64,000 nt of DNA, taken from assembly GCA_037043455.1 (NCBI GenBank), contig JAWPHD010000284.1, forward strand, positions 434,001 to 498,000, given 5' to 3'. Both the position numbers and the translations under genes were made by a program. Positions 1 to 64,000 of the stretch are shown in pieces. Position 1 is the stretch's first letter. Each line of letters opens with the position of its first letter. The stretch is from Cyrtodaria siliqua. Its lineage: Eukaryota > Mollusca > Bivalvia > Adapedonta > Hiatellidae. Below the pieces are notes generated by a model. That model ran no database searches. It worked only from the letters and a program-made list of their open reading frames with translations, and was not told the origin of the DNA.

Positions 1-1932
1 TCAATTTCTTGGCAATTTATCTCAAAAGTTTTGCATTATTTTAACTTTGTGGAATCCATAATAACTTGGTTTAAAATATTATATAAAAATGCAATATTGG
101 CTGTCAACCAAGGGGGCAACTTATCCGAGTTTTTCAATATTGGGCGCGGTTGTCGTCAAGGCGATTCGTTGTCGCCGTATATCTTTATTTTATGTGCAGA
201 AATCTTAGCAATAAGAATTCGTAACAATAAAAATATTAAGGGCATTTCCATGAATGAAAATGAATTTAAACTGACCCAATTTGCTGATGATACCGCAGTC
301 TTATTAGATGGCTCAGAAACCTCTTTAAAAGAAACACTTAATGAACTTTCATTTTATGCTAAAATTTCAGGACTTAAAGTAAATTTTGAAAAAACACAGA
401 TAGTTTGGATTGGGGCAAAAAAATACAGTACAAACTCAATAAAAACAAAATGGAAATTAACATGGGGAAGTGAACAGTTTAAATTGTTAGGCATTACTTT
501 TAATGTTGATTTAGAAAAAATATTAAATATAAATTATAGAGATAAAATTACTAAAATACAAAACCTAATAAAATTATGGAAACGTAGATATCTTACTCCA
601 ATTGGCAAAATAACGGTCATTAAATCACTGCTTTTACCAATTCTTAACCATTTATTTATATCACTACCTGATCCCAGTAACTCTATTTTAAAACAGTTAA
701 CAGATTTATTTTATGACTTTTTATGGCGGGGCCCAGCTAAAATAAAAAGAGATACCATAATTAAACAATATGAGGAAGGAGGGCTTAACATGATCAATAT
801 AAATGCTTTTATCCAAGGGCAAAAAGTAACATGGGTAAGAAGATTAATAGCAAATAAAGGACAGTTACACCACTTAACTAAGCATACAATAAACATAAAT
901 AATATAGTCAATCTTGGATCTAAATATCCAGAGGGTACACTTAGTACTATTAAAAACCCTTTCTGGAAAGATGTCATAAAATCATATGTCAACTATTTAG
1001 AACATAATAGCTGCAAGCTAAAGGAGGATGAGGTTTTAACTTCTTCTATTTTCTACAACCCAAATATACTAATTGGGTGTAATCACATATTTTATAAATC
1101 TTGGTATAATAAAGGAATATGTCTAGTAAATGACTTGATAAGAGAAGATGGTAGCTTTTATACATTTACAGAGTTTAACTCCATATATAATGTAAATAGT
1201 AACTTTTTAAATTATAACGGAATTGTTAAGTCTATAAAATTGTGGGTTAGCAAGCTAAATATAGATTCATTCAATCATAAATTAACATATCCTATTATAC
1301 CATCAAATATCCAAGCATTAACTAAACAGCAAAAAGGATCTAAACATATTTACAACATCCTCAATAATGACTATACTCAACCTACTTCAAAAGCAAAATG
1401 GTTGGAATTATTTAATATTGATAATGAATATTGGAAAGAAATATACAAATATCCATTCAAAAACAACATAAGTACCACCTTACAATGGTTTCAAACAAGA
1501 ATCAACCACAGAATTTTAGCAACTCGTAGATTTTTACACAAAATTAATATCAAAGACAATTCAAAATGTCTTTTTTGTAAACAGGAAGAAACCCTTACAC
1601 ATATGCTGTGGTCCTGCCCTGAAACACAAACAATTATTAATGAACTTAAAAGATGGCTCTTTAATAATGAACAGGATTTTAATATTGATGAAAAAACCTT
1701 TATTTTTAACACAAACAAAAAGTACACATGGGTACAGTTATATCTTCTCTTAGAAGCCAAATATTATATATTTTCATATAAACATCTAGAAAAAAAACTT
1801 TCAATTATAACTCTAAAACATAGAATTAGAGAAGTGCTACAAGTACAACAGACAATAGCCACCAAAAACAATGACCTAGACAAATTCAATAGCATTTGGG
1901 ACCCATATAAAGAACAAATTTTAAACCTTTAA
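1..1932 (+). CDS. Non-LTR retrotransposon ORF2, reverse transcriptase to C-terminal zinc-binding region (5' part outside window)
   Basis: This is the 3' part of a LINE ORF2, the enzyme that copies its own RNA into DNA at a nicked chromosomal target. The frame is open from base 1 to the stop at 1930-1932, so the protein enters from upstream; the TTG at 31 is not a real start. Reverse transcriptase motifs are GRGCRQGDSLSPYIF (about 145-190) and the catalytic FADD box (280-291). The C-terminal third carries a CxxC...H...C knuckle, CLFCKQEETLTHMLWSCP (about 1567-1620), typical of the zf-RVT region after the RT domain in L1/Tx1-type elements. About 644 residues are visible with no frameshift or stop, so the copy is young or under selection. 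It lies on the same strand as PRPF40, probably inside one of its introns. L1-like rather than CR1-like is favoured because of the poly(A) tail. Confidence 0.9.
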   Translation, partial: SISWQFISKVLHYFNFVESIITWFKILYKNAILAVNQGGNLSEFFNIGRGCRQGDSLSPYIFILCAEILAIRIRNNKNIKGISMNENEFKLTQFADDTAVLLDGSETSLKETLNELSFYAKISGLKVNFEKTQIVWIGAKKYSTNSIKTKWKLTWGSEQFKLLGITFNVDLEKILNINYRDKITKIQNLIKLWKRRYLTPIGKITVIKSLLLPILNHLFISLPDPSNSILKQLTDLFYDFLWRGPAKIKRDTIIKQYEEGGLNMININAFIQGQKVTWVRRLIANKGQLHHLTKHTININNIVNLGSKYPEGTLSTIKNPFWKDVIKSYVNYLEHNSCKLKEDEVLTSSIFYNPNILIGCNHIFYKSWYNKGICLVNDLIREDGSFYTFTEFNSIYNVNSNFLNYNGIVKSIKLWVSKLNIDSFNHKLTYPIIPSNIQALTKQQKGSKHIYNILNNDYTQPTSKAKWLELFNIDNEYWKEIYKYPFKNNISTTLQWFQTRINHRILATRRFLHKINIKDNSKCLFCKQEETLTHMLWSCPETQTIINELKRWLFNNEQDFNIDEKTFIFNTNKKYTWVQLYLLLEAKYYIFSYKHLEKKLSIITLKHRIREVLQVQQTIATKNNDLDKFNSIWDPYKEQILNL

Positions 1933-2335
1933 GTCCTAAAATCTCAAGAATACCATCCCATGGACAAACATATTTTTAAACTTGTGTTAATATATAATAA
2001 TAGAGTTGGACCAGGTGAAGAAGGCAATACCACACCCAAAACCTTATCTTCTATAAATAATCATAATCCTTAAATAAGTTAAAAGTTGACTATTTATTGT
2101 TCCCAATATAAATTGTTTGATAAACGTACATTATCATATGCCGTAAGCCAGATGTATTATATAAATGAATAAGGTGAAAAAATGTGGTGTGAGAGTGTTT
2201 TCTATTTGTATATATGTATGTGATGATTGTACAGTGTGCGGTGGGAACCCCGACCCACAACACACTTATTTACGGGGATAATAAATGGGTTGACCACTAT
2301 GGCAACTGAAAAAAAAAAAAAAAAAAAAAAAAAAA
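1..2335 (+). mobile_element. LINE (L1/Tx1-like), 3' end with poly(A) tail
   Basis: The element comprises the ORF2 3' portion, a 3'UTR of about 376 bp (1933-2308) and a run of 27 A at 2309-2335. A target-site duplication cannot be checked because the 5' end lies outside the window. The pure poly(A) implies a recent insertion. Confidence 0.85.
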
Positions 2336-3034
2336 GTTCTATTTCCATTTTAAGGTATGGTTATTGTTTGTTTCCTTTAATACATGTGTAAGGTATATCA
2401 CCTGAGGTGTTGTAAAGAACACTTTAAAGTGTCGTGATACTAAATCACTCTAAAAATACATATGTAAGGCAGAAAACCTGAGTGTTGTTTACAAGAACTC
2501 TGGAATGGCATAATGGAATAATAACAACTACAAATTTGTGGCTATATAAATTGCTTTGACTTGTATATGTGTACAAATATGAACAGCATTATCTTGCATA
2601 CTGGTTAAGGCTATCCACATTTTACATGGGGGATGAAAAGTAGAGCCTCGGTTCCGAAAAAAACAACACATACCTCGTGTTGGAATTCCGTATCTTCACC
2701 AGATACCCATGATAGACTTTTATAATCTGCAAGGTCTGCTGGAGGCATCTGACGACTTGATCTCCATGGTGTGTTTGAGAGCTCGATAAAAACGCTTTCT
2801 CTTAAAAAAAAAATGGAAGCTTTTCCATTGATTGAATTCCAAGGCATTTCGGAGTCAGTTTTCTGCAAAATCTATTTGAAAATAGTTCTATTTTATTGAA
2901 AGGACAATATACATACATGTGTGCAGGTACCCACTGACAATTCAAGATTGAATATTTTGTATGTTTCTTGTATTATTCCGATATTATTCGAAAATATATT
3001 TAATGTAACTAATTTAACTGTTTATGAATTACAG
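2336..3034. other. Intron sequence upstream of the first visible PRPF40 exon
   Basis: No exon with matching splice sites or recognisable protein similarity was found. An 85-codon minus-strand ORF (2611-2868) has no recognisable domain and is taken as chance. Confidence 0.5.
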
Positions 3035-3091
3035 CTGATAGAAAAAGCAGAAGCAAGAGAAAAAGAAAGGTTAAAGGAAGAAGCTAGAAAG
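3035..3091 (+). CDS. PRPF40: PRPF40 exon (charged helix between FF domains)
   Basis: Acceptor ttacag precedes 3035 and donor gtatat follows 3091. The exon is 57 nt, phase 0 to 0, and codes LIEKAEAREKERLKEEARK. It joins the next exon in frame. Confidence 0.85.
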
Positions 3092-6000
3092 GTATATCTC
3101 CTCAGTATTTTTTCAATATATATTAGAAAGATAAATATTCATTTTAAGTTAGGAGTCCTGCAAACAATACATCATGACTGAAAACTAATGATCCCTGCAA
3201 ACAAAGTTTGAGGGAGTCGGTTGTCCGGCCGGTTGATTGGCCGGTCGATCTGTTCAGAATCTTGTATGGACCATTTCTTCATAACCCCTTGATAAATTTT
3301 CACAAAACTATGAGAAGCATCAGTATGAACTGGAAATGTGCATAACATCAGTCTCGTTCCGGTTCGATTTTTGACCGTGTAATGGCCCTTTAAATAGGTT
3401 CACACGCAAATCTTGTCTGCGCTATTTCTCCATTTTCACCAAACTTTGTGAAAAGCATCAGTATAAAGTGGAGATGCGCATGTCGTCGGTACACATTTGC
3501 ACCCCTATTAATCACCTTCAGTGGCAGTTTTAGTTTTGCCAAGGAGCAAGTTTGTTACCAGTGTGATTTACAGCATTTTTGTCTCGCCGTCATAGAAGGT
3601 GGAGAGAAAAAGGTGTCACTTTGCAGTTGCTGTGGGGCGGCGACAACATTTATATTCAAGTTTTACGTATATTCTTATATATTACATATTTGTCTGTGAT
3701 TTGTATAGGAAATACTGGGAATAGAAAAGCTATATCTACTCGTTTGTTCTACAAGGAAATATCTCTCAGTGGGAGATATTTCCCAGTACGGAACATTGCT
3801 CGGCCTTTTCCGTCAGTGGCGGGAATGCCAAATGACGTTCCGATTGTTTTACGGACGTCTTCGTCAGATTCCGCCACTAGGAAATAACGATTACGGAAAT
3901 TAACGAAGAGTTCCGGTTCCATTTGTTTTGTTTGGATGACGTAACGTCGTCTTGGATGACGTAACATCATCTTGGCGTTCTCGTGCAGACTGGTGTAAAA
4001 AGGCATGAATCATTAGAAATATTAATAAAATATCATTTTAAATTATGTAATATATAGTTTAATAACCAGTGTTTTTGAGATACTGAAAATGTCTCCCGAG
4101 GTAGAGAAATGGCCCTGATATAAGAACGAGTGCAGAGCACTCGTTCTTATATAGGGGCCATTTCTCTACCTCGGGAGATATTTACCTTATCTCAAAAACA
4201 CTGGTTATTAAACTCTATATCTTCAACACTATTTATTCAAATTCAGTCAAACTTTGTATATGTTTTCAATATCATCAAGGGCTCCCAGATTGTTACCATA
4301 ACTCTGGTTCCATAGTTTAATTTCTTCTCTGCAATATAGGCGAGACACTTACTGCAGTCAGGCAGGCAGACTTCTTTCTTGTTAGTCTATATATGACTTG
4401 ACTGTACCAATCACATTCACAAGGACTTTAAGTCAATTACCACCAGTGGATTCGCATTTTGATTTCTTGCGGAAATGCTTCATTAACCAAAAAATCATGA
4501 CGTAATTCATGTGAACGATGTTAGTTTCCAATAGTGTAAAATGTGTTAAAAATGGGTGGAGCAATTCTACTATAGACGCACACAATTAACACGTCGCCAG
4601 TACTTAGATATCTCAGACCTATTGTTGATGTTGGAGTATATTGACAATAGGTTATATTATAATACAGCTGCACGTGCTTTATTATACTGTTACACATGCT
4701 ATTGTTGTCTGAGGTATGGTATTGGTTTGATTGGTTAAAATGGATAAATGATTGACAACTGGCGACATGTTAATTGTTTTTGAAGTGCTGAAAATATAGT
4801 TTTCAGTATTTCAAAATTACTATAAAGTTTTTTAAAATATATACCTGTATGTTAATGATGAAGCATTCATCTGTGTGTTTTCAGCTGCGTAAGTTAGAAA
4901 CTTCATTCAAGAACATGCTTGCTGATTCGTCCCCAGCCATAGAACAGGATACAAAGTGGGAAGATGTAAGTCTTGAAGCTGTTGTTGACATGTAACACGG
5001 AGTACATCTAGAAAAATCTAAATTTAAACAAATGTTCCAGCTCATGATGAAAATGTAATTTCAATCAAAATCTGGTGTTAGCACTGTGTGTCCAGGTTTT
5101 AGATTTTAAATCACCATAGATTTTGAATAAAAGCCAGTTTAAAATGCTGAAATAAACCCTGGTGTGTCACCTATAATAGCACATATTACTGTACAGAATG
5201 AATTTCCTTGTAAATGGGGAGTCACTTAAAGTAATTAACCCGTCAAATAACGGCGAAATTACACTACAAAATCGTTTATCAAAACTCTATCCAGTTTTTT
5301 AGGTCGTATAATAATGCCCATTAAAAGTATGTTTTTTTTCATGTGTTATTAAATTACCGGTGATAAAAGATGTGTAAAATGAAAGTCAGCACTCCAGTTT
5401 TGGGGTTTGGTCTGGCTGGTTAAAGCCGTTATTATTGTGTCTATAGAGTTTGGATTCTAAAAATATGTTAAGTTATACGTAAACCTGGTCGTCAGTAGGT
5501 TTAGAAACGCTGTACATGTTTTGTAAAAGTTGGCTGTCATTAGCAGGATAGCTGCTTTAAAGGCTCGTTTATTATGTTTTTGCCTTTTAGGGTAGAAAAT
5601 AGGTACCGGTAATATTGTGCTTGCATTTCTAGGAATGCTGGCTGTAGTTATTATAAGTACAGTCGAACCTCGAAAGCTCGAACACCGGTAATTCGAATAC
5701 CATCGGTAACTCGAACACATTTTCCGGTCCCGACACAACTCCTATATAAATCAATGTAATTTAACCTCGATTATTCGAATATAATTTCTCGAATACCCCG
5801 GCTCGTTCGAATAATTTTTACACTCCGAAGATTCATTTTTGTGCGAATTTAAACCTCGCTTAATCGAAGGTGATGATCCGTTGCCATGCGACGTCGGCCA
5901 TATTAATTGTAATCGACAAGTTTGTATTTGTTTGTAGCAAGTTCGATCATAGTGCGAAAACAGATAAAGTTGATTGTTAAAGGTGCGATCATTTATGATT

Positions 6001-9000
6001 GAAAAGCAATAATAGACAGATAAAATTTATGTTTAGTGACTTCGTTTACTGTTAATTACGTATCGTAATTAACAGTAAACGAAGTCACTAAACATAAATT
6101 AAACACGGTTGATTTTCTAATTAAATAATGTACCGAAACCAGTCTTACATTGTTCTCATTATTCAGACCTCCGGGTTGTATGTTAAAATCTATTAGTGCG
6201 ATATTTCTTTAAATAAATGATAAAACAAACACATTATTGCAGTTTTTCTTGTATTTTCAGTGTAACAATTACATGTTATATATCCTTTATGAGGTTCAAA
6301 CAAACATGCATGAACATAAAAAACATACCGAGAACGATACATCAGGTACACAAGTAACACTATTTCGGGTGGTACACAAATTCGGATAGATATTTTGTTT
6401 TTTACCGTTACCTCGATGCCTCGAAGCCACCGATAGCTCGAACATATCCCTATGGTCCCGCTGACTTCGAGCTATCGAGGTTCGACTGTATTATAATTTA
6501 CAGTAAACCATTACATATTTCCTGTGTATCAAATAAACATGATTATATGTAATCATATTCTTTCCAGCACCACCATGTTTCAATCATTAATTATTCCAGG
6601 TGCGTTCACGGTTCGAAAATGAAAGTGCATTTGATGCAATTACCCTGGAGTCTGAGCGAATGAGACTGTTCAAAGAATACTTGGTAGCTGTAGAAGAGAT
6701 GTGCTTGCATCGACACAAGAAAAAGAAGTCTAAAAAACACAAAAGTCGCAGGTCCAGATCTAGATCTCGTTCTGTGAGTATGTTTATGCTCCCCAGAAAC
6801 ATTTGGTTGGGTGGAGCTTTAATAGCCACTTTGTTCTTCATCCATCTTCATTCCGTATCTGATCTTTGACTTTTCAAACAGGGTTTTGATATTTTACAGA
6901 AATAATTATGTCAGCAAGACAATTGCGACTTCTTACTTATATGGAAAGGATGCTTGGGATTGCATTTGAGGTCACTGGGGTCAAGGTCAGTGTTTCTTAA
7001 AATAAAAAAATGGTTTCTGGGCAATAACTTTTATAGTTAGGAATGAGATATTGAAACAAAACTTGGTGTATAGGTATCTGATATGGAAAAGAAGCTTGGG
7101 ATTGCATTTCAGATCACTTGGGTCAATGTCAAGTCACTGTTACTGAAAAAGGTTAATGGGCTATAACTTTAGTTAGGAATGAGATATTGCAACGATACTT
7201 TATGTGTAGCTGAGATAATTTTTTAGACTGCTTAGTCTTATACATTTATTATCCAACAATATTTCAGACTGTTTATTCTGAAGAAGAATCTTCATCACGT
7301 CATAAATCAAAGAAAAGGAAAAAGTCCAGATCACGGTCACCCAGTTACCATTCCCCATCAGGTGAGTTCCCAGTTTTATCACGGTCACCCAGTTACCATT
7401 CCCCATTAGGTGAGTTCCCAGTTTTATCACGGTCACCCAGTTACCATTCCCCATCAGGTGAGTTCACAGTTTTATCACGGTCACCCAGTTACCATTCCCC
7501 ATCAGGTGAGTTCCCAGTTTTATCACGGTCACCCAGTAACCATTCCCCATCAGGTGAGTTCCCAGTTTTATCACGGTCACCCAGTTACCATTCCCCATCA
7601 GGTGAGTTCCCAGTTTTACATCTTCGAAATATGGTTTGGAATTGTCAGCAAATGTTAGATATTACAGGCACCAGTCCATTTAAGTACTCTAAAATATGCA
7701 TTCCATCTGCTTTTAAAAAAATGCATTTCCAATTTAGCACTCAGCATTTGGCTTTTGTATGTTATGTTAACAATTGATAAAAATCTATAGTTCCTCCAAA
7801 TGAATGCCTTTTAATCAATCGCTGCTATCATCTGCATTATATTTGGATTTGCACTTACCATAAGTGTATCTGCTTGTTTTGGAATGCATTTATAGTGATT
7901 AAGGGGTTTGTCTCAGTTTTTCGAAGTGGAATTGGGCATATATAACTGTTGGGTTAAGAGGATTTTACTGAATGAAAATGTAAATCACCTGTCTGTTTAA
8001 GTAACATGAGCAGGGTATTTAAAGTGCTGTTCTCAAAGTTGTGACTACGATGAGTGCTTTAACTGTTTTAAATCTATAAAATAAACAGTATAATAAACAC
8101 TGAGCGATTAAAATACTGATATTAAAATGAAATGTGTATATATGGATTAAATTTTGAGTTTGATCTCTCATTGCAGTATGAAAAATCATAAGGGCGGTTT
8201 AAAGTTAACGAGAAACCCTTCAATCTTCATGCTGTTTAGACTACCTACTGTTTTTCTTACCTCGATTAAGGATCGCAATCAGTCCTTAAGTTATTTTATT
8301 ACTTCCAAAACTGTCGGGTTTTTTTCTGAAAAAAACTGTAATGTTTGGTTCTAGCACAGACCTAATAACAAATAGATTGGACACTACAAAAATTATCCAA
8401 ATTTCACGTGGCACAGTGCGAAAATTTCACAACTTTAAACACACATATCATGAAGAGTTTTATAGATACAAGTTTCATTCATGCCAAATCCCATCACACA
8501 TTTAATATTCTTTCCAATGATAGTATTTTGCTTTCTCTTACATTTAGAGCAAAAAAGGAGATTGACAGAAACTTTGACTATGTCAAAACCTTAATTTTTA
8601 AAAGAAAAGCGAAAAATGTTGACATTTTTAACTTTAAACATCTTTTTATACAATTTGTTATTTTGAAAATAAACATAAATTATTATAATCCCATTTTGCT
8701 ATTCACTTTGAATCTTTTGAATGTATTTTTATCAAAATCAGTGAATAACTGAGAGAGAAGATAGAATGAAAAGTTAAGGTGCCATGTGATATTTTGATTA
8801 CTTCATTGGTTAAGATAGGAAGTTTCCTATCTGTTTATTAATATGTCTGTGGTTCTAGCTCTCTTTGACATATTCAACATGTTTTAGTCTTCATGTGTTA
8901 AACTAACAATCCTTATTATATCCCCGCTTTTACAAAGTGAAGTGGTGGCTGTATTTGTGAAAGCCCCGCTATATAGGAATCACGCTGTCCGTAACGTCAC

Positions 9001-12000
9001 GTCGCGTCGCGTAACACATTTTTATTACTTGCATTTCTCAAACAGTTTTGAATAGGTTGTTCCCAAACGTCATATACTCATAACAACTGATGACCTTATG
9101 TCCCTCTACATCACCCATTGTTGATTGCTTAATTTATAACAGAATTATGGCCCTTTGTTTGACTTAGAATAAAAAAGCGGTATTCATCACCTTCAGTGAT
9201 AGAGGTGCGCAGTATTACCGGTAAACCGATGAACACCGGTATTAAGCTTGGGCGGTACGTTAGGGCCCGTACCGGTACTTCGGCTATTTCCATGACCGAG
9301 AAATGTACGGATATTACTGAAGAAAACGGATGTTTTACTGCGCTAATTTAAATTTGCTTACATGCGAATATAACACATTTAAACACATGAATAACCACAA
9401 TCTTATTTTGATAAAAATTGCATGTTTTATACTGAAAATCTAAAGCGAAAGACATTTAGACCAAAAATATAATAAATCATGAATCATTGTCTCTTACGCG
9501 CTTATCGCATACATCATAGCAGCATCAAGCATGCACATGTAACAATAAACATGATAAATGAGAAGGACCTATCAGCCAGAAGGACCACCAGTTTTCAAAC
9601 TTCCTACTTAAATAACTAGTGTTGAACCCTTGTTATCATGGTTATGAAGCCAATGAGCCTCGTGGCATTTTGATCTTGTCCTGCATTGTCTTAAATAAAA
9701 AATTTCAACCACAAAGCTTACACGGTATACCGTGGTACGTACCGCGTCATTCGCTAAAATACCGTGGTATATCGCGGTACTTTTATTCTCGTGGTACCCA
9801 ACTCTATTCAATGATAGTTCTAGTTAAACCTGCATTATGAACACATGAAATTGAGAGTTTATTGTTATCTCTTTGTTTAAGGCATGGTATTCACTCTCAA
9901 GGTCAAAGTTCAAGGTTATAGAACATTGAAATAGTGAAACAAGACGTATTCATTTTTTGTGTCGTCAATTGATTTTTGTTTACTTTTCATTTAATAGGTA
10001 TGTGAGGGTTGAGGGACCATCCCACAACACACATTGCTGTAAGGAACCTAGTTTTCCTTGACCTTTCTGTCAGCTAGGAAAATGTATTGCTATAATTTGC
10101 TGATTCTGTATATTTTTGACATTAAACAGACCATGATAGAGAGGAGAAATCCAAGTCTAAACACAAGAAGAAGTCCAAGAAGAGGAGGCACAAGGGGGTG
10201 AGTAGATACGGATGTTCAGATGTCCCCGTTTCTTTTTAGAATGCATGCCATCAGGGGTTAAGGACTGGTGGAACTGAGAAACAATGACCTTTTAAGACAA
10301 AGGACCATTTATTTCAGGTTTATATATGCTGAATTTGTAATAGGAGATTAAAAAGCGTGTTGTTTTTTTAAATTCGGGAAACGGCCTAGCACAATATTGA
10401 TATAGATTAATACGGGTTTATTTTCAGTGGGGGCATCTGTGTCTCATGGACACATTTCTAGTTTAATAATATGTGAGTGTATTTAAGATTCTTGATACAG
10501 GTGATTCCTTATTACCGTCCCCATCCCCCACCCTTCATCACAGCAACCTTGTGAATGAACAGACACCTGTTGGTTGAGACAACCTGTGACAACATAGTTG
10601 TTCATACCATTGTACCATTGAAAACTGGTTCAAACCAGCCAAATCAGATGGCTGCCGCAGCCATCTGATTTGGCTGGTTTGAACCAGTTTTCAAAAAAGA
10701 TAAAAAAAAATCCAAAAAAAAAAAAAAAGTTATCTTTTATTGCTGTTGATGTATATAAGCCAATAGTCATTCAGTCATATATACCATTTAAAGTACATAG
10801 ATTGTAATAGCTAAAAACAGAGCTGTAGATAATTTTTGACTGCAAAGAGTTTTTGTTTTTTCTAATCTGAATGAGTAAAAGGAACTCCTTCTGAGTAAAC
10901 CGTTGCATTAAACAGTTCATGCTTTCAAACATTTTAAAAGAAACAAAAATCCTAAGTAAATGGAAGTTGCCTGTAAGTAAAAAAAAAAGAAACACTTAAT
11001 ATTAGACACATGCTTGAAACAATTTTCATCATGTCAATCTGGAACAAACTGTTCTACAGAACAATACATACAAATATTATACCTCATTTGCATATTCCAC
11101 TCTTTCTTTAATGTGACGTCATCTGGTCCATAAAGTTGCATATTGACCGGGCGCCCAGTCTGATAGCTATATTAACGGACGTGTGAAAAAAAAGACGTCA
11201 AAATAAATCATAAAACGTATTGATTTAATTTGTTGGTCAGATTCGGTATAATATAACAAATAATGTATGGTGCTTCGGTCCATATGAAGTTTATGAACTG
11301 GGTAGTCCATAAACTTGCATATGGACCTCAGCACCATACATTTTCTGTTAAATATAATTCTCATGATTTTTAAAAGTTATGAGTTTTTGTAGTAAGTTGA
11401 TGAGTAAAGGTACTCACAATTTAAAAAAACTGAGGGGTTTTATAAAAAAAGGTATGAGTAAAATAATCAAAAACTCAGCTTTTCTGTTAAGATCTGTAAA
11501 AATCAGACCTGTGGAATTCATTAATATCAACTGTTGACTTTAGGACGTTCTATCCGGATCAATCTGGTTTTGTTGTCAAAAGTCTTGTTTGGAGGCTAAA
11601 AGTAAAATCAGATCATTATGTAGGGTTAAAGGTCATGCGTATACTATATTTGTTCTAAAGAGACACATGACAATCTTTAAGTTTTTATCAAGCATTCAAA
11701 TTAGCATTTTGATCAATTAATCCAGTATCATTTTGATTTTAAACCTGCATGTATGTAATTATGTCTTCCCCACATTGTGGAGGGGAGACAAATTGTATTT
11801 GTGCTGTCTGTGTCTGTCATCTGGTGTCTGTTGTCTGTATGTCACAAACTTTGTCCGGACGTTCTCCTGAACCCTTGACCGGATTTCAATGAAACTTTGC
11901 AGGAATGATCAGTACCAAGCCTAGTTGTGCATATCTTCGCTGTGTTCGGGTTGAATGATTTTTGGCGGAGTTATGGCCTTTTAAAGGTTTTGTTACACAA

Positions 12001-15000
12001 TCTTTGTCCGGACTAGTTCTCCTGATCCCCTGGTAGTATTTCAACGAATCATTGTATTTCAGTTGAATGATTTTTGGTGGATTTATGGCCCTTTCCCCTG
12101 TGGGGGAGACATCAGATTTACTAAAAAACACCTCTAATTAAATAAAAGTTAGTTTTTATTAGATCAACTGTGCCGAAGGCTCAAGGTTTCTATTGGGATC
12201 ACTCTTTGTCGGTCATCCGTCGTCGTGGTGAACTTTTGCTTCAAACTTATGGTCCTCTACCAAGTTTGTTCAAATGGTAACCCTGGTATGAAATTTGGCC
12301 CCGCTCCGGTGGTCACAGTTTTGCATAGACTTATATAGGGAAAAAATAAAAAATCTCTGAAACTGCCAGCCAGAGGTTTAATATTTTGCATTTACTATAA
12401 GATTATGGTCCTTTACCAAGTTTGTTCAAATGGTAATGGTATTTGACCCCGCACCGAGGGTCACAGTTTTACATAGACTTGAATAGAGAAAAACATAAAA
12501 AAAACCTTCTTCTCTGAAACTGCAAGAGCCAGAGGTTTAATATTTTGCATTTGCTATAATCTTATGGTCAAATTTGTTCAAATGGTGACCCTAGGGTCAA
12601 ATTTGGCCCCGCCCCATGGGTCACAGTTTTGCATAGACTTATATAGGAAAAACATTAAAGTCTTCTTCTCTGAAACTGCAAGAGCCAGAGCAACATTTCT
12701 GTAATGTTTTGCAGAGGTTTAATGTTTTGCAGAGGTTTAATATTTTGCATTTACTATACTATTATGGTCCTTTACCAAGTTTGTTCAAATGATGACCCTG
12801 GGGTCACATTTGGCCCCGCCCCAGGGGTCACATGTATAGGGAAAAACTTAAAAAATCTTTCTGAAACCATAAGGCACACAGCTCTCATATATTACATGTA
12901 GCCTTGGGATCACATTTGGCCCTGCCCCAGGTGTTACACTTTAGCACCTTTATTTTGTATTTGATCTTTACCAAATTTTGTCAGTGTCTTTATATCAATA
13001 TTGTAAACGCAACAGAGTCTACGTTTCTTGAACAATCGTCACCAAACTTGCACAGATTGTTTATGACCATAAGATTTTGAAGATGTTCGATAATGTGCCA
13101 GTACTCAGGTGATCGATTTAGGGCCCTCTTGTTTTTATACGCCCAATTGAAAAACATGACGTATTATGGTATGGGGTGGTTTGTCCGCACAGTGACCGTA
13201 GGTATATGAAAATATCTATTCTGGACAATAACTTCGAAACCATAACACCTACACTCATGAAACTTCATTCGTACATTGCCCTAGGTGAGAGGATGATCCC
13301 TATTGTTTTAATGATCAGTAGGTCACAGTGACCTTATATGGAAATACGCATTCTGGACGATAACTTCGAAATCATAACACCTACACTCATGAAACGTCAT
13401 AGGTACATTGCCCTTGGTGATAGGATGATCCCTATTGTTTTAATGATCAGTAGGTCAAAGATCAAGGTCACCGTGACCTTATACGGAAATATGCAGTCCA
13501 GAAGATAACTTCGAAACCATAACACCTACACTCATGAAACTTCATAGGTACATTGCCCTATTGATTTTGGGGGTCAAAGGTCAAGGTCTAGTGGGCCCTA
13601 GATGAGAGGAGGATCCCTATTTGGGGTCAGTAAGTCAAAGGTCAAGGTCATAATGTCCTCATATGGAACTATGCATTCCGACCCTAACACCTACACTCAT
13701 ATTGCCCTAGATGAGAGGAGGATCCCTATTGTTTTGGGGTCAGTAGGTCAAAGGTCAAGGTCACAATGACCTCATATGGAACTGCATTCTGAATGATAAC
13801 TTCGAAACCACAACATCGACTCTCATGAAACTTCATAGGTACATTGCCCTAGGCGAGAGTAGGAACCCTGTTTTTTGGGGGGTTTGTAGGTCAGATGTCC
13901 AGGTCAGTGACATTATATTAAAATACATTAACTTCAAAACCATAACACCTACACTCATGAAACTTCATAGGTACATTGCCCTAAGTGAGAAACGGAACCC
14001 TATTGTTCTAGGGGTCAGTAAGTCAAAGTTCAGGTTAACCATTCCTTTATATGGTAATATGCATTTCGAGTGATAACTTCGAAATCATCACCCCCACACT
14101 CATAAAACATTATAGGTACATTGCCCTAGGTGAGAGGAGGATTCCTTTTTATGCCATGGTGCGGTGTCCACTGTCTGTCTGTCCATCGGCAAACTTTTTT
14201 GTAGCGACTACTCCTCTGAAACTACTGATGTTTTTTCATGAAACTTTACAGGAATTGATCCTAGCAAAAATTCATGTTGATGTGAAATCCAAGATGGCTA
14301 CCAAAGTTAAAAATAGATTTTTTAAAAACAAGTTTGTAGCGACTACTTCTTGAAAACTATAATTGATATTGATATGGGACTTCTTCTAATATGATCAGCA
14401 TGACATGATGTTGGAATTGAATTGAATTGGGGTTTTAAGGCGCACCAACACATGAAAAGATTATATGGCGCCTAAAAGGCATGAACATGCCAGGCTCATC
14501 TACCATGTACATCGAGATAAAATATGGAAAATGAGCCTAGAACCTTCTCACCCTGAACTGCAGAGTTGCTGCAAATTCTATCGTAGAAACTCCATTTACG
14601 CTGGAGCCACGTTATTGTTTTTCTGCCACTGCTCTTTTGATGCGAGCGAGATAGCACATGATGTTGGTCTTTGTCGGAAACCGTTTTGATTCTATGTTAA
14701 ACATTGCTGCCAGCGGCCATCTTTGTTTACATAAAGTTATATAGTAAAAACTTGTAGCGACTACTCATGAAACTACTCGACGGATTTTCATGAAACTTAA
14801 CAGAATTGTATCTCTTGATGTCTGGTTGATCCTTGCAATTTCTAGTCTGCCAGAAGTTCAAGATGGCCACCATGGCTAAAATAGATTTTTAAAAAACAAA
14901 TTTGTAGCGACTACTTCTTGAAAACTATAAGTGATATTGATATGGGACTTTATCTAAAATGATCAGCATGACCTGATGTTGGTCCTTGTTGAAAATTATT

Positions 15001-16807
15001 TTGATTCGACATTAAACATGGCTGCCAGTGGCCATCTTTGTTTACATAGAGTTATATAGTAAAAACTTGTAGCGGCTACTCCTCTGAAACTTCACAGGAA
15101 TGCTGATATAGCTATCAAAACCTATCAGTAAAGCTTCAAGGTCGTTGACCTGTTATTTTTTGGAGGGTTGGAGGGGGTCAGTTTGGCAAAGGTCAAAGCC
15201 ACCATGAACTCATATCGAAATATCTGTTCATGAACAATAACTTTGAAACCATAATACCCACACTCACTCATGAAACTTGCTCTAGGTGAGAGGAGGAACC
15301 CTATTGTTTTGGGGTTAGTAGGTCAAAGGTCAAGATCACTATGGTCTTGTATGGAAATACACATTTTGCTAAATAACTTCATGTTTCACAAGTGCATTGC
15401 TTTTGTTGAAAGAAAGAACCTTATTGTTTTGGTGGTCAGAGGGCTAAAGGTCAAGGTCACTAACTTTTTAAAGCGTAATACAGACCAACATGAAGCATTT
15501 TTTGTTAGAAGGCCGAAGGTCAAGGTCATATTGACCTTACACTTAGGAAATGTTTTTTAACATAATAACCATGATAACCCAACGAGAGTGATTGATATAA
15601 GCCATAGGCTTGTTTCACAAACATTTAAAATAAGTAGGTTTAACCAAAACAAACAAAAATAACCTAAATGGGCGTATATTTTACTATAGGATTAAATATA
15701 TTAATGGTGCAATATAATCAGCAGTAAGTAATATGCAAAATCAATTTGCTTTATACTATTCTTAAAACTAGTATTTATGATTTACACATGCAAGTTATGT
15801 GAAAAACTACGGGACTAACAGAATCAAGATTGTCACATGTCCCTTTAAAATGCAGACAAAAAATTAATCTTCTAAAGGTTATTGACAGCATTTAGTCGCG
15901 TTTGATTTGTACTTGATTATGACACCATTAATGGTAATCCACATCAGATGGACTATAAGGTGGCAAAACAATTTCTCATGTGATTTTATATATTGCCTTT
16001 GCATATTCAAAACACTTCCAGAAGAAGTAATTAATTATTGACTGGGAAAACCAAATACTGTCTGCTGTTGCAAAGGTGGGGGCGAAATGTGGTGGAAAGT
16101 CAACACATATCCTTCAGGGGCGTGAAACACTTAAGATCTTAATAGAATTGTGGAATCTACCACCTTTTAATTCAGATAATTGGCAAGCACACTTGTGCTT
16201 GTAAGTCTTTCCTGAGAATGATTTATTAGATCTGCATTTCAAGTGACGTTCCTCATGTTTTGCCCTATATTTTCATTTTGAGTCACTCACTCAGCGGTCA
16301 AAAGTTGAAATCTATGTTTACTAAAAACAACCTCTAGTTTTAATTACGGTACTTGGATGCTAAGCAGTTTGGAATAAAAGTACAAAACCGAGATAATGTT
16401 CTCTTAGTAATTTGTATTACCCCTTGAAGGCATTCTTTACAGCACAGTATATTGATGCTGCCAGTTCCACTTTACTGGGATGCACTATAGATACATTAAG
16501 CGAGATGTTACAGTTAAATATTTGTTTGAATAGTGTTTTGTGTCATTTTTAGCACATATTAGGCCATATGTGATGGTCAGAAATAGCCTAAAATGTGTGG
16601 GAAATGACGTAAAACACCATTCAACCAACCAATCTTTAGTTCTGTTTTTTTTTAAGGAACATAAAGCAGAATATAACTGACAGTATGTTATGAATAATTA
16701 TTCATCTGTATTTTCAGGGCGGGTATTCGTCAGGAAGTGATGTTAGTGAAGGGGAGCTGGAAAAACAACGACGTCTTCTGCTACAGCAGCTGGAGGCTCA
16801 CCAGTGA
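3035..16807 (+). CDS. PRPF40: Pre-mRNA-processing factor 40 homologue (PRPF40A/B), C-terminal exons; gene starts upstream of window
   Basis: PRPF40 is a U1 snRNP-associated nuclear splicing factor with WW domains, then FF domains, then a basic RS-like tail. Six exons join in phase: 3035-3091, 4885-4965, 6600-6773, 7268-7361, 10130-10197 and 16718-16807 (564 nt, 187 residues plus stop). All are flanked by AG and GT. Visible parts are a charged helix (EKAEAREKERLKEEARK), a linker with WED before the last FF domain, that FF domain (VRSRFENESAFDAITLESER then LFKEYL), a lysine/RS-rich tail, and the characteristic C-terminus GSDVSEGELEKQRRLLLQQL followed by EAHQ and TGA. The end closely resembles the vertebrate SELSEGELEKRRRTLLEQL. 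WW domains and earlier FF domains must lie upstream. A or B cannot be assigned because invertebrates usually have one gene. The fourth exon ends in a minisatellite that repeats its splice donor. Confidence 0.92.
3188..3500. repeat. Dispersed intronic repeat, two diverged tandem units
   Basis: Two related units of about 150 bp share 'tttcaccaaactttgtgaaaa' -like and 'agcatcagtat' segments (near 3300-3350 and 3430-3480). The type occurs widely through this window in diverged forms. No coding potential was seen. Confidence 0.5.
3755..3783. repeat. Short hairpin
   Basis: GGAAATATCTC and its reverse complement flank a short loop. It could be the end of a small inverted-repeat element related to the palindrome at 4053. 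Confidence 0.45.
4053..4218. repeat. Near-perfect palindrome, about 80-bp arms with 3-nt loop
   Basis: The left arm runs from about 4053 to 4133 and the right from 4137 to 4218, with a loop AGA at 4134-4136. The inner arm pair is GAGTGC/GCACTC; the outer ends are TAGTTTAATAACCAGTG and its complement. It is likely a palindromic MITE inside the PRPF40 intron. No clear target-site duplication was identified. Confidence 0.7.
4885..4965 (+). CDS. PRPF40: PRPF40 exon (linker before last FF domain)
   Basis: Acceptor ttttcag and donor gtaagt bound 81 nt in phase 0. It codes LRKLETSFKNMLADSSPAIE followed by QDTKWED. The TKWED run matches the D-x-x-WED motif just before the last FF domain in PRPF40 proteins. 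Confidence 0.88.
5660..6488. mobile_element. Non-autonomous pogo/Tigger-like DNA transposon (MITE)
   Basis: Terminal inverted repeats begin CAGTCGAACCTCGAAAGCTC on the left; the right end read in reverse starts CAGTCGAACCTCGATAGCTC. Both ends are flanked by TA (5658-5659 and 6489-6490), the target site of Tc1/mariner/pogo elements. TTCGAA-rich subterminal repeats continue inward on both sides. No transposase ORF remains in the 829 bp. Confidence 0.85.
6024..6100. repeat. Perfect 37-bp-arm palindrome inside the pogo-like MITE
   Basis: The left arm is 6024-6060, the loop TAT is 6061-6063 and the right arm is 6064-6100. The arms are exact reverse complements. It lies off-centre within the larger element and may be a separate hairpin or the start of a nested insertion. 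Confidence 0.85.
6600..6773 (+). CDS. PRPF40: PRPF40 exon (last FF domain plus K/RS tail)
   Basis: Acceptor ttccag and donor gtgagt bound 174 nt in phase 0. The first 35 residues are an FF domain with both phenylalanine positions (RFENESAF and LFKEYL). The exon then becomes basic, HRHKKKKSKKHKSRRSRSRS. Confidence 0.92.
6930..7205. repeat. Two diverged intronic tandem units
   Basis: Two units of about 130 bp each carry GGATTGCATTT, TCACT-GGGTCAA, ATAACTTT and GGAATGAGATATTG. They lie between two PRPF40 exons. Confidence 0.6.
7268..7361 (+). CDS. PRPF40: PRPF40 exon (RS-like tail), 3' end within a minisatellite
   Basis: Acceptor atttcag precedes 7268. The first good donor (GTGAGT) is at 7362, giving 94 nt, phase 0 to 1. 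It codes TVYSEEESSSRHKSKKRKKS followed by RSRSPSYHSPS and one base of the next codon. Five further identical donors lie downstream at 48-bp steps, and the frame stays open through all of them, so longer forms of the exon are possible. Confidence 0.85.
7331..7618 (+). repeat. 48-bp coding minisatellite, six copies, each with a 5' splice site
   Basis: Copies start at 7331, 7379, 7427, 7475, 7523 and 7571. Each reads in the PRPF40 frame as SRSPSYHSPSGEFPVL (16 residues) and contains CAG|GTGAGT or TAG|GTGAGT. Copies differ at only one or two bases: TTA for TCA in copy 2, ACA for CCA in copy 3, AAC for TAC in copy 5. No copy introduces a stop. After the last copy the frame reads on until a TGA near 7777. 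Confidence 0.93.
8000..8930. other. PRPF40 intron without recognised features
   Basis: AT-rich sequence. A 114-codon ORF at 8408-8752 is lysine/isoleucine/asparagine-rich with no motif or splice context and looks like chance. Nothing else was recognised. Confidence 0.5.
9200..9806. mobile_element. hAT-like non-autonomous DNA transposon
   Basis: Ends are TAGAGGTGCGC on the left and CCAACTCTA on the right (reverse TAGAGTTGGG), resembling hAT termini. An 8-bp duplication flanks it: TTCAGTGA at 9192-9199 and TTCAATGA at 9807-9814, 7 of 8 identical. Subterminal regions are rich in ACCGGT/GGTACC-type palindromes. No transposase ORF is present in the 607 bp. Confidence 0.75.
10130..10197 (+). CDS. 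PRPF40: PRPF40 exon (lysine/arginine-rich tail)
   Basis: Acceptor attaaacag and donor gtgagt bound 68 nt. It starts in phase 1 and ends in phase 0, exactly compatible with the exon ending at 7361. It codes DHDREEKSKSKHKKKSKKRR followed by HKG, matching the KKHKKKSKKRRHKS block of vertebrate PRPF40. Confidence 0.9.
10618..10694. repeat. Perfect palindrome, 38-bp arms around one base
   Basis: Arms 10618-10655 and 10657-10694 are exact reverse complements around C10656. The centre reads GATGGCTGCCGCAGCCATC. It is immediately followed by A-rich sequence. Confidence 0.85.
11244..11361. repeat. Inverted repeat (small palindromic element)
   Basis: Arms share AATGTATGGTGC, GGTCCATATG and AAGTTTATG in opposite orientation, best conserved over 11262-11343. 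A related GGTCCATAAAGTTGCATAT segment occurs just upstream near 11126. Confidence 0.6.
11764..12113. repeat. Dispersed repeat bounded by GGGGAGAC ends
   Basis: It begins CTTCCCCACATTGTGGAGGG and ends CCCTGTGGGGGAGAC. The interior has two diverged copies of 'ttgtccgga...ctcctga...catttcaatgaa' followed by 'gtttttggcgga(t)ttatggcc'-like text. Confidence 0.5.
12160..13135. repeat. Tandem array of about 170-bp units (family A)
   Basis: Four or more diverged units share ATGGTCCTTTACCAAGTTTG, TTCAAATGGTGACCCTGGGG, GGCCCCGCCCC, CATAGACTTATATAGG and GCAAGAGCCAGAGGTTTAAT. The array ends with GGTGATCGATTTAGGGCCCT and CTTGTTTTT. The same units, in the same order and with the same terminal motif, recur at 61225-63293. 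Confidence 0.8.
13136..15680. repeat. Composite tandem array with inverted TATACGCCC termini (family B)
   Basis: The left end is TATACGCCCAATTG (about 13137) and the right end is AAATGGGCGTATA (about 15667-15679), giving short inverted termini. Inside are at least seven diverged units of about 150 bp with AACTTCGAAACCATAACACC, CTACACTCATGAAACTTCAT, AGGTACATTGCCCTAGG and GGTCAAAGGTCAAGGTCA. These are followed by units with TTGTAGCGACTACT and CATGGCTGCCAG that also occur at 35545-36950. A SINE is nested at 14415-14655. Confidence 0.7.
14415..14655 (-). mobile_element. SINE, minus orientation, with 12-bp target-site duplication
   Basis: The exact duplication ACATGATGTTGG flanks it at 14403-14414 and 14656-14667. 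Read on the minus strand it begins near GCTATCTCGCTCGCAT and ends with GCGCCTTAAAACCCCAATTC and AATTCAATT. A second plus-strand copy lies at 33222-33457. An unoccupied version of the host repeat is present near 35814-35827 (ACATGATGTTGGACC). Confidence 0.88.
15681..16717. other. Last PRPF40 intron, 3' part
   Basis: No exon was recognised. A SINE-like tail (GACGTAAAACACCATTCAAC) lies near 16600-16630. The rest is AT-rich and unassigned. Confidence 0.45.
16718..16807 (+). CDS. PRPF40: PRPF40 terminal coding exon
   Basis: Acceptor tattttcag precedes 16718. It is phase 0, with 29 codons plus TGA at 16805-16807. The SEGELEKQRRLLLQQL core is the conserved C-terminal signature of PRPF40. Confidence 0.95.
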   Translation, partial: GGYSSGSDVSEGELEKQRRLLLQQLEAHQ

Positions 16808-16960
16808 TGTCATAGATGATGTCATAGTTACCAGTGATGTCATAAGTGGTGTCATAGTCACCAGTGATGTCATAAGTCATCAGTGATGTCATGATGAGTG
16901 ATAACAAATTGGATGCCATAATGATGTTGTTGATGTCATAAAAATACTATTATACTGAAT
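16801..16960 (+). repeat. Short GATGTCAT repeats in the PRPF40 3'UTR
   Basis: Starting within the stop codon region, 'CCAGTGATGTCATAA'-like units occur about five times, then looser GATGTCAT copies continue to about 16950. They are within the predicted 3'UTR. Confidence 0.7.
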
Positions 16961-17359
16961 TTTGTCATTATCAAGTTGATGTTGACAGTCAGGATGTCAT
17001 AAAGGTTCACAATAATATACTGCTGTTATTAAAAAATGACATCGGCATCCATACCATGTCATATGTTTTAAAGGAGTTTTCTAGCAGCATTTTGAGTTAT
17101 AACTCTGGAAACTTTAAACTGAAACATCAATGTGCGAAAAGTTGTTTTTCTGTTCTTTACAAATAAATAGTTAATAACTTGAACTGTTCCCTTAATGACA
17201 TTTTTTGATGGCAACACTCTTGAATTACTTGTTTTATTGTGTTCAAACTGTTGTCTGTTATTGGAGAAACGTTCATTTGTCATCATCATCATGAAGTATG
17301 AAGTCATCATTCATCATTAACAAAACTCAGCTATCAAAGCATCTGCGTTTTATCTTCTA

Positions 17360-17375
17360 AATAAATGCCAATAAA
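17360..17375 (+). terminator. Candidate polyadenylation signals for PRPF40
   Basis: Two AATAAA hexamers lie at 17360-17365 and 17370-17375, about 560 bp after the stop. No other hexamer closer to the stop was noticed. Cleavage site unknown. Confidence 0.45.
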
Positions 17376-17569
17376 CCACATGTTTTCGTTTGTAAAATTA
17401 TTTTATTCCATTATGTATAAAAATACTACTTGTAGTGCCCATAGATGTTTGAGAAACTGGGTAATAAACAAAAATCCATGCAGTATTCAGTATGGTCGCC
17501 TAATTTTGTGAATATTGATTGGCCTTTATTGCATCAGTTTAAAGCTGCATTAATAATTTCATTTTCGGC

Positions 17570-17960
17570 TCAGGTGATCTATTGGGATCACTCTTCGTCC
17601 GTCGTCGGTCCGTCGTCATCGTTAACTTTTGCTTCAAACAACTTCTCCTCAGAAACTGTTTGGCCAGTTTTGGCCAAACTTCGCGTGTATGATCCTTAGA
17701 TGAATGCTTTTTAGATTTGTTAAAATTAGGTCAGTGCAACATCCAAGATGGCCACCATTACCATATATGGTAATGACCTTAGAAAGTCTTCTTCCCAAGA
17801 ACCGCTAGACAAATTTCGACAGTATTTCTTTTAAAGGGACACATGGCATTCTTTAAGTTTTATTCAAACATTAAATTTGCTCATCGATTTAGTTATTCAG
17901 TGAGGACGGAAACCTCGCGTAGAGCAAAAGGGCAAAAGCTCACTTGATTTTGATATATTT
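17570..17960. repeat. Dispersed repeat related to family A start
   Basis: CAGGTGATCTATTGGGATCA and CTTCGTCCGTCGTCGGTC resemble the start of the array at 12160. ACATCCAAGATGGCCACCAT also occurs near 61225 and 62065. Confidence 0.5.
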
Positions 17961-17993
17961 TGACTTTAAAACAGCTTGCATATAATTAAATAA

Positions 17994-18515
17994 ACAAGAG
18001 GCCCAAGAGGGCCTGTGGACGCTCTACTGGCTAACATGGCTCTTATAACATCAATGAAGCGAGAGACTGCCATTTACGTTTTTTTGAAAGTTTTGGGCAA
18101 AATACAGCTATCAACTAAATCAAGGGCCATAACTAAAGAATGTGATAAAGTTTGGTAAAGATCAGATGAAAAATGAAGGCCCTACCATATTAACGAGGCA
18201 AAATATAGCATTTTTAGCTAAATCAAGAGCCATAACACCTGTTACTGGTCTGACTGGTCCAACATGGAGCTAAAAAAATCAAAAAAAAAATCAAATAAAA
18301 ATAAATAACAATTAAAAAAAAATAATAAAAAAAAATTATATCAAAAAAAGAAAGTCATAAAATCTGGTAAAGTTTGGCAAAGATCAGATGCAAAATGAAG
18401 GCCCTACTGTAAGACGAGGCAAATTATAGCATTTTTAACAAAATCAAGGGCCATAACTCCGCTGGAACTGGTCCGATCTGTCTGTTTTTTTAACTTCACC
18501 GAGCTTTTATTGACA
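17994..18515 (-). repeat. Dispersed repeat family C (KFGKDQMKNEG-type)
   Basis: It begins AAACAAGAGGCCCAAGAGGG and contains TAAAGTTTGGTAAAGATCAG, ATGAAAAATGAAGGCCCTAC and AAATCAAGGGCCATAACTCC. Copies occur at 25900-26040, 32840-33040 (reverse), 46930-48140 and here. Repeated short frames in it look protein-like but do not extend. It is interrupted by the MITE at 18520. Confidence 0.6.
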
Positions 18516-18519
18516 TTAA

Positions 18520-19058
18520 AGGGAATGTAGCGCCACAGCCAAACTATCTCTATTATTGAGAGTTAAGAAAAAAATGAATAAAGGTGAAAGAATTTCCAGA
18601 ATCGGATGATAAACAAATAAGTTCTGATTATTTGAAGGTTCTGTTGAAACGGATGTGGAAGTCACCATTTTGAGAGCTATGACATCACAGTTCTAATGAC
18701 CATATATGGAATATTTATAAATATGAAAAATTACTGATTAATAGACAAAAGTGACAGCTACTTATGAAAAATATGTATACTTAATGGCAATAATACTTTA
18801 TATGACCAGTAAATGATTTTGCATTCATTTGCAGCGACTTACTTTGCTTTAAATGATTTTGATCAATATTCCATATATGGTAATTTGGAACTATGACATA
18901 GTTCTAAAAATGGCGGCTCCCATATTCGTTTTAGAACCATCTTTAAATGGTCATATCTTTTTTGTTGATCATCCGATTTTGATAATTCTTTCACCTTTTT
19001 CCAAGTTTTTCAGAACTATTAATAATAAAGCTTGCTTTTCTGTGGCGCTACATTCCCT
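18520..19058. mobile_element. TTAA-inserting inverted-repeat MITE (Kolobok-like or piggyBac-like)
   Basis: Both ends read AGGGAATGTAGCGCCACAG inward. TTAA flanks it at 18516-18519 and 19059-19062. The inverted arms extend imperfectly to about 250 bp each, sharing GGTGAAAGAATT, AATCGGATGAT and ACCATATATGGAATAT. It sits inside family C; the uninterrupted sequence TTGATATTAACAAT is at about 48063-48076. The AGGG...CCCT ends fit Kolobok better than piggyBac. Confidence 0.85.
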
Positions 19059-19062
19059 TTAA

Positions 19063-19682
19063 CAATCTGATAAAGTTTGGTTAAGATCGGATAAAAAATA
19101 GTCTTAAGGTAGAGGGAGTGTAATGCCAAAAAAATCAAATGTTGTTTTACTTGCTATATTCTTGATCCACAACTAACAAGAGACCAAAATATGAAGTTTA
19201 AGAAGATTTCAACCACAGGTTTGGAAAAAAAACCTAATTATGGTTATCTCCCCTTTGTGTCATAATTTCAGTGCGAAATGTCTGGGGGTATACTTACAAA
19301 ACTTGCAATAAAAAAATCAATTTTCATAGTTTTTAATCAGGAATAGTGTTAATACACTCTTAAGTTATTACTTAATTGAGTTAAAGCTCCAAATCAGGAA
19401 AAGCAAGATACCAACAATTGAATATGAGCCTGTCAGTTGCAATGTCAATAACAAAAAAATCTGATTTTTTACGATTTTGTAAAAGTACAACTATGAAAAA
19501 TTGAAAAAAAATCCCAAAAACATAATTAGTAAATCAAAATGAACAATACAATAATTGTCTATATAGTGTATCAAACAGAATAGCCAAATTAAAACAACAT
19601 TCACCATCAATAAGTTGACATAAAGTATTTTGTTTGAAACAACCACATAATCCGATTTATGTAATTTTTTGTGTAAAACAGA
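19063..19682. other. Sequence downstream of the transposase-exonuclease gene
   Basis: The first 30 bp resume family C. The rest is AT-rich with no recognised feature. No clear polyadenylation hexamer was found for the minus-strand gene. Confidence 0.4.
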
Positions 19683-20506
19683 TCAAGAGCCGACACTAGA
19701 TTCAAAGTGCTTGGCCAACTTTGGAATAACTTCCTCAAGGACTTTTTTAGAATTTGTTATTCTAGGTAACCCATCACTGTTTGCTGCTGTGAAAGAATCA
19801 TGAAGTCCATCTTCCCCTGACCGCTTGAAGATCACCTTCAAATGGTTCAAGTTTAACCCTGATCCAGCAATATTTTCTGCAGTTGGGCGCTTCATTATAC
19901 CATGGATTATCAAGGTGTCTAAAGATCTAATGTTGGAAGACTTTGCAGTATTAAACTGTAATGAATGTTTCATTGCAACAGGGGAAAAACTAAAAGGTAA
20001 ACGCTCTGACTCATCACAAAGTGCAAGAAGTTTTCCAAGGGCCTCGACATCAGCTTCAGCATTGTGAGCATCATACGAAATGCCAAGATGCTGTTTGACT
20101 AAGTCTTCCTGTTTGTGAGACTGATCTGGGAATTTCTTCTTAAACAATGGCAGACTGTCAATTAAACCAAATACACATTGTAAAAAGACTTCCATGGTTT
20201 TGTTTTTATCTATAGCGGTCATCAATACAGGAAAGTCAAACCTGCGGCCATTATGCGCAACAAGAATAACGTTAGAGAACTTCTGCAACCAATTATATAA
20301 TTTGACAATTGCACTATCTATCGTTTCACAGACCACAGGTTGTCCATTCACAGACATGTCACCGTCATTGTTCACATATATCCCAGTAACTCTTTGTGCC
20401 TCAGCAGCAATTGGTACACAAGGCTTTGTGTAAACTGAAAATTTACTCCCTGTCTTCATCTCTGCTGCCGCGATTTGGGTGATGTGTGGCATCACAGAAT
20501 AACGAA
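19683..20506 (-). CDS. Transposase-exonuclease exon 7 (exonuclease motifs II and III, stop)
   Basis: Acceptor tttttcag-type (reverse of 20507-20515) and stop TGA at 19685-19683. It begins with two bases completing the codon split from the previous exon and continues RYSVMPHITQIAAAEM. It holds VAHNGRRFDFP and DAHNAEADVEAL, then about 115 residues of unrecognised C-terminal tail. Confidence 0.9.
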
Positions 20507-23500
20507 CTGAAAAGAAAGATTATTATGTTGCACAATTTTGATAATAAATGTCAATTATACAAATGTATTATTAATTTCCCTGATAAAAGATATATCCGAG
20601 CCCCAGTAGCTCAGTTGGTAGCGACGATGGCTGTCAATCCAGGGTTTGTGTGTTCGAACCCAATCTCGGCCAACATTCTTTCCTACATTTGACAAAAGTC
20701 ACTGTGACAAGCGTCATTTGTCTTTCACCAATGGGCTTACAGTCTATGTGGAAAAGGAGTCAGTTGCTTGGAAAGTATGTTATGTGGAGTACTGGTGTGA
20801 GCAAACCAGGAAACATATGAGTAGGTCAACTGGCCGCCGGGATATGACTGAAAAATTGTTGAAAACTGCGTTAAACCCCAATAAATCAATCAAACCATAA
20901 TAATGATCTCTCCTTCTTCAGCCCTTTTCCCATTTATAAAATATTATAGATATTCTATAAAAAACATGCATTTTTTTATACTCATCAGTAAACACAGAAG
21001 TTTTCAAGCTAGACTGTCAATCCCAAACTTGCTGGTTATAATATCATAAGACTGGGTGATATAAATTCTTACTAAGATCTGTTGTTTCCAGATCAATGGC
21101 AATAAATGTCGGCTCTCCACTACCCACTTTCACTGGTTTGAAGTTGCCTCGTGCAATTGCGTCTGGTAGCTTCTCGATGTCCACTTCTGTGGAATGACCA
21201 ACTCCTGTAATTGATACATTGAAATGTAAATTTGACTGAAGACTAACAATTGTTTGTATTGATATCTAAAGAACACCAGATAAAAGCTTTATAAAAAAGC
21301 ATGTTTCTGAAATCGCACAACAAGCCCCGGTAGCTCAATCGGTAGCGACGCAGGCTGTCAATCCAGGGGTTGTGAGTTCGAATCCCAGCACGGCCAACAT
21401 TCTTTCGAACGTTTGACTGAATGGGCTGTTTAACAGTCTATGTGGAAAAGCAGCCAGTTGCTTGGAAAGTATGTTGTGTGGTGTACTGGTGTGGGAAAAC
21501 CAGGAAATGCATGAGTAGGTAAACTGTCCGCCGTGATATGACTGAAAAAATGTTGAAAACGGCATTAAACCCCAATTAATCAATCAACCTAAACTGCACA
21601 TTTCAGCCTAGGCACTGATAAATGACTTCATATATAGGTCAACTTCTTTTCACGTTCATAATCAAAATGTTATGAATTACATCATCTGATCCACTTATAA
21701 CAAAACCAGTTGTTTAGATCTAAATCAAGCAATCCATTTCTGATTGCAATGTCCTACCTGACTCGTAGGATACACCCTCTAAGGCTTCCATTGCACCCTG
21801 GCTGGTAGCACGTTCTTGTTTAAGTATCAGCCTACGACGCTTTACAGATGGAAGGCTCTGAGACTGCTGCTTCTGCAAACGGCGCTTCTGACATTTGTCC
21901 GCATATTTCACAGTATACTTCCCAGGCGACAGACCAAGTTTCATATTCATCTGAAGATTGAAACATAATTGTGCATGCTCCAGATCATGTTAGATGTTTG
22001 ACCATCACTCAAGAACAGTACTTTTCAATATGAATGTCTACATTTCTATGTATATTAAACAATCTTTTTACATAAATAATACATTAACATTAGTTCTGTA
22101 TTTGCTTAAAATATGTTTTGGAATTAAGATTAATTATCCCCTCGGTTACGAAGTAAGCGAGAAAGGGATATAGTAACGGGACCGTCCGTATGTATGTGTG
22201 TCCGTCCGTCCTTCCGTCCGTAACAAACCTTGTCATCACTCTACACTAACCATTTCTTGACAGATCTTAACCAAACTTGGTATAAAGTAAGTATATGGTA
22301 ACATCTTGAAGCCTATTGATTTTCAAGGTCATAGGTCAAAGGTCAAGCCCAGCCGAGGGGATGCATCCGCTTTGCGGTGCCCTTGTTTTATCTTGCATCA
22401 GCAGAATTGGATTTAGTGTCTATTGTGTTTTTTAAACAAGAGGCATTCTAAATAGAATGCACAATTCTTATATGTCTAATTAGAAACGTGATCAACATAC
22501 CATATCACATGAACACCTGCAGGAAACATCAGGTAAACCATGAACTGATAAAAGAAGAACATAAAAATAAACAAACTTCAAACAATAGAAAATAAAACAA
22601 AACCCTGAACATGAAAAGAAGCAATAATAAAACCTGAAAAAATCAAAAAGAACTGTATGAACATGATAACAACCGTTCATAGAATAGAAACAAAAACAAA
22701 ACTGCAAACAAAAAGCCAATGGCTTAGTTCCAACAAGCAAACATTTGTTAACGCTTCCCTCATATAGTCGCTTTCTGACGCCTCTGCAGCATATCGCTTT
22801 TTGAAAACATAGCGACAAAAAAAGAAATTGCTCAAAACAAGCAATAATTTCTCCTTTTGCCACAATGTTTTCCACTTGAAGTCAATGGTTATCCATTTAA
22901 TTATAGAGATTTTCTATTTGTTGACAAAATATGTTCAAAGTCTTCTGCTGCAGATTTGTTGTATGTGGGAAAGGGTTAAACAACATAAGATGAAAATACT
23001 TAGCAAAACTATTTCAACAATTCAAAGAAGCGTCAGGGTTCACCATTGCTTCAAGAAATTAGAATCAGTGATAGTGTATCCTTTTATATCATCTCTACAT
23101 GATGAGCCCTGAATGTTTTGAACCATATAACATGCTTAAACTTACATTTGGTATGTAGTGTCTTCCCTCATTGATGAACGCAGCCGTGGCGTGTACTCTG
23201 TAGTCAAGTGACTTGGTATTCCCATAGTGGTGTGACTTCGGTGCTCTGAGACTAACCTCTTTGTTCGCATGTTCACACTGTTGACTTGAACCCAAGTCTG
23301 CGTATTGATCAGCTCTGGTTACCAAGGGATCGAAAATTTTCTGGAGTTCATGGCGAAGGGTTTCATCTGTTAATGCTCTTCTGTAAGGCAGACTATGATG
23401 AATATACATTTCACTTGGTGTCCTCTTGAACACACAGAACCTGTCACTGCACAAAGAGTGGTCACCAAACTGATGAGGTACTAAAGCTTTCAAGTTATCA

Positions 23501-25683
23501 CGAAGAGCCTCTTTGTCCCCTTGGTTTCGTGCAAATGCGTATTTCAAACATTTTTCTAAATGCAAAATTACCATTTTACTCAATTTTACACCTTTTTTGT
23601 AGTGTAATGCATACAGACTTTTTCCTACATTTTTCACCACGTGATTGCGATCATATCGTTTTTTCATGTGAATATTTCTGTTGTTCCTCAGTCTCGCAAT
23701 AAGAGTATTGTCTCCATCACCTTCCAGATATTCAACCGGCGTTCCTTCATCAGCTAACTGAACAACCCCCTTTTCTCCACTGACACTTTCCATCAAACGT
23801 GCACTTCCAGTATGGTTCCGGACACACTTGTGTGGTCTTACAGCATCACTAGGTCTATTTCGTCGCCACCAGTTGCACGTTCCACAGGTCCTATGGCTGA
23901 TGATAGATTTCACGACTTTCTTACCATACTTTGCCTTGCTCATAAGGAATGTGTGGGCTGTAAAAACAATAAACAGTGTATCAATAACTGTGCCCGAACC
24001 ATGTCATTTTTTGACATGCATACATTGGTTCTCAAAGTGAAAAATGTGGTTGTCCAAATAGCAAACTTTCTGTTCTATATGCATTCAATCAAACTCTTAT
24101 GGATATAAATACTGTGACCAAGTTTTATTCAAATTGCTCAAAAATTGTGAAGGTTAAAGTGTAAACAAACTCACTATGGACGACGGGGAACATTTAACAA
24201 TCCTTAAATCTCACCTTGCACTTTGTGCCAGTTGAGCTAAACAGAGAATCACTGTTAAACCTAACAGCTGTCATTGAGTAAGATACACTACAATTTGCCA
24301 TAATACTTACATGTCAAACTATCAAAGCCTTTTTTCTGCCAAGCAGTATCAATGGCGCATGACATTCCACTTTGTGTTCTACATGGGAACTTTCTGTCCA
24401 GACGTGTTCGGCTGGAGGAGCTGTTGGATACACAACGAATACTGCTAGTTGACTTCTTATAGGGGACTGGTTTTGGCCGGAAAGTATTTGCTGGTGTCCT
24501 TTGAAATATATAACAAAACATAACATATAACTATTTTTCTATGGAATTTGCTTGCTATAAATATAGTCAGTACAGCTTCATACATGTATGAACTATTTCT
24601 GGTCTGTAATGATAATATTTAGAAACTTCTTAGACTGAGATGATAACTGTGACCTAGTTTTTTTTACTGTACATGACCCATATTCAAACTTGGCCTACAT
24701 ATCACCAAGAAAAACATTCTGATAGTTACATCATGATCAAGTTAAAAATGTGGAGTGCTTACAAGATTTTCCTTCAATTTGACCTTTGATCCAAGGCTTT
24801 GACCTCATATAACCCAGTTTCAACTTGTCAAAGATTTGCCTGTAGAGTGTGAACAAGGCAATTGTTGACGAGGCACGACTGACCGACACTTGACGAAATG
24901 TGATCACAATAGCTAAAAATGATAAAAGGTTTTTACCTTGGGCTGGCATCTGCAGCAGATGTGGGAGTGTGAATACTGTTGTCATTCATGGCTGAAGCAC
25001 CAACGTCAACCTCTTCATCATCATCAGAGTCAACATCTGTCAATGCAGAATCATCATCAACACCAGGACGGTCTTCCAGTCGTAGTCTTTGAAATAAAAC
25101 AGAAGATAAATGTTCATTGTGTTTTACACTTCTATTTATTTATTGGGGTTTTACGCCATTTTCAACATTATTTCAGTTATATCACGGCAACAGTTCACTA
25201 ATTCATGATCCCTAGGTAAACAAACCAGTACTCTAAGGCTATAAAATAAAATATGCCTTGCCCAAGGACACTCCAACATGACCGACGTTTCCGAACTTTC
25301 GCGACTGGAGATCAAACCTGGGACTTCCGGTTTCAAATCCCCGAAACTAACCACTCGACCACAGCGGATTCCTTTTACACTATTTAGTGTAGGAACACAC
25401 TACATAAATTTATATTGGTGAAAGTCCTGACACATTTGGGTCTTTCATCTGCCTGTTCAGATTGCATCAATGCCTATCAACAATAGCAAGTTTTAGAAAC
25501 ACATATATTGCCATTGGTTACAGGCCTTTTTGTTAAATAACTTCTCATGAATATGAATATATTTCAATATTAATATACCTTAGAGAGGGAGATTCATCTG
25601 GAAGTGGGCACACTCCAAGCTCATTCACCAGTGAACCTTCCATGGACTGCTTGGCTTTTGTTGATTCTTGTGTAGCGATATCC
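19683..25683 (-). CDS. Mutator-like transposase fused to DEDDh 3'-5' exonuclease (seven exons, 5' end not found)
   Basis: Seven minus-strand exons join in phase: 25683-25579, 25086-24937, 24498-24311, 23957-23146, 21950-21758, 21204-21073 and 20506-19683, together 800 residues plus TGA. The first half matches the Mutator-like transposase domain I know from invertebrate proteins: AIDTAWQKKGFDSLTSHTF, a CGTCNWW...HKC metal-binding pattern, and EYLEGDGDNT. The C-terminal part is a DnaQ-type exonuclease with FIAIDLETTD, VAHNGRRFDFP and DAHNAEADVEAL, so all five D-E-D-H-D residues are present. The enzyme would trim DNA or RNA 3' ends; its link to transposition is inference. All seven exons lack stops and all splice sites fit, which argues for function or a very recent copy. 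Domesticated gene versus active element cannot be decided here. SINEs sit in three introns. Confidence 0.85.
20598..20893 (+). mobile_element. tRNA-derived SINE in intron of the transposase-exonuclease gene
   Basis: The head has TAGCTCAGTTGGTAG (A box) and GTTCGAACCC (B box). The body shares CAGTCTATGTGGAAAAG, CAGTTGCTTGGAAAGTATGT and CCGGGATATGACTGAAAAA with the copy at 21322. It ends TTAAACCCCAATAAATCAAT. Confidence 0.88.
21073..21204 (-). CDS. Transposase-exonuclease exon 6 (exonuclease motif I)
   Basis: Donor GTAAGA and acceptor caattacag bound 132 nt, entering with two bases and leaving with one. It codes VGHSTEVDIEKLPDAIARGN and then FIAIDLETTDL, the DxE motif of DEDDh exonucleases. 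Confidence 0.9.
21322..21592 (+). mobile_element. tRNA-derived SINE, second copy
   Basis: Head GCCCCGGTAGCTCAATCGGT with GTTCGAATCCC downstream. The tail is TTAAACCCCAATTAATCAAT. It is in the neighbouring intron and the same orientation as the copy at 20598. Confidence 0.88.
21758..21950 (-). CDS. Transposase-exonuclease exon 5 (basic linker)
   Basis: Acceptor caatcttcag and donor GTAGGA bound 193 nt, phase 0 to 1. It codes MNMKLGLSPGKYTVKYADKC then a strongly basic stretch KRRLQKQQSQSLPSVKRRRL that may be a nuclear localisation signal. It links the transposase and exonuclease parts. Confidence 0.85.
22138..22392. repeat. Dispersed repeat with CCCCTCGG...CCGAGGGG ends
   Basis: It starts ATCCCCTCGGTTACGAAGTA and ends CCGAGGGGATGCATCCGC followed by TTTGCGGTGCCCTTGTTTT. 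The interior has GTCCGTCCGTCCTTCCGTCC and a DR1-type AGGTCAAAGGTCA at 22333-22345. Confidence 0.6.
23146..23957 (-). CDS. Transposase-exonuclease exon 4 (main transposase exon)
   Basis: Acceptor gtttttacag and donor GTAAGT bound 812 nt. It enters completing a split serine codon (SHTFLMSKAKYGKK) and leaves in phase 0 after NEGRHYIPN. It holds CGTCNWWRRNRPSDAVRPHK then C, the EYLEGDGDNT acidic motif, and GSSQQCEHANKEVSLRAPKS, all familiar from Mutator-like proteins of cnidarians and molluscs. Confidence 0.9.
24311..24498 (-). CDS. Transposase-exonuclease exon 3
   Basis: Acceptor tttcaaag and donor GTAAGT bound 188 nt, with one base at each end of split codons. It codes TPANTFRPKPVPYKKSTSSI and ends MSCAIDTAWQKKGFDSLT, the start of the transposase core. 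Confidence 0.85.
24937..25086 (-). CDS. Transposase-exonuclease exon 2 (acidic region)
   Basis: Acceptor tttcaaag and donor GTAAAA bound 150 nt. It codes LRLEDRPGVDDDSALTDVDS then DDDEEVDV, an acidic disordered stretch. Its phases agree with both neighbours. Confidence 0.78.
25131..25372 (-). mobile_element. tRNA-derived SINE, minus orientation, 9-bp target-site duplication
   Basis: TTTTACACT flanks it at 25122-25130 and 25373-25381. On the minus strand the head is GCTGTGGTCGAGTGGTTAG (tRNA-like A box) with GTTTGATCTCC following, and the tail is GCGTAAAACCCCAATAAATA. It lies in the intron between exons 2 and 1, in the same orientation as the gene. Confidence 0.85.
25579..25683 (-). CDS. Transposase-exonuclease first visible exon
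   Basis: Acceptor ctgttacag and donor GTATAT bound 105 nt. It codes DIATQESTKAKQSMEGSLVN then ELGVCPLPDESPSL and two bases of a split arginine codon. Having an acceptor, it is not the 5' exon; none was found further upstream, where repeats dominate. Confidence 0.75.
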
Positions 25684-25789
25684 CTGTAACAGATTATAAA
25701 ATAGTTTAGGAAGAAATAGATTTCAAATAAGAAATATAAGTTTTTGATATTTTTTTTGATATTTTTATAGACATATTTTGGAAGAAAAC

Positions 25790-26860
25790 GTATTCTATTT
25801 TGACGCAGTTGTATCTTCGTTAGTGCATCTTTTTTTTGGATGCCTGGATTTCATGTATGACCTTGACCTACTTTTTGGAGCTGATGATTTTTAGCTCTAC
25901 TTTACCAGATTGTTAATATCAATAAAAGCTCGCACAAGTTTGAAAACCAGCCAGATCGGCCCAATAACAGCGGAGTTATGGCCCTTGATTTATTTAAAAA
26001 TGCTATATTCAGCCTCGTTAATATGATAGGGGTTTTGCCTTATTTTATTTATTAGTAATTTTTTTTTAATCAATTTTTATTTTATTTTAATTATTTCTTT
26101 TGTTTGAATTATTTTTTTATTTTTTTTTTTTTATTTTTTTTTTATTTTTTTTTTTTATTTCATAATTTTTTTTTATTTTTTTTTATGTTAACGCCATGGC
26201 CATGTTAGCAGGAAGCATTGCTGTGCCTGTTGCATTTTTCCCCCGGTTCATTGATTTTTGATGGAGTTACAGCCCTTTAACATTTTTTTTTAAAATTTCT
26301 TGATTATTATTATTATTATTTTTTTTTTTTCTTATTTCTTTATTTTTTGTTTTAATTTTTTTTTTTGGTGTTAGCAGGAAGCATTGCTGTGCTTATTGCA
26401 TTTTTTTCCCGGTTCATTGATTTTTATGGAGTTACAGCCCAATTGACATTTTTTTTAAAATTTCTTGTCAGCGCTACTCCTCCTAAACGCCTTGTTGGAT
26501 TTCGACGAAACTTGGCGGGAAGCATCGGTGAGATGTCTAGTTGTGCATGTCGCGCTTTTGTTCCAGTTTGCTGATTTATGATGGAGTTATGGCACTTTGA
26601 TATTTTTACTTAAAATTTCTTGTCGGCGCTACTCCTCCTAAACAGCTTGGATTTCTACAAAATTTGGCAGGAAGCCTCAGTATGATGTCTAGTTGTGCAA
26701 AGCATGGTATATCAATGAAATTTTGGACAAGTTCGAAAACCAGCTAGATCTAGTTTGTAACGACAGGTTATGGCCCTTGATTTGTTGAAAAATGCTATAT
26801 TGTATTTTTGTATTTTCCTTTGTTAAATCTGTAGTTACTTCATTTTTTATGCCCCCGAAG
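25790..26860. repeat. Fragments of families D and C, then T-rich low-complexity and GGCGCTACTCC repeats
   Basis: 25790-25900 resembles the end of the array at 34435-35120. 25900-26050 is family C. 26060-26180 and 26285-26370 are T-rich. Two related units with TTTCTTGTCAGCGCTACTCC occur at 26460 and 26620, also seen in reverse near 47400-47600. Confidence 0.6.
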
Positions 26861-27482
26861 GGTGGCATATAGTAATCGCACTGTGTCCGTTCGCGTGTAC
26901 ACTCGTGTCCGCTTCATAACTCTGACAATAACGGATGGATTTTCAAATAACTTCGCACAATTGCTCACCACAACAAGACGACATGTCGCGCACAAAATCC
27001 AGGTCTGTGGCTCCAAGGTCAAGGTCACACTTAGAGATCAAAGGTCAAAATCTGTCTGTCCGTTCGCGTGTACACTCGTGTCCGCTTCATAACTCTGACA
27101 ATAATGGATGGATTTTCAAATAACTTTGCACAATTGCTCACCACAACAAGACGACATGTCGCGCACAAAATCCAGGTCCGTGGCTCCAAAGTTAAGGTCA
27201 CACTTAGAGGTCAAAGGTCAAAATCCGTTAAGTCTCCGCTTCATAACTCGGACAATAATCAACGGATTTTCAAATAACTTCGCACAATTGCTCACCACAA
27301 CAAGACGACATGTCGCGCACAAAATCCAGGTCTGTGGCTCCAAGGTCAAGGTCACACTTACAGATCAAAGCTCAAAATCCGTTCGTCTATACAATCGTCT
27401 CCGCTTCATAACTGGGACAATAATTAACGGATTTTCAAATAACATTGCACAATTGCTCACCACGACAAGAGGTCGTGTCGCG
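26860..27482. repeat. About 180-bp tandem array, three to four units
   Basis: Units share CTCCGCTTCATAACTCTGAC, ACGGATTTTCAAATAACTTC, GCACAATTGCTCACCACAAC, AAGACGACATGTCGCGCACA and GGCTCCAAGGTCAAGGTCAC. It starts ATGCCCCCGAAGGGTGGCAT, a common start of repeats in this window, and ends in a T/A-rich tract (27483-27620). Confidence 0.85.
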
Positions 27483-27587
27483 AAAAAATAAAAATATTTT
27501 TAATTTTTTTTTAAATTCTTTTTTTATTTGTTTTTAAATTTTAATTTTTTTAATTTTTTTTGTTTTATTATTATTTTTTATTATTTT

Positions 27588-27623
<36 letters not shown>

Positions 27624-27785
27624 ATATCTGTTGGTTTCATATTGCTCCAAGGTCAAGGTCACACTTACAGGGGCATTTGTCACTTACTGTGACATTTCTT
27701 GTTATCTGATGTTTACCATATTTGTCTAGAATGTTAATATAAACTCTCCCCATTGACCTTTTTATTTTTAAGGCCAGCCCCCATT

Positions 27786-28420
27786 ATTTTTACATATTTC
27801 TGTGTTGTTTTGGTCGTGACTTCTTACACATATAGCTATGTTGCCCGCCACACTCCCCCGCCGGCCCCTCAACCTCACCCCCACTGGAAACTATTTTTTT
27901 TATTTTTTATTTTTTTACATATTTTTTGTGTTGTTTTGGTTAATTCTTACACATATATCTATTTTGCCCCCCCCCCCCCCCCCCCCCAAATCCCCCTCTA
28001 CCCCGCCTCCCCCCACTCGAAACTCTTTTTTTTCTCCTTCATATTTCCGTTTGTTCCCCCCACTCCCAAACTCGAAACATATCTCTGTGTTGTTTAGTTT
28101 TATCAGTTGACCCCACCCACCCAACCATCCCACCACCCCATCATCACCACCACCCGAATGTTTCGTGATTTTTTTTACAGGTCTGTGTTGTTTTGTTACA
28201 CCTATATCAATGAGGCGCCCCCGCCCTGCCCCCATTGGTTTATGGGCGCCCCACCCTGCCCCCATTGGTTTATGGGCTCCCCTCACATGCCAGGAGGACA
28301 GGGGGAGGGGAATTTTTCCCATCCCCACCCCGCATCCCACTCAACTCGATTTTTTTTTTTTTTTTTACATATTACTGTGTAGTTTTGGTCAATTCTTACA
28401 CATAGTTATGTTGTGCTCCC
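27786..28420. repeat. C-rich tandem array, about five diverged units of 90-200 bp
   Basis: Each unit has 'ctgtgttgttttggt(c)', 'ttcttacacatat' and a tract of C-rich sequence containing CCCCC runs. The C run at 27967-27987 is 21 nt. ORFs across it are compositional and are not annotated. Confidence 0.75.
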
Positions 28421-28636
28421 AACGACATTGTTGTAGCCTTGTTTTCTGATGGTATATACTAGCTATAAATTTATCCGACAGCTTTTGTAATGTATACATT
28501 AGTATATGACCTGAACACCTAAAAAGAGTTTGGATAAACAGTTTTGCAGTGTAATTTTGCCTTTGATTGACCTTGACAACATCTTAAAATTTGTTTTATA
28601 TTCTGATACGAGTAATGTTTTTAATTGTTATTTCAG

Positions 28637-31258
28637 GGACGGTCTGGAGATGTAAAGTTAAAAAGATCGCAAAAGATTAGATTAGGTTGGATACATTATT
28701 ACCAGTCCCGATATAAGTCAAAAGAAGGATTTAAGCAAGTGACTTTTAGAAATGGGGGTGGTGTCAGAGAGTTTCCAGTACCATCCTTAGATATGACTGT
28801 GCAAGAAATTGTCTCTGAAGCAACAAAACGCTTTTTTCCAAATGGAACTTCATCAGTGAACGGCAACATTCAAGACTTGTCTTCTGTTGGTCTAACCGAC
28901 CATGCACAGCAGGATATAGAATGTTTCAAGGACACAAACGGAGATGAATGTGACTTCGCGAAATATTTAAAAAGTCATGGCTTGTATTCAAGTAAAACCA
29001 CACTGTTTTTAAAAACTGTAGGAAAAAAAGAAATATTAACATACGCAGGAGAAACAGTTGATGATGTTGACGCAGAAAAGAACCAACCAGAAGTCGCGCC
29101 TATTGATGCTACTGCTGCTAAATCAGCATCAGATAAAGCAGAAAACAATGAAGCACAAGTACCAGCAGTCGCGCCTGTAGATGCTACTGCTGCTAAATCA
29201 GCATCAGATAAAGCAGAAAACAATGAAGCACTAGTACCGGCAGTCGCGCCTGTAGATGCTACTGCTGCTAAATCAGCATCAGATAAAGCAGAAAACAACA
29301 AAGCACAAGTACCAGCAGTCGCGCCTGTAGATGCTACTGCTGCTAAATCAGCATCAGCTAAAGCAGAAAACAATGAAGCACAAGTACCGGCAGTCGCGCC
29401 TATTGATGCTACTGCTGCTAAATCAGCATCAGATAAAGCAGAAAACAACGAAGCACAAGTACCGGCAGTCGCGCCTATTGATGCTACTGCTGCTAAATCA
29501 GCATCAGATAAAGCAGAAAACAACGAAGCACAAGTACCGGCAGTCGCGCCTATTGATGCTCCTGCTGCTAAATCAGCATCAGATAAAGCAGAAAACAACA
29601 AAGCACTAGTACCGGCAGTCGCGCCTATTGATGCTACTGCTGCTAAATCAGCATCAGATAAAGCAGAAAACAACGAAGCACTAGTACCAGCAGTCGCGCC
29701 TATTGATGCTACTGCTGCTAAATCAGCATCAGATGCAGCAGAAAAGAACCAAGGGTTTAAAGACAAAGACATTGCTAGTAATTGCAATTTGTATGCTGTA
29801 TTGAATGATGGAAGTGTATGTTTTAGAAAAAAAGAATTAAAGGTAGTTTATTGTGAACAAACAGTTTCATCTTTTTCGGAAGTAATGATGTCTAAGCACT
29901 GTTACTCAAGGGAAGCATGCAAGGACTTTACAACCATGAGGGACCCTGATGTTAATGATGCCGATAATTATGATCCCTTGGAAAATGGCTTCTTTGTAAA
30001 AAGGATACAAAAAAATGATAGAGTATTTCTAGACTATCAAGAAAATGATGAAATGCTCGGTACAGGAGATTATATAATAGCAAGTAAAAAAGGGAACTGT
30101 GATAGGAAATTGTTGGTATTTGGACCAGACGAAATTTATGGTTATGATGGCAATGAAATCACTTTAGGAGCTGTCATGAAGCATCATGGTAACACAAATG
30201 CCAAATACACTTGGTTTCAAGATGATGAAGCAATTGTTAGCGGACCAGATAAAAATATTATAAGCGTAAAAAGTACAGGTCTGTATATTTGTCAAGTTGA
30301 GCTAGACGCCATTATTGAGAAATCAGAGCCGGTCCAAATCATAAAGATTACACAAGAACCTAAAACAAACAGGGTCATTGAACAATCTGAAGCAATTACA
30401 TCCTTCTCCATTCCTCATGTGAATAAATCAGATTTCGAAACATCAGACAAGGAACTAGGGGAAGGAGGTTTTGGAAAAGTGTTCCAAGGGAAATGGAATG
30501 GAAGCGATGTTGCTGTGAAATTTATATCTTTAAAGAAACAGAGGGCACATATAAAAAAAATGGTAGAAAAGGAAATAAGTACACATGCACGGATAAGACA
30601 CACAAATATTGTGCAGTTAATGGCAATTGCTATTGACAAAGAGGGCATATATCTTTTGCAGGAGTATGTTAGAGGTCACAACATGGAAGACTGTGTTTTT
30701 GACATTGAAACGAAAAATCAAATGGATTTAGATCTGGGGAAAAAAATGTATGTGTCTAAGCAATGCCTACAAGCAGTAGCTTATCTCCATTCCAACAAAC
30801 CAACGATAATTCACAGGGACATTAAGCCTGCAAACATCTTAATAACTTCTGGATCTCTACTCACAAAACTTTGTGACCTGGGTGTGAGCAGGGTCAAGGC
30901 AGTTAGCAACGTGACATCCACTCGGTATGATCAACAGCCCGGAACACCATCTTATATGGCCCCAGAATGTCTCTTGGCTGCGCAGAGTGCCACGATTTTT
31001 TCGGATATATGGTCGACTGGAGTTACTCTTCTAGAATTCTTCACTGAAAAGGATGCATGGGGTCTGGATGATATACAACATGATGAGATGGACTTTGACA
31101 TTTTGCTTGAGATTAAAAATAAGATGAGGAAAAAGGAAAAACCTTTGGCTCTTTTGATGACACTTCCAGAAGTGTGTTCACTTCTTACAGACACATTGGA
31201 GTATAATACCCAAAGGCGCCCATTGGCTACGCAACTGTTGAAGTATTTTGAAAAATAG
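28637..31258 (+). CDS. TKL-like protein kinase with novel N-terminal domain, 25-residue repeats and Ig-like segment (terminal exon)
   Basis: Acceptor ttatttcag ends at 28636, so this is a 3' coding exon of 873 residues plus TAG; upstream exons were not found. Order: a domain of about 150 residues starting GRSGDVKLKRSQKIRLGWIH, which I associate with uncharacterised invertebrate proteins; eight full and one partial 25-residue repeats (residues 154-373); a linker; an Ig-like stretch with YTWFQDD and TGLYICQVEL (about 487-560); a protein kinase from about 600. Kinase motifs are LGEGGFGKVFQG, VAVKFI (Lys about 628), HRDIKPANI (Asp about 728), DLG in place of DFG (Asp about 747) and GTPSYMAPE (about 775). 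All catalytic residues are present, so activity is expected. TKL or receptor-interacting-kinase relatives are most likely. Its upstream region is fully repetitive. Confidence 0.88.
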   Translation, partial: GRSGDVKLKRSQKIRLGWIHYYQSRYKSKEGFKQVTFRNGGGVREFPVPSLDMTVQEIVSEATKRFFPNGTSSVNGNIQDLSSVGLTDHAQQDIECFKDTNGDECDFAKYLKSHGLYSSKTTLFLKTVGKKEILTYAGETVDDVDAEKNQPEVAPIDATAAKSASDKAENNEAQVPAVAPVDATAAKSASDKAENNEALVPAVAPVDATAAKSASDKAENNKAQVPAVAPVDATAAKSASAKAENNEAQVPAVAPIDATAAKSASDKAENNEAQVPAVAPIDATAAKSASDKAENNEAQVPAVAPIDAPAAKSASDKAENNKALVPAVAPIDATAAKSASDKAENNEALVPAVAPIDATAAKSASDAAEKNQGFKDKDIASNCNLYAVLNDGSVCFRKKELKVVYCEQTVSSFSEVMMSKHCYSREACKDFTTMRDPDVNDADNYDPLENGFFVKRIQKNDRVFLDYQENDEMLGTGDYIIASKKGNCDRKLLVFGPDEIYGYDGNEITLGAVMKHHGNTNAKYTWFQDDEAIVSGPDKNIISVKSTGLYICQVELDAIIEKSEPVQIIKITQEPKTNRVIEQSEAITSFSIPHVNKSDFETSDKELGEGGFGKVFQGKWNGSDVAVKFISLKKQRAHIKKMVEKEISTHARIRHTNIVQLMAIAIDKEGIYLLQEYVRGHNMEDCVFDIETKNQMDLDLGKKMYVSKQCLQAVAYLHSNKPTIIHRDIKPANILITSGSLLTKLCDLGVSRVKAVSNVTSTRYDQQPGTPSYMAPECLLAAQSATIFSDIWSTGVTLLEFFTEKDAWGLDDIQHDEMDFDILLEIKNKMRKKEKPLALLMTLPEVCSLLTDTLEYNTQRRPLATQLLKYFEK
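29096..29755 (+). repeat. 75-bp coding minisatellite, eight full copies plus one partial
   Basis: Copies start at 29096 and every 75 bp to 29621, with a partial ninth from 29696. Each codes APxDATAAKSASDKAENNEA followed by QVPAV, an Ala/Lys/Glu-rich, probably helical or disordered linker. Copies differ at a few sites (I/V, E/K, Q/L, T/P), all in frame. The antisense frame is also open throughout. Confidence 0.95.
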
Positions 31259-31690
31259 AGACGGTCTACTGTATTGGCAGAAACAGTATGAAACAGAACT
31301 CTGTGATTCCACTAATCAGAGCTAGAAGTTAATTTACATACTTAAAGACTTTTTAAGGAACGCTTAAATAACATTTAATGGATGGCGTGCCAGTGTACAA
31401 AAGGTTACAACCCTGTGTAACATGATTTTATATGGAGTAAAAAGTAAACTTCTGTACATGTTTAACAGTAGAGGACCCAAATGCTGTATTATGCCTCTTT
31501 TTTTCTTGTTGATGTAAAGTTAAATCTCACTGACTTGTGTAGTTTCACTGACAAACCTCTGATAAAGAGAGATAGTCTACAGGTCTATGTTACTGCAAGA
31601 AGTAGCCAAAATAGCCATCGGCTGCTAAATCTTTAAAAATTATATTTATAAAAAGTAGTGTGTAACATGGCAGACACCTAGGGATCACTT
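31259..31690. other. Kinase 3'UTR and flank
   Basis: No AATAAA was noticed in the first 400 bp. AT-rich, nothing further recognised. Confidence 0.4.
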
Positions 31691-31694
31691 TGTC

Positions 31695-32220
31695 CATTGT
31701 CTGTCGACCGGCCGTCCCACTTTAACTTGCAACTTAACTTGGCCATAACTTCAAAAGTATTTGACCTATGTTCATGAAACTTTACACACATCTTCATCTT
31801 ACCTCAAGGAATGTTGTTGCACATTTCCAATATATAACTCTGACTTTTATTTTGTCAAGTTATGCACCATTTTATAAAACTTTAACCTGCAACCTAACCA
31901 AGCTCATAACTGGCCAGAACTTGAAAAGTATTACAGCTATGTTGAATCTTCACACACATCTTCATCTTACCTTAAGGAATGTTGTTACACATTTCCAATA
32001 ACTCTGACTTCCATTTTGGCAGAGTTCTGCCACTTTTCATAAAACCTGCAACCTAACCAAGCTCATAACTGGCCAAAACTTAAAAAGTATTTGATCTTTG
32101 TTCATGGAACTTCACACACGTATTCATCTTACACCTAGTAATGTTGTTACCCAGTATCAATAACTGTGAATTTCATTTTGGCAGAATTCTGCCCCTTTTC
32201 ATATTTAAAATTTTCATAAT
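31695..32220. repeat. Tandem array, about three 175-bp units
   Basis: Units share CTAACCAAGCTCATAACTGG, ACACATCTTCATCTTACCT, GGAATGTTGTTGCACATTTC and CATTTTGGCAGA(G/A)TTCTGCC-like text. Non-coding. Confidence 0.75.
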
Positions 32221-32589
32221 TCATGCAGGATTTTACCCCCCTGTCTTCAAACTCCATAGTTACATTGTCCGGCACATGGCAGGCGACACAGATGTTCCAT
32301 GGAACACCCTTCTAGTTCATCAAATTTAAGCTATTTTTACAACTTTAAGAATTTTGGCCACTACTTTTTAAAACTTAGCACCAACCTAGATAGTTTAATC
32401 GTGTGTTGAGGGATTGTTTGTGTGTTTAATCTTATATAGTTTTAATGTTTTCTTTTTGATGTGTTGTATAAAATGATTAATACTAGCTAATTAAAGATGT
32501 AGTAATGTTTCCTCCGAAGTACACATATTTGATAAGCAAACATTTTAGCTGTACTGGCCAAGTGCTATAAAAGAAATTTCACCCTTGTG

Positions 32590-33185
32590 TCAGGGCAAGT
32601 TACCCTTCATCTTTCTGTCTGTCAACCAGTAAACGTTTTTAGTATATCCATTCTGGCCCCTCCATTTTTCATTCGCTCTGAACTAAAACTTAAGATTTGT
32701 TACACCCCCTTGTGGTTGCCGGGGTACAATACAACCACTGCAAATCCCGCTAGAGGCAGAGGGGTAGGACCCCTCCTTCATGTTCATTTTGTCATTTTAT
32801 GGGATGCCGAGTCATCCGTCGTTAACTTTTGTCTCGTTAAGACGATAGGGCCTTCATTTTTCATCTGATCTTTACCAAACTTTACCAGATTGTTAATGTC
32901 GATAAAAGCTGGGATAAGTTTGAAAAGTAACCAGATCGGACCAGTAACAGCGGAGTTATGGTCCTTGATTTAGTTCAAAATGCTGTATTTTGCCTCGTTA
33001 AAACGATATGGCCTTCATTTTTCATCTGATCTTTATCAAACAAGCTTGCCTCGTGTGGTTGCCGGGGGCCCCGTTTGGTCACGGGGCAAAGAATACGGCC
33101 ACTGCAGATCCCTTTGGAGGGGACGGCAGAAGGGTAGAACCCCCCAGATTCATGTTCATTTAATAATTTTTTGTTCATGCTCATT
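32590..33185. repeat. Family C copies, reverse of those at 18000 and 47200
   Basis: Two units contain GGCCTTCATTTTTCATCTGA and TCTTTACCAAACTTTACCAG. Also present are two related G/C-rich stretches with CTTGTGGTTGCCGGGG (32710) and CGTGTGGTTGCCGGGGGCCC (33053). Confidence 0.6.
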
Positions 33186-33221
33186 AAAGGAGTTCATCAT
33201 GACCCCTGCATTGTTTCAGGT

Positions 33222-33457
33222 GCCATCTCGCTCATATCACTAGAGCAGTGGCAGAAAACTATAACGTGCCTCCAGTGTAAATGGAGTGTCTACGATAGAA
33301 TTTGCAGCAACTCTGCAGTTCAGGGTGAGAAGGTTCTAGGCCTGTTCTCCATATTTTATCTCGATGTACATGGAGGATGAGCCTGGCATGTTCATTCCTT
33401 TTAGGTGCCATATAACCTTTCATGTGTTGGTGCGCCTTAAAACCCCAATTCAATTCA
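33222..33457 (+). mobile_element. SINE, plus-strand copy of the 14415 element
   Basis: It starts GCCATCTCGCTCATATCAC and shares CTCCAGTGTAAATGGAGTGT, ATTTGCAGCAACTCTGCAGT and CATGGAGGATGAGCCTGGC with the minus-strand copy. It ends GCGCCTTAAAACCCCAATTC. No clear target-site duplication was seen. Confidence 0.82.
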
Positions 33458-33659
33458 TTATTGTCATTTTTACTCATCACCATTTCCCATTTTAGCTCTA
33501 AATGACCTTAGCTGTTAATCTGTTGTAAAACACCATACCAATCCTTATCATTGTTGCATGGGCCTTTTCCTGATAACATAATGAGGTCGAGGTTACTAAT
33601 AATAGAAAAAAGCATGGAACAACTTGTTCACATCATATTTATTTAATATGACCTAATTA

Positions 33660-33706
33660 TTGGTCGACGTGCCGTAAAACACCATTCATTCATTCATTCA
33701 TTCATA
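33660..33706 (+). repeat. SINE 3' tail remnant with (CATT)n
   Basis: GACGTGCCGTAAAACACCAT is followed by five CATT units. The same tail type ends the SINE at 54548-54897. Confidence 0.55.
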
Positions 33707-34434
33707 TTTATTTAAATGTGTCCGCTCTGTCCCAGTTATTGAAAAACAAAGAAAAAAAGGCCAAACAATTTCTTTTAATGAACAACTGTTCAGAATTTAA
33801 TGAAACTGAAGCATTTTCGACCTTTCTCTGTTTCTAAGAACTAAACACGTGTTCAAATGATGACTTGCCATTGTCTGTTTGCATAGGCTTATATACAGAA
33901 ACAAACTCACTGAGCATGTCTTCTTCACATAAACACATATTGGAAGTCCTTTGGTATTATGCTGACTTGTTTTGTGTCGTGTCCTCTGTCTTTTCGCAAG
34001 AAAATTGGGGTATAATAATAATTTCATTCCACATAGTCCTTCAGTTACTTTTCGTTTCTACTCAATAACCATGGAGCCGGTGGAGGGATTCGCATAATAT
34101 ACCACAAAAATGATCACATGGATAAGATGTGTTGCATTACAATTCACACCTACATTCAAGGTCAAGGTCATGTTTAGGGGTTAAAGGTCAAATGGAATAT
34201 TCACATTTTGGAGTCAAATGTGAAGAGTGTGTCTCCACTCAACAACTTCATAACTATTGAAAGAATGTTTAGGATGTCACAGAAATGTTTTATGGATACG
34301 CTGATGTGTCGTGTCACTTAAGACTCACATTATTTCCATGTCTCTGCTGTGTAACAGTCAAATGTGTATAAAGTCAATGACTTTGTGCATTTTATGACTG
34401 AAATACAATTTTTATTTCGCCTTTTCAAAGAAAA

Positions 34435-35120
34435 AAGGAGAAAGGTGTTGCTTTTCCGTCGACAAAGGCGTCGACATTCAAGTTTTGTGTTTAGGTCATT
34501 TTCTCGCAAACTGTATGCAATAGTCCTTTTAAACTTTGCTTATAGTTGTATCTTGTGTGGTACATCGCAGCGTGACAAAGCAAAATGGGGAAGTGACCTT
34601 GACCCTCCAAGCAAAGGGCAGATAACTTACTAATATTTACCTTTAACTTTTGCATTTAGGTCACTTTTTCACAAACTGTATGCACTAGACCTTTCAAACT
34701 TTTGTTGTATCTTGGGTGGTACATTGCAACGTGACAAAGCAAATCTGGATGTGACCTTTACCCTCCAAGCAAGGGGCAGATAACTTAATAATTTTTACCT
34801 TCAACATTTGCGTATAGGTCACTTTCTCGCAAACTTTATGCATACTTCGCTTAAAGTTGTTTCTTGGGTAGTACATCACAACGTGTCAATAAGCAAATGT
34901 GGCTGTGGCCTTCACCCTCCAAGCAAAGGGCAGATAACTTTTATTGTTACATTTACATCACTTTCTCATGAACTATAATTATGCACTAGATGTTTTAAAC
35001 CTAGTTTATAGCTTAATCTTTGGAAGACAAAACATTCTATTTTGACATATTTGTGTCTTGGGTAGTGCATCTTTTTAGACGCATGCCTTTCATCTATGAC
35101 CTTGGCCTACTCTTTGGGGC
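34435..35120 (+). repeat. Family D tandem array (about 150-170-bp units), plus orientation
   Basis: Three to four units share TTTAGGTCACTTTCTCGCAA, TTGTATCTTGGGTGGTACAT, GTGACAAAGCAAATGTGG-like text, GTGACCTTGACCCTCCAAGC and AAAGGGCAGATAACTT. The array begins GGTGTTGCTTTTCCGTCGAC and ends at TGCATCTTTTTAGACGCATG. It is the reverse complement counterpart of 48150-49040. Confidence 0.82.
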
Positions 35121-35253
35121 TATTGATTTTATTTATTTTATATAATGGCATTTTGTTTTTAAATAAATGCACTTACGGTAAATGTCATATCAGCAAACTG
35201 TAAACTCCATTGTTGCCGTGGTGCGGCGTCCGTCGTCCGTCTGTCCGAGTTTA

Positions 35254-35537
35254 CAGGAGGGCCTTCTGTGTCTTTTTTTGTGTATAAAGTATACTTGTGT
35301 TGTTGTTTTTTCTTGTGTGACTTGACACACAAGCAAGTATGTCTCTATGCGCAGGATATAGCCTAATTCTTCATTTAAAGCAATAAAAAAGTGCAGTCAC
35401 ACAAGCGGAAGGGAGCTTGTGTGACTAAAATGTGTCCAAATGGTAAAACAGACACACAAAATGTAAAAAACAGTCACACAAGGTACGAATGTACACACAA
35501 AAAAACGACACACAAGTTTTGAGTCACACAAAGCCTG
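35254..35537. mobile_element. Small element packed with CACACAAG motifs (possible hAT-type MITE)
   Basis: It begins CAGGAGGGCCTTCTGTGTC and ends GTCACACAAAGCCTG, so both termini read CAGG inward. About ten CTTGTGTG/CACACAAG motifs occur in both orientations, like the subterminal binding sites of hAT elements. No target-site duplication was seen, so the class is uncertain. Confidence 0.5.
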
Positions 35538-35544
35538 ATTTTGT

Positions 35545-36950
35545 GTATGTCCATCTGTCTGTCCGTCCGTCTGTCTGTCCGTAAACTTTTTTTGTAGCGA
35601 CTACTCCTCTGAAACTACTGAATGGATTTTCATGAAACTTTACAGAAATGTTGCCAATGAATTCTAGTTGATCCTAGCAAAAATTCATGTTTATTTGAAA
35701 TCCAAGATGGCCACCAAATCTAAAAATAGGTTTTTAAAAAACAAGTTTGTAGCGACTACTTCTTGAAAACTATAAGTGATATTGATATGGAACTTTTTCT
35801 AAAATGATCAGCATGACATGATGTTGGACCTTGTAGAAAATCGTTTTGATTCGACTAAAAATAAATTTTCAAAAAACAAGTTTGTAGTCACTACTTCCTG
35901 AAATCAAAATCAATCAGTAGAGCTTCAAGGTCATTGACCTCTTGTTAGTTATTAAAACGTTTACAAACTTTATCTTTTATTTTTAAGTCCCGCCCCCATT
36001 AGGCGAGATGTGAATCCACGGATTTCTTGTATATGTTTATTGTTAATTTTTTAAGTTTATATTTTTACATGGTCAGCCATATAACCCCATATTTTCACTG
36101 CATGAAAAATGGAACTACTTTTGTGAGGTTGTTTGTCTATAATAGCAGTAATATATGTTGGTTTTGTGTAAATATAGGAATTATGTATCGAAGTGATTTA
36201 CTGCATTTTAATGGGGTTGTCCGTTCATCTGTCCGTCCATTAACAATTGGAATTGTGGACGATAACATTGAAACCATAACACTCACACTTGATGTCTAGT
36301 TGATCCTAGCAAAATGTAAGGTCGGTAGGAAATTGAAGATGGCTACCACTGCTCAAAATAGATATTAAATATGCGACTTTGTGGCGACTACTTCTCAAAA
36401 ACCGTAAGTGATATTTAATTGGAACCTTTACCAAAATGACTGCCATGACATCTAGTTGATCCTAACCAAAGTTCATTTTGATTTGGATGTCAAACATGGA
36501 CACCAGTGGCAATCTTTGTTTACATAGAGTTATATGGGAAAACTTCAAGGATTTTCATGAAACTTTACAGAAATGTTGCTCTTGATGTCTAGTTGATCCT
36601 AGCAAAATTTTAGGTCGGACGAAAATTCAACATGGCCGCCATGGCTAAAATTAGTTTTTAAAAAAAAAAATTGTAGCAACTACTTCTTGAAAACTAGAAG
36701 TGATATTGATATGGAACTTTTTCTGAAATGATCAGCATGACATGCTGTTGGTTCTTGTTGCAAACTATTTTGATTCGACATTAAACATGGCTGCCAACGG
36801 CCATCTTTGTTTACATAGAGTTATATAGTAAAACCTTGTGGCGACTACTCCTCGGAAACTACTTGATAGGTTTTCATGAAACTTCACAGGAATGCTATCA
36901 AAACATATCAGTAGAGCTTCAAGGTCATTGGCCAATCTCTACCCAGAGTA
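35545..36950. repeat. Dispersed tandem units (TTGTAGCGACTACTCC family)
   Basis: Units share TTGTAGCGACTACTCCTCTG, GGATTTTCATGAAACTTTAC, GATGTCTAGTTGATCCTAGC, AAGATGGCCACC and CATGGCTGCCA(A/G)CGGCCATC-like text. The same units lie inside the element at 13136-15680. A GCCCCCATTAGGCGAGATGT boundary motif at about 35993 also occurs near 46780. Confidence 0.75.
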
Positions 36951-38095
36951 CACTCGTTCCTCAATTGACTCTGTCAACGTCAAAGGAAGTAGGGCGAACC
37001 GTAAGGTCACGTGATTATTCAAAAAAGTTATGACGATGTGTATAATAAATCCTTTTACGTGATCTGCAAAGATAAAATATAGACCTGTATTAAATAATTT
37101 CAATTTTTATTACTACGAGTTTTTTTTTTAGTAATTTTCTGCTATCGAGCTTCGGTTTGAAATGTTAACATATGCGTTTCGATTGAGGAGACCTAAGTAC
37201 GTATTATTTTTGTAGTAAAATAGTCCCGATTAAAACTAAATTGTTTTCATGCATTATTTCAAATCTTGCAACATCTAATTTGTAGATATTCTGAAAATTA
37301 TATTTACAAAAGAAATAAATAAGTTTCAGGCAAACATATTCCAATTTAACAGGTTTTACCAAAATCTTGTAATTTAGTAGTTAGCAGAGATATATGTGAG
37401 TGCAAGGAACGATAACTCTGCGTGGAGATTGGTCATTGGCCTCTTGTTTATTAAATCTCTAGGTACTTCATGTTTCATCTTATGTTTATATCAATGCCTT
37501 CACCTGTTATAAGAGCCATTGTTAGCCAGTAGAGCTTCCATAGGCCCTCTTGTTTTCGAAACTTGTTTCATTGGTTCTGTTAATCATTATTTTGATCAAA
37601 CCATCATGGCCTCTTAAGCCAGTAAAGCGATACAGGCCCTCATTTTTCAATGTGTGTAAGTTTTAAATACATGTGAATCATGATTGTTGTACATTGCAGC
37701 AATACTAACAGTGAACATATTTTGAAATGAAAATAAGGGGTTAGTACCTGTACTTTATAAACTCTGTATTCTGTTAAGTTCCATTTCTAAAGGTAAGAAG
37801 TTTGCACTATGTCAGTGTTAATGTTGAACATGTCAGTGTTAACGTGAACAAAATGTTTTCATCAGTATTCTTCTCTTTCATTTTGCATTGCTATACATGG
37901 CTAAGTAAGCAAAACAGTAATTATTTCTATTGTGATTTCTAGTCTTACGTTTTATTTTGATTACAGGTTTTCGTTCAATAAAAAACCCGATACTTTTAAA
38001 TACTAGTATTATCTTTTTGTTTTACCAAACTTGCTGTTTTATCTCTAATTTGAGTTTACGGCAATCTTAAGAAAAGTTTACACCAAACGTGTAAC
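36951..38095. other. Intergenic, few features
   Basis: 37500-37660 holds two short pieces ending AGGCCCTC(TTG), the terminal motif of several repeat families here. The remainder is AT-rich with nothing recognised. Confidence 0.45.

Positions 38096-38098
<3 letters not shown>

Positions 38099-38142
<44 letters not shown>
38099..38142. repeat. (GA)n microsatellite
   Basis: About 20 GA dinucleotides with one interruption near the 3' end. Confidence 0.95.
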
Positions 38143-38145
<3 letters not shown>

Positions 38146-38309
38146 CACAAAAATACAAGAAGCAACGAAATTGTACTAAACATGTTAAATAAAAGACCCG
38201 AAGAAGGTAGTTCCTAACTAGCACACTTGTGTTAATCTGGGAGAGGGTTAAGCAACTCCTACAACAGATCTCGCAGTTACCAGTGATCAAGAGAACAGTC
38301 CGGTTCGCG

Positions 38310-38640
38310 ATACTTTTCATATGCCCGTTTGAAAAACTATGTATTATTGTATGGAGCTGTCCGCTGTTCGTCTATAAACTTCAAGTGTTACCTTTGTCCG
38401 TCCGTGCGTGCGTCTGCAAAATGTTCTCCGCACTCATAACTTGGGCAATTGTTATCCAATCTTCTCCAAACTTTATCAAATTGTATATGGGCACCATGTC
38501 TCACCCAAGTTTGGTTTTCGGCCCGATCCCCCAGTACATCCAGAGTTATGCCCCTTGGAATGGTAAGAAATCACGAAATAAATGAAATAGCGGGGGCATC
38601 CGTGTCCCATGGACACATTTGTAGTTTACATTTTATTTTT
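38310..38640. repeat. Dispersed repeat ending in GGACACATTTGTAGTTT
   Basis: It starts ATGCCCGTTTGAAAAACTAT and ends GCGGGGGCATCCGTGTCCCA followed by TGGACACATT. An isolated copy of that end occurs at 10430-10465 in a PRPF40 intron. Confidence 0.6.
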
Positions 38641-38876
38641 GCAGTTATGCTCGGCATTGAAGAAAGCAAATAAAGAAAGTTTTATACTGCCATATCTGAC
38701 GCATCATCCCCTCACCTACCCCTCCCCAACCACAGACGCCGTAGATCGATACAGGCCCTCTTGGTCCACTTGCATTGTGTGATATAAAAGGGCAACTCTG
38801 ATTTTAAGAAAATTATTAGAAATGCAAATTCAAAGTATTATCAATATTTATAAACACTCATTTAAAAATATTTCCT

Positions 38877-40205
38877 TAAAGCTACACAGTCCCTATTTTA
38901 ACTGGTAAAAACTCGTGAATATGAATGAGTCACGTGTGGTTTCAAATCAACGAACACCAAAAAAGTCTGTATATAAGCAGGTTTTGATCCACAGCCTTGC
39001 ACTTGCAAGTTTTGTACGCTGAACCACTAGACAACGGCTACTTATTGATATATGGTATCATTTTTAACACTAAATAAATAAGCGCGCGCGCACACACGAA
39101 CTCAACAAGCAAATACGAACTCCAGATCTGGTTGTTTTGAGGCGACGCATTAGTTTCATATTGATAACACAGTATTACAACAGGCAATGTTAATTATTGA
39201 TCCATCTTGAGTTGCGTTCAAATATGTTGTTATTTTGCCTCATAATAAATTGCAGTTTGTATACTATTTTCTCAAGTAGCGTTATAGTTCAGTGGATAGA
39301 GCACCGGACTTGAAATCAGAAGGTCATGTGTTCGACTCCCGAAAGAGGCTAACTTTTTTTCTGTAAAAATTACTGTTACCTTTATATAGGTACGATATGC
39401 ACTGGTCGATGTATATACAGTAAATGATTTCCTGCGCTATATTTGCTGTCTTAAAGCTGTACAGTCCCTATTTTGACTGGTAATAACTCATGAATATGAA
39501 TGAGTCACGTGTGAAGTAGTTTCAAATCGACGAACACCCCAAAAGTCTGTATATAAGCAGAAATCGATGCGTATTTTTTCACATTTTTTTTTCACATTTT
39601 TATTTAGCCTCCGTACAGGTAACATCGATAAATATACGGCTGCAGAATATATGTGATAAAAAAAGAGTTGCCCGGAACGGGATTTGAACCACAGCCTTGC
39701 ACTTGTAACTTTTGAAAGATGAACACTGAACCACTAGACCACTGCTATTTATTCGTTGTAGCATTTCTAACACTAAATAGGCATTACGTAATAACAAGCG
39801 CGCGCACATAAACTCACCAAGCGCTAAATAACAAGAGATATGGTTGTTTTGAAGCGAAGTATTAGTTTCATATTGATAACATTCAGTATTACACCAGGCA
39901 ATGTTAATTTACACGTGCGACAAGATGGACTATATATTTATTGATCAATCTTGAGTTGCGTTCAACTATGTTAAGTTATTTTGCCTCATAATAAATTGTA
40001 GTTAGTATACTATTTTCTCAAGTAAAGTTTTATAGTGCAGTGGATAGAGCACCGGACTTAAATTCAGAAGGTCGTGTGTTTGAGCCCCGAAAGAGGCTAA
40101 CTTTTTTTTTCGGTAAAAATTACTGTTACCTGTGTATATAGGTACGATGTGCACTGGTCGATGTATATACAGCAAATGATTTCCTGCGCTATATTTGCTC
40201 GCTTA
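38877..40205. repeat. Tandem direct duplication (two units) with inward-facing tRNA-like modules
   Basis: Unit 1 is about 38877-39450 and unit 2 about 39451-40205; both open AAAGCT(A/G)-ACAGTCCCTATTT-like and end TGATTTCCTGCGCTATATTT. Each holds a minus-strand tRNA-like segment (near 38990-39050 and 39672-39750) and a plus-strand one with AGTGGATAGAGCACCGGACT (39290 and 40035). Unit 2 is longer. Confidence 0.8.
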
Positions 40206-40424
40206 AATACACGATTTCGACATCAGCTGGTGAACATGAAGTTACAAATAAAGACACGCCTACAAAGAAGAAATCGATCGATATAGAGACTGTAGCTTTA
40301 AAAATAAAAATCACAATATAACTTTCTAATGACTGCTTCTCGTTTAACTTTACAACATTTTGTAGGAGCATATTTTTAAGAATAGTTAAACAGTTGTTTG
40401 AGTAAATTTGAAATGGTATTCGGC

Positions 40425-40590
40425 TGTTCTACACATCGTGACCTTTGAACAGCTGCTCAGGTTGATGCCTTAATAAACAATTAGTAATTTATTAAGGTAT
40501 CAACATTAGCAGCTTTTCAAATGTCACGATAGTTGTTTGTTAAGGCATCAACCTGAGCAGCTTTTCAAAGGTCGCGATGTGTAAAAAAGC
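40425..40590. repeat. Inverted and direct repeat cluster
   Basis: Three versions of GGCATCAACCTGAGCAGC are present: one inverted at 40450, one diverged at 40500 and one direct at 40545. ACATCG(T/C)GACCTTTGA-type ends frame it. A hairpin of about 60-bp arms can form. Confidence 0.65.
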
Positions 40591-41201
40591 TGAATGAATT
40601 TCAGTTTTATTTGCACAACTTTTTATACTTAAAAATATGCACCTAAATAACTTTTCAAGAGCGCACGCCACAGGGTCTCAAGGTCAAAATGTTCAAAAAG
40701 TTAGTGGTAACGTTGTATAAAGAGCTTTTGTTGGCGATATCTCATGAAGGAGTGAATATATTTCAACTGTACTCGCACACTATAGTCTGCAGTCATATTT
40801 ATGATAGGTTCGACCTTATTCACATTTCTGTGTCACCGCTCAAGGTCACGCTGTCTGAAATCAATAATGTCATTTTTATTTCTTGAATGTCAATGTACGA
40901 TCTTCCAAGAAAATATATCATTCTCCGCTCTCATGTTGTTATATACTAACTCGTCGGTGACGGTAGACAGATTTTCAGTTTTAAACATCGACTATTTTAT
41001 TAATATGACGCGGAAAGTAAAGCACTCTCACGTTGACTGCTGTGATTGTAACGTTTAACATGTAACATTTAAATACAGTAGACATGTTTGTTATATAGAA
41101 ACATACGCCACCACGCCACCAGAAATCGTTCAACTATATACATGTCTACGAGTCCAAATAATGACGACAATGCAATGAACAGAACGGCGCGTTGTGCTTA
41201 A

Positions 41202-41665
41202 GGTCTCACACCTCTATTATCTCCCCTGAAAGCATACGGACCTAGAGACAAAAGGAAAACAGAAAATAACTTTATTTTTTTCTCAATTTTAGGCAATTTT
41301 TAATTTGATAAATAGGTTTTTCTTTGCTTTAGCATACATCTGCAGTGTGAAAGACAGATGATACAGAAAATCCCATGTTGATATGAGGTTTCATTCAAAT
41401 TTCAGAAGTGTTTGACCTAATCACCACATATTCAGCTGGCTGGTGTATGAATTGTGTATTTTCCATAGGGGTCACATAAACATGAGCGAGAAAAAAAACC
41501 AACCTGGCTAACTTATGTATTTTATTGTTTTAAATTACTGGTCTTGGCTATACTGACGATATTAAACCAACAACAATGTCTGCTGGCCTGCATTGAAGCT
41601 CATATGTTGGAAAAGGCTGTACAGTAACACTATGGGAAAATTAATTGAGGTGTGAGGCCTGAAAC
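41202..41665. repeat. Candidate MITE with short inverted ends
   Basis: The left end AGGTCTCACACCTCTATTA and the right end, read in reverse, AGGCCTCACACCTCAATTA match closely. No duplication of the target site was clear. Confidence 0.45.
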
Positions 41666-42193
41666 TTTATGAAACAATATTAAATAAGACCCACACAACG
41701 CGCAAAAAGTAAAACCATAAATATGCCGTTCATTTGTTTTTAATGTCACGGTTTAAATGCCATAAATATTGCCCGAATTACATTGACGTCATTAGTTTGT
41801 AAAATACATTGCAACTTCATGAAGTCAAATAGCTTTCGTTAACTGCATGTAAAAACTAGCAACAGTGTTTGCGAAATATGTAATGATCAAATGCATAGGC
41901 TAAACCGTAGCAAATTAAAACCTATCGCGGAAAATATGAGGCGATATATATACGTACGATTCAATAATTTCTGTGATTGAAAATAATTGTATAACATACA
42001 AATATTGGGAAAGTCGAGTCCGCGCTAAATACTGCTTTTAAAACAAAGTTGTATATAGCTTCGTTAAAAACATTTTTAGAAGCTCATTTAAAACTGAAAC
42101 AACAACTGTTCTGAAAAAACAAGCAGACTCATCATCGTTGGTTAGTTCTTATAATCACTTATGTTCACACGAAAACAAATTAATATTCATTAG

Positions 42194-43363
42194 TTAATAC
42201 TCAGATAGTAATGTAGTTAAGTGCTCAAACAGAGCACACGCTTCTTCGGGGTTTGCTGGGTCTGGTATGTTTTGCATTAAAATCTGTACAATTTCTAAAT
42301 ATCCATTACAGCAGCCATGCTCTATGATAGGTCGGGATTGGCTCATTTCATGAAGAACAATAGCTACGTTATCAGTGTCAACATGAAATCCACAATCGTG
42401 TGCATTATACAGCTCCGGAGCAACGTACATGAAGTTTGGTTTTCCACGTGGCACATCACAGTTTTTTCTCCCGGTAATGAAATGTGAATTCCATTCTTCA
42501 CGTATGTTGTCCAGATTGTTTTGAATTAATCTAGAAAAACAAAATCGAAGAGTCTGCACATGGATAGGGTCTGAATCGATAAAAACCCCAGAATCCCTCA
42601 TATCTTTAAAAAGGCATATCCAGAAGTCTGTTGCTTGGATCCTTAAAATGCTCCACCAACACTCAATTCTCTGATTTGTCGTACTTTTACCGTACATAAC
42701 ACTTTTTTCTCCCTCAAAACTATCTCCACAATTTGACCTGAAACAAGCCTGGCACTTTGCGATGAATTTATTTTCTGTGCCACAATCAAAACGAACTAGG
42801 CACGGAGTTAAAGCACAATTTACTACACACTCTAGATAGTACTGAGCTACAACCCTTGGATTTTTGTTTGTATCGCTGACTTTCAACCACATTATTTTAC
42901 GTGAGAATCCGTCTATTGCTCCGTGAATCCCAAAACCAAATGGTAATAGTTTATCGTTTCCATCGACATGCCAAATATAATTGGGTCCAGGATTGCAATA
43001 CTTCCGCCTCTGTAGTCGTTTTCTTTTTCTTCGTTCAACTCCTTCAGGATCAAGCCTCTGCAGAAGCGCCATCACAGTGTTCCTGCTAACCTGAAGTTTA
43101 TGTGTTGTTACAAGCCTTCTCCACATTGCTCTATACCCAAGACACTTGCCATTACCTTCTAGTTCCTTTACTAAAGTATTTATAATTTTTTCATAATGGC
43201 GGTCCGTATATGGAATTCGCCTTTTAAGGCTAAGCCTGCACAGAATTCGCTTCAGTTGACCGATCGTTAGCCTAATTCGATGCGAAAACAACAAGGTACC
43301 AATGATTTCTAAATTTGTATAGCCTTTACCAAAATATTCCTTGACAAGCTCATCTTTCTCCAT
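42194..43363 (-). CDS. DDE integrase-core transposase-like protein, 389 residues, intact triad
   Basis: A retroviral-type integrase core found in many fish, cnidarian and mollusc proteins of transposon origin, which would cut and join DNA ends. The N-terminal 120 residues are basic and probably helix-turn-helix (LTIGQLKRILCRLSLKRR, YRAMWRRL, VSRNTVMALLQRL). The catalytic acids are visible: Asp134 in WHVDGNDK, Asp193 in RFDCGTEN and Glu234 in NQRIECWW. The ATG at 43363 is preceded in frame by a stop once the predicted 5'UTR intron is removed, so this start is well supported. No frameshift or stop interrupts it. No terminal inverted repeats pairing across the gene were found, so it may be immobile or host-used. 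The exact superfamily (Ginger, IS3EU or another) is not settled. Confidence 0.88.
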   Translation of the reverse strand: MEKDELVKEYFGKGYTNLEIIGTLLFSHRIRLTIGQLKRILCRLSLKRRIPYTDRHYEKIINTLVKELEGNGKCLGYRAMWRRLVTTHKLQVSRNTVMALLQRLDPEGVERRKRKRLQRRKYCNPGPNYIWHVDGNDKLLPFGFGIHGAIDGFSRKIMWLKVSDTNKNPRVVAQYYLECVVNCALTPCLVRFDCGTENKFIAKCQACFRSNCGDSFEGEKSVMYGKSTTNQRIECWWSILRIQATDFWICLFKDMRDSGVFIDSDPIHVQTLRFCFSRLIQNNLDNIREEWNSHFITGRKNCDVPRGKPNFMYVAPELYNAHDCGFHVDTDNVAIVLHEMSQSRPIIEHGCCNGYLEIVQILMQNIPDPANPEEACALFEHLTTLLSEY

Positions 43364-43890
43364 CTTTATCTGAAATTACAATATAAAAATGTACAATCAA
43401 TATCCGGAAATTTTCAGGACATTTTTGAAATACTACATTGCAGAATGTGCTATATGAACCTATGTAAACATGTATACCATTCCTTTGCGTGGATACACAT
43501 TTTATTTTGGGTTATAAATGTAGTAAGGCACAGAGACGTAGTAGGCACCGTGTCTCACCCATGGCTGTATAGATGAACACTTCCATACTTGTATTCCTCC
43601 CAATTACATGTATGTTGAATTTAAATTGACTCATAAAAAACAGTATAAATTACGACGCGAGCTTTAATAGAAAAATCAAAGAAATGTTAGCATGTCCCTC
43701 AGTAATGTTGTTTACGATTGGTGGTGGGTAGGTATCCACTTACCTTGAAACAAAGGATTTTTCCGAGTTGTTAAAAGAATCAAATGTTAAATGTTCGTAA
43801 GGCCATGTGTTCAATCGCCATTTTCCCCCATGTATGATGCTGATCAAATCTTGATGTATAAGCGCTTGTTTTTTTCTGTCATACATTTCC
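43364..43890 (-). other. Predicted 5'UTR intron and leader exon of the integrase gene
   Basis: On the minus strand a donor CAAG|GTAAGT lies at 43743 and an acceptor tgtaatttcag ends at 43370, six bases before the ATG. The leader exon upstream runs from 43744 towards the heptamer satellite that starts at 43895. In the spliced RNA the frame of the ATG is closed by TAA 36 bases upstream. Confidence 0.55.
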
Positions 43891-43894
43891 AATT

Positions 43895-44228
43895 CCAAAT
43901 GCGGAATGCGGAATGCGGAATGCGGAATTCGGAATGCGGAATTCGGAATGCGGAATGCGCATTCGGAATGCGGAATTCGGAATGCGGAATGCGGAATTCG
44001 GAATGCAGAATTCGGAATGCGGAATGCGGAATTCGGAATGCGGAATTCGGAATGCGGAATGCGGAATACGGAATGCGGAATTCGGAATGCGGAATGCGGA
44101 ATTCGGAATGCGGAATGCGGAATTCGGAATGCATAATGCGGAATGCGGAATGCGGAATTCGGAATGCGGAATTCGGAATGCGGAATTCGGAATGCGGAAT
44201 GCGGAATGCGGAATTCGGAATGCGGAAT
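43895..44228. repeat. Heptamer satellite of two unit types, GGAATGC and GGAATTC
   Basis: About 47 consecutive heptamers are almost all one of two versions differing by one base (G or T at position 6). Rare variants are a truncated GCATTC, GGAATAC, GCAGAATTC and GCATAATGC. Seven bases is not a multiple of three, so all six frames are open and give false ORFs. Confidence 0.95.
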
Positions 44229-44230
44229 TG

Positions 44231-44254
44231 TTATGTGTGTGTGTGTGTGTGTGG
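44231..44254. repeat. (TG)n microsatellite
   Basis: About ten TG units directly after the heptamer satellite. Confidence 0.9.
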
Positions 44255-44475
44255 TGTATACCACTAGCGGATCCAGAGCCCATCCGGCCGGACTGAGATT
44301 TTATAAATTAAGTATGGTATGTAAAGGCTGGACCCCCTCCGGACATCCCCTGGACACCCACTAGATACACCATCCTAAAAAAACCGAAAAACGTGTTTGT
44401 TTGTTATTGTGAAAACTTGTGCTACCCCTCAACATACATACATGCACGTGCACGCATACATAATTATTTATTATA

Positions 44476-44498
44476 ACTATTATTATTATTATTATTAT

Positions 44499-44549
<51 letters not shown>

Positions 44550-44561
44550 AAGTAGTAGTAA

Positions 44562-44593
<32 letters not shown>

Positions 44594-44618
44594 ATAGTAG
44601 TAGTAGTAGTTGTAGCAT

Positions 44619-44651
<33 letters not shown>

Positions 44652-44690
44652 ATGTAGAAATAGTAGTAGCATTATTATTATTATTATTTG
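44476..44690. repeat. (ATT)n/(AGT)n trinucleotide tract
   Basis: ATT repeats, then a long AGT run with few interruptions, then ATT again. On the minus strand it reads as poly-leucine, which is an artefact. Confidence 0.95.
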
Positions 44691-44867
44691 CGATTTTTCA
44701 CGGTTGTGGGGTGTGGTGGCGGTGTGTGTGTGGGGGGGAGGGCTTAATATAATATAATATATATTATATTATTTAGAAAATGTATCCCTATGTATCCGCT
44801 AGAGATCCACTCTGAGTTTATACACCACTCTGGGTCCGCTGCTGGCAAAAATACTACGAAATGCGGA

Positions 44868-44932
44868 ATGCGGAATTCGGAATTCGGAATGCGGAATGCG
44901 GAATTCGGAATGCGGAATGCGGAAGTCAGGAA
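44868..44932. repeat. Second island of the GGAATGC/GGAATTC satellite
   Basis: Nine to ten heptamers of the same two types lie 640 bp from the main array, just outside the foldback element. Confidence 0.92.
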
Positions 44933-44970
44933 ATAGAAGTGAAGTAAATATGAGCCAAATGGGCCATCGT

Positions 44971-45604
44971 AACTAACTGCTCCTATTTTGCGTATTGAGT
45001 TTTATGGGAAGCCATAACCGTCAAAATGTGGATATTTACAAACCATTCAATGACAGGCCATTTAATTCAACATGAAGTCATTTGATGACGTGCATATTGA
45101 TTCGATGCGACGTGTAAACTCGGTTCATTCGTTGCAAAGTGAATTGATACGGTTCGAAGTGAAATGATACAATGTAAAATTTCACAGCATACGACTCAAA
45201 GTCATTTGATGACGTACATATTGATTCGATGCGACGTGTAAACTCTGTTCATTCGTTACAAAGTGAACTGATACGGTTCAAAGTGAAATGATCGGGCGAA
45301 AACACAGTCGGTGCGATGCAAACGCAATCTGTTCGACAGAAACTGATTTCATTTCGTGCAAAGTGAAACGGTGCGACATCTGGCGGCGATATTTGCCACA
45401 TCACTTGCAGGGTTATTTCCCCTACATAATATATGATAAATCAAAGTACTAAAAGTACTGAGAATGCAAGGTTTGATAGGAAAGACTGTATGGATATTTG
45501 CACGATCAAATTTCCATAAATTTTACATAGTTTTAGCCAACTTGGCGATCTTTGGCGACCTACCAACATCTTAGAGGGTTAATCCATTCCAAATATATTG
45601 TGAC
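44971..45604 (+). repeat. Foldback left arm
   Basis: Matches the reverse complement of 49289-50181 apart from subrepeat number. Contains two subrepeat copies. Confidence 0.85.
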
Positions 45605-45912
45605 AAGGATTTGGCAATTCACAGCATTTAAAATTCTGATGGAAATTGTTGCAAATTATTGGGAAAGCATCATAGATATAAAAAAATAAAAAAATCTAAG
45701 CAATTTATTGCAAAATGGTATCTGATTACATTACAAGGGCCCAAACATGGCCCATTTTAAACCCATTGACATCCGAAATTTGTTCAGGAATTCTAAAAAT
45801 ACCATCTATGAAAGGCCAATCATAGGTACAGGTATTCACAATTATATCATTGCAGTATCTTGATTGGTCAGTGAGTTTTTTCCTTATATAAGTTGTACCG
45901 AAAAACTATTGG

Positions 45913-46165
45913 GGGGCGTCCGTGGCCGAGTGGTTAACGTCTCTGACTTGAAATCGCTTGCCCCTCACCGCTGTAGGTTCGATCCCTCAGGGGCCTAGGA
46001 ATCTTTATGTGAGGAAGCTATCCAGCTGGCTTGCGGAACGTCCAGATAACAGCCCTTGCACGAAAATTGCCCGGAGAGGCACCTGGGGTCTTCCTCCACC
46101 AATGGAAGCTGGAAAGTCGCCATATGACCTTACCTGTTGGTGCGACTATAAAATCCAATTCAAAT
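45913..46165 (+). mobile_element. tRNA-derived SINE (Ser/Leu-like head)
   Basis: The head is GTCCGTGGCCGAGTGGTTAA with GGTTCGATCCC about 55 bp later. The body includes CCTCCACCAATGGAAGCTGG, and the tail is GCGACTATAAAATCCAATTC. It lies within the foldback element. Confidence 0.87.
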
Positions 46166-46754
46166 TGTCACTGTTCTTCGAGCTAGCATTTATTGAAATT
46201 CTACAACAAATTTATATAAAAACAAGCTTTATAATAAACTTTATTCATTTCTAAGTCGAATTAAGTCAATTAATTACTTGTATAAAGCGAGTCACGAAAA
46301 ATAAAGTATTATAGGCATTCACAAATGTCTGTCTTAGAGGTTTTTTATCCCCGATGTTTTTATCGGCGATTTTCTCCAGTCTAACATCGATTTTCTGCAT
46401 ATAAAATGCAAGAAAAAAAGCTTATTGTATTGTTTCCTTGTATTGTAATTTGTACGCACCCCCCTTTCGGAAACCTTAAAAGAAGTAAAAAAAACTGCGT
46501 ATTATACAAGGTAAAATACGGTAGCTAGGTAGCTAGATTTGTATTTTATTTTTTTAGTTAATACTACAGTACAGTTTATTTTCAATGTGTGGGACAGACA
46601 TAGAGAAGTTGAATCGACGGGTAGTGCCTCTTGTTAAGTTATTTGTCCCTGCAGCAGAAGACGTTTTCTAGGTTACGCCACTGAACTTGGACAAGTTCAA
46701 AACCAGTTGCATCAGACTAGACACATCAGAGTTATAGCCTTTGATTTTTTAAAC

Positions 46755-48145
46755 AAGAAATCCGTGGATTCACATGTCTCGCCTAACGGGGGCTGGACTT
46801 AAAAATAAAACGGTCAATGATGCTTAAATGAGGTTGTAAACATTTTAGTAACTAAAAACAATGGAGTTTGCCGTTTGCTGAGATGACATTTAAGTGCATT
46901 TGTTTAAAAGTAAAATGCCATTCTATTAAAAACAAGAGGCCCAAGAGGGCTTGTGGATGCTCTACTGGCTAAAACGGCTCTTACATCAAGGGTTGTCGAC
47001 ATATAATTCCCATCAGTATCTTTTTTCAAACATTGCAAAAACAACAGGGATAGGATGGCCTTAGATCGCTCACCTGATAATCATGGGAAATAAGTCTGCT
47101 GTGTCTAGTCTGACATGGGTATTTTTAATTTGTCCCACTTCTATGAATGAAATTTTATAAAAATGGGGCGGGGTGGTGGGGGACGGGGTTATATTAACAT
47201 TCTAAACAAATATGGTAAAGATCAGATAAAAAATGAAGTAACTACAGATTTAACAAAGGAAATACAATATAGCATTTTTCAGCAAATCAAGGGCCATAAC
47301 CTGTCGTTACTAACAAGATCTAGCTGGTTTTCGAAATTGTCCGAGATTTCATTGATATACCGCGATTTGCACAACTAGACATCATACTGAGGCTTCCTGC
47401 CAAATTTTGTAGAAAGTTTAGGAGGAGTAGCGCCGACAAGAAATTTAAATGTGAAAGTGCCATAACTCCGTCATAAATCAGCGAACTGGGAAAAAGCGCG
47501 ATATGCACAACTAGACATCTTACCGATGCTTCCTGCCAAGTTTCGTCGAAATCCAACAAGGCTTTAGGAGGAGTAGAGCCGACAAGAAATTTAAAAGTAA
47601 AAATGTCAAGGGGCCGTAACTCCATCAAAAATTAACGAACCGAAAAAATAATGAAATAAAAAAAAAAAAAAAAAATATATATAAATTATTTTTTTTTAAA
47701 AACAACAACAAAAAAATAAACAAAAAACATTTAAAACAATAAACCAATAAATATATCAAATACAAAAGAAAATCAAACAAATAAATGAAAAATAATCAAA
47801 AAATAAATAAAAAAATAAAAAATATATATATATTTAAAACAAATTTAAACAAGAAAAAATGTACAAATAATAAAAGAAAATATACTAATAATAAAAAAAA
47901 AAGGCAAAAACATCTGGTAAAGTTTGGTAAAGATCAGATGAAAAATGAAAGCCCTGTCGTATTAACGAAGGCAAAATATAGCATTTTTTAACTAAATCAA
48001 GGGCCATAACTCCGCTGTTACTAGTCCGATCTGGCTGGTTTTCGAACTTGTGCGAGCTTTCATTGATATTAACAATATGTTAAAGTTTTGTAAAGATCGG
48101 ATGAAAAATGAAGGCCCTTGGCGCAGTAGAGCTAAAAATCATCAG
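46755..48145 (-). repeat. Family C region inside the foldback element
   Basis: It starts GAAATCCGTGGATTCACATG followed by TCTCGCCTAA, then a piece beginning AAACAAGAGGCCCAAGAGGG (46932). Several units contain AAAGATCAGAT(A/G)AAAAATGAA. 47640-47900 is A-rich. 48063-48076 (TTGATATTAACAAT) is the empty-site counterpart of the MITE at 18520. Confidence 0.7.
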
Positions 48146-48149
48146 CTCC

Positions 48150-49040
48150 AGAAAGTAGGTCAAGGTCATAGATGAAATCCATGGATCCAAAAAGATGCAC
48201 TACCCAAAGACACAACTATGTCAAAATAGAATATGTTTTCTTCCAAAGATTAAGCTATAAATTAGGTATAAAACATCTAGTGCATAATTATAGTTCATGA
48301 GAGAGTGATGTAAATGTAACAATTAAAGTTATCTGCCTCTTCGCTTGGATGGTGAAGGTCACATCCACATTTGCTTTGGTCACGTTGCAATGTACCACTC
48401 AAGATACAACTATAAGCAAAGAGTGCATATAGTTTTGTGAAAAAGTGACCTAAACGCAAAAGTTGAAGGTAACAATTAAGTTATCTGCCCTTTGCTTGGA
48501 GGGTCAAGGTCACTTTCACATTTGCTTTGTCACGTTGTGATGTACCAACTCAAGATACAACATATAAGCAAAAGTTTTAAAGGCCTAGTGAATACAGTTT
48601 GTGAAAAAGTGACCTAAATGCAAAAGTTGAAACCTAAAAATTATTAAGTTATATGCCCTTTGCTTGGAGGGTCAAGGGTCACTTCCACATTTGCTTTGTC
48701 ACGTTGGCGATGTACCACCCCAAGATACAACTATAAGCAAAAGTTTGAAAGGTATAGTGAATACAGTTTGTGCAAAAGTGACCTAAACGCAAAAGTTGAA
48801 CCTAAAAATTATTAAGTTATCTGCCCTTTGCTGGAGGGTCAAGGTCACTTCCACATTTGCTTTTCACGTTGCAATGTACCGCCCCAAGATACAACTACAA
48901 GCAAAGTTTGAAAGGTCTAGTGCATACATTTTGTGAGAAAATGACCTAAACGCAAAACTTGAATGTTGACGCCCTCCGCCGCCGCCGGAGAAGCAACACC
49001 TATGGTCTCTTTTTTTCTTCGAATAGGCGAGACAAAAAAC
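48150..49040 (-). repeat. Family D tandem array, minus orientation
   Basis: About five units, the reverse complement of those at 34435-35120. Each carries GTGACCTAAACGCAAAAGTT, TTATCTGCCCTTTGCTTGGA, GGGTCAAGGTCACTTCCACA and ATGTACCACCCCAAGATACA. The end CTCCGCCGCCGCCGGAGAAG corresponds to the start of the other copy. Confidence 0.82.
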
Positions 49041-49288
49041 TGTTTTCCGGCCTTAGACTATTCAAGCCAGGTAGAGTGATACAGGCCCTCTTGTGCATCT
49101 TGTTCCCGGAAGACCACTTAATACACGCCACTCTGTAAATGACCATAATTTTAGACATGGGAAGTCATCTTGAGTGACAGTTTGGCCATGAACACAAATC
49201 ACAAATCTGTCGATATCCATCAGGGTCTAATTTCTATATTAAATAATTATTTTCTAGTCTAGATTTTGATACAGTTTAATGACAATTG

Positions 49289-50181
49289 ATCACAATATAT
49301 TTGGAATGGATTGACCCTCTAAGATTTTGGTAGTGTCGCCAAAGATCGCCAAGTTGGCTAAAACTATGTAAAATCTTTTTATGGAAATTTGATCGTGCAA
49401 ATATCCATACAGTCTTTCCTATCAAACCTTGCATTCTCAAGTACTTTTAGTACTTTGATTTATCATATATTATGTAGGGGAAATAACCCTGCAAGTGATG
49501 TGGCAAATATCGCCGCCAGATGTCGCACCGTTTCACCTTTGCACGTAATGAAATCAGTTTCTGTCGAACGGATTGCGTTTGCATCGCACCGCTGTGTTTT
49601 TCGCCCGATCATTTCACTTCGAACCGTATCAGTTCACTTTGTAACAAATGAACCGAGTTTACACGTCGCATCGAATCAATATGTACGTCATCAAATGACT
49701 TTGCGTCGTATGGTTTGAAATTTTACATCGTATCATTTCCCCTCTTCGAACCGTATCAATTCACTTTGTAACGAATGAACCGAGTTTACACGTCGCATCG
49801 AATCAATAATGTACGTCATCAAATGACTTTGCGTCGTATGGTTTGAAATTTTACATCGTATCATTTCACTTCGAACCGTATCAATTTACTTTGTAACGAA
49901 TGAACAGAGTTTACACGTCGCATCGAATCAATATGTACGTCATCAAATGACTTTGCGTCGTATGGTTTGAAATTTTACATCGTATCATTTCACTTTGAAC
50001 CGTATCAATTCACTTTGTAACGAATGAACCGAGTTTACACGTCGCATCGAATCAATATGTATGTCATCAAATGACTTCATGTTGAATTAAATGGCCTGTC
50101 ATTGAATGGTTTGTAAATATCCACATTTTGACGGTTATGACTTCCCATAAAACTCAATACGCAAAATAGGAGCAGTTAGTT
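49289..50181 (-). repeat. Foldback right arm
   Basis: Inverted relative to the left arm and longer because it has four subrepeats, recognised by AACCGTATCA(A/G)TT at about 49623, 49749, 49875 and 49999. Confidence 0.85.
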
Positions 50182-50189
50182 GATATCAA

Positions 50190-50750
50190 CGTCAACTTCG
50201 TTAATGCAGCAGATTTACAATTTAATATAGATGACCAAATTTTTTGATGTTTTGCTAATGGAAATTAGGGAGTTTTTATTGTTGTTATCAGTGTTTTGTA
50301 TCTCTTCAACATATTCCGCATCTTTTAGCAGGAGTTGTTCATTTTCCAGTATGAGCTGTATGAGCTGCCTTTATTGAAGTTGTTAAAATCAAGTTTTAAA
50401 AGGAACATTGAGTGGTCAGTTTTATAGCCTGGCAGAATTTTTGTTTCATCAATGTACGTATAAATATTATGTGATGTAAGAAAGAAATCTAGATTTTTTT
50501 TTAAACCAAGTAAATTCTCTATATTCCAAATTTTGATCGCGCCAACAGTCTATTAAGCTACATTCAACAATTGTTTCAATCACTACATCTCTGGCATATG
50601 GATTATTAACATTAACATAATAGTAACAATCTATTCAGGATTTAATATCAAATTAAAGTCACGTGCTATTATTGAAGGATATTCAATGGATTTAATATTA
50701 TTTTTAAGTGTACGATAAACATTTGGATCGTCTCTATTAGGCGACCATTT
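50190..50750 (-). pseudogene. Decayed LINE ORF2 endonuclease fragment
   Basis: Translated pieces on the minus strand, in shifting frames, read IIARDFNLILNPE, NPYARDVVIETIVECSLIDC, REFTWFKKKSRF, PGYKTDHSMFLLKLDF and MNNSLLKDAEYVEEIQ. These follow the order of an apurinic endonuclease C-terminal half (GDFN, TDH) in L1/Tx1-type ORF2. Several frameshifts and stops break it. It may belong to the same family as the element at 1-2335, which shows a different part. It stops within about 10 bp of the foldback tip. Confidence 0.8.
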
Positions 50751-50760
50751 TGATTTCTGT

Positions 50761-50814
50761 GTGTCTGTGTGTGTGTGTGGGGGGGGGGGGGGGCCCCCCC
50801 CCCCCCCCCCCCCC
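50761..50814. repeat. (GT)n then G15 joined to C21
   Basis: G run 50779-50793 passes directly into C run 50794-50814. Such a junction can be an assembly artefact or a true hairpin. Confidence 0.9.
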
Positions 50815-50849
50815 TATTTCTCTTCATAGCCTCTATCCTATACTAAACA

Positions 50850-51800
50850 TCCCTTTGTACCAAATGTTTTCAAAATCGTCCGACTCGATACCAATAAAAC
50901 TTCAGTAAAGTTTGGAATATCTAGGCACCTGGTCTTCCACAGGTCATTTAAGTGCGTATTCCCTCTGGCCTTTAATTCAAAATCTAATTCCCCCTACTCC
51001 TTAAGTAACCCCCTATCCTTTGATCTCTCTGCCCTTTCCCTTAAAAACACCAATAAACCTGCAAAATGCATTATACCTGTCTATAAATAGCAACTTGTAG
51101 GCTATACCTCTTACAAATCCTTTAAATTACAGCTGAAATATACTTCATATTGCACCTAAATAAATCATGAAAATATTGGTCACCCGAAAGGTAACTCCCT
51201 CACACACCCACCCCATAACATTCAAATTTAATTTACCTTATCCCTTCAATAATTTCTGTGGAAGACCCTGCAAGGGAACTAGTAGACACATGTTCCATAT
51301 TAACACTGTATTGCATTTAAACAAAGTTATGTTCCTTTTTCGACTTCAAAATTCTGGTTAAAGGTTTTTGGCAAGTCCTTGTATTTCAATGGGTGATTGT
51401 TCATTATTAATACAACTTCAGTAAAGCATGGATACTAGTAGACAGATGTTCCATAAATCTGTATTGCATTTTAGCAAAATTATGGCCCTTTTTTTTTGAT
51501 AAATATTTTCTGTATTGTTTTAGAAAAGACGTAGCCCCTTTTCGACTGAGAATTTATTTTATTTGTTGGCATGTCCATTTATTTCAATACCCACTAGCCA
51601 TATATCTCTGTCAAAGGAGCGTGTCAAGTGTCATCAGAGTCACCAAGGACACTTACAGGCACATGTTTCATAGTTTTCTATTTCATTTTAGCCAGATGAT
51701 ACTTTTCTTTCAACTTAGAGTTTCAGTTAAAGTTTTTTTAAGCAGCTTCATATATTTCAATGTAACTCGCTGCAAACATCAAATAACAATGACAAGCCTG
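50850..51800. repeat. Diverged tandem units of about 210 bp
   Basis: Three to four units share AACTTCAGTAAAG, ACTAGTAGACA(C/G)ATGTTCC, TGTATTGCATTT and AAA(A/G)TTATGGCCCTTTTT-like text. Confidence 0.6.
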
Positions 51801-52880
51801 TAAATTTCATTAGCTCCATAGCCCCCATACCTTCCTCACTCCTACACCACCACCACAGATTATTTAAATAGACATTTGTTCTATTATTTTGGGTTTCTCT
51901 TCAGTTACCATGTCTGCATCCTGTTTTCTTTCAACCCCTCCTCCCACCCTTCCTCACCCACAAACACACATACTCTCCACCTCAGACGCCCCCAATGAAA
52001 ATATTGTATTGTATTCTGTTTCTTTCCTATTCAGTAACACTTCACTTCCCCTCTTCAAGTTCACATTATTTCTGGGGTATTGAAGGTCTTGCTTTGATAT
52101 TTGGTATATATGTTTCTGACCACCCCCTCCCCGTACCACCTACACCCTCACCTCACCACCACCTAACCTCCACAATTAAGACTTGACCTTGTGAATGAAC
52201 AGGCCCGCCTTGAAAACCAAGAAAAACCTAACTTTATAATGATGAAACGTGCTATAAATAGTAAACTTAATTGCTATTCAATTAGGTTATTGTATTAGTC
52301 ATGGTTTATATTGAATAAGTATTTATTTTTTTTTATTTTTTTTTTGGCCCACCTTCTCAACCCCTTTTATCTGCTCCTTTCTTTCGCCTCCCCTCACTCC
52401 GTCTTCCGCCAGCTCTGCTGTTGTCCCTCCTACTAGATGGTGATCTGTTCTGACATACTTTCTGCTAAAGCCTCGCTGTATATTTCGTTTCTGTGACGAC
52501 TCTCGCTGTTCACCCGCAGTTCACCTGATTTTTCTCTTTTTTCCTTCGGATTGTACTGTTTCTGGGACATTGCTGATATGTCTTCTGATATTGTCTATTG
52601 CTGTGAAACAGCCTCCCCCTAGTACTCAATGGTACTCCATTCAAGCTACTATGCCACTACTAGGCTACTGGCCACTGCATACTTTAGACGCGCCATACGA
52701 AGAACCAACGAATTTCTGTCTACAGCTTCCCTTCTTTCAGTGAACGTCGGCCTAACCTCGTCACAAGTCAGCAGTGAGGTACTAACTACTCATGAAGCAA
52801 AGTTGAGGGCCGAGAAGGTGGATTTTTGCCGAATGGTAATGAATGATAAGCAATGAATAAATGAAAGATGATAATGGAGA
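51801..52880. other. C/T-rich intergenic stretch, no gene recognised
   Basis: Includes a T-rich run near 52325-52350. A 75-codon ORF at 52629-52856 has no recognised domain and no splice or start context. Confidence 0.45.
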
Positions 52881-52965
52881 GACCAGCATCCGGCGGGGTT
52901 TGAACCCACGACCTTCCGCTTGTGGGCCCAGTGCTCTACCACTGGGCTATAAAGTCTCACTTGAA
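52880..52965 (-). mobile_element. tRNA-like SINE head or tRNA pseudogene
   Basis: On the minus strand AGCCCAGTGGTAGAGCACTG (A box) and GGTTCAAACCCC (B box) are 45 bp apart. The acceptor arms do not pair, so it is not a functional tRNA. A TCATTTATTCATT-type tail follows. Confidence 0.7.
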
Positions 52966-53539
52966 TAAGTATTTTACAGGATTGTTGGATAATCATATTT
53001 TATAAGTATATCACAACTTAAGAAAGAGATCATATGCATTTGATCGAGTTTAGCATACATGTTCAAAGTATTTAGAAAGCAAATAGCATAGTCATTCCAA
53101 AAGACGTATTTATTTAATATTTATCGGTATTCTTAATTTATTAACACTTATGTTTTGAAGAAAATATGTAAGATTTAAAAAAATAAATAATTTATTTTTC
53201 ATTTTTGTATTAACTTTTTTGTTTTATTAAAAGTTAATATTATTTAATATTTTATTAACATTTTAGTGCTCCGTGTTTTTTTTTGACATAGTCAATTTCA
53301 AAGTAAAAGCACGGAAGAGTGCGTCTACTTATTTATATTTATCATAGTTCTCCTTGTTCAATACTCATAACATTTCATAACTGTGTAATTTTGGAATACC
53401 AGTGACAATTAATGCTTCTTTAGTTTTGTGCATTTTTGCCGACGATTTTCCTTTTATTTAGCCATTCCCGAAATGCAGCTATAAAATAATAACGTCACAT
53501 TTTGGACTGCTCCGTAGGTGGGTTTCTCGTCCTATTAGA

Positions 53540-53696
53540 TAATTCATTGCAACGTAACAAGACATGATATCGAATTTCTGTTTAAATCATGTGATTTCCT
53601 ATGAGTTGGATTACATAGTGTATAAACATTTACGTCAAAAAATGAGCGCGATATTGAAAAAATCCACATATTATTTGAACAGCCCTCGTACATCAC
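53540..53696 (-). mobile_element. Possible terminal fragment of a mariner-type element
   Basis: On the minus strand the segment starts GTACGAGGGCTGTTCAAATA, resembling a terminus common among invertebrate mariner elements. The opposite end was not found. Confidence 0.3.
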
Positions 53697-54004
53697 ATTT
53701 ATTACAACCATGAATACTATCTCTGTCATCTAAACTCATTTCGATAAACTTCAAAGCAGAAATTGTGGATGTAGCCAGATTGGCGTTAAACATCTCCATG
53801 TTGAATCCAGTGGCTGATGGAGTAGATTTACATTTATCATAGACTGAAGAGGGAGCCAGATTATTTTTTTGCTCTAACTGGACTCACAGCCAGCTTATAT
53901 TTTTCTAAGAATGTGGGAAAAGGCTGGATTATTAACAAATGGAGGGACTGTTTATTTTTTTCCCCCTCAAGTCAGAGCCCCCCACCCAAGAAATCCAGAA
54001 ATCA

Positions 54005-54036
54005 CCAGCAACCGTTTCTCATAGATTGAGACATCA

Positions 54037-54069
<33 letters not shown>

Positions 54070-54470
54070 AGAAATCACCAGAAAACAAAATGGTCGGTAC
54101 CTTAGGACCATAAATGTTTTTTATATTTAACCGTTTCTCATAGCCCCCCCCCCCCCCCACCCCCCCACCGACCCACCAGAAAACAAAATGGTCGGTACCT
54201 TAGGACCATAAATGTTTTTTATATTTTACCGTTTCTCATACCCCCCCCCCCCCCCACCCCCCCCCCCCCCCCCCCCCACACACCCCCAGAAAACAAAATG
54301 GTCGGTACCTTAGGACCATAAATGTTTTTTATATTTAACCGTTTCTCATAGATTGAGACATCAAGTCACCCCCCCACCCCACCCCCATCCAGAAATCACC
54401 AGAAATCAAAATGGTCGGTACCTTAGGACCATAAATGTTTATTATATTTAACCGTTTCTCATCGATTGAG
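54005..54470. repeat. Poly(C)-containing minisatellite, four units of about 105-115 bp
   Basis: Each unit has AAAATGGTCGGTACCTTAGG, ACCATAAATGTTTTTTATAT and AACCGTTTCTCATA, followed by a poly(C) tract of variable length (longest about 30 C at 54040-54070). Three of the four carry C runs broken by single A. Confidence 0.9.
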
Positions 54471-54547
54471 ACATCAAGACACCATGTGTTTGTTGCTGTT
54501 TCATCTGATAAGGTAATACCAATTGATTTAATTATGAACCTAGAATT

Positions 54548-54897
54548 ATTCTTGAGCCGACACAGTCTATATAGGCGCAGTGTAGCGCCAGATAGACTTT
54601 GAATCCGGAGATGACGGATTCGAACCTCACTGGTGCCACCGTGGGTTTCTTCGATTTGTTTTTAGGCAATCCACTCTCCTTAATTTCGTTTGTCGGATAG
54701 GGACGTATGCGATGGTGTAATGTGTGACTTTACGCAATACATGACTTAAGTCACATAACGTGGCAATATCGAAACATAATGTGACTTATTTTGTCGCATA
54801 CTGCGTTAGATCACATAATGCGTCCTGACTTTCGACACATTATATGAATAACTTTTCTGTGTTGATGTGCCGTAAAACATCAATTCAACTCAACTCT
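54548..54897 (+). mobile_element. SINE with tRNA-like head and GCCGTAAAACATCAATTC tail
   Basis: The head contains GGCGCAGTGTAGCGCCAG and GGATTCGAACCTC (B box). The body has several GTCACATAA/TTATGTGAC inverted motifs. The tail is GTAAAACATCAATTCAACTC. Confidence 0.75.
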
Positions 54898-54914
54898 GCT
54901 TGCTTGTAACCGGT

Positions 54915-54980
54915 CCTACTAAATACCGCTAAGGACCACAAAGTACCACTAAGGGGCCACTAAGGGGCCACTAAGGACCA
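54915..54980. repeat. Short (CTAAGGACCAC/CTAAGGGGCCA)n array
   Basis: About six units of 9-12 bp, all variants of ACCACTAAGGGGCC. Confidence 0.75.
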
Positions 54981-55686
54981 CTATAGATAAGTAATTGATA
55001 AAGTGCATTTCAGGATAATTAAAGGCGCACAGACTGGCAAACGACAGCCAGAGAAAGTTAAAAACAATATTTCTTGTAACAGTATAAGTAAATATAGAGA
55101 TTAATTTAATATCACTGGCTATAGTTCTTTTTATAAAACATGATGATGCATCATTAATATAAGCTGTTGTAAGAAGTCAAACTGGAAACACCACGTCATA
55201 ATTACAATTGATTATGAATTATAACGATATTAGCATACATATCAGATTTATCTAGCGGACACGTGTCGCATCATATGGATTATACTTTTTTCCCCTTCTT
55301 CTATAGTTGTATATGGACGAAAGTATTACTGACACGTTTTCCATCAGCATATCGTATAACATCATATAACCAGGATAACTAAGATTTTCAAGGTATGTGA
55401 TTACTGAAAACTTGAATAAACATAAATTATGTTTGCATTTGTTTGCTCTGTTCGCGAATTTCAAGCACTTTTATTGATACATTATGCTATTAAATGTCAA
55501 TTTGAAAAGAGACGCTTATACTACTTGTAAGATTCACTATGAAATTTAATATGAACTTCTGTTGGATTTCAACTAATAAATACCTCGTTTGTTAAATGTT
55601 AAATGTCCTTTTAAGAACGACACTTTCTTTGAACTATGTGATCATTAAATACAGACTTGAATCAGTTGAGTTATATTACTCCAGGC

Positions 55687-55940
55687 CTGGAATTCACCAA
55701 CCATTCTTCAAACTATTCTTAGACTTGAGCTCAAGCACTGAAAATTCGTTCACAAATATTTCCATGACCTTCAAATATAAACAATCGCAAGACGTTGCTA
55801 TTTATTAGTATGCATCATATTTATACATAGCAGCTTGTTATAAACGTTTATTCTGTAAACTTATAGACATATTTGTGATTGAAATGTGTATACTTGTGCT
55901 GAGTCTGAGAAAAATCTCAATAATGGTTGGTGAATTCCTG
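55687..55940. mobile_element. Inverted-repeat MITE
   Basis: GGAATTCACCAACCATT at the left and AATGGTTGGTGAATTCC at the right are exact complements. Similarity continues inward for about 50 bp (CTTAGACTTGAGC versus CTCAGACTCAGC). No transposase. Confidence 0.7.
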
Positions 55941-55944
55941 GAAG

Positions 55945-57330
55945 CTTGCTACTTAATTCTTCTTAGTCGATCTAGCCTTTTGTATCGCTAGTCTTTTTTC
56001 CTTCTTAAGTATGCCAAACAATGTCAATTTTATATCTGTCAATAATGTCAATTTGTTTTATCATATCGTGATTCTGTTTTATTTTCTTCTATGAAAATGA
56101 TGCTAATCAGTTCCTTTTTGATCTGATCAAGGGGGATAAATGAATTTTTAAGTTTGTTCTAACTAGCGCTTTGTTTATTTTGTCCAACCTTACAATAATC
56201 ATTCTTAGTACATATTTTATAGATAGATTAGCATCATTTACATAGTCTTAATTTGTAATGCACATGCTAATATCGTTTGAGTTTGATGTTATTAGCTACT
56301 TTTGAAATATGTTGATAGTTGTATAATTATAGTCTCTTATAATTCTAGTTAGAATGGTATGGCTATCTTATAATGTTTACGATGTATTATTTATGTTGGT
56401 ATTTATTGTAAACCGCGATGAGACTTTAATGAAGAAATAAAGTATATTATGCTGGTATGTATACGATCTCTTCTAAAAGCTATTAGCCCCTTGCTAGGTA
56501 GGCCGCGTGTTTTTCCAATTTTCAAAAAATCTTGGACTTAAGCCTCACCAGCGCCTCTAGGTTAAAATAGCGTAAATGAGTCTCCATGCCCCTTCCATAG
56601 TAAAATTAGAATGTTAACAACCTGTTAAAAACTCAAACCTGCTTAGAATTCTGGGAAACTTACTTTATCATGCAAATAAATATGTCTGCTATTAAACATC
56701 AACAAGGAAATAAGGGGTTGAATACCTTCTAAGAAACATTTCTTCAGCTGTATACTAACACGGGGTCAAAGGTCAAAGCTATTACCCCTTGCAATGTCGT
56801 ACCCTGTCTACTTTCACTTCTGAAATTTATATAAAAAAAATGTCAAAAACATGATGAGCTCCCTTTTCAAATATCAACAACATGTCCAGAATACAGTTAC
56901 AGCCAAAAAATAACAGGAAATTGCACTAAAAAAGTGTGTAAAGAAATAAAGTTAGGACTCTTTAATACAGAACTACTTGCATGCACCTGGCGAGCACATC
57001 CGGCTGATTTAGTGTAATTAAACCTCTAAGTTTCGCCAGTGGGTTATTGAGCAAAATACCTTCCATTAGCCTCGTCTGTTGGATGTTGACGTAAACCAGG
57101 GAAATCGGAATCTACCTTCCAAGTACGTTAAGAACGATAGGAATAGAGTAGGGCAGGTTTACAAATTACCATTTATCTTTCTTCTCTCGCTGGGGCGGCT
57201 CTAATAACCTGTAACGTGTTACTGATCCATTATACAACAGTCAATCGTGTCCATAATAATGTCATTGTTGCAAAACTATCGTCACTTGATTATTTATAAA
57301 AGCTTCAAATATTTTTCCCATCTTTTTCAG
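55945..57330. other. Upstream region of the sulfotransferase gene
   Basis: AT-rich. A 5'UTR exon must lie here or further upstream, since the first coding exon starts with an acceptor, but none could be identified. No convincing promoter motif was seen. Confidence 0.4.
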
Positions 57331-57353
57331 ATGAGATTTCAGTTTTATATGAG
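57331..57353 (+). CDS. Gal3st: Sulfotransferase first coding exon (23 nt)
   Basis: Acceptor tctttttcag ends at 57330 and donor GTAAGT starts at 57354. It codes MRFQFYM and two bases of an arginine codon, which the A at 59475 completes, leading straight into the membrane anchor. It has no frame-compatible alternative nearby. Confidence 0.85.
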
Positions 57354-60300
57354 GTAAGTATAAACGTTGTTATAATGCTTTAAATCACAATGTTAAAGTT
57401 ATCCGGCCATGTTTTGTTTCATGAACATGATTATGTTGTTTAAATCGAAATCAATACACAACCATAGAAAATTACTATTCACACATTGCAATATCTGTGA
57501 AAAGCGAGAATAAGATTTTATTTGATGACGTAGAAAACTTTGAACAGGTAAATTAATCCACAGGTTAATGTACTTATCAATTATCTGGCAATAGTTGTGC
57601 AGCCATACAATTTAGATTTACCTCATTTCCCCATGCAGTCACGGAGTGGTAAAAGAAGTATCTACGTCATGCAAATAATACTTATTTTTACATACAACTT
57701 AGTAGCGGTTTTAAATATATGTTTCTCTGCGGGACTATCAAGAAATGTTCATATGATGTTTAAAAGTGAATGGCCACCCTTTTTGTAGTATTATCAATTA
57801 ACAAATTCCACTCTTAAACATCATATGAACATTTCTTGAAAGTCCCGGAGAAAAACATGTATTTAATTTCGCTACTAAGTTGTATGTAAAAATAAGTATA
57901 ATTTGCATGACGTAGATACTACTTTTACCACTGCATGACTGCACGGGGAAATGAGGTAAATCTGAATTGTATAGCTGCACAACTATTGCCAGATCATTGA
58001 TATATACATTTACCTGTGGATTAATTTACAATTATCATTACAAATGTTATATGAAAATAACCCTAACTATGTCATGTATTTTACCTGGACTATCCCCCAC
58101 TTTCACACAGATTTTTCAGTTAAAATGTTAAATTCGCAATCCGGCGTTCACACAACTATATTGGTGCTTCCCTGTTTTTTTTTTTGTTTTTTTTTACATT
58201 GAACAAAGTTTGAGGTTGCCACTGGACCCCATATAAATGAAACGTTCCTATGCCAGTGTACCTGTAACCGGTCACCCGGTTTGGTCTGATGCTACGGAGT
58301 AGTTCAAATTTGAAGGTGATGAAAACACGGTTTGGAAACTGTCTTCTGCTTCAAGCGATCTATGCTTTTCTCTGTCCTATCATTTCACTATTTTTATTTT
58401 TCTACCACCGACAGAAACATAAGGGTCAAATAGTGTGCCTATAATCGTCGGGTAGGACGCCTGTCGTAGGCGGACGGACTATAATCCTTAGAAATACTGA
58501 CACAAACACACACGAATTGAAATGTGTTGGGGGTGGGATGTCACGATTCATAAGACACGTACAGGTAGACTTGCACTAGACGTGAGAATCATGGCTCTTA
58601 TGGTGGTATGTACCTACCATGGTATAGGTACACACCATAAGATCTACGATTATCGCAGCTAGACTTGCACATACCGGTGCATACATACCACCAATCAAAC
58701 ATAACTGTGCTCGCCCTATAGGTTTAACCTATTTCATATTACGCTTAAGATAACGCTCTTTTGTATCTCCGATACATTCATCTTATATGCGTCAAGGCAT
58801 TTTGACATCAATATGGCACCAACATCCAACTTCCATGTCTAACTCTTCAAAGTCAAGGGCATGTGCAGGGAAACTACTGCGACGGAGGATATGGCTATCT
58901 CTCAGACTGCAGCCTCTTGTAATGTATATTGTTTCTGATTGCATGAGGTTCCTGTACGTTTCTGATCTCAGTTTTCGATTTCCGAAGATTTCTGTAATAG
59001 GTAGTTTTGTTTTTTAATTGCTAGAGCTTCCTCTAGAATGTGTCGTGCTATTATTTCAGATTCCATGTTGGAGGTTCTTGTTATATTGTGTTATTGTTTC
59101 TGACTTCATACCGCGGTGGGGCCCAGTGGTAGAGCGGCCGATTCGCATGTAGGAGGTCGAGTGTTCAGTTCCCAGACGATTCATACCAAATACCTCATAC
59201 AATTCTAGAACTGGTTGACCCGGTGTCAGTATAAAATGACTGGTATCATGTCATGGCATATGTTTACGGTGTGGTATTCCAGTGTGGCAGCACTCTAAAG
59301 TTGAGCATTGCTACAAATAGACACCGTCGTGATATGTCAAATATTGTTAAAAGCAAAGTTAAACCCCATACATGTTTTTAATTTCAGCAGCGTCCTGGCC
59401 TATATTTGTTTTTATTAACTTCAGAATCTCAAACTGTTGTGTCGTTTATTTATTTATTTCTAATCTAATTTCAGACACATCCTATTTACTGTAACTACGT
59501 GTGTACTTGTCTACTTCCTCTGGGACATATCTGTATCGTTTTTCAATGAGATTGTGCATGTTAGTGGCAAAGAAAACACATCGACAAAACAAAAAACAGA
59601 GCAGTATTTAGAGCACGTCGCATTGAATGAGCGGAATAAATCAAGCAGTTCCGATACTACTAGAATCGCCAAGCTGCATGAAATCAAGCAAACACTTAAT
59701 CTATTTAAAGGAAAAGAAACAACAGAACAAACTGATGAATTCAAAACTAACGACTTAACTCAAGTAAATATTCACGCAACCGAACATCTGGAAATAATTC
59801 CAAAACCTGAAGAAAAACGCCATGTTGTTTTACTGAAGGTACATAAAACGGGAAGCTCAACTCTTCAAAGCATATTTTTGCGATTCGGAGATTCTCGAAA
59901 CTTGACGTTCGTACTTGCTCACGATAATACTTTGCTTAGTGAAAGTAAATATCCTAACATGATCAGTTACTCGAATTCTTTGAACGACAAAAATATTATA
60001 CCACCACCACCTGGCCGCCATTATGAAATACTATGCTGTCACGTGATATACAATCGGACGCAGTTCGAAAAGTATCTTCCGGCTGATTCGGCATACATCG
60101 GAATTGTTCGTGATCCGGTAACACGACTGGAATCGTCTATGCGTTACTTTAACTCGTTCCCCAATACCAAATTATCCGATTTTGCAGTTAATCCTTTAAA
60201 ATATGACAAAGGTGATCATTCTATGGTTAACAACCGCATGGCATTTGAATTCGGCTTTCCACTGGAGTTATTTCCAAACAGTGGGAACGATGTTTTAAAC

Positions 60301-60792
60301 ATCAAGACAGGGATGGAGCTTTACATAACAAAGCTTTATCGTGAATTCGATTTCATTGTTATAAATGAAAAGATGGACGAATCACTGGTTTATATGAAGC
60401 GAATTCTGGGATGGCAGACCAAAGATATTCTTTATATGAAGCAGCTAGTAGCACATCATGAAACACGACGCTTTGCAGAAGAAGACAAGCCAAAGTTAAA
60501 AAAATTCTTGTATCTGGATTATGCTCTGTACGACTTTGCTGTTAAACAATTTAATGAAAAAACAGGAAAAGCTGGTGATAACTTTTTGGGAGAGGTGGAA
60601 CACTTCAAAGCAGTTCGAAGTTTGGTTGAACAATTCTGCGAAAGCAAGGACGGAGATTCGCTTGCAGTTGACCAATCAAACTGGAGTAAGGCATTTAGTG
60701 TGACGCGATACGATTGTAAAATGTATCGCTATTTTGAAATTAAATATATCCAGGACATACGAATGAAGTTATACGGAACTCTTAATAATTAG
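57331..60792 (+). CDS. Gal3st: Galactose-3-O-sulfotransferase-like type II Golgi enzyme, complete (446 residues)
   Basis: Two coding exons, 57331-57353 and 59475-60792, join to give 446 residues plus TAG. The family transfers sulfate from PAPS to galactose on glycolipids or glycoproteins in the Golgi lumen. The join creates MRFQFYMRHILFTVTTCVLV then YFLWDISVSFF, a short basic cytosolic tail and one membrane anchor, typical of type II Golgi enzymes. A stem of about 90 residues follows. The PAPS 5'-phosphosulfate loop is LKVHKTGSSTLQS (about 128-140) and the 3'-phosphate site is IVRDPVTRLESS (about 218-229). Length and motif spacing fit GAL3ST family members. The start is the ATG immediately after an acceptor. 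AATAAA lies 15 bp after the stop. Acceptor sugar and orthology to GAL3ST1-4 cannot be told from sequence alone. Confidence 0.9.
57541..58030. repeat. Inverted duplication, about 230-bp arms, in the sulfotransferase intron
   Basis: Arms 57541-57776 and about 57808-58030 are roughly 90% identical in opposite orientation with a spacer of about 30 bp. Each arm carries a matching ORF of about 60 codons, but most differences between them change the amino acid. Confidence 0.9.
58597..58641. repeat. Near-perfect hairpin
   Basis: CTTATGGTG...TACCTA and TAGGTA...CACCATAAG pair around CCATGG. TAGACTTGCAC flanks it on both sides (about 58567 and 58671). Confidence 0.75.
59112..59372 (+). mobile_element. 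tRNA-derived SINE in the sulfotransferase intron
   Basis: The head is GCCCAGTGGTAGAGCGGCCG with GTGTTCAGTTCCC. The body includes TGACCCGGTGTCAGTATAAA and the tail AAAGTTAAACCCCATACATG. Confidence 0.82.
59475..60792 (+). CDS. Gal3st: Sulfotransferase main exon
   Basis: Acceptor ctaatttcag ends at 59474. The frame is open for 1,318 nt to TAG at 60790-60792. It carries the membrane anchor, stem and entire catalytic domain. The upstream GTG at 59554 is not a start; the frame continues 5' of it through the anchor. Confidence 0.92.
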
Positions 60793-60806
60793 ACAAATAT
60801 ACAGCA

Positions 60807-60812
60807 AATAAA
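60807..60812 (+). terminator. Candidate polyadenylation signal of the sulfotransferase gene
   Basis: AATAAA lies 15 bp after the stop codon, within AAATAAATAA. Such a short 3'UTR is unusual, so a later site may also be used. Confidence 0.35.
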
Positions 60813-61148
60813 TAACTGATTCGTGCACATGGTATGTAGATGTCCTGTGTTTACACCCATATGTCCTCTTGTGTGTGGCATAACATTGGTCAATCACGAG
60901 TGCATGCGTTTTGAAATTTAAATAACGACCTTTTGACATAAAAGTAACAGTCTGAATGATCTTACGTGTCTTAAATACAAATACAAGTATAAGGAAGTTC
61001 TATATACGTATCACATCGTTCAATACATTTACAAATTGTATTTAATATTCACAACACGCATGCTCTATGTGTTCTATACAGACGAAGGTGAAATTTGCTA
61101 TCTCAGGTTTGTGGGTGGGGCTGGGGGACAAGTATCCGCTGTCAAATA

Positions 61149-61168
61149 AGTGTGTGTGTGTGTGTGTT

Positions 61169-61201
<33 letters not shown>

Positions 61202-61220
61202 GGGGGGGGGGGGGGGGGGG
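61149..61220. repeat. (TG)n followed by (GA)n and G20
   Basis: About 20 TG units with one interruption, GAGAGAGA, then 20 consecutive G from about 61201. Confidence 0.92.
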
Positions 61221-61224
61221 ATTA

Positions 61225-63293
61225 TGCCAGCGCGACATCCAAAATGGCCACCATTACTATATATAGTCGAAACCTTAAAAAGTCTTCATCTCAAGAACCG
61301 CTGGATAGATTTCTTCAGTTTTTCTTTTAAAATGATCGCCAATGCATAGACTATCATGTTTGTTCAAATGGAGTCCCCGGGATTAAAAATGGTCGTGCCC
61401 CGGTGGTCCAAAGTTTGTATATTGAGATGCTGCATGTTTTTTCATAGACTTGTATAGGAAAAAACTTTTAAAAAATCTTCTTCTCTGAAACCACAAGGCA
61501 CAGAGCTCTCATGTAGTACATGTAGCATCAGCTTATTGTCCTCTACTAAGTTTGTTCAAATGGTGACCCTGGGGTTACATTTGGCCTCGCTCCAGGGATC
61601 ACATGTTTTACATAGACTTGTATAGGGAAAAAATCATCTTATCTGAAACTGCAAGAGCTAGAGGTTTAACATTTTTTTGCATTTGCTATAAGTTTATGGT
61701 CCTCTACCAAGTTTGATCAAATGGTGACCCTGGGGCCACATTTGGCCCCGCCCCAGGGGTCACATGTTTTATATAGACTTCTATAGACAAATACTTAAAA
61801 AATATTCTTCTCTGAAACTACAAGAGCCAGAGGTTTATTATTTTGCATTTACTATAAGCTTATGGTCCTCTACCAAGCCTGTTCAAATGGTGATCCTGTG
61901 GTCATATTTGGCCCGCCCCAGAGGTCACATGTTTTACAAAGACTTACATAGGGATTTTTTTAAAAACCTTCTTCTCAGAAACAGCTTGGTCAATTTTGAT
62001 CAAACTATACATGGATGATCCTTTGGTGAATGTTTTTCAAATTTGTTAAAATTAGGTAAACACGACATCCAAGATGGCCGCCGTAGGAAAATCTTTAAAT
62101 TACTTCTTGTACACTAGGTCGTGGGTTCAAATCGCATTGGAGGTATTTTTATTTATTTATTTTTTTCTTCATTTTTATTATCGTTTCCTGTTTGGATGTA
62201 TTGTTTCTTTTGTTTAATTTGTCTTAAGTTTGTATATAACGATTTTGCATGTTTACATAGACTTATACAGGGAAAACTTAAAAAATCTTCTTCTCTGAAA
62301 TTACAAGAGCCAGAGGTTTAATGTTTTGCGTTTGCTATAGGCTTATGGTCCTCTACCAAGTTTGTTCAAATGGTGACCCTTGGGTCACATTTGTCCCCGC
62401 CCCAGGGGTAAAATATTTTACATAGACTTGTATAGTGAAATACTTAAAAAATATTCTTCTGAAACTACAAGAGCCAGAGGTTTAATACTTTGCATTTACT
62501 ATGAGCTTTTGGTCCTCTACCAAGCTTGTTCAAATCTTGATCCTGGGGTCATATTCGGCCCCTCCCCAGGGGTCACATGTTTTACATAGACCTACGTAGG
62601 GATAATCTTAAAAAAAATCATCTTCTCAGAAACAGCTTGGTCAATTTTGACCAAACTTCTTAGATGGATTTTTTTCAAATTTGTTAAAATAAGTTAAACG
62701 TGACATCCACGATCGCCACCATAGAAAAATCTTTGAATTACTTCATGTACACTGGGAAGCTAGGGCCGTGGGTTAAAATCCCACTGGAGGTAAAAAAATA
62801 AATAAAAATCTTCTTCATTTTTATTATTGCTTCCTGTTTTTTTCTTTTGTTAATTTTTCTAAAGTTTGTATAAACATATTTTGCATGTTTTACATAGACT
62901 TATATAGGGAAAACTTAAAAAGAATCTTCTATTATTCGGTTGAGGATGTTGTTGTGTTTTGCACTTGTAAAAAGGTATTGAAAGAAATTTAATGATGAAA
63001 TCCCTTGATATAAGAGCCATTTTAGCTTGTAGAGCATCCACAGGCCCTCTTGTTCTTTATTATTATTAATGATCGCTAACCCCTGGTCTATTAAGTTTGC
63101 TCATTTGAAGTCCATGGTGTCAAAGATGGCTGCAAACTCTGAGTCCAAAGTTTGTATGTAGAGATTTTGCATGTTTTTACATAGACTTACATAAGGAAAG
63201 ATTTAAAAACATCTTCAATCAGCATTTGCGAGAGGACAATATTTTCATCATTGCAAAGATCCTCAGGTGATCGATTCAGGGCCCTCTTGTTTT
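61225..63293. repeat. Family A tandem array, long copy
   Basis: Seven or more units with GTTCAAATGGTGACCCTGGG, GGCCCCGCCCCAGGGGTCAC, ATGTTTTACATAGACTT and GAAACTACAAGAGCCAGAGG. Two inserts carry GTGGGTT(C/A)AAATC(G/C)CA-(T/C)TGGAGGT-like sequences (62120 and 62770). It ends GGTGATCGATTCAGGGCCCT then CTTGTTTTT, as at 13110-13135. Confidence 0.8.
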
Positions 63294-64000
63294 TAAATAA
63301 TATTTTGTAAATATTACATATTATGAAACATATCAGACACCATTTCCCAGATTCGATGGACTGAGTCATGAGAAAAGGTAAATTAAGTGTAAAAAAAGAT
63401 AATTAAAGCAACATGTGGTTCTGTATATATACAATAGATACGTTAGACATGTACACAATAATCCATACAATTATGCAAATATGTTAATACAATTATGCAA
63501 ATATATTACTATGTTTTGTAAACTGTCTGTATATATTGTTAAGAAATGTATGACGAAATACACCATGTGGCATTTTCCATTGTGTTGAATCATAAATGAA
63601 TCCCAGGTATTACTGAAATTTGCGGAGATTCATATCTCATCCAAACAATTTAAATGGGCAAACAAATCTCTTTTTTCCCCCACCAATCTGCAGTAAACAA
63701 GTTGTGAACATCTCGCTAGCAACTGTATTGTTTTAATATAAAAAATCGCAATGTTAGATTACAATTTCTCTCCAGCTGCTTTTAAGCCAAACTTTTGAGC
63801 ACAAGAATCGGACTCCGACTCAAAATCTCATTTTTTTTAATTTCAAATAAAAGCAATTTTATAAGCAAATTACTATATTTACTTGCAGAAACGAGTATTT
63901 AACAGAAAATGTCTGAAAATCACAATCCTTTCCCATACTTTTGTGTTGCTATGGTTTGCAAAACAAATTGATTTTGAGTCTGAGTCTAATTCTGGTGTTC
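63294..64000. other. No recognised feature
   Basis: AT-rich. A direct repeat AATTATGCAAATAT occurs at about 63468 and 63492. No exon or element was recognised. Confidence 0.45.

Follow-up and report, generated by a model that had tools for sequence, protein, structure and literature searches.

What would a gene express if the boundary between one of its exons and the following intron, 5' splice site included, were repeated in tandem? We consider the question for a PRPF40 gene of the bivalve Cyrtodaria siliqua, in a window of 64,000 nucleotides (contig JAWPHD010000284.1, positions 434,001 to 498,000, forward strand) to which all positions below refer. The most likely answer is that the locus carries a young, nearly neutral array of donors that would add zero to five blocks to a tolerant protein tail.

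Positions 7331-7618 hold six tandem 48-bp copies at the end of a PRPF40 exon, a region that TRF reports as 7330-7618 (period 48, 6.0 copies, 97% matches, score 557). The consensus unit joins 31 bases of exon end, TCACGGTCACCCAGTTACCATTCCCCATCAG, to 17 bases of intron start, GTGAGTTCCCAGTTTTA. Copies 1, 4 and 6 have the same sequence, and copies 2, 3 and 5 carry one private substitution each (Table 1); because the copies differ at just three of 288 bases, the array looks young. With a slash for the splice site, the donor reads CAG/GTGAGT in five of the six copies and TAG/GTGAGT in the second. The first-pass annotation was right to the base about the six copies, each with its exon end and donor, as TRF and the alignment of the copies agree, and wrong in treating the six donors as fully equal. 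The left edge of the array reads ...CCAGA/TCACGG and the right edge ...TTTTA/CATCTT, with one base common at the joint, which is what plain tandem duplication could leave. Chance similarity as the origin of the array was ruled out by the TRF score, the copy alignment and motif shuffles.

By homology, the host gene is a PRPF40 of the bivalve type, nearest to bivalve proteins, in agreement with the gene assignment made earlier. The joined exons of the window match Pfam FF (E 7.5e-11), as the last FF domain of the gene, and their best match in PDB is 2cqn, formin-binding protein 3 (E 3.9e-16), which is presumably human PRPF40A. Among the matches listed, the best full-length relatives are P0021 (75% identity over 99%) and then named bivalve PRPF40 proteins, those named being from Mya arenaria, Mercenaria mercenaria, Mactra antiquata and Dreissena polymorpha. 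Searching the contig with P0021 by tblastn gave collinear matches from about -22.7 kb to 16.8 kb in window coordinates, among them two N-terminal stretches at -22666 and -19220 (87.5% and 83.7% identity) and stretches ahead of the last FF domain. P0021 carries the Pfam label PF00397, which we take to be WW, and both N-terminal stretches are called WW domains on this basis. The gene also has, by alignment and tblastn, the RS-like tail ending in SEGELEKxRRxLLxQL that its relatives have. The array exon and the shared downstream exon do not appear in the tblastn rows of P0021 and both rest on protein alignment; the former was missed because it is short and RS-rich. Two WW domains near the N terminus and six FF domains are given as the hallmarks of PRPF40 in a passage of PMC11079029.

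Table 1. Features of the PRPF40 locus in window positions; the coordinate of a donor is the first base of the intron.
Feature	Position	Strand	Basis or remark
PRPF40 coding exon (LIEKAEAREKERLKEEARK)	3035-3091	+	bivalve PRPF40 homology; boundaries by eye
PRPF40 coding exon, start of last FF domain	4885-4965	+	Pfam FF, PDB 2cqn, tblastn
PRPF40 coding exon completing the FF domain and holding the first RS stretch	6600-6773	+	Pfam, PDB, tblastn
Array exon ending at donor 1, 94 nt	7268-7361	+	aligned to bivalve PRPF40
Copy 1	7331-7378	+	donor 7362
Copy 2	7379-7426	+	donor 7410, TAG/GTGAGT; C>T at 7407
Copy 3	7427-7474	+	donor 7458; C>A at 7466
Copy 4	7475-7522	+	donor 7506
Copy 5	7523-7570	+	donor 7554; T>A at 7538
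Copy 6	7571-7618	+	donor 7602; CATCTTCG... behind copy 6 is intron
Read-through frame behind array	7619-7777	+	open for 52 codons, then TGA
Shared downstream exon (DHDREEKSKSKHKKKSKKRRHKG)	10130-10197	+	aligned to bivalve PRPF40; in frame with six donors
Last coding exon (GGYSSGSDVSEGELEKQRRLLLQQLEAHQ, stop)	16718-16807	+	tblastn, 92.9% identity to P0021 over 16718-16801

Joining each donor to the two exons that follow (10130-10197 and 16718-16807) yields six in-frame messages with the terminal stop only. Two further claims of the first-pass annotation, an open frame taking zero to five blocks and six donors compatible with one downstream exon, are borne out by these messages. From donor 1 to donor 6 each step adds 48 nt to the array exon, which is 94 nt long at the first and 334 nt at the last, the intron shortens from 2768 to 2528 nt, and zero to five blocks of 16 residues are predicted to be added, so that one PRPF40 gene may encode proteins of as many as six lengths. 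The zero-block form reads ...KKSRSRSPSYHSPS/DHDREEKSKSKHKKKSKKRRHKG..., and if the blocks are translated, peptides from GEFPVLSRSPSYHSPS would occur. The array had also been described as one repeated, RS-like coding sequence. The blocks are in fact not all alike (variants S>L, P>T and Y>N occur); their SRSPSYHSPS portion is indeed RS-like, with one SRS per block, and the remaining GEFPVL portion is taken as former intron, 17 of the 48 bases being assigned to it because relatives lack the block. Should the intron be retained, the read-through frame behind the array is a possible alternative C terminus; an open frame of at least its length arose in 0.033 of 5000 Markov sequences.

The block, sought as GEFxV, is present in none of the 140 relatives' proteins fetched, which comprise 20 from a first protein search and the best 120 of 624 matches from a second. 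Both anchors of the tail were located in 105 of the 140, the others being fragments, having other ends or having been missed by the script; 36 of the fetched relatives bear a mollusc name, and a large share are from birds. Since all 140 lack it, the block is taken as derived, and on this comparison the zero-block protein looks ancestral. Its absence would mean either that the array is newer than the split from the closest relative, at 75% identity, or that it was lost or is not annotated there. The zero-block form aligns across the junction without a gap to P0021, P0023 (Mercenaria) and P0024 (Mactra); P0022 (Mya) and P0025 (Dreissena) have one residue less. Five of the 140, all of them predicted Mytilus proteins (P0042, P0077, P0080, P0094 and P0107), have a 17-residue insert at the array junction, other predicted Mytilus proteins (P0032, P0033, P0034 and P0040) are without it, and two named oyster proteins, also predicted (P0113 and P0119), are longer in this stretch. 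P0028, a partial predicted PRPF40 of Mya, passes from SRSPSY directly to GGYSSG without the residues of the post-array exon.

A protein search with the five-block form retrieved five proteins (P0141-P0145, E 1.7e-24 to 1.1e-15), all labelled PF00498, which we take to be FHA. The three of them that were inspected have 15-residue repeats of the SQSPSYDSEGETTVL type in a protein otherwise unlike PRPF40. Despite their high scores we set these proteins aside as block-bearing kin, the repeats being probably convergent.

Given this anatomy, we consider it fairly probable that more than one donor of a duplicated array is spliced to position 10130, adding zero to five blocks, with a probably near-neutral effect and a variable copy number. 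A 48-bp segment astride the exon-intron boundary of PRPF40 would have been duplicated in tandem, leaving six copies with a strong 5' splice site each. U1 snRNP would settle on several of the copies, and in splicing the shared exon would be joined to several of the donors, so that up to five extra 16-residue blocks would enter the RS-like C-terminal tail. Because the tail would tolerate changes of length, the array is probably near neutral and its copy number probably variable.

The strength of the donors was scored with a simple matrix of approximate splice-site frequencies, which makes all donor and acceptor scores given here rough. Of the 3718 GT sites on the plus strand, donors 1 and 3-6 share the top score by this matrix, and donor 2 is ninth. 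The motif CAGGTRAGT occurs five times on the two strands of the window, always within the array, against 0.74 expected and with 0 of 100 shuffles reaching five, an excess that tells only of the rarity of the motif here because the copies derive from one another. Folding of the RNA of 7269-7640, compared with 100 shuffles, gave no sign of structure hiding or presenting the donors: the fold is weaker than those of the shuffles (z +2.03), all 100 of which are at least as stable.

These near-equal scores bear on the most serious alternative, which we nevertheless judge unlikely, namely that a single donor is used and the rest are bystanders. The donor would be either the first, leaving the array silent in the intron, or the sixth, making it wholly exonic. 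The zero-block form does match the proteins of relatives, and with the same nine bases in five of six donors, position alone could decide. Even where sites are equal, the choice between donors can be lopsided, and a single donor may account for almost all of the splicing. Full U1 occupancy favours the intron-proximal 5' site, and donor 6, giving the longest form, is therefore predicted in U1-rich cells. Yet equal donors 48 nt apart, in RNA without special folding, offer no sequence reason for exclusivity, and IFI6 uses more than one, according to a passage of PMC4526556. Multiple U1 occupancy of alternative 5' sites is described in part of PMC5389562 as altering the choice of site while leaving efficiency intact, unless the sites are too close.

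Donor motifs inside repeat units are scarce around this locus. Across 324 kb of the contig (positions 174001-498000, the whole being 522219 long), TRF gives 311 rows with a period of at least 10; [CA]AGGTRAGT lies inside the unit in one of them, this array, and the looser AGGTRAG in five; neighbours within 100 nt among the 29 donor-like sites on the plus strand of the same 324 kb occur only in the array. The figure of one in 311 is to be read with caution because, across the 2.88-Gb genome, donor motifs inside minisatellites are not rare: three CAGGTRAGT with short gaps gave 2302 matches (1036 + 1266) versus 894 (529 + 365) in a backward control. The matches listed, a part of the total, fall on three contigs, in large minisatellites with CAGGTAAGT in their units (C53 654138-655422, C83 34659-38328 and C89 134099-136522). 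The unusual feature would be the array's place at the end of a coding exon.

The window holds a second in-frame coding array, a minisatellite at 29092-29753 (75 bp, 8.8 copies) that adds 25-residue blocks within a plus-strand frame of 877 residues (28625-31258) whose product has a protein kinase domain (Pfam E 4.5e-50). Elsewhere the 7-mer AATGCGG is repeated in tandem at 43898-44228 (47 copies) and 44860-44924 (9 copies). Other frames match a reverse transcriptase, a Mutator-like transposase and an integrase core (1-1929, 23098-24003 and 42197-43375), the PML C-terminal domain and, weakly, an Exu RNase H-like domain (19686-20519, minus strand), and a galactose-3-O-sulfotransferase (59464-60789, plus strand).

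By the same matrix, the exon part of the unit reads as an acceptor too (CATYAG/GT). In four of the six copies the site TTACCATTCCCCATCAG/G scores 9.45, rank 22 of 3243 AG sites on the plus strand, and copies 2 and 5 score 7.53 (rank 90) and 8.14 (rank 59) in the same set; the array exon's own acceptor (7267) and the downstream acceptor score lower than the copies, at 4.44 and 4.20. When donor and acceptor scores are summed, the copies take ranks 1-5 and 8 among 459 AG/GT sites on both strands, and ten Markov runs of 128 kb produced no AG/GT site as good. At the end of the unit, by eye, a TTTAT lies 31 nt ahead of the end of the exon part and would suit as a branch site. By sequence, each copy is thus an acceptor directly followed by a donor, as in a ratchet point, and the copies may be excised as introns or act as ratchet points. 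Because the matrix is rough on the gene's real acceptors, ranking the six of this window between 29th and 585th, we treat this reading of the copies as a lead only.

As a rival to the use of several donors, and one that we find rather improbable, this reading would have the donor of one copy spliced to the CATCAG/ of a copy further along, in the manner of Rogers-type intron gain or recursive splicing; entire copies would then be lost either ahead of the main intron or separately from it. The summed ranks, the scores above that of the exon's own acceptor and the empty Markov runs argue for it. Splicing between adjacent copies, however, would require an intron of 48 nt, shorter than most animals allow, and the neighbouring intron upstream of the array exon (6774-7267) measures 494 nt. 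The pyrimidine stretch ahead of CATCAG is short, with another AG before it, and the rough matrix ranks three real acceptors (7267, 3034 and 10129) just 522nd, 567th and 585th. Introns across tandem AGGT copies have been published, as part of PMC4974935 records. Joining an upstream donor to a later copy as acceptor would restore AG/GTGAGT and finally give the same mRNA as the upstream donor; acceptor-like copies would therefore favour short forms with fewer blocks. As a jump from any donor to a later copy leaves the message of that donor, the acceptor reading predicts the opposite of a preference for donor 6. An extension, to which we give little credence, is a self-erasing array: six ratchet cassettes would add or delete 16-residue blocks, with heritable copy number setting the spread of isoforms, the ancestral form as default, and the level of PRPF40 or U1 shifting the balance.

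That assembly error expanded or collapsed the copy number is very improbable. In its favour, tandem copies are a usual site of such errors, the array was located at one place in the 2.88-Gb assembly, and a search of that assembly found no second haplotype or gene copy showing another copy number. The intron part before the array exon (about 6936-7210) is a dispersed, partly tandem repeat with 132 matches besides its own, from 40 of 4133 candidates scored, and it is for this reason that a wider query had only 40 of its 4133 candidates scored. The haplotype result consequently rests on the cleaner query of neighbouring exon sequence (6560-6840), which occurs at one place in the assembly (1 candidate, 1 scored). 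Against an error, the private substitutions in copies 2, 3 and 5 are not expected if one copy simply stuttered, an array of 288 bp would be small beside the usual long reads, and positions 6001-8000 contain no N.

Hardly credible is the proposal of the first-pass annotation that copy number could tune both U1 binding and the length of the RS tail, here extended to a control of the exon by PRPF40 itself by way of U1. The annotation correctly linked PRPF40 to U1: PRP-40 belongs to the U1 particle, and knockdown of PRPF40A alters splicing of its partner Luc7l (both from parts of PMC11463390), but nothing ties PRPF40 to its own exon, and with no block in 140 fetched relatives, few differences between the copies of a young array, and one SRS per block, such tuning is possible but unsupported.

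If several donors are used, as we think probable, the locus would offer a ladder made by nature, six 5' splice sites of nearly equal strength, 48 nt apart, in one exon, with the substitutions in three copies as sequence tags for telling donors apart. Such a ladder would let the effect of position alone on donor choice be measured in vivo, and would show whether tandem AG/GT copies serve as introns, a step needed by models of intron birth. A host gene for a U1-associated factor adds an angle of autoregulation and proves nothing. The points added here to the earlier annotation are the acceptor-like AG/GT copies, with their potential as introns or ratchet points, and the precedent of human IFI6.

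The unit of the IFI6 minisatellite is 12 bp long. In that gene (6-16, G1P3; Turri et al. 1995), whose units serve as alternative donors for several mRNAs and protein isoforms, two downstream repeat units act as donors and three mRNA species result, as described in a passage of PMC4526556. The likeness to PRPF40 lies in tandem minisatellite units with a donor each; PRPF40 differs as another gene in another animal, with a 48-bp unit, and in that the use of several donors is reported for IFI6 and here predicted from sequence. The literature on repeats at exon borders also includes a paper on the ABO gene. Introns are described as arising, too, when AGGT segments are duplicated in tandem (Rogers 1989; Hellsten 2011), and according to excerpts of PMC4974935, introns run across several copies in fission-yeast arrays of 24-bp units and a duplication in the potato RdRp gene spans an intron-exon boundary. 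The PRPF40 copies likewise hold AGGT, and so a donor and an acceptor, but the boundary that they span is on the donor side, any new intron is putative, and the segment, unlike that in the Rogers form, is not wholly exonic, with its 17 bases taken as former intron. Ratchet points are juxtaposed AG/GT sites, which in flies are found inside long introns and take in a cryptic exon, according to part of PMC8605326; the PRPF40 copies juxtapose acceptor and donor in the same way by sequence, but would form a tandem array beside an exon, in an intron of 2.5-2.8 kb. To judge from its predicted splice sites, the PRPF40 array belongs with IFI6; its 48-bp unit keeps the frame, has an acceptor score as well, and lies in the gene of a splicing factor.
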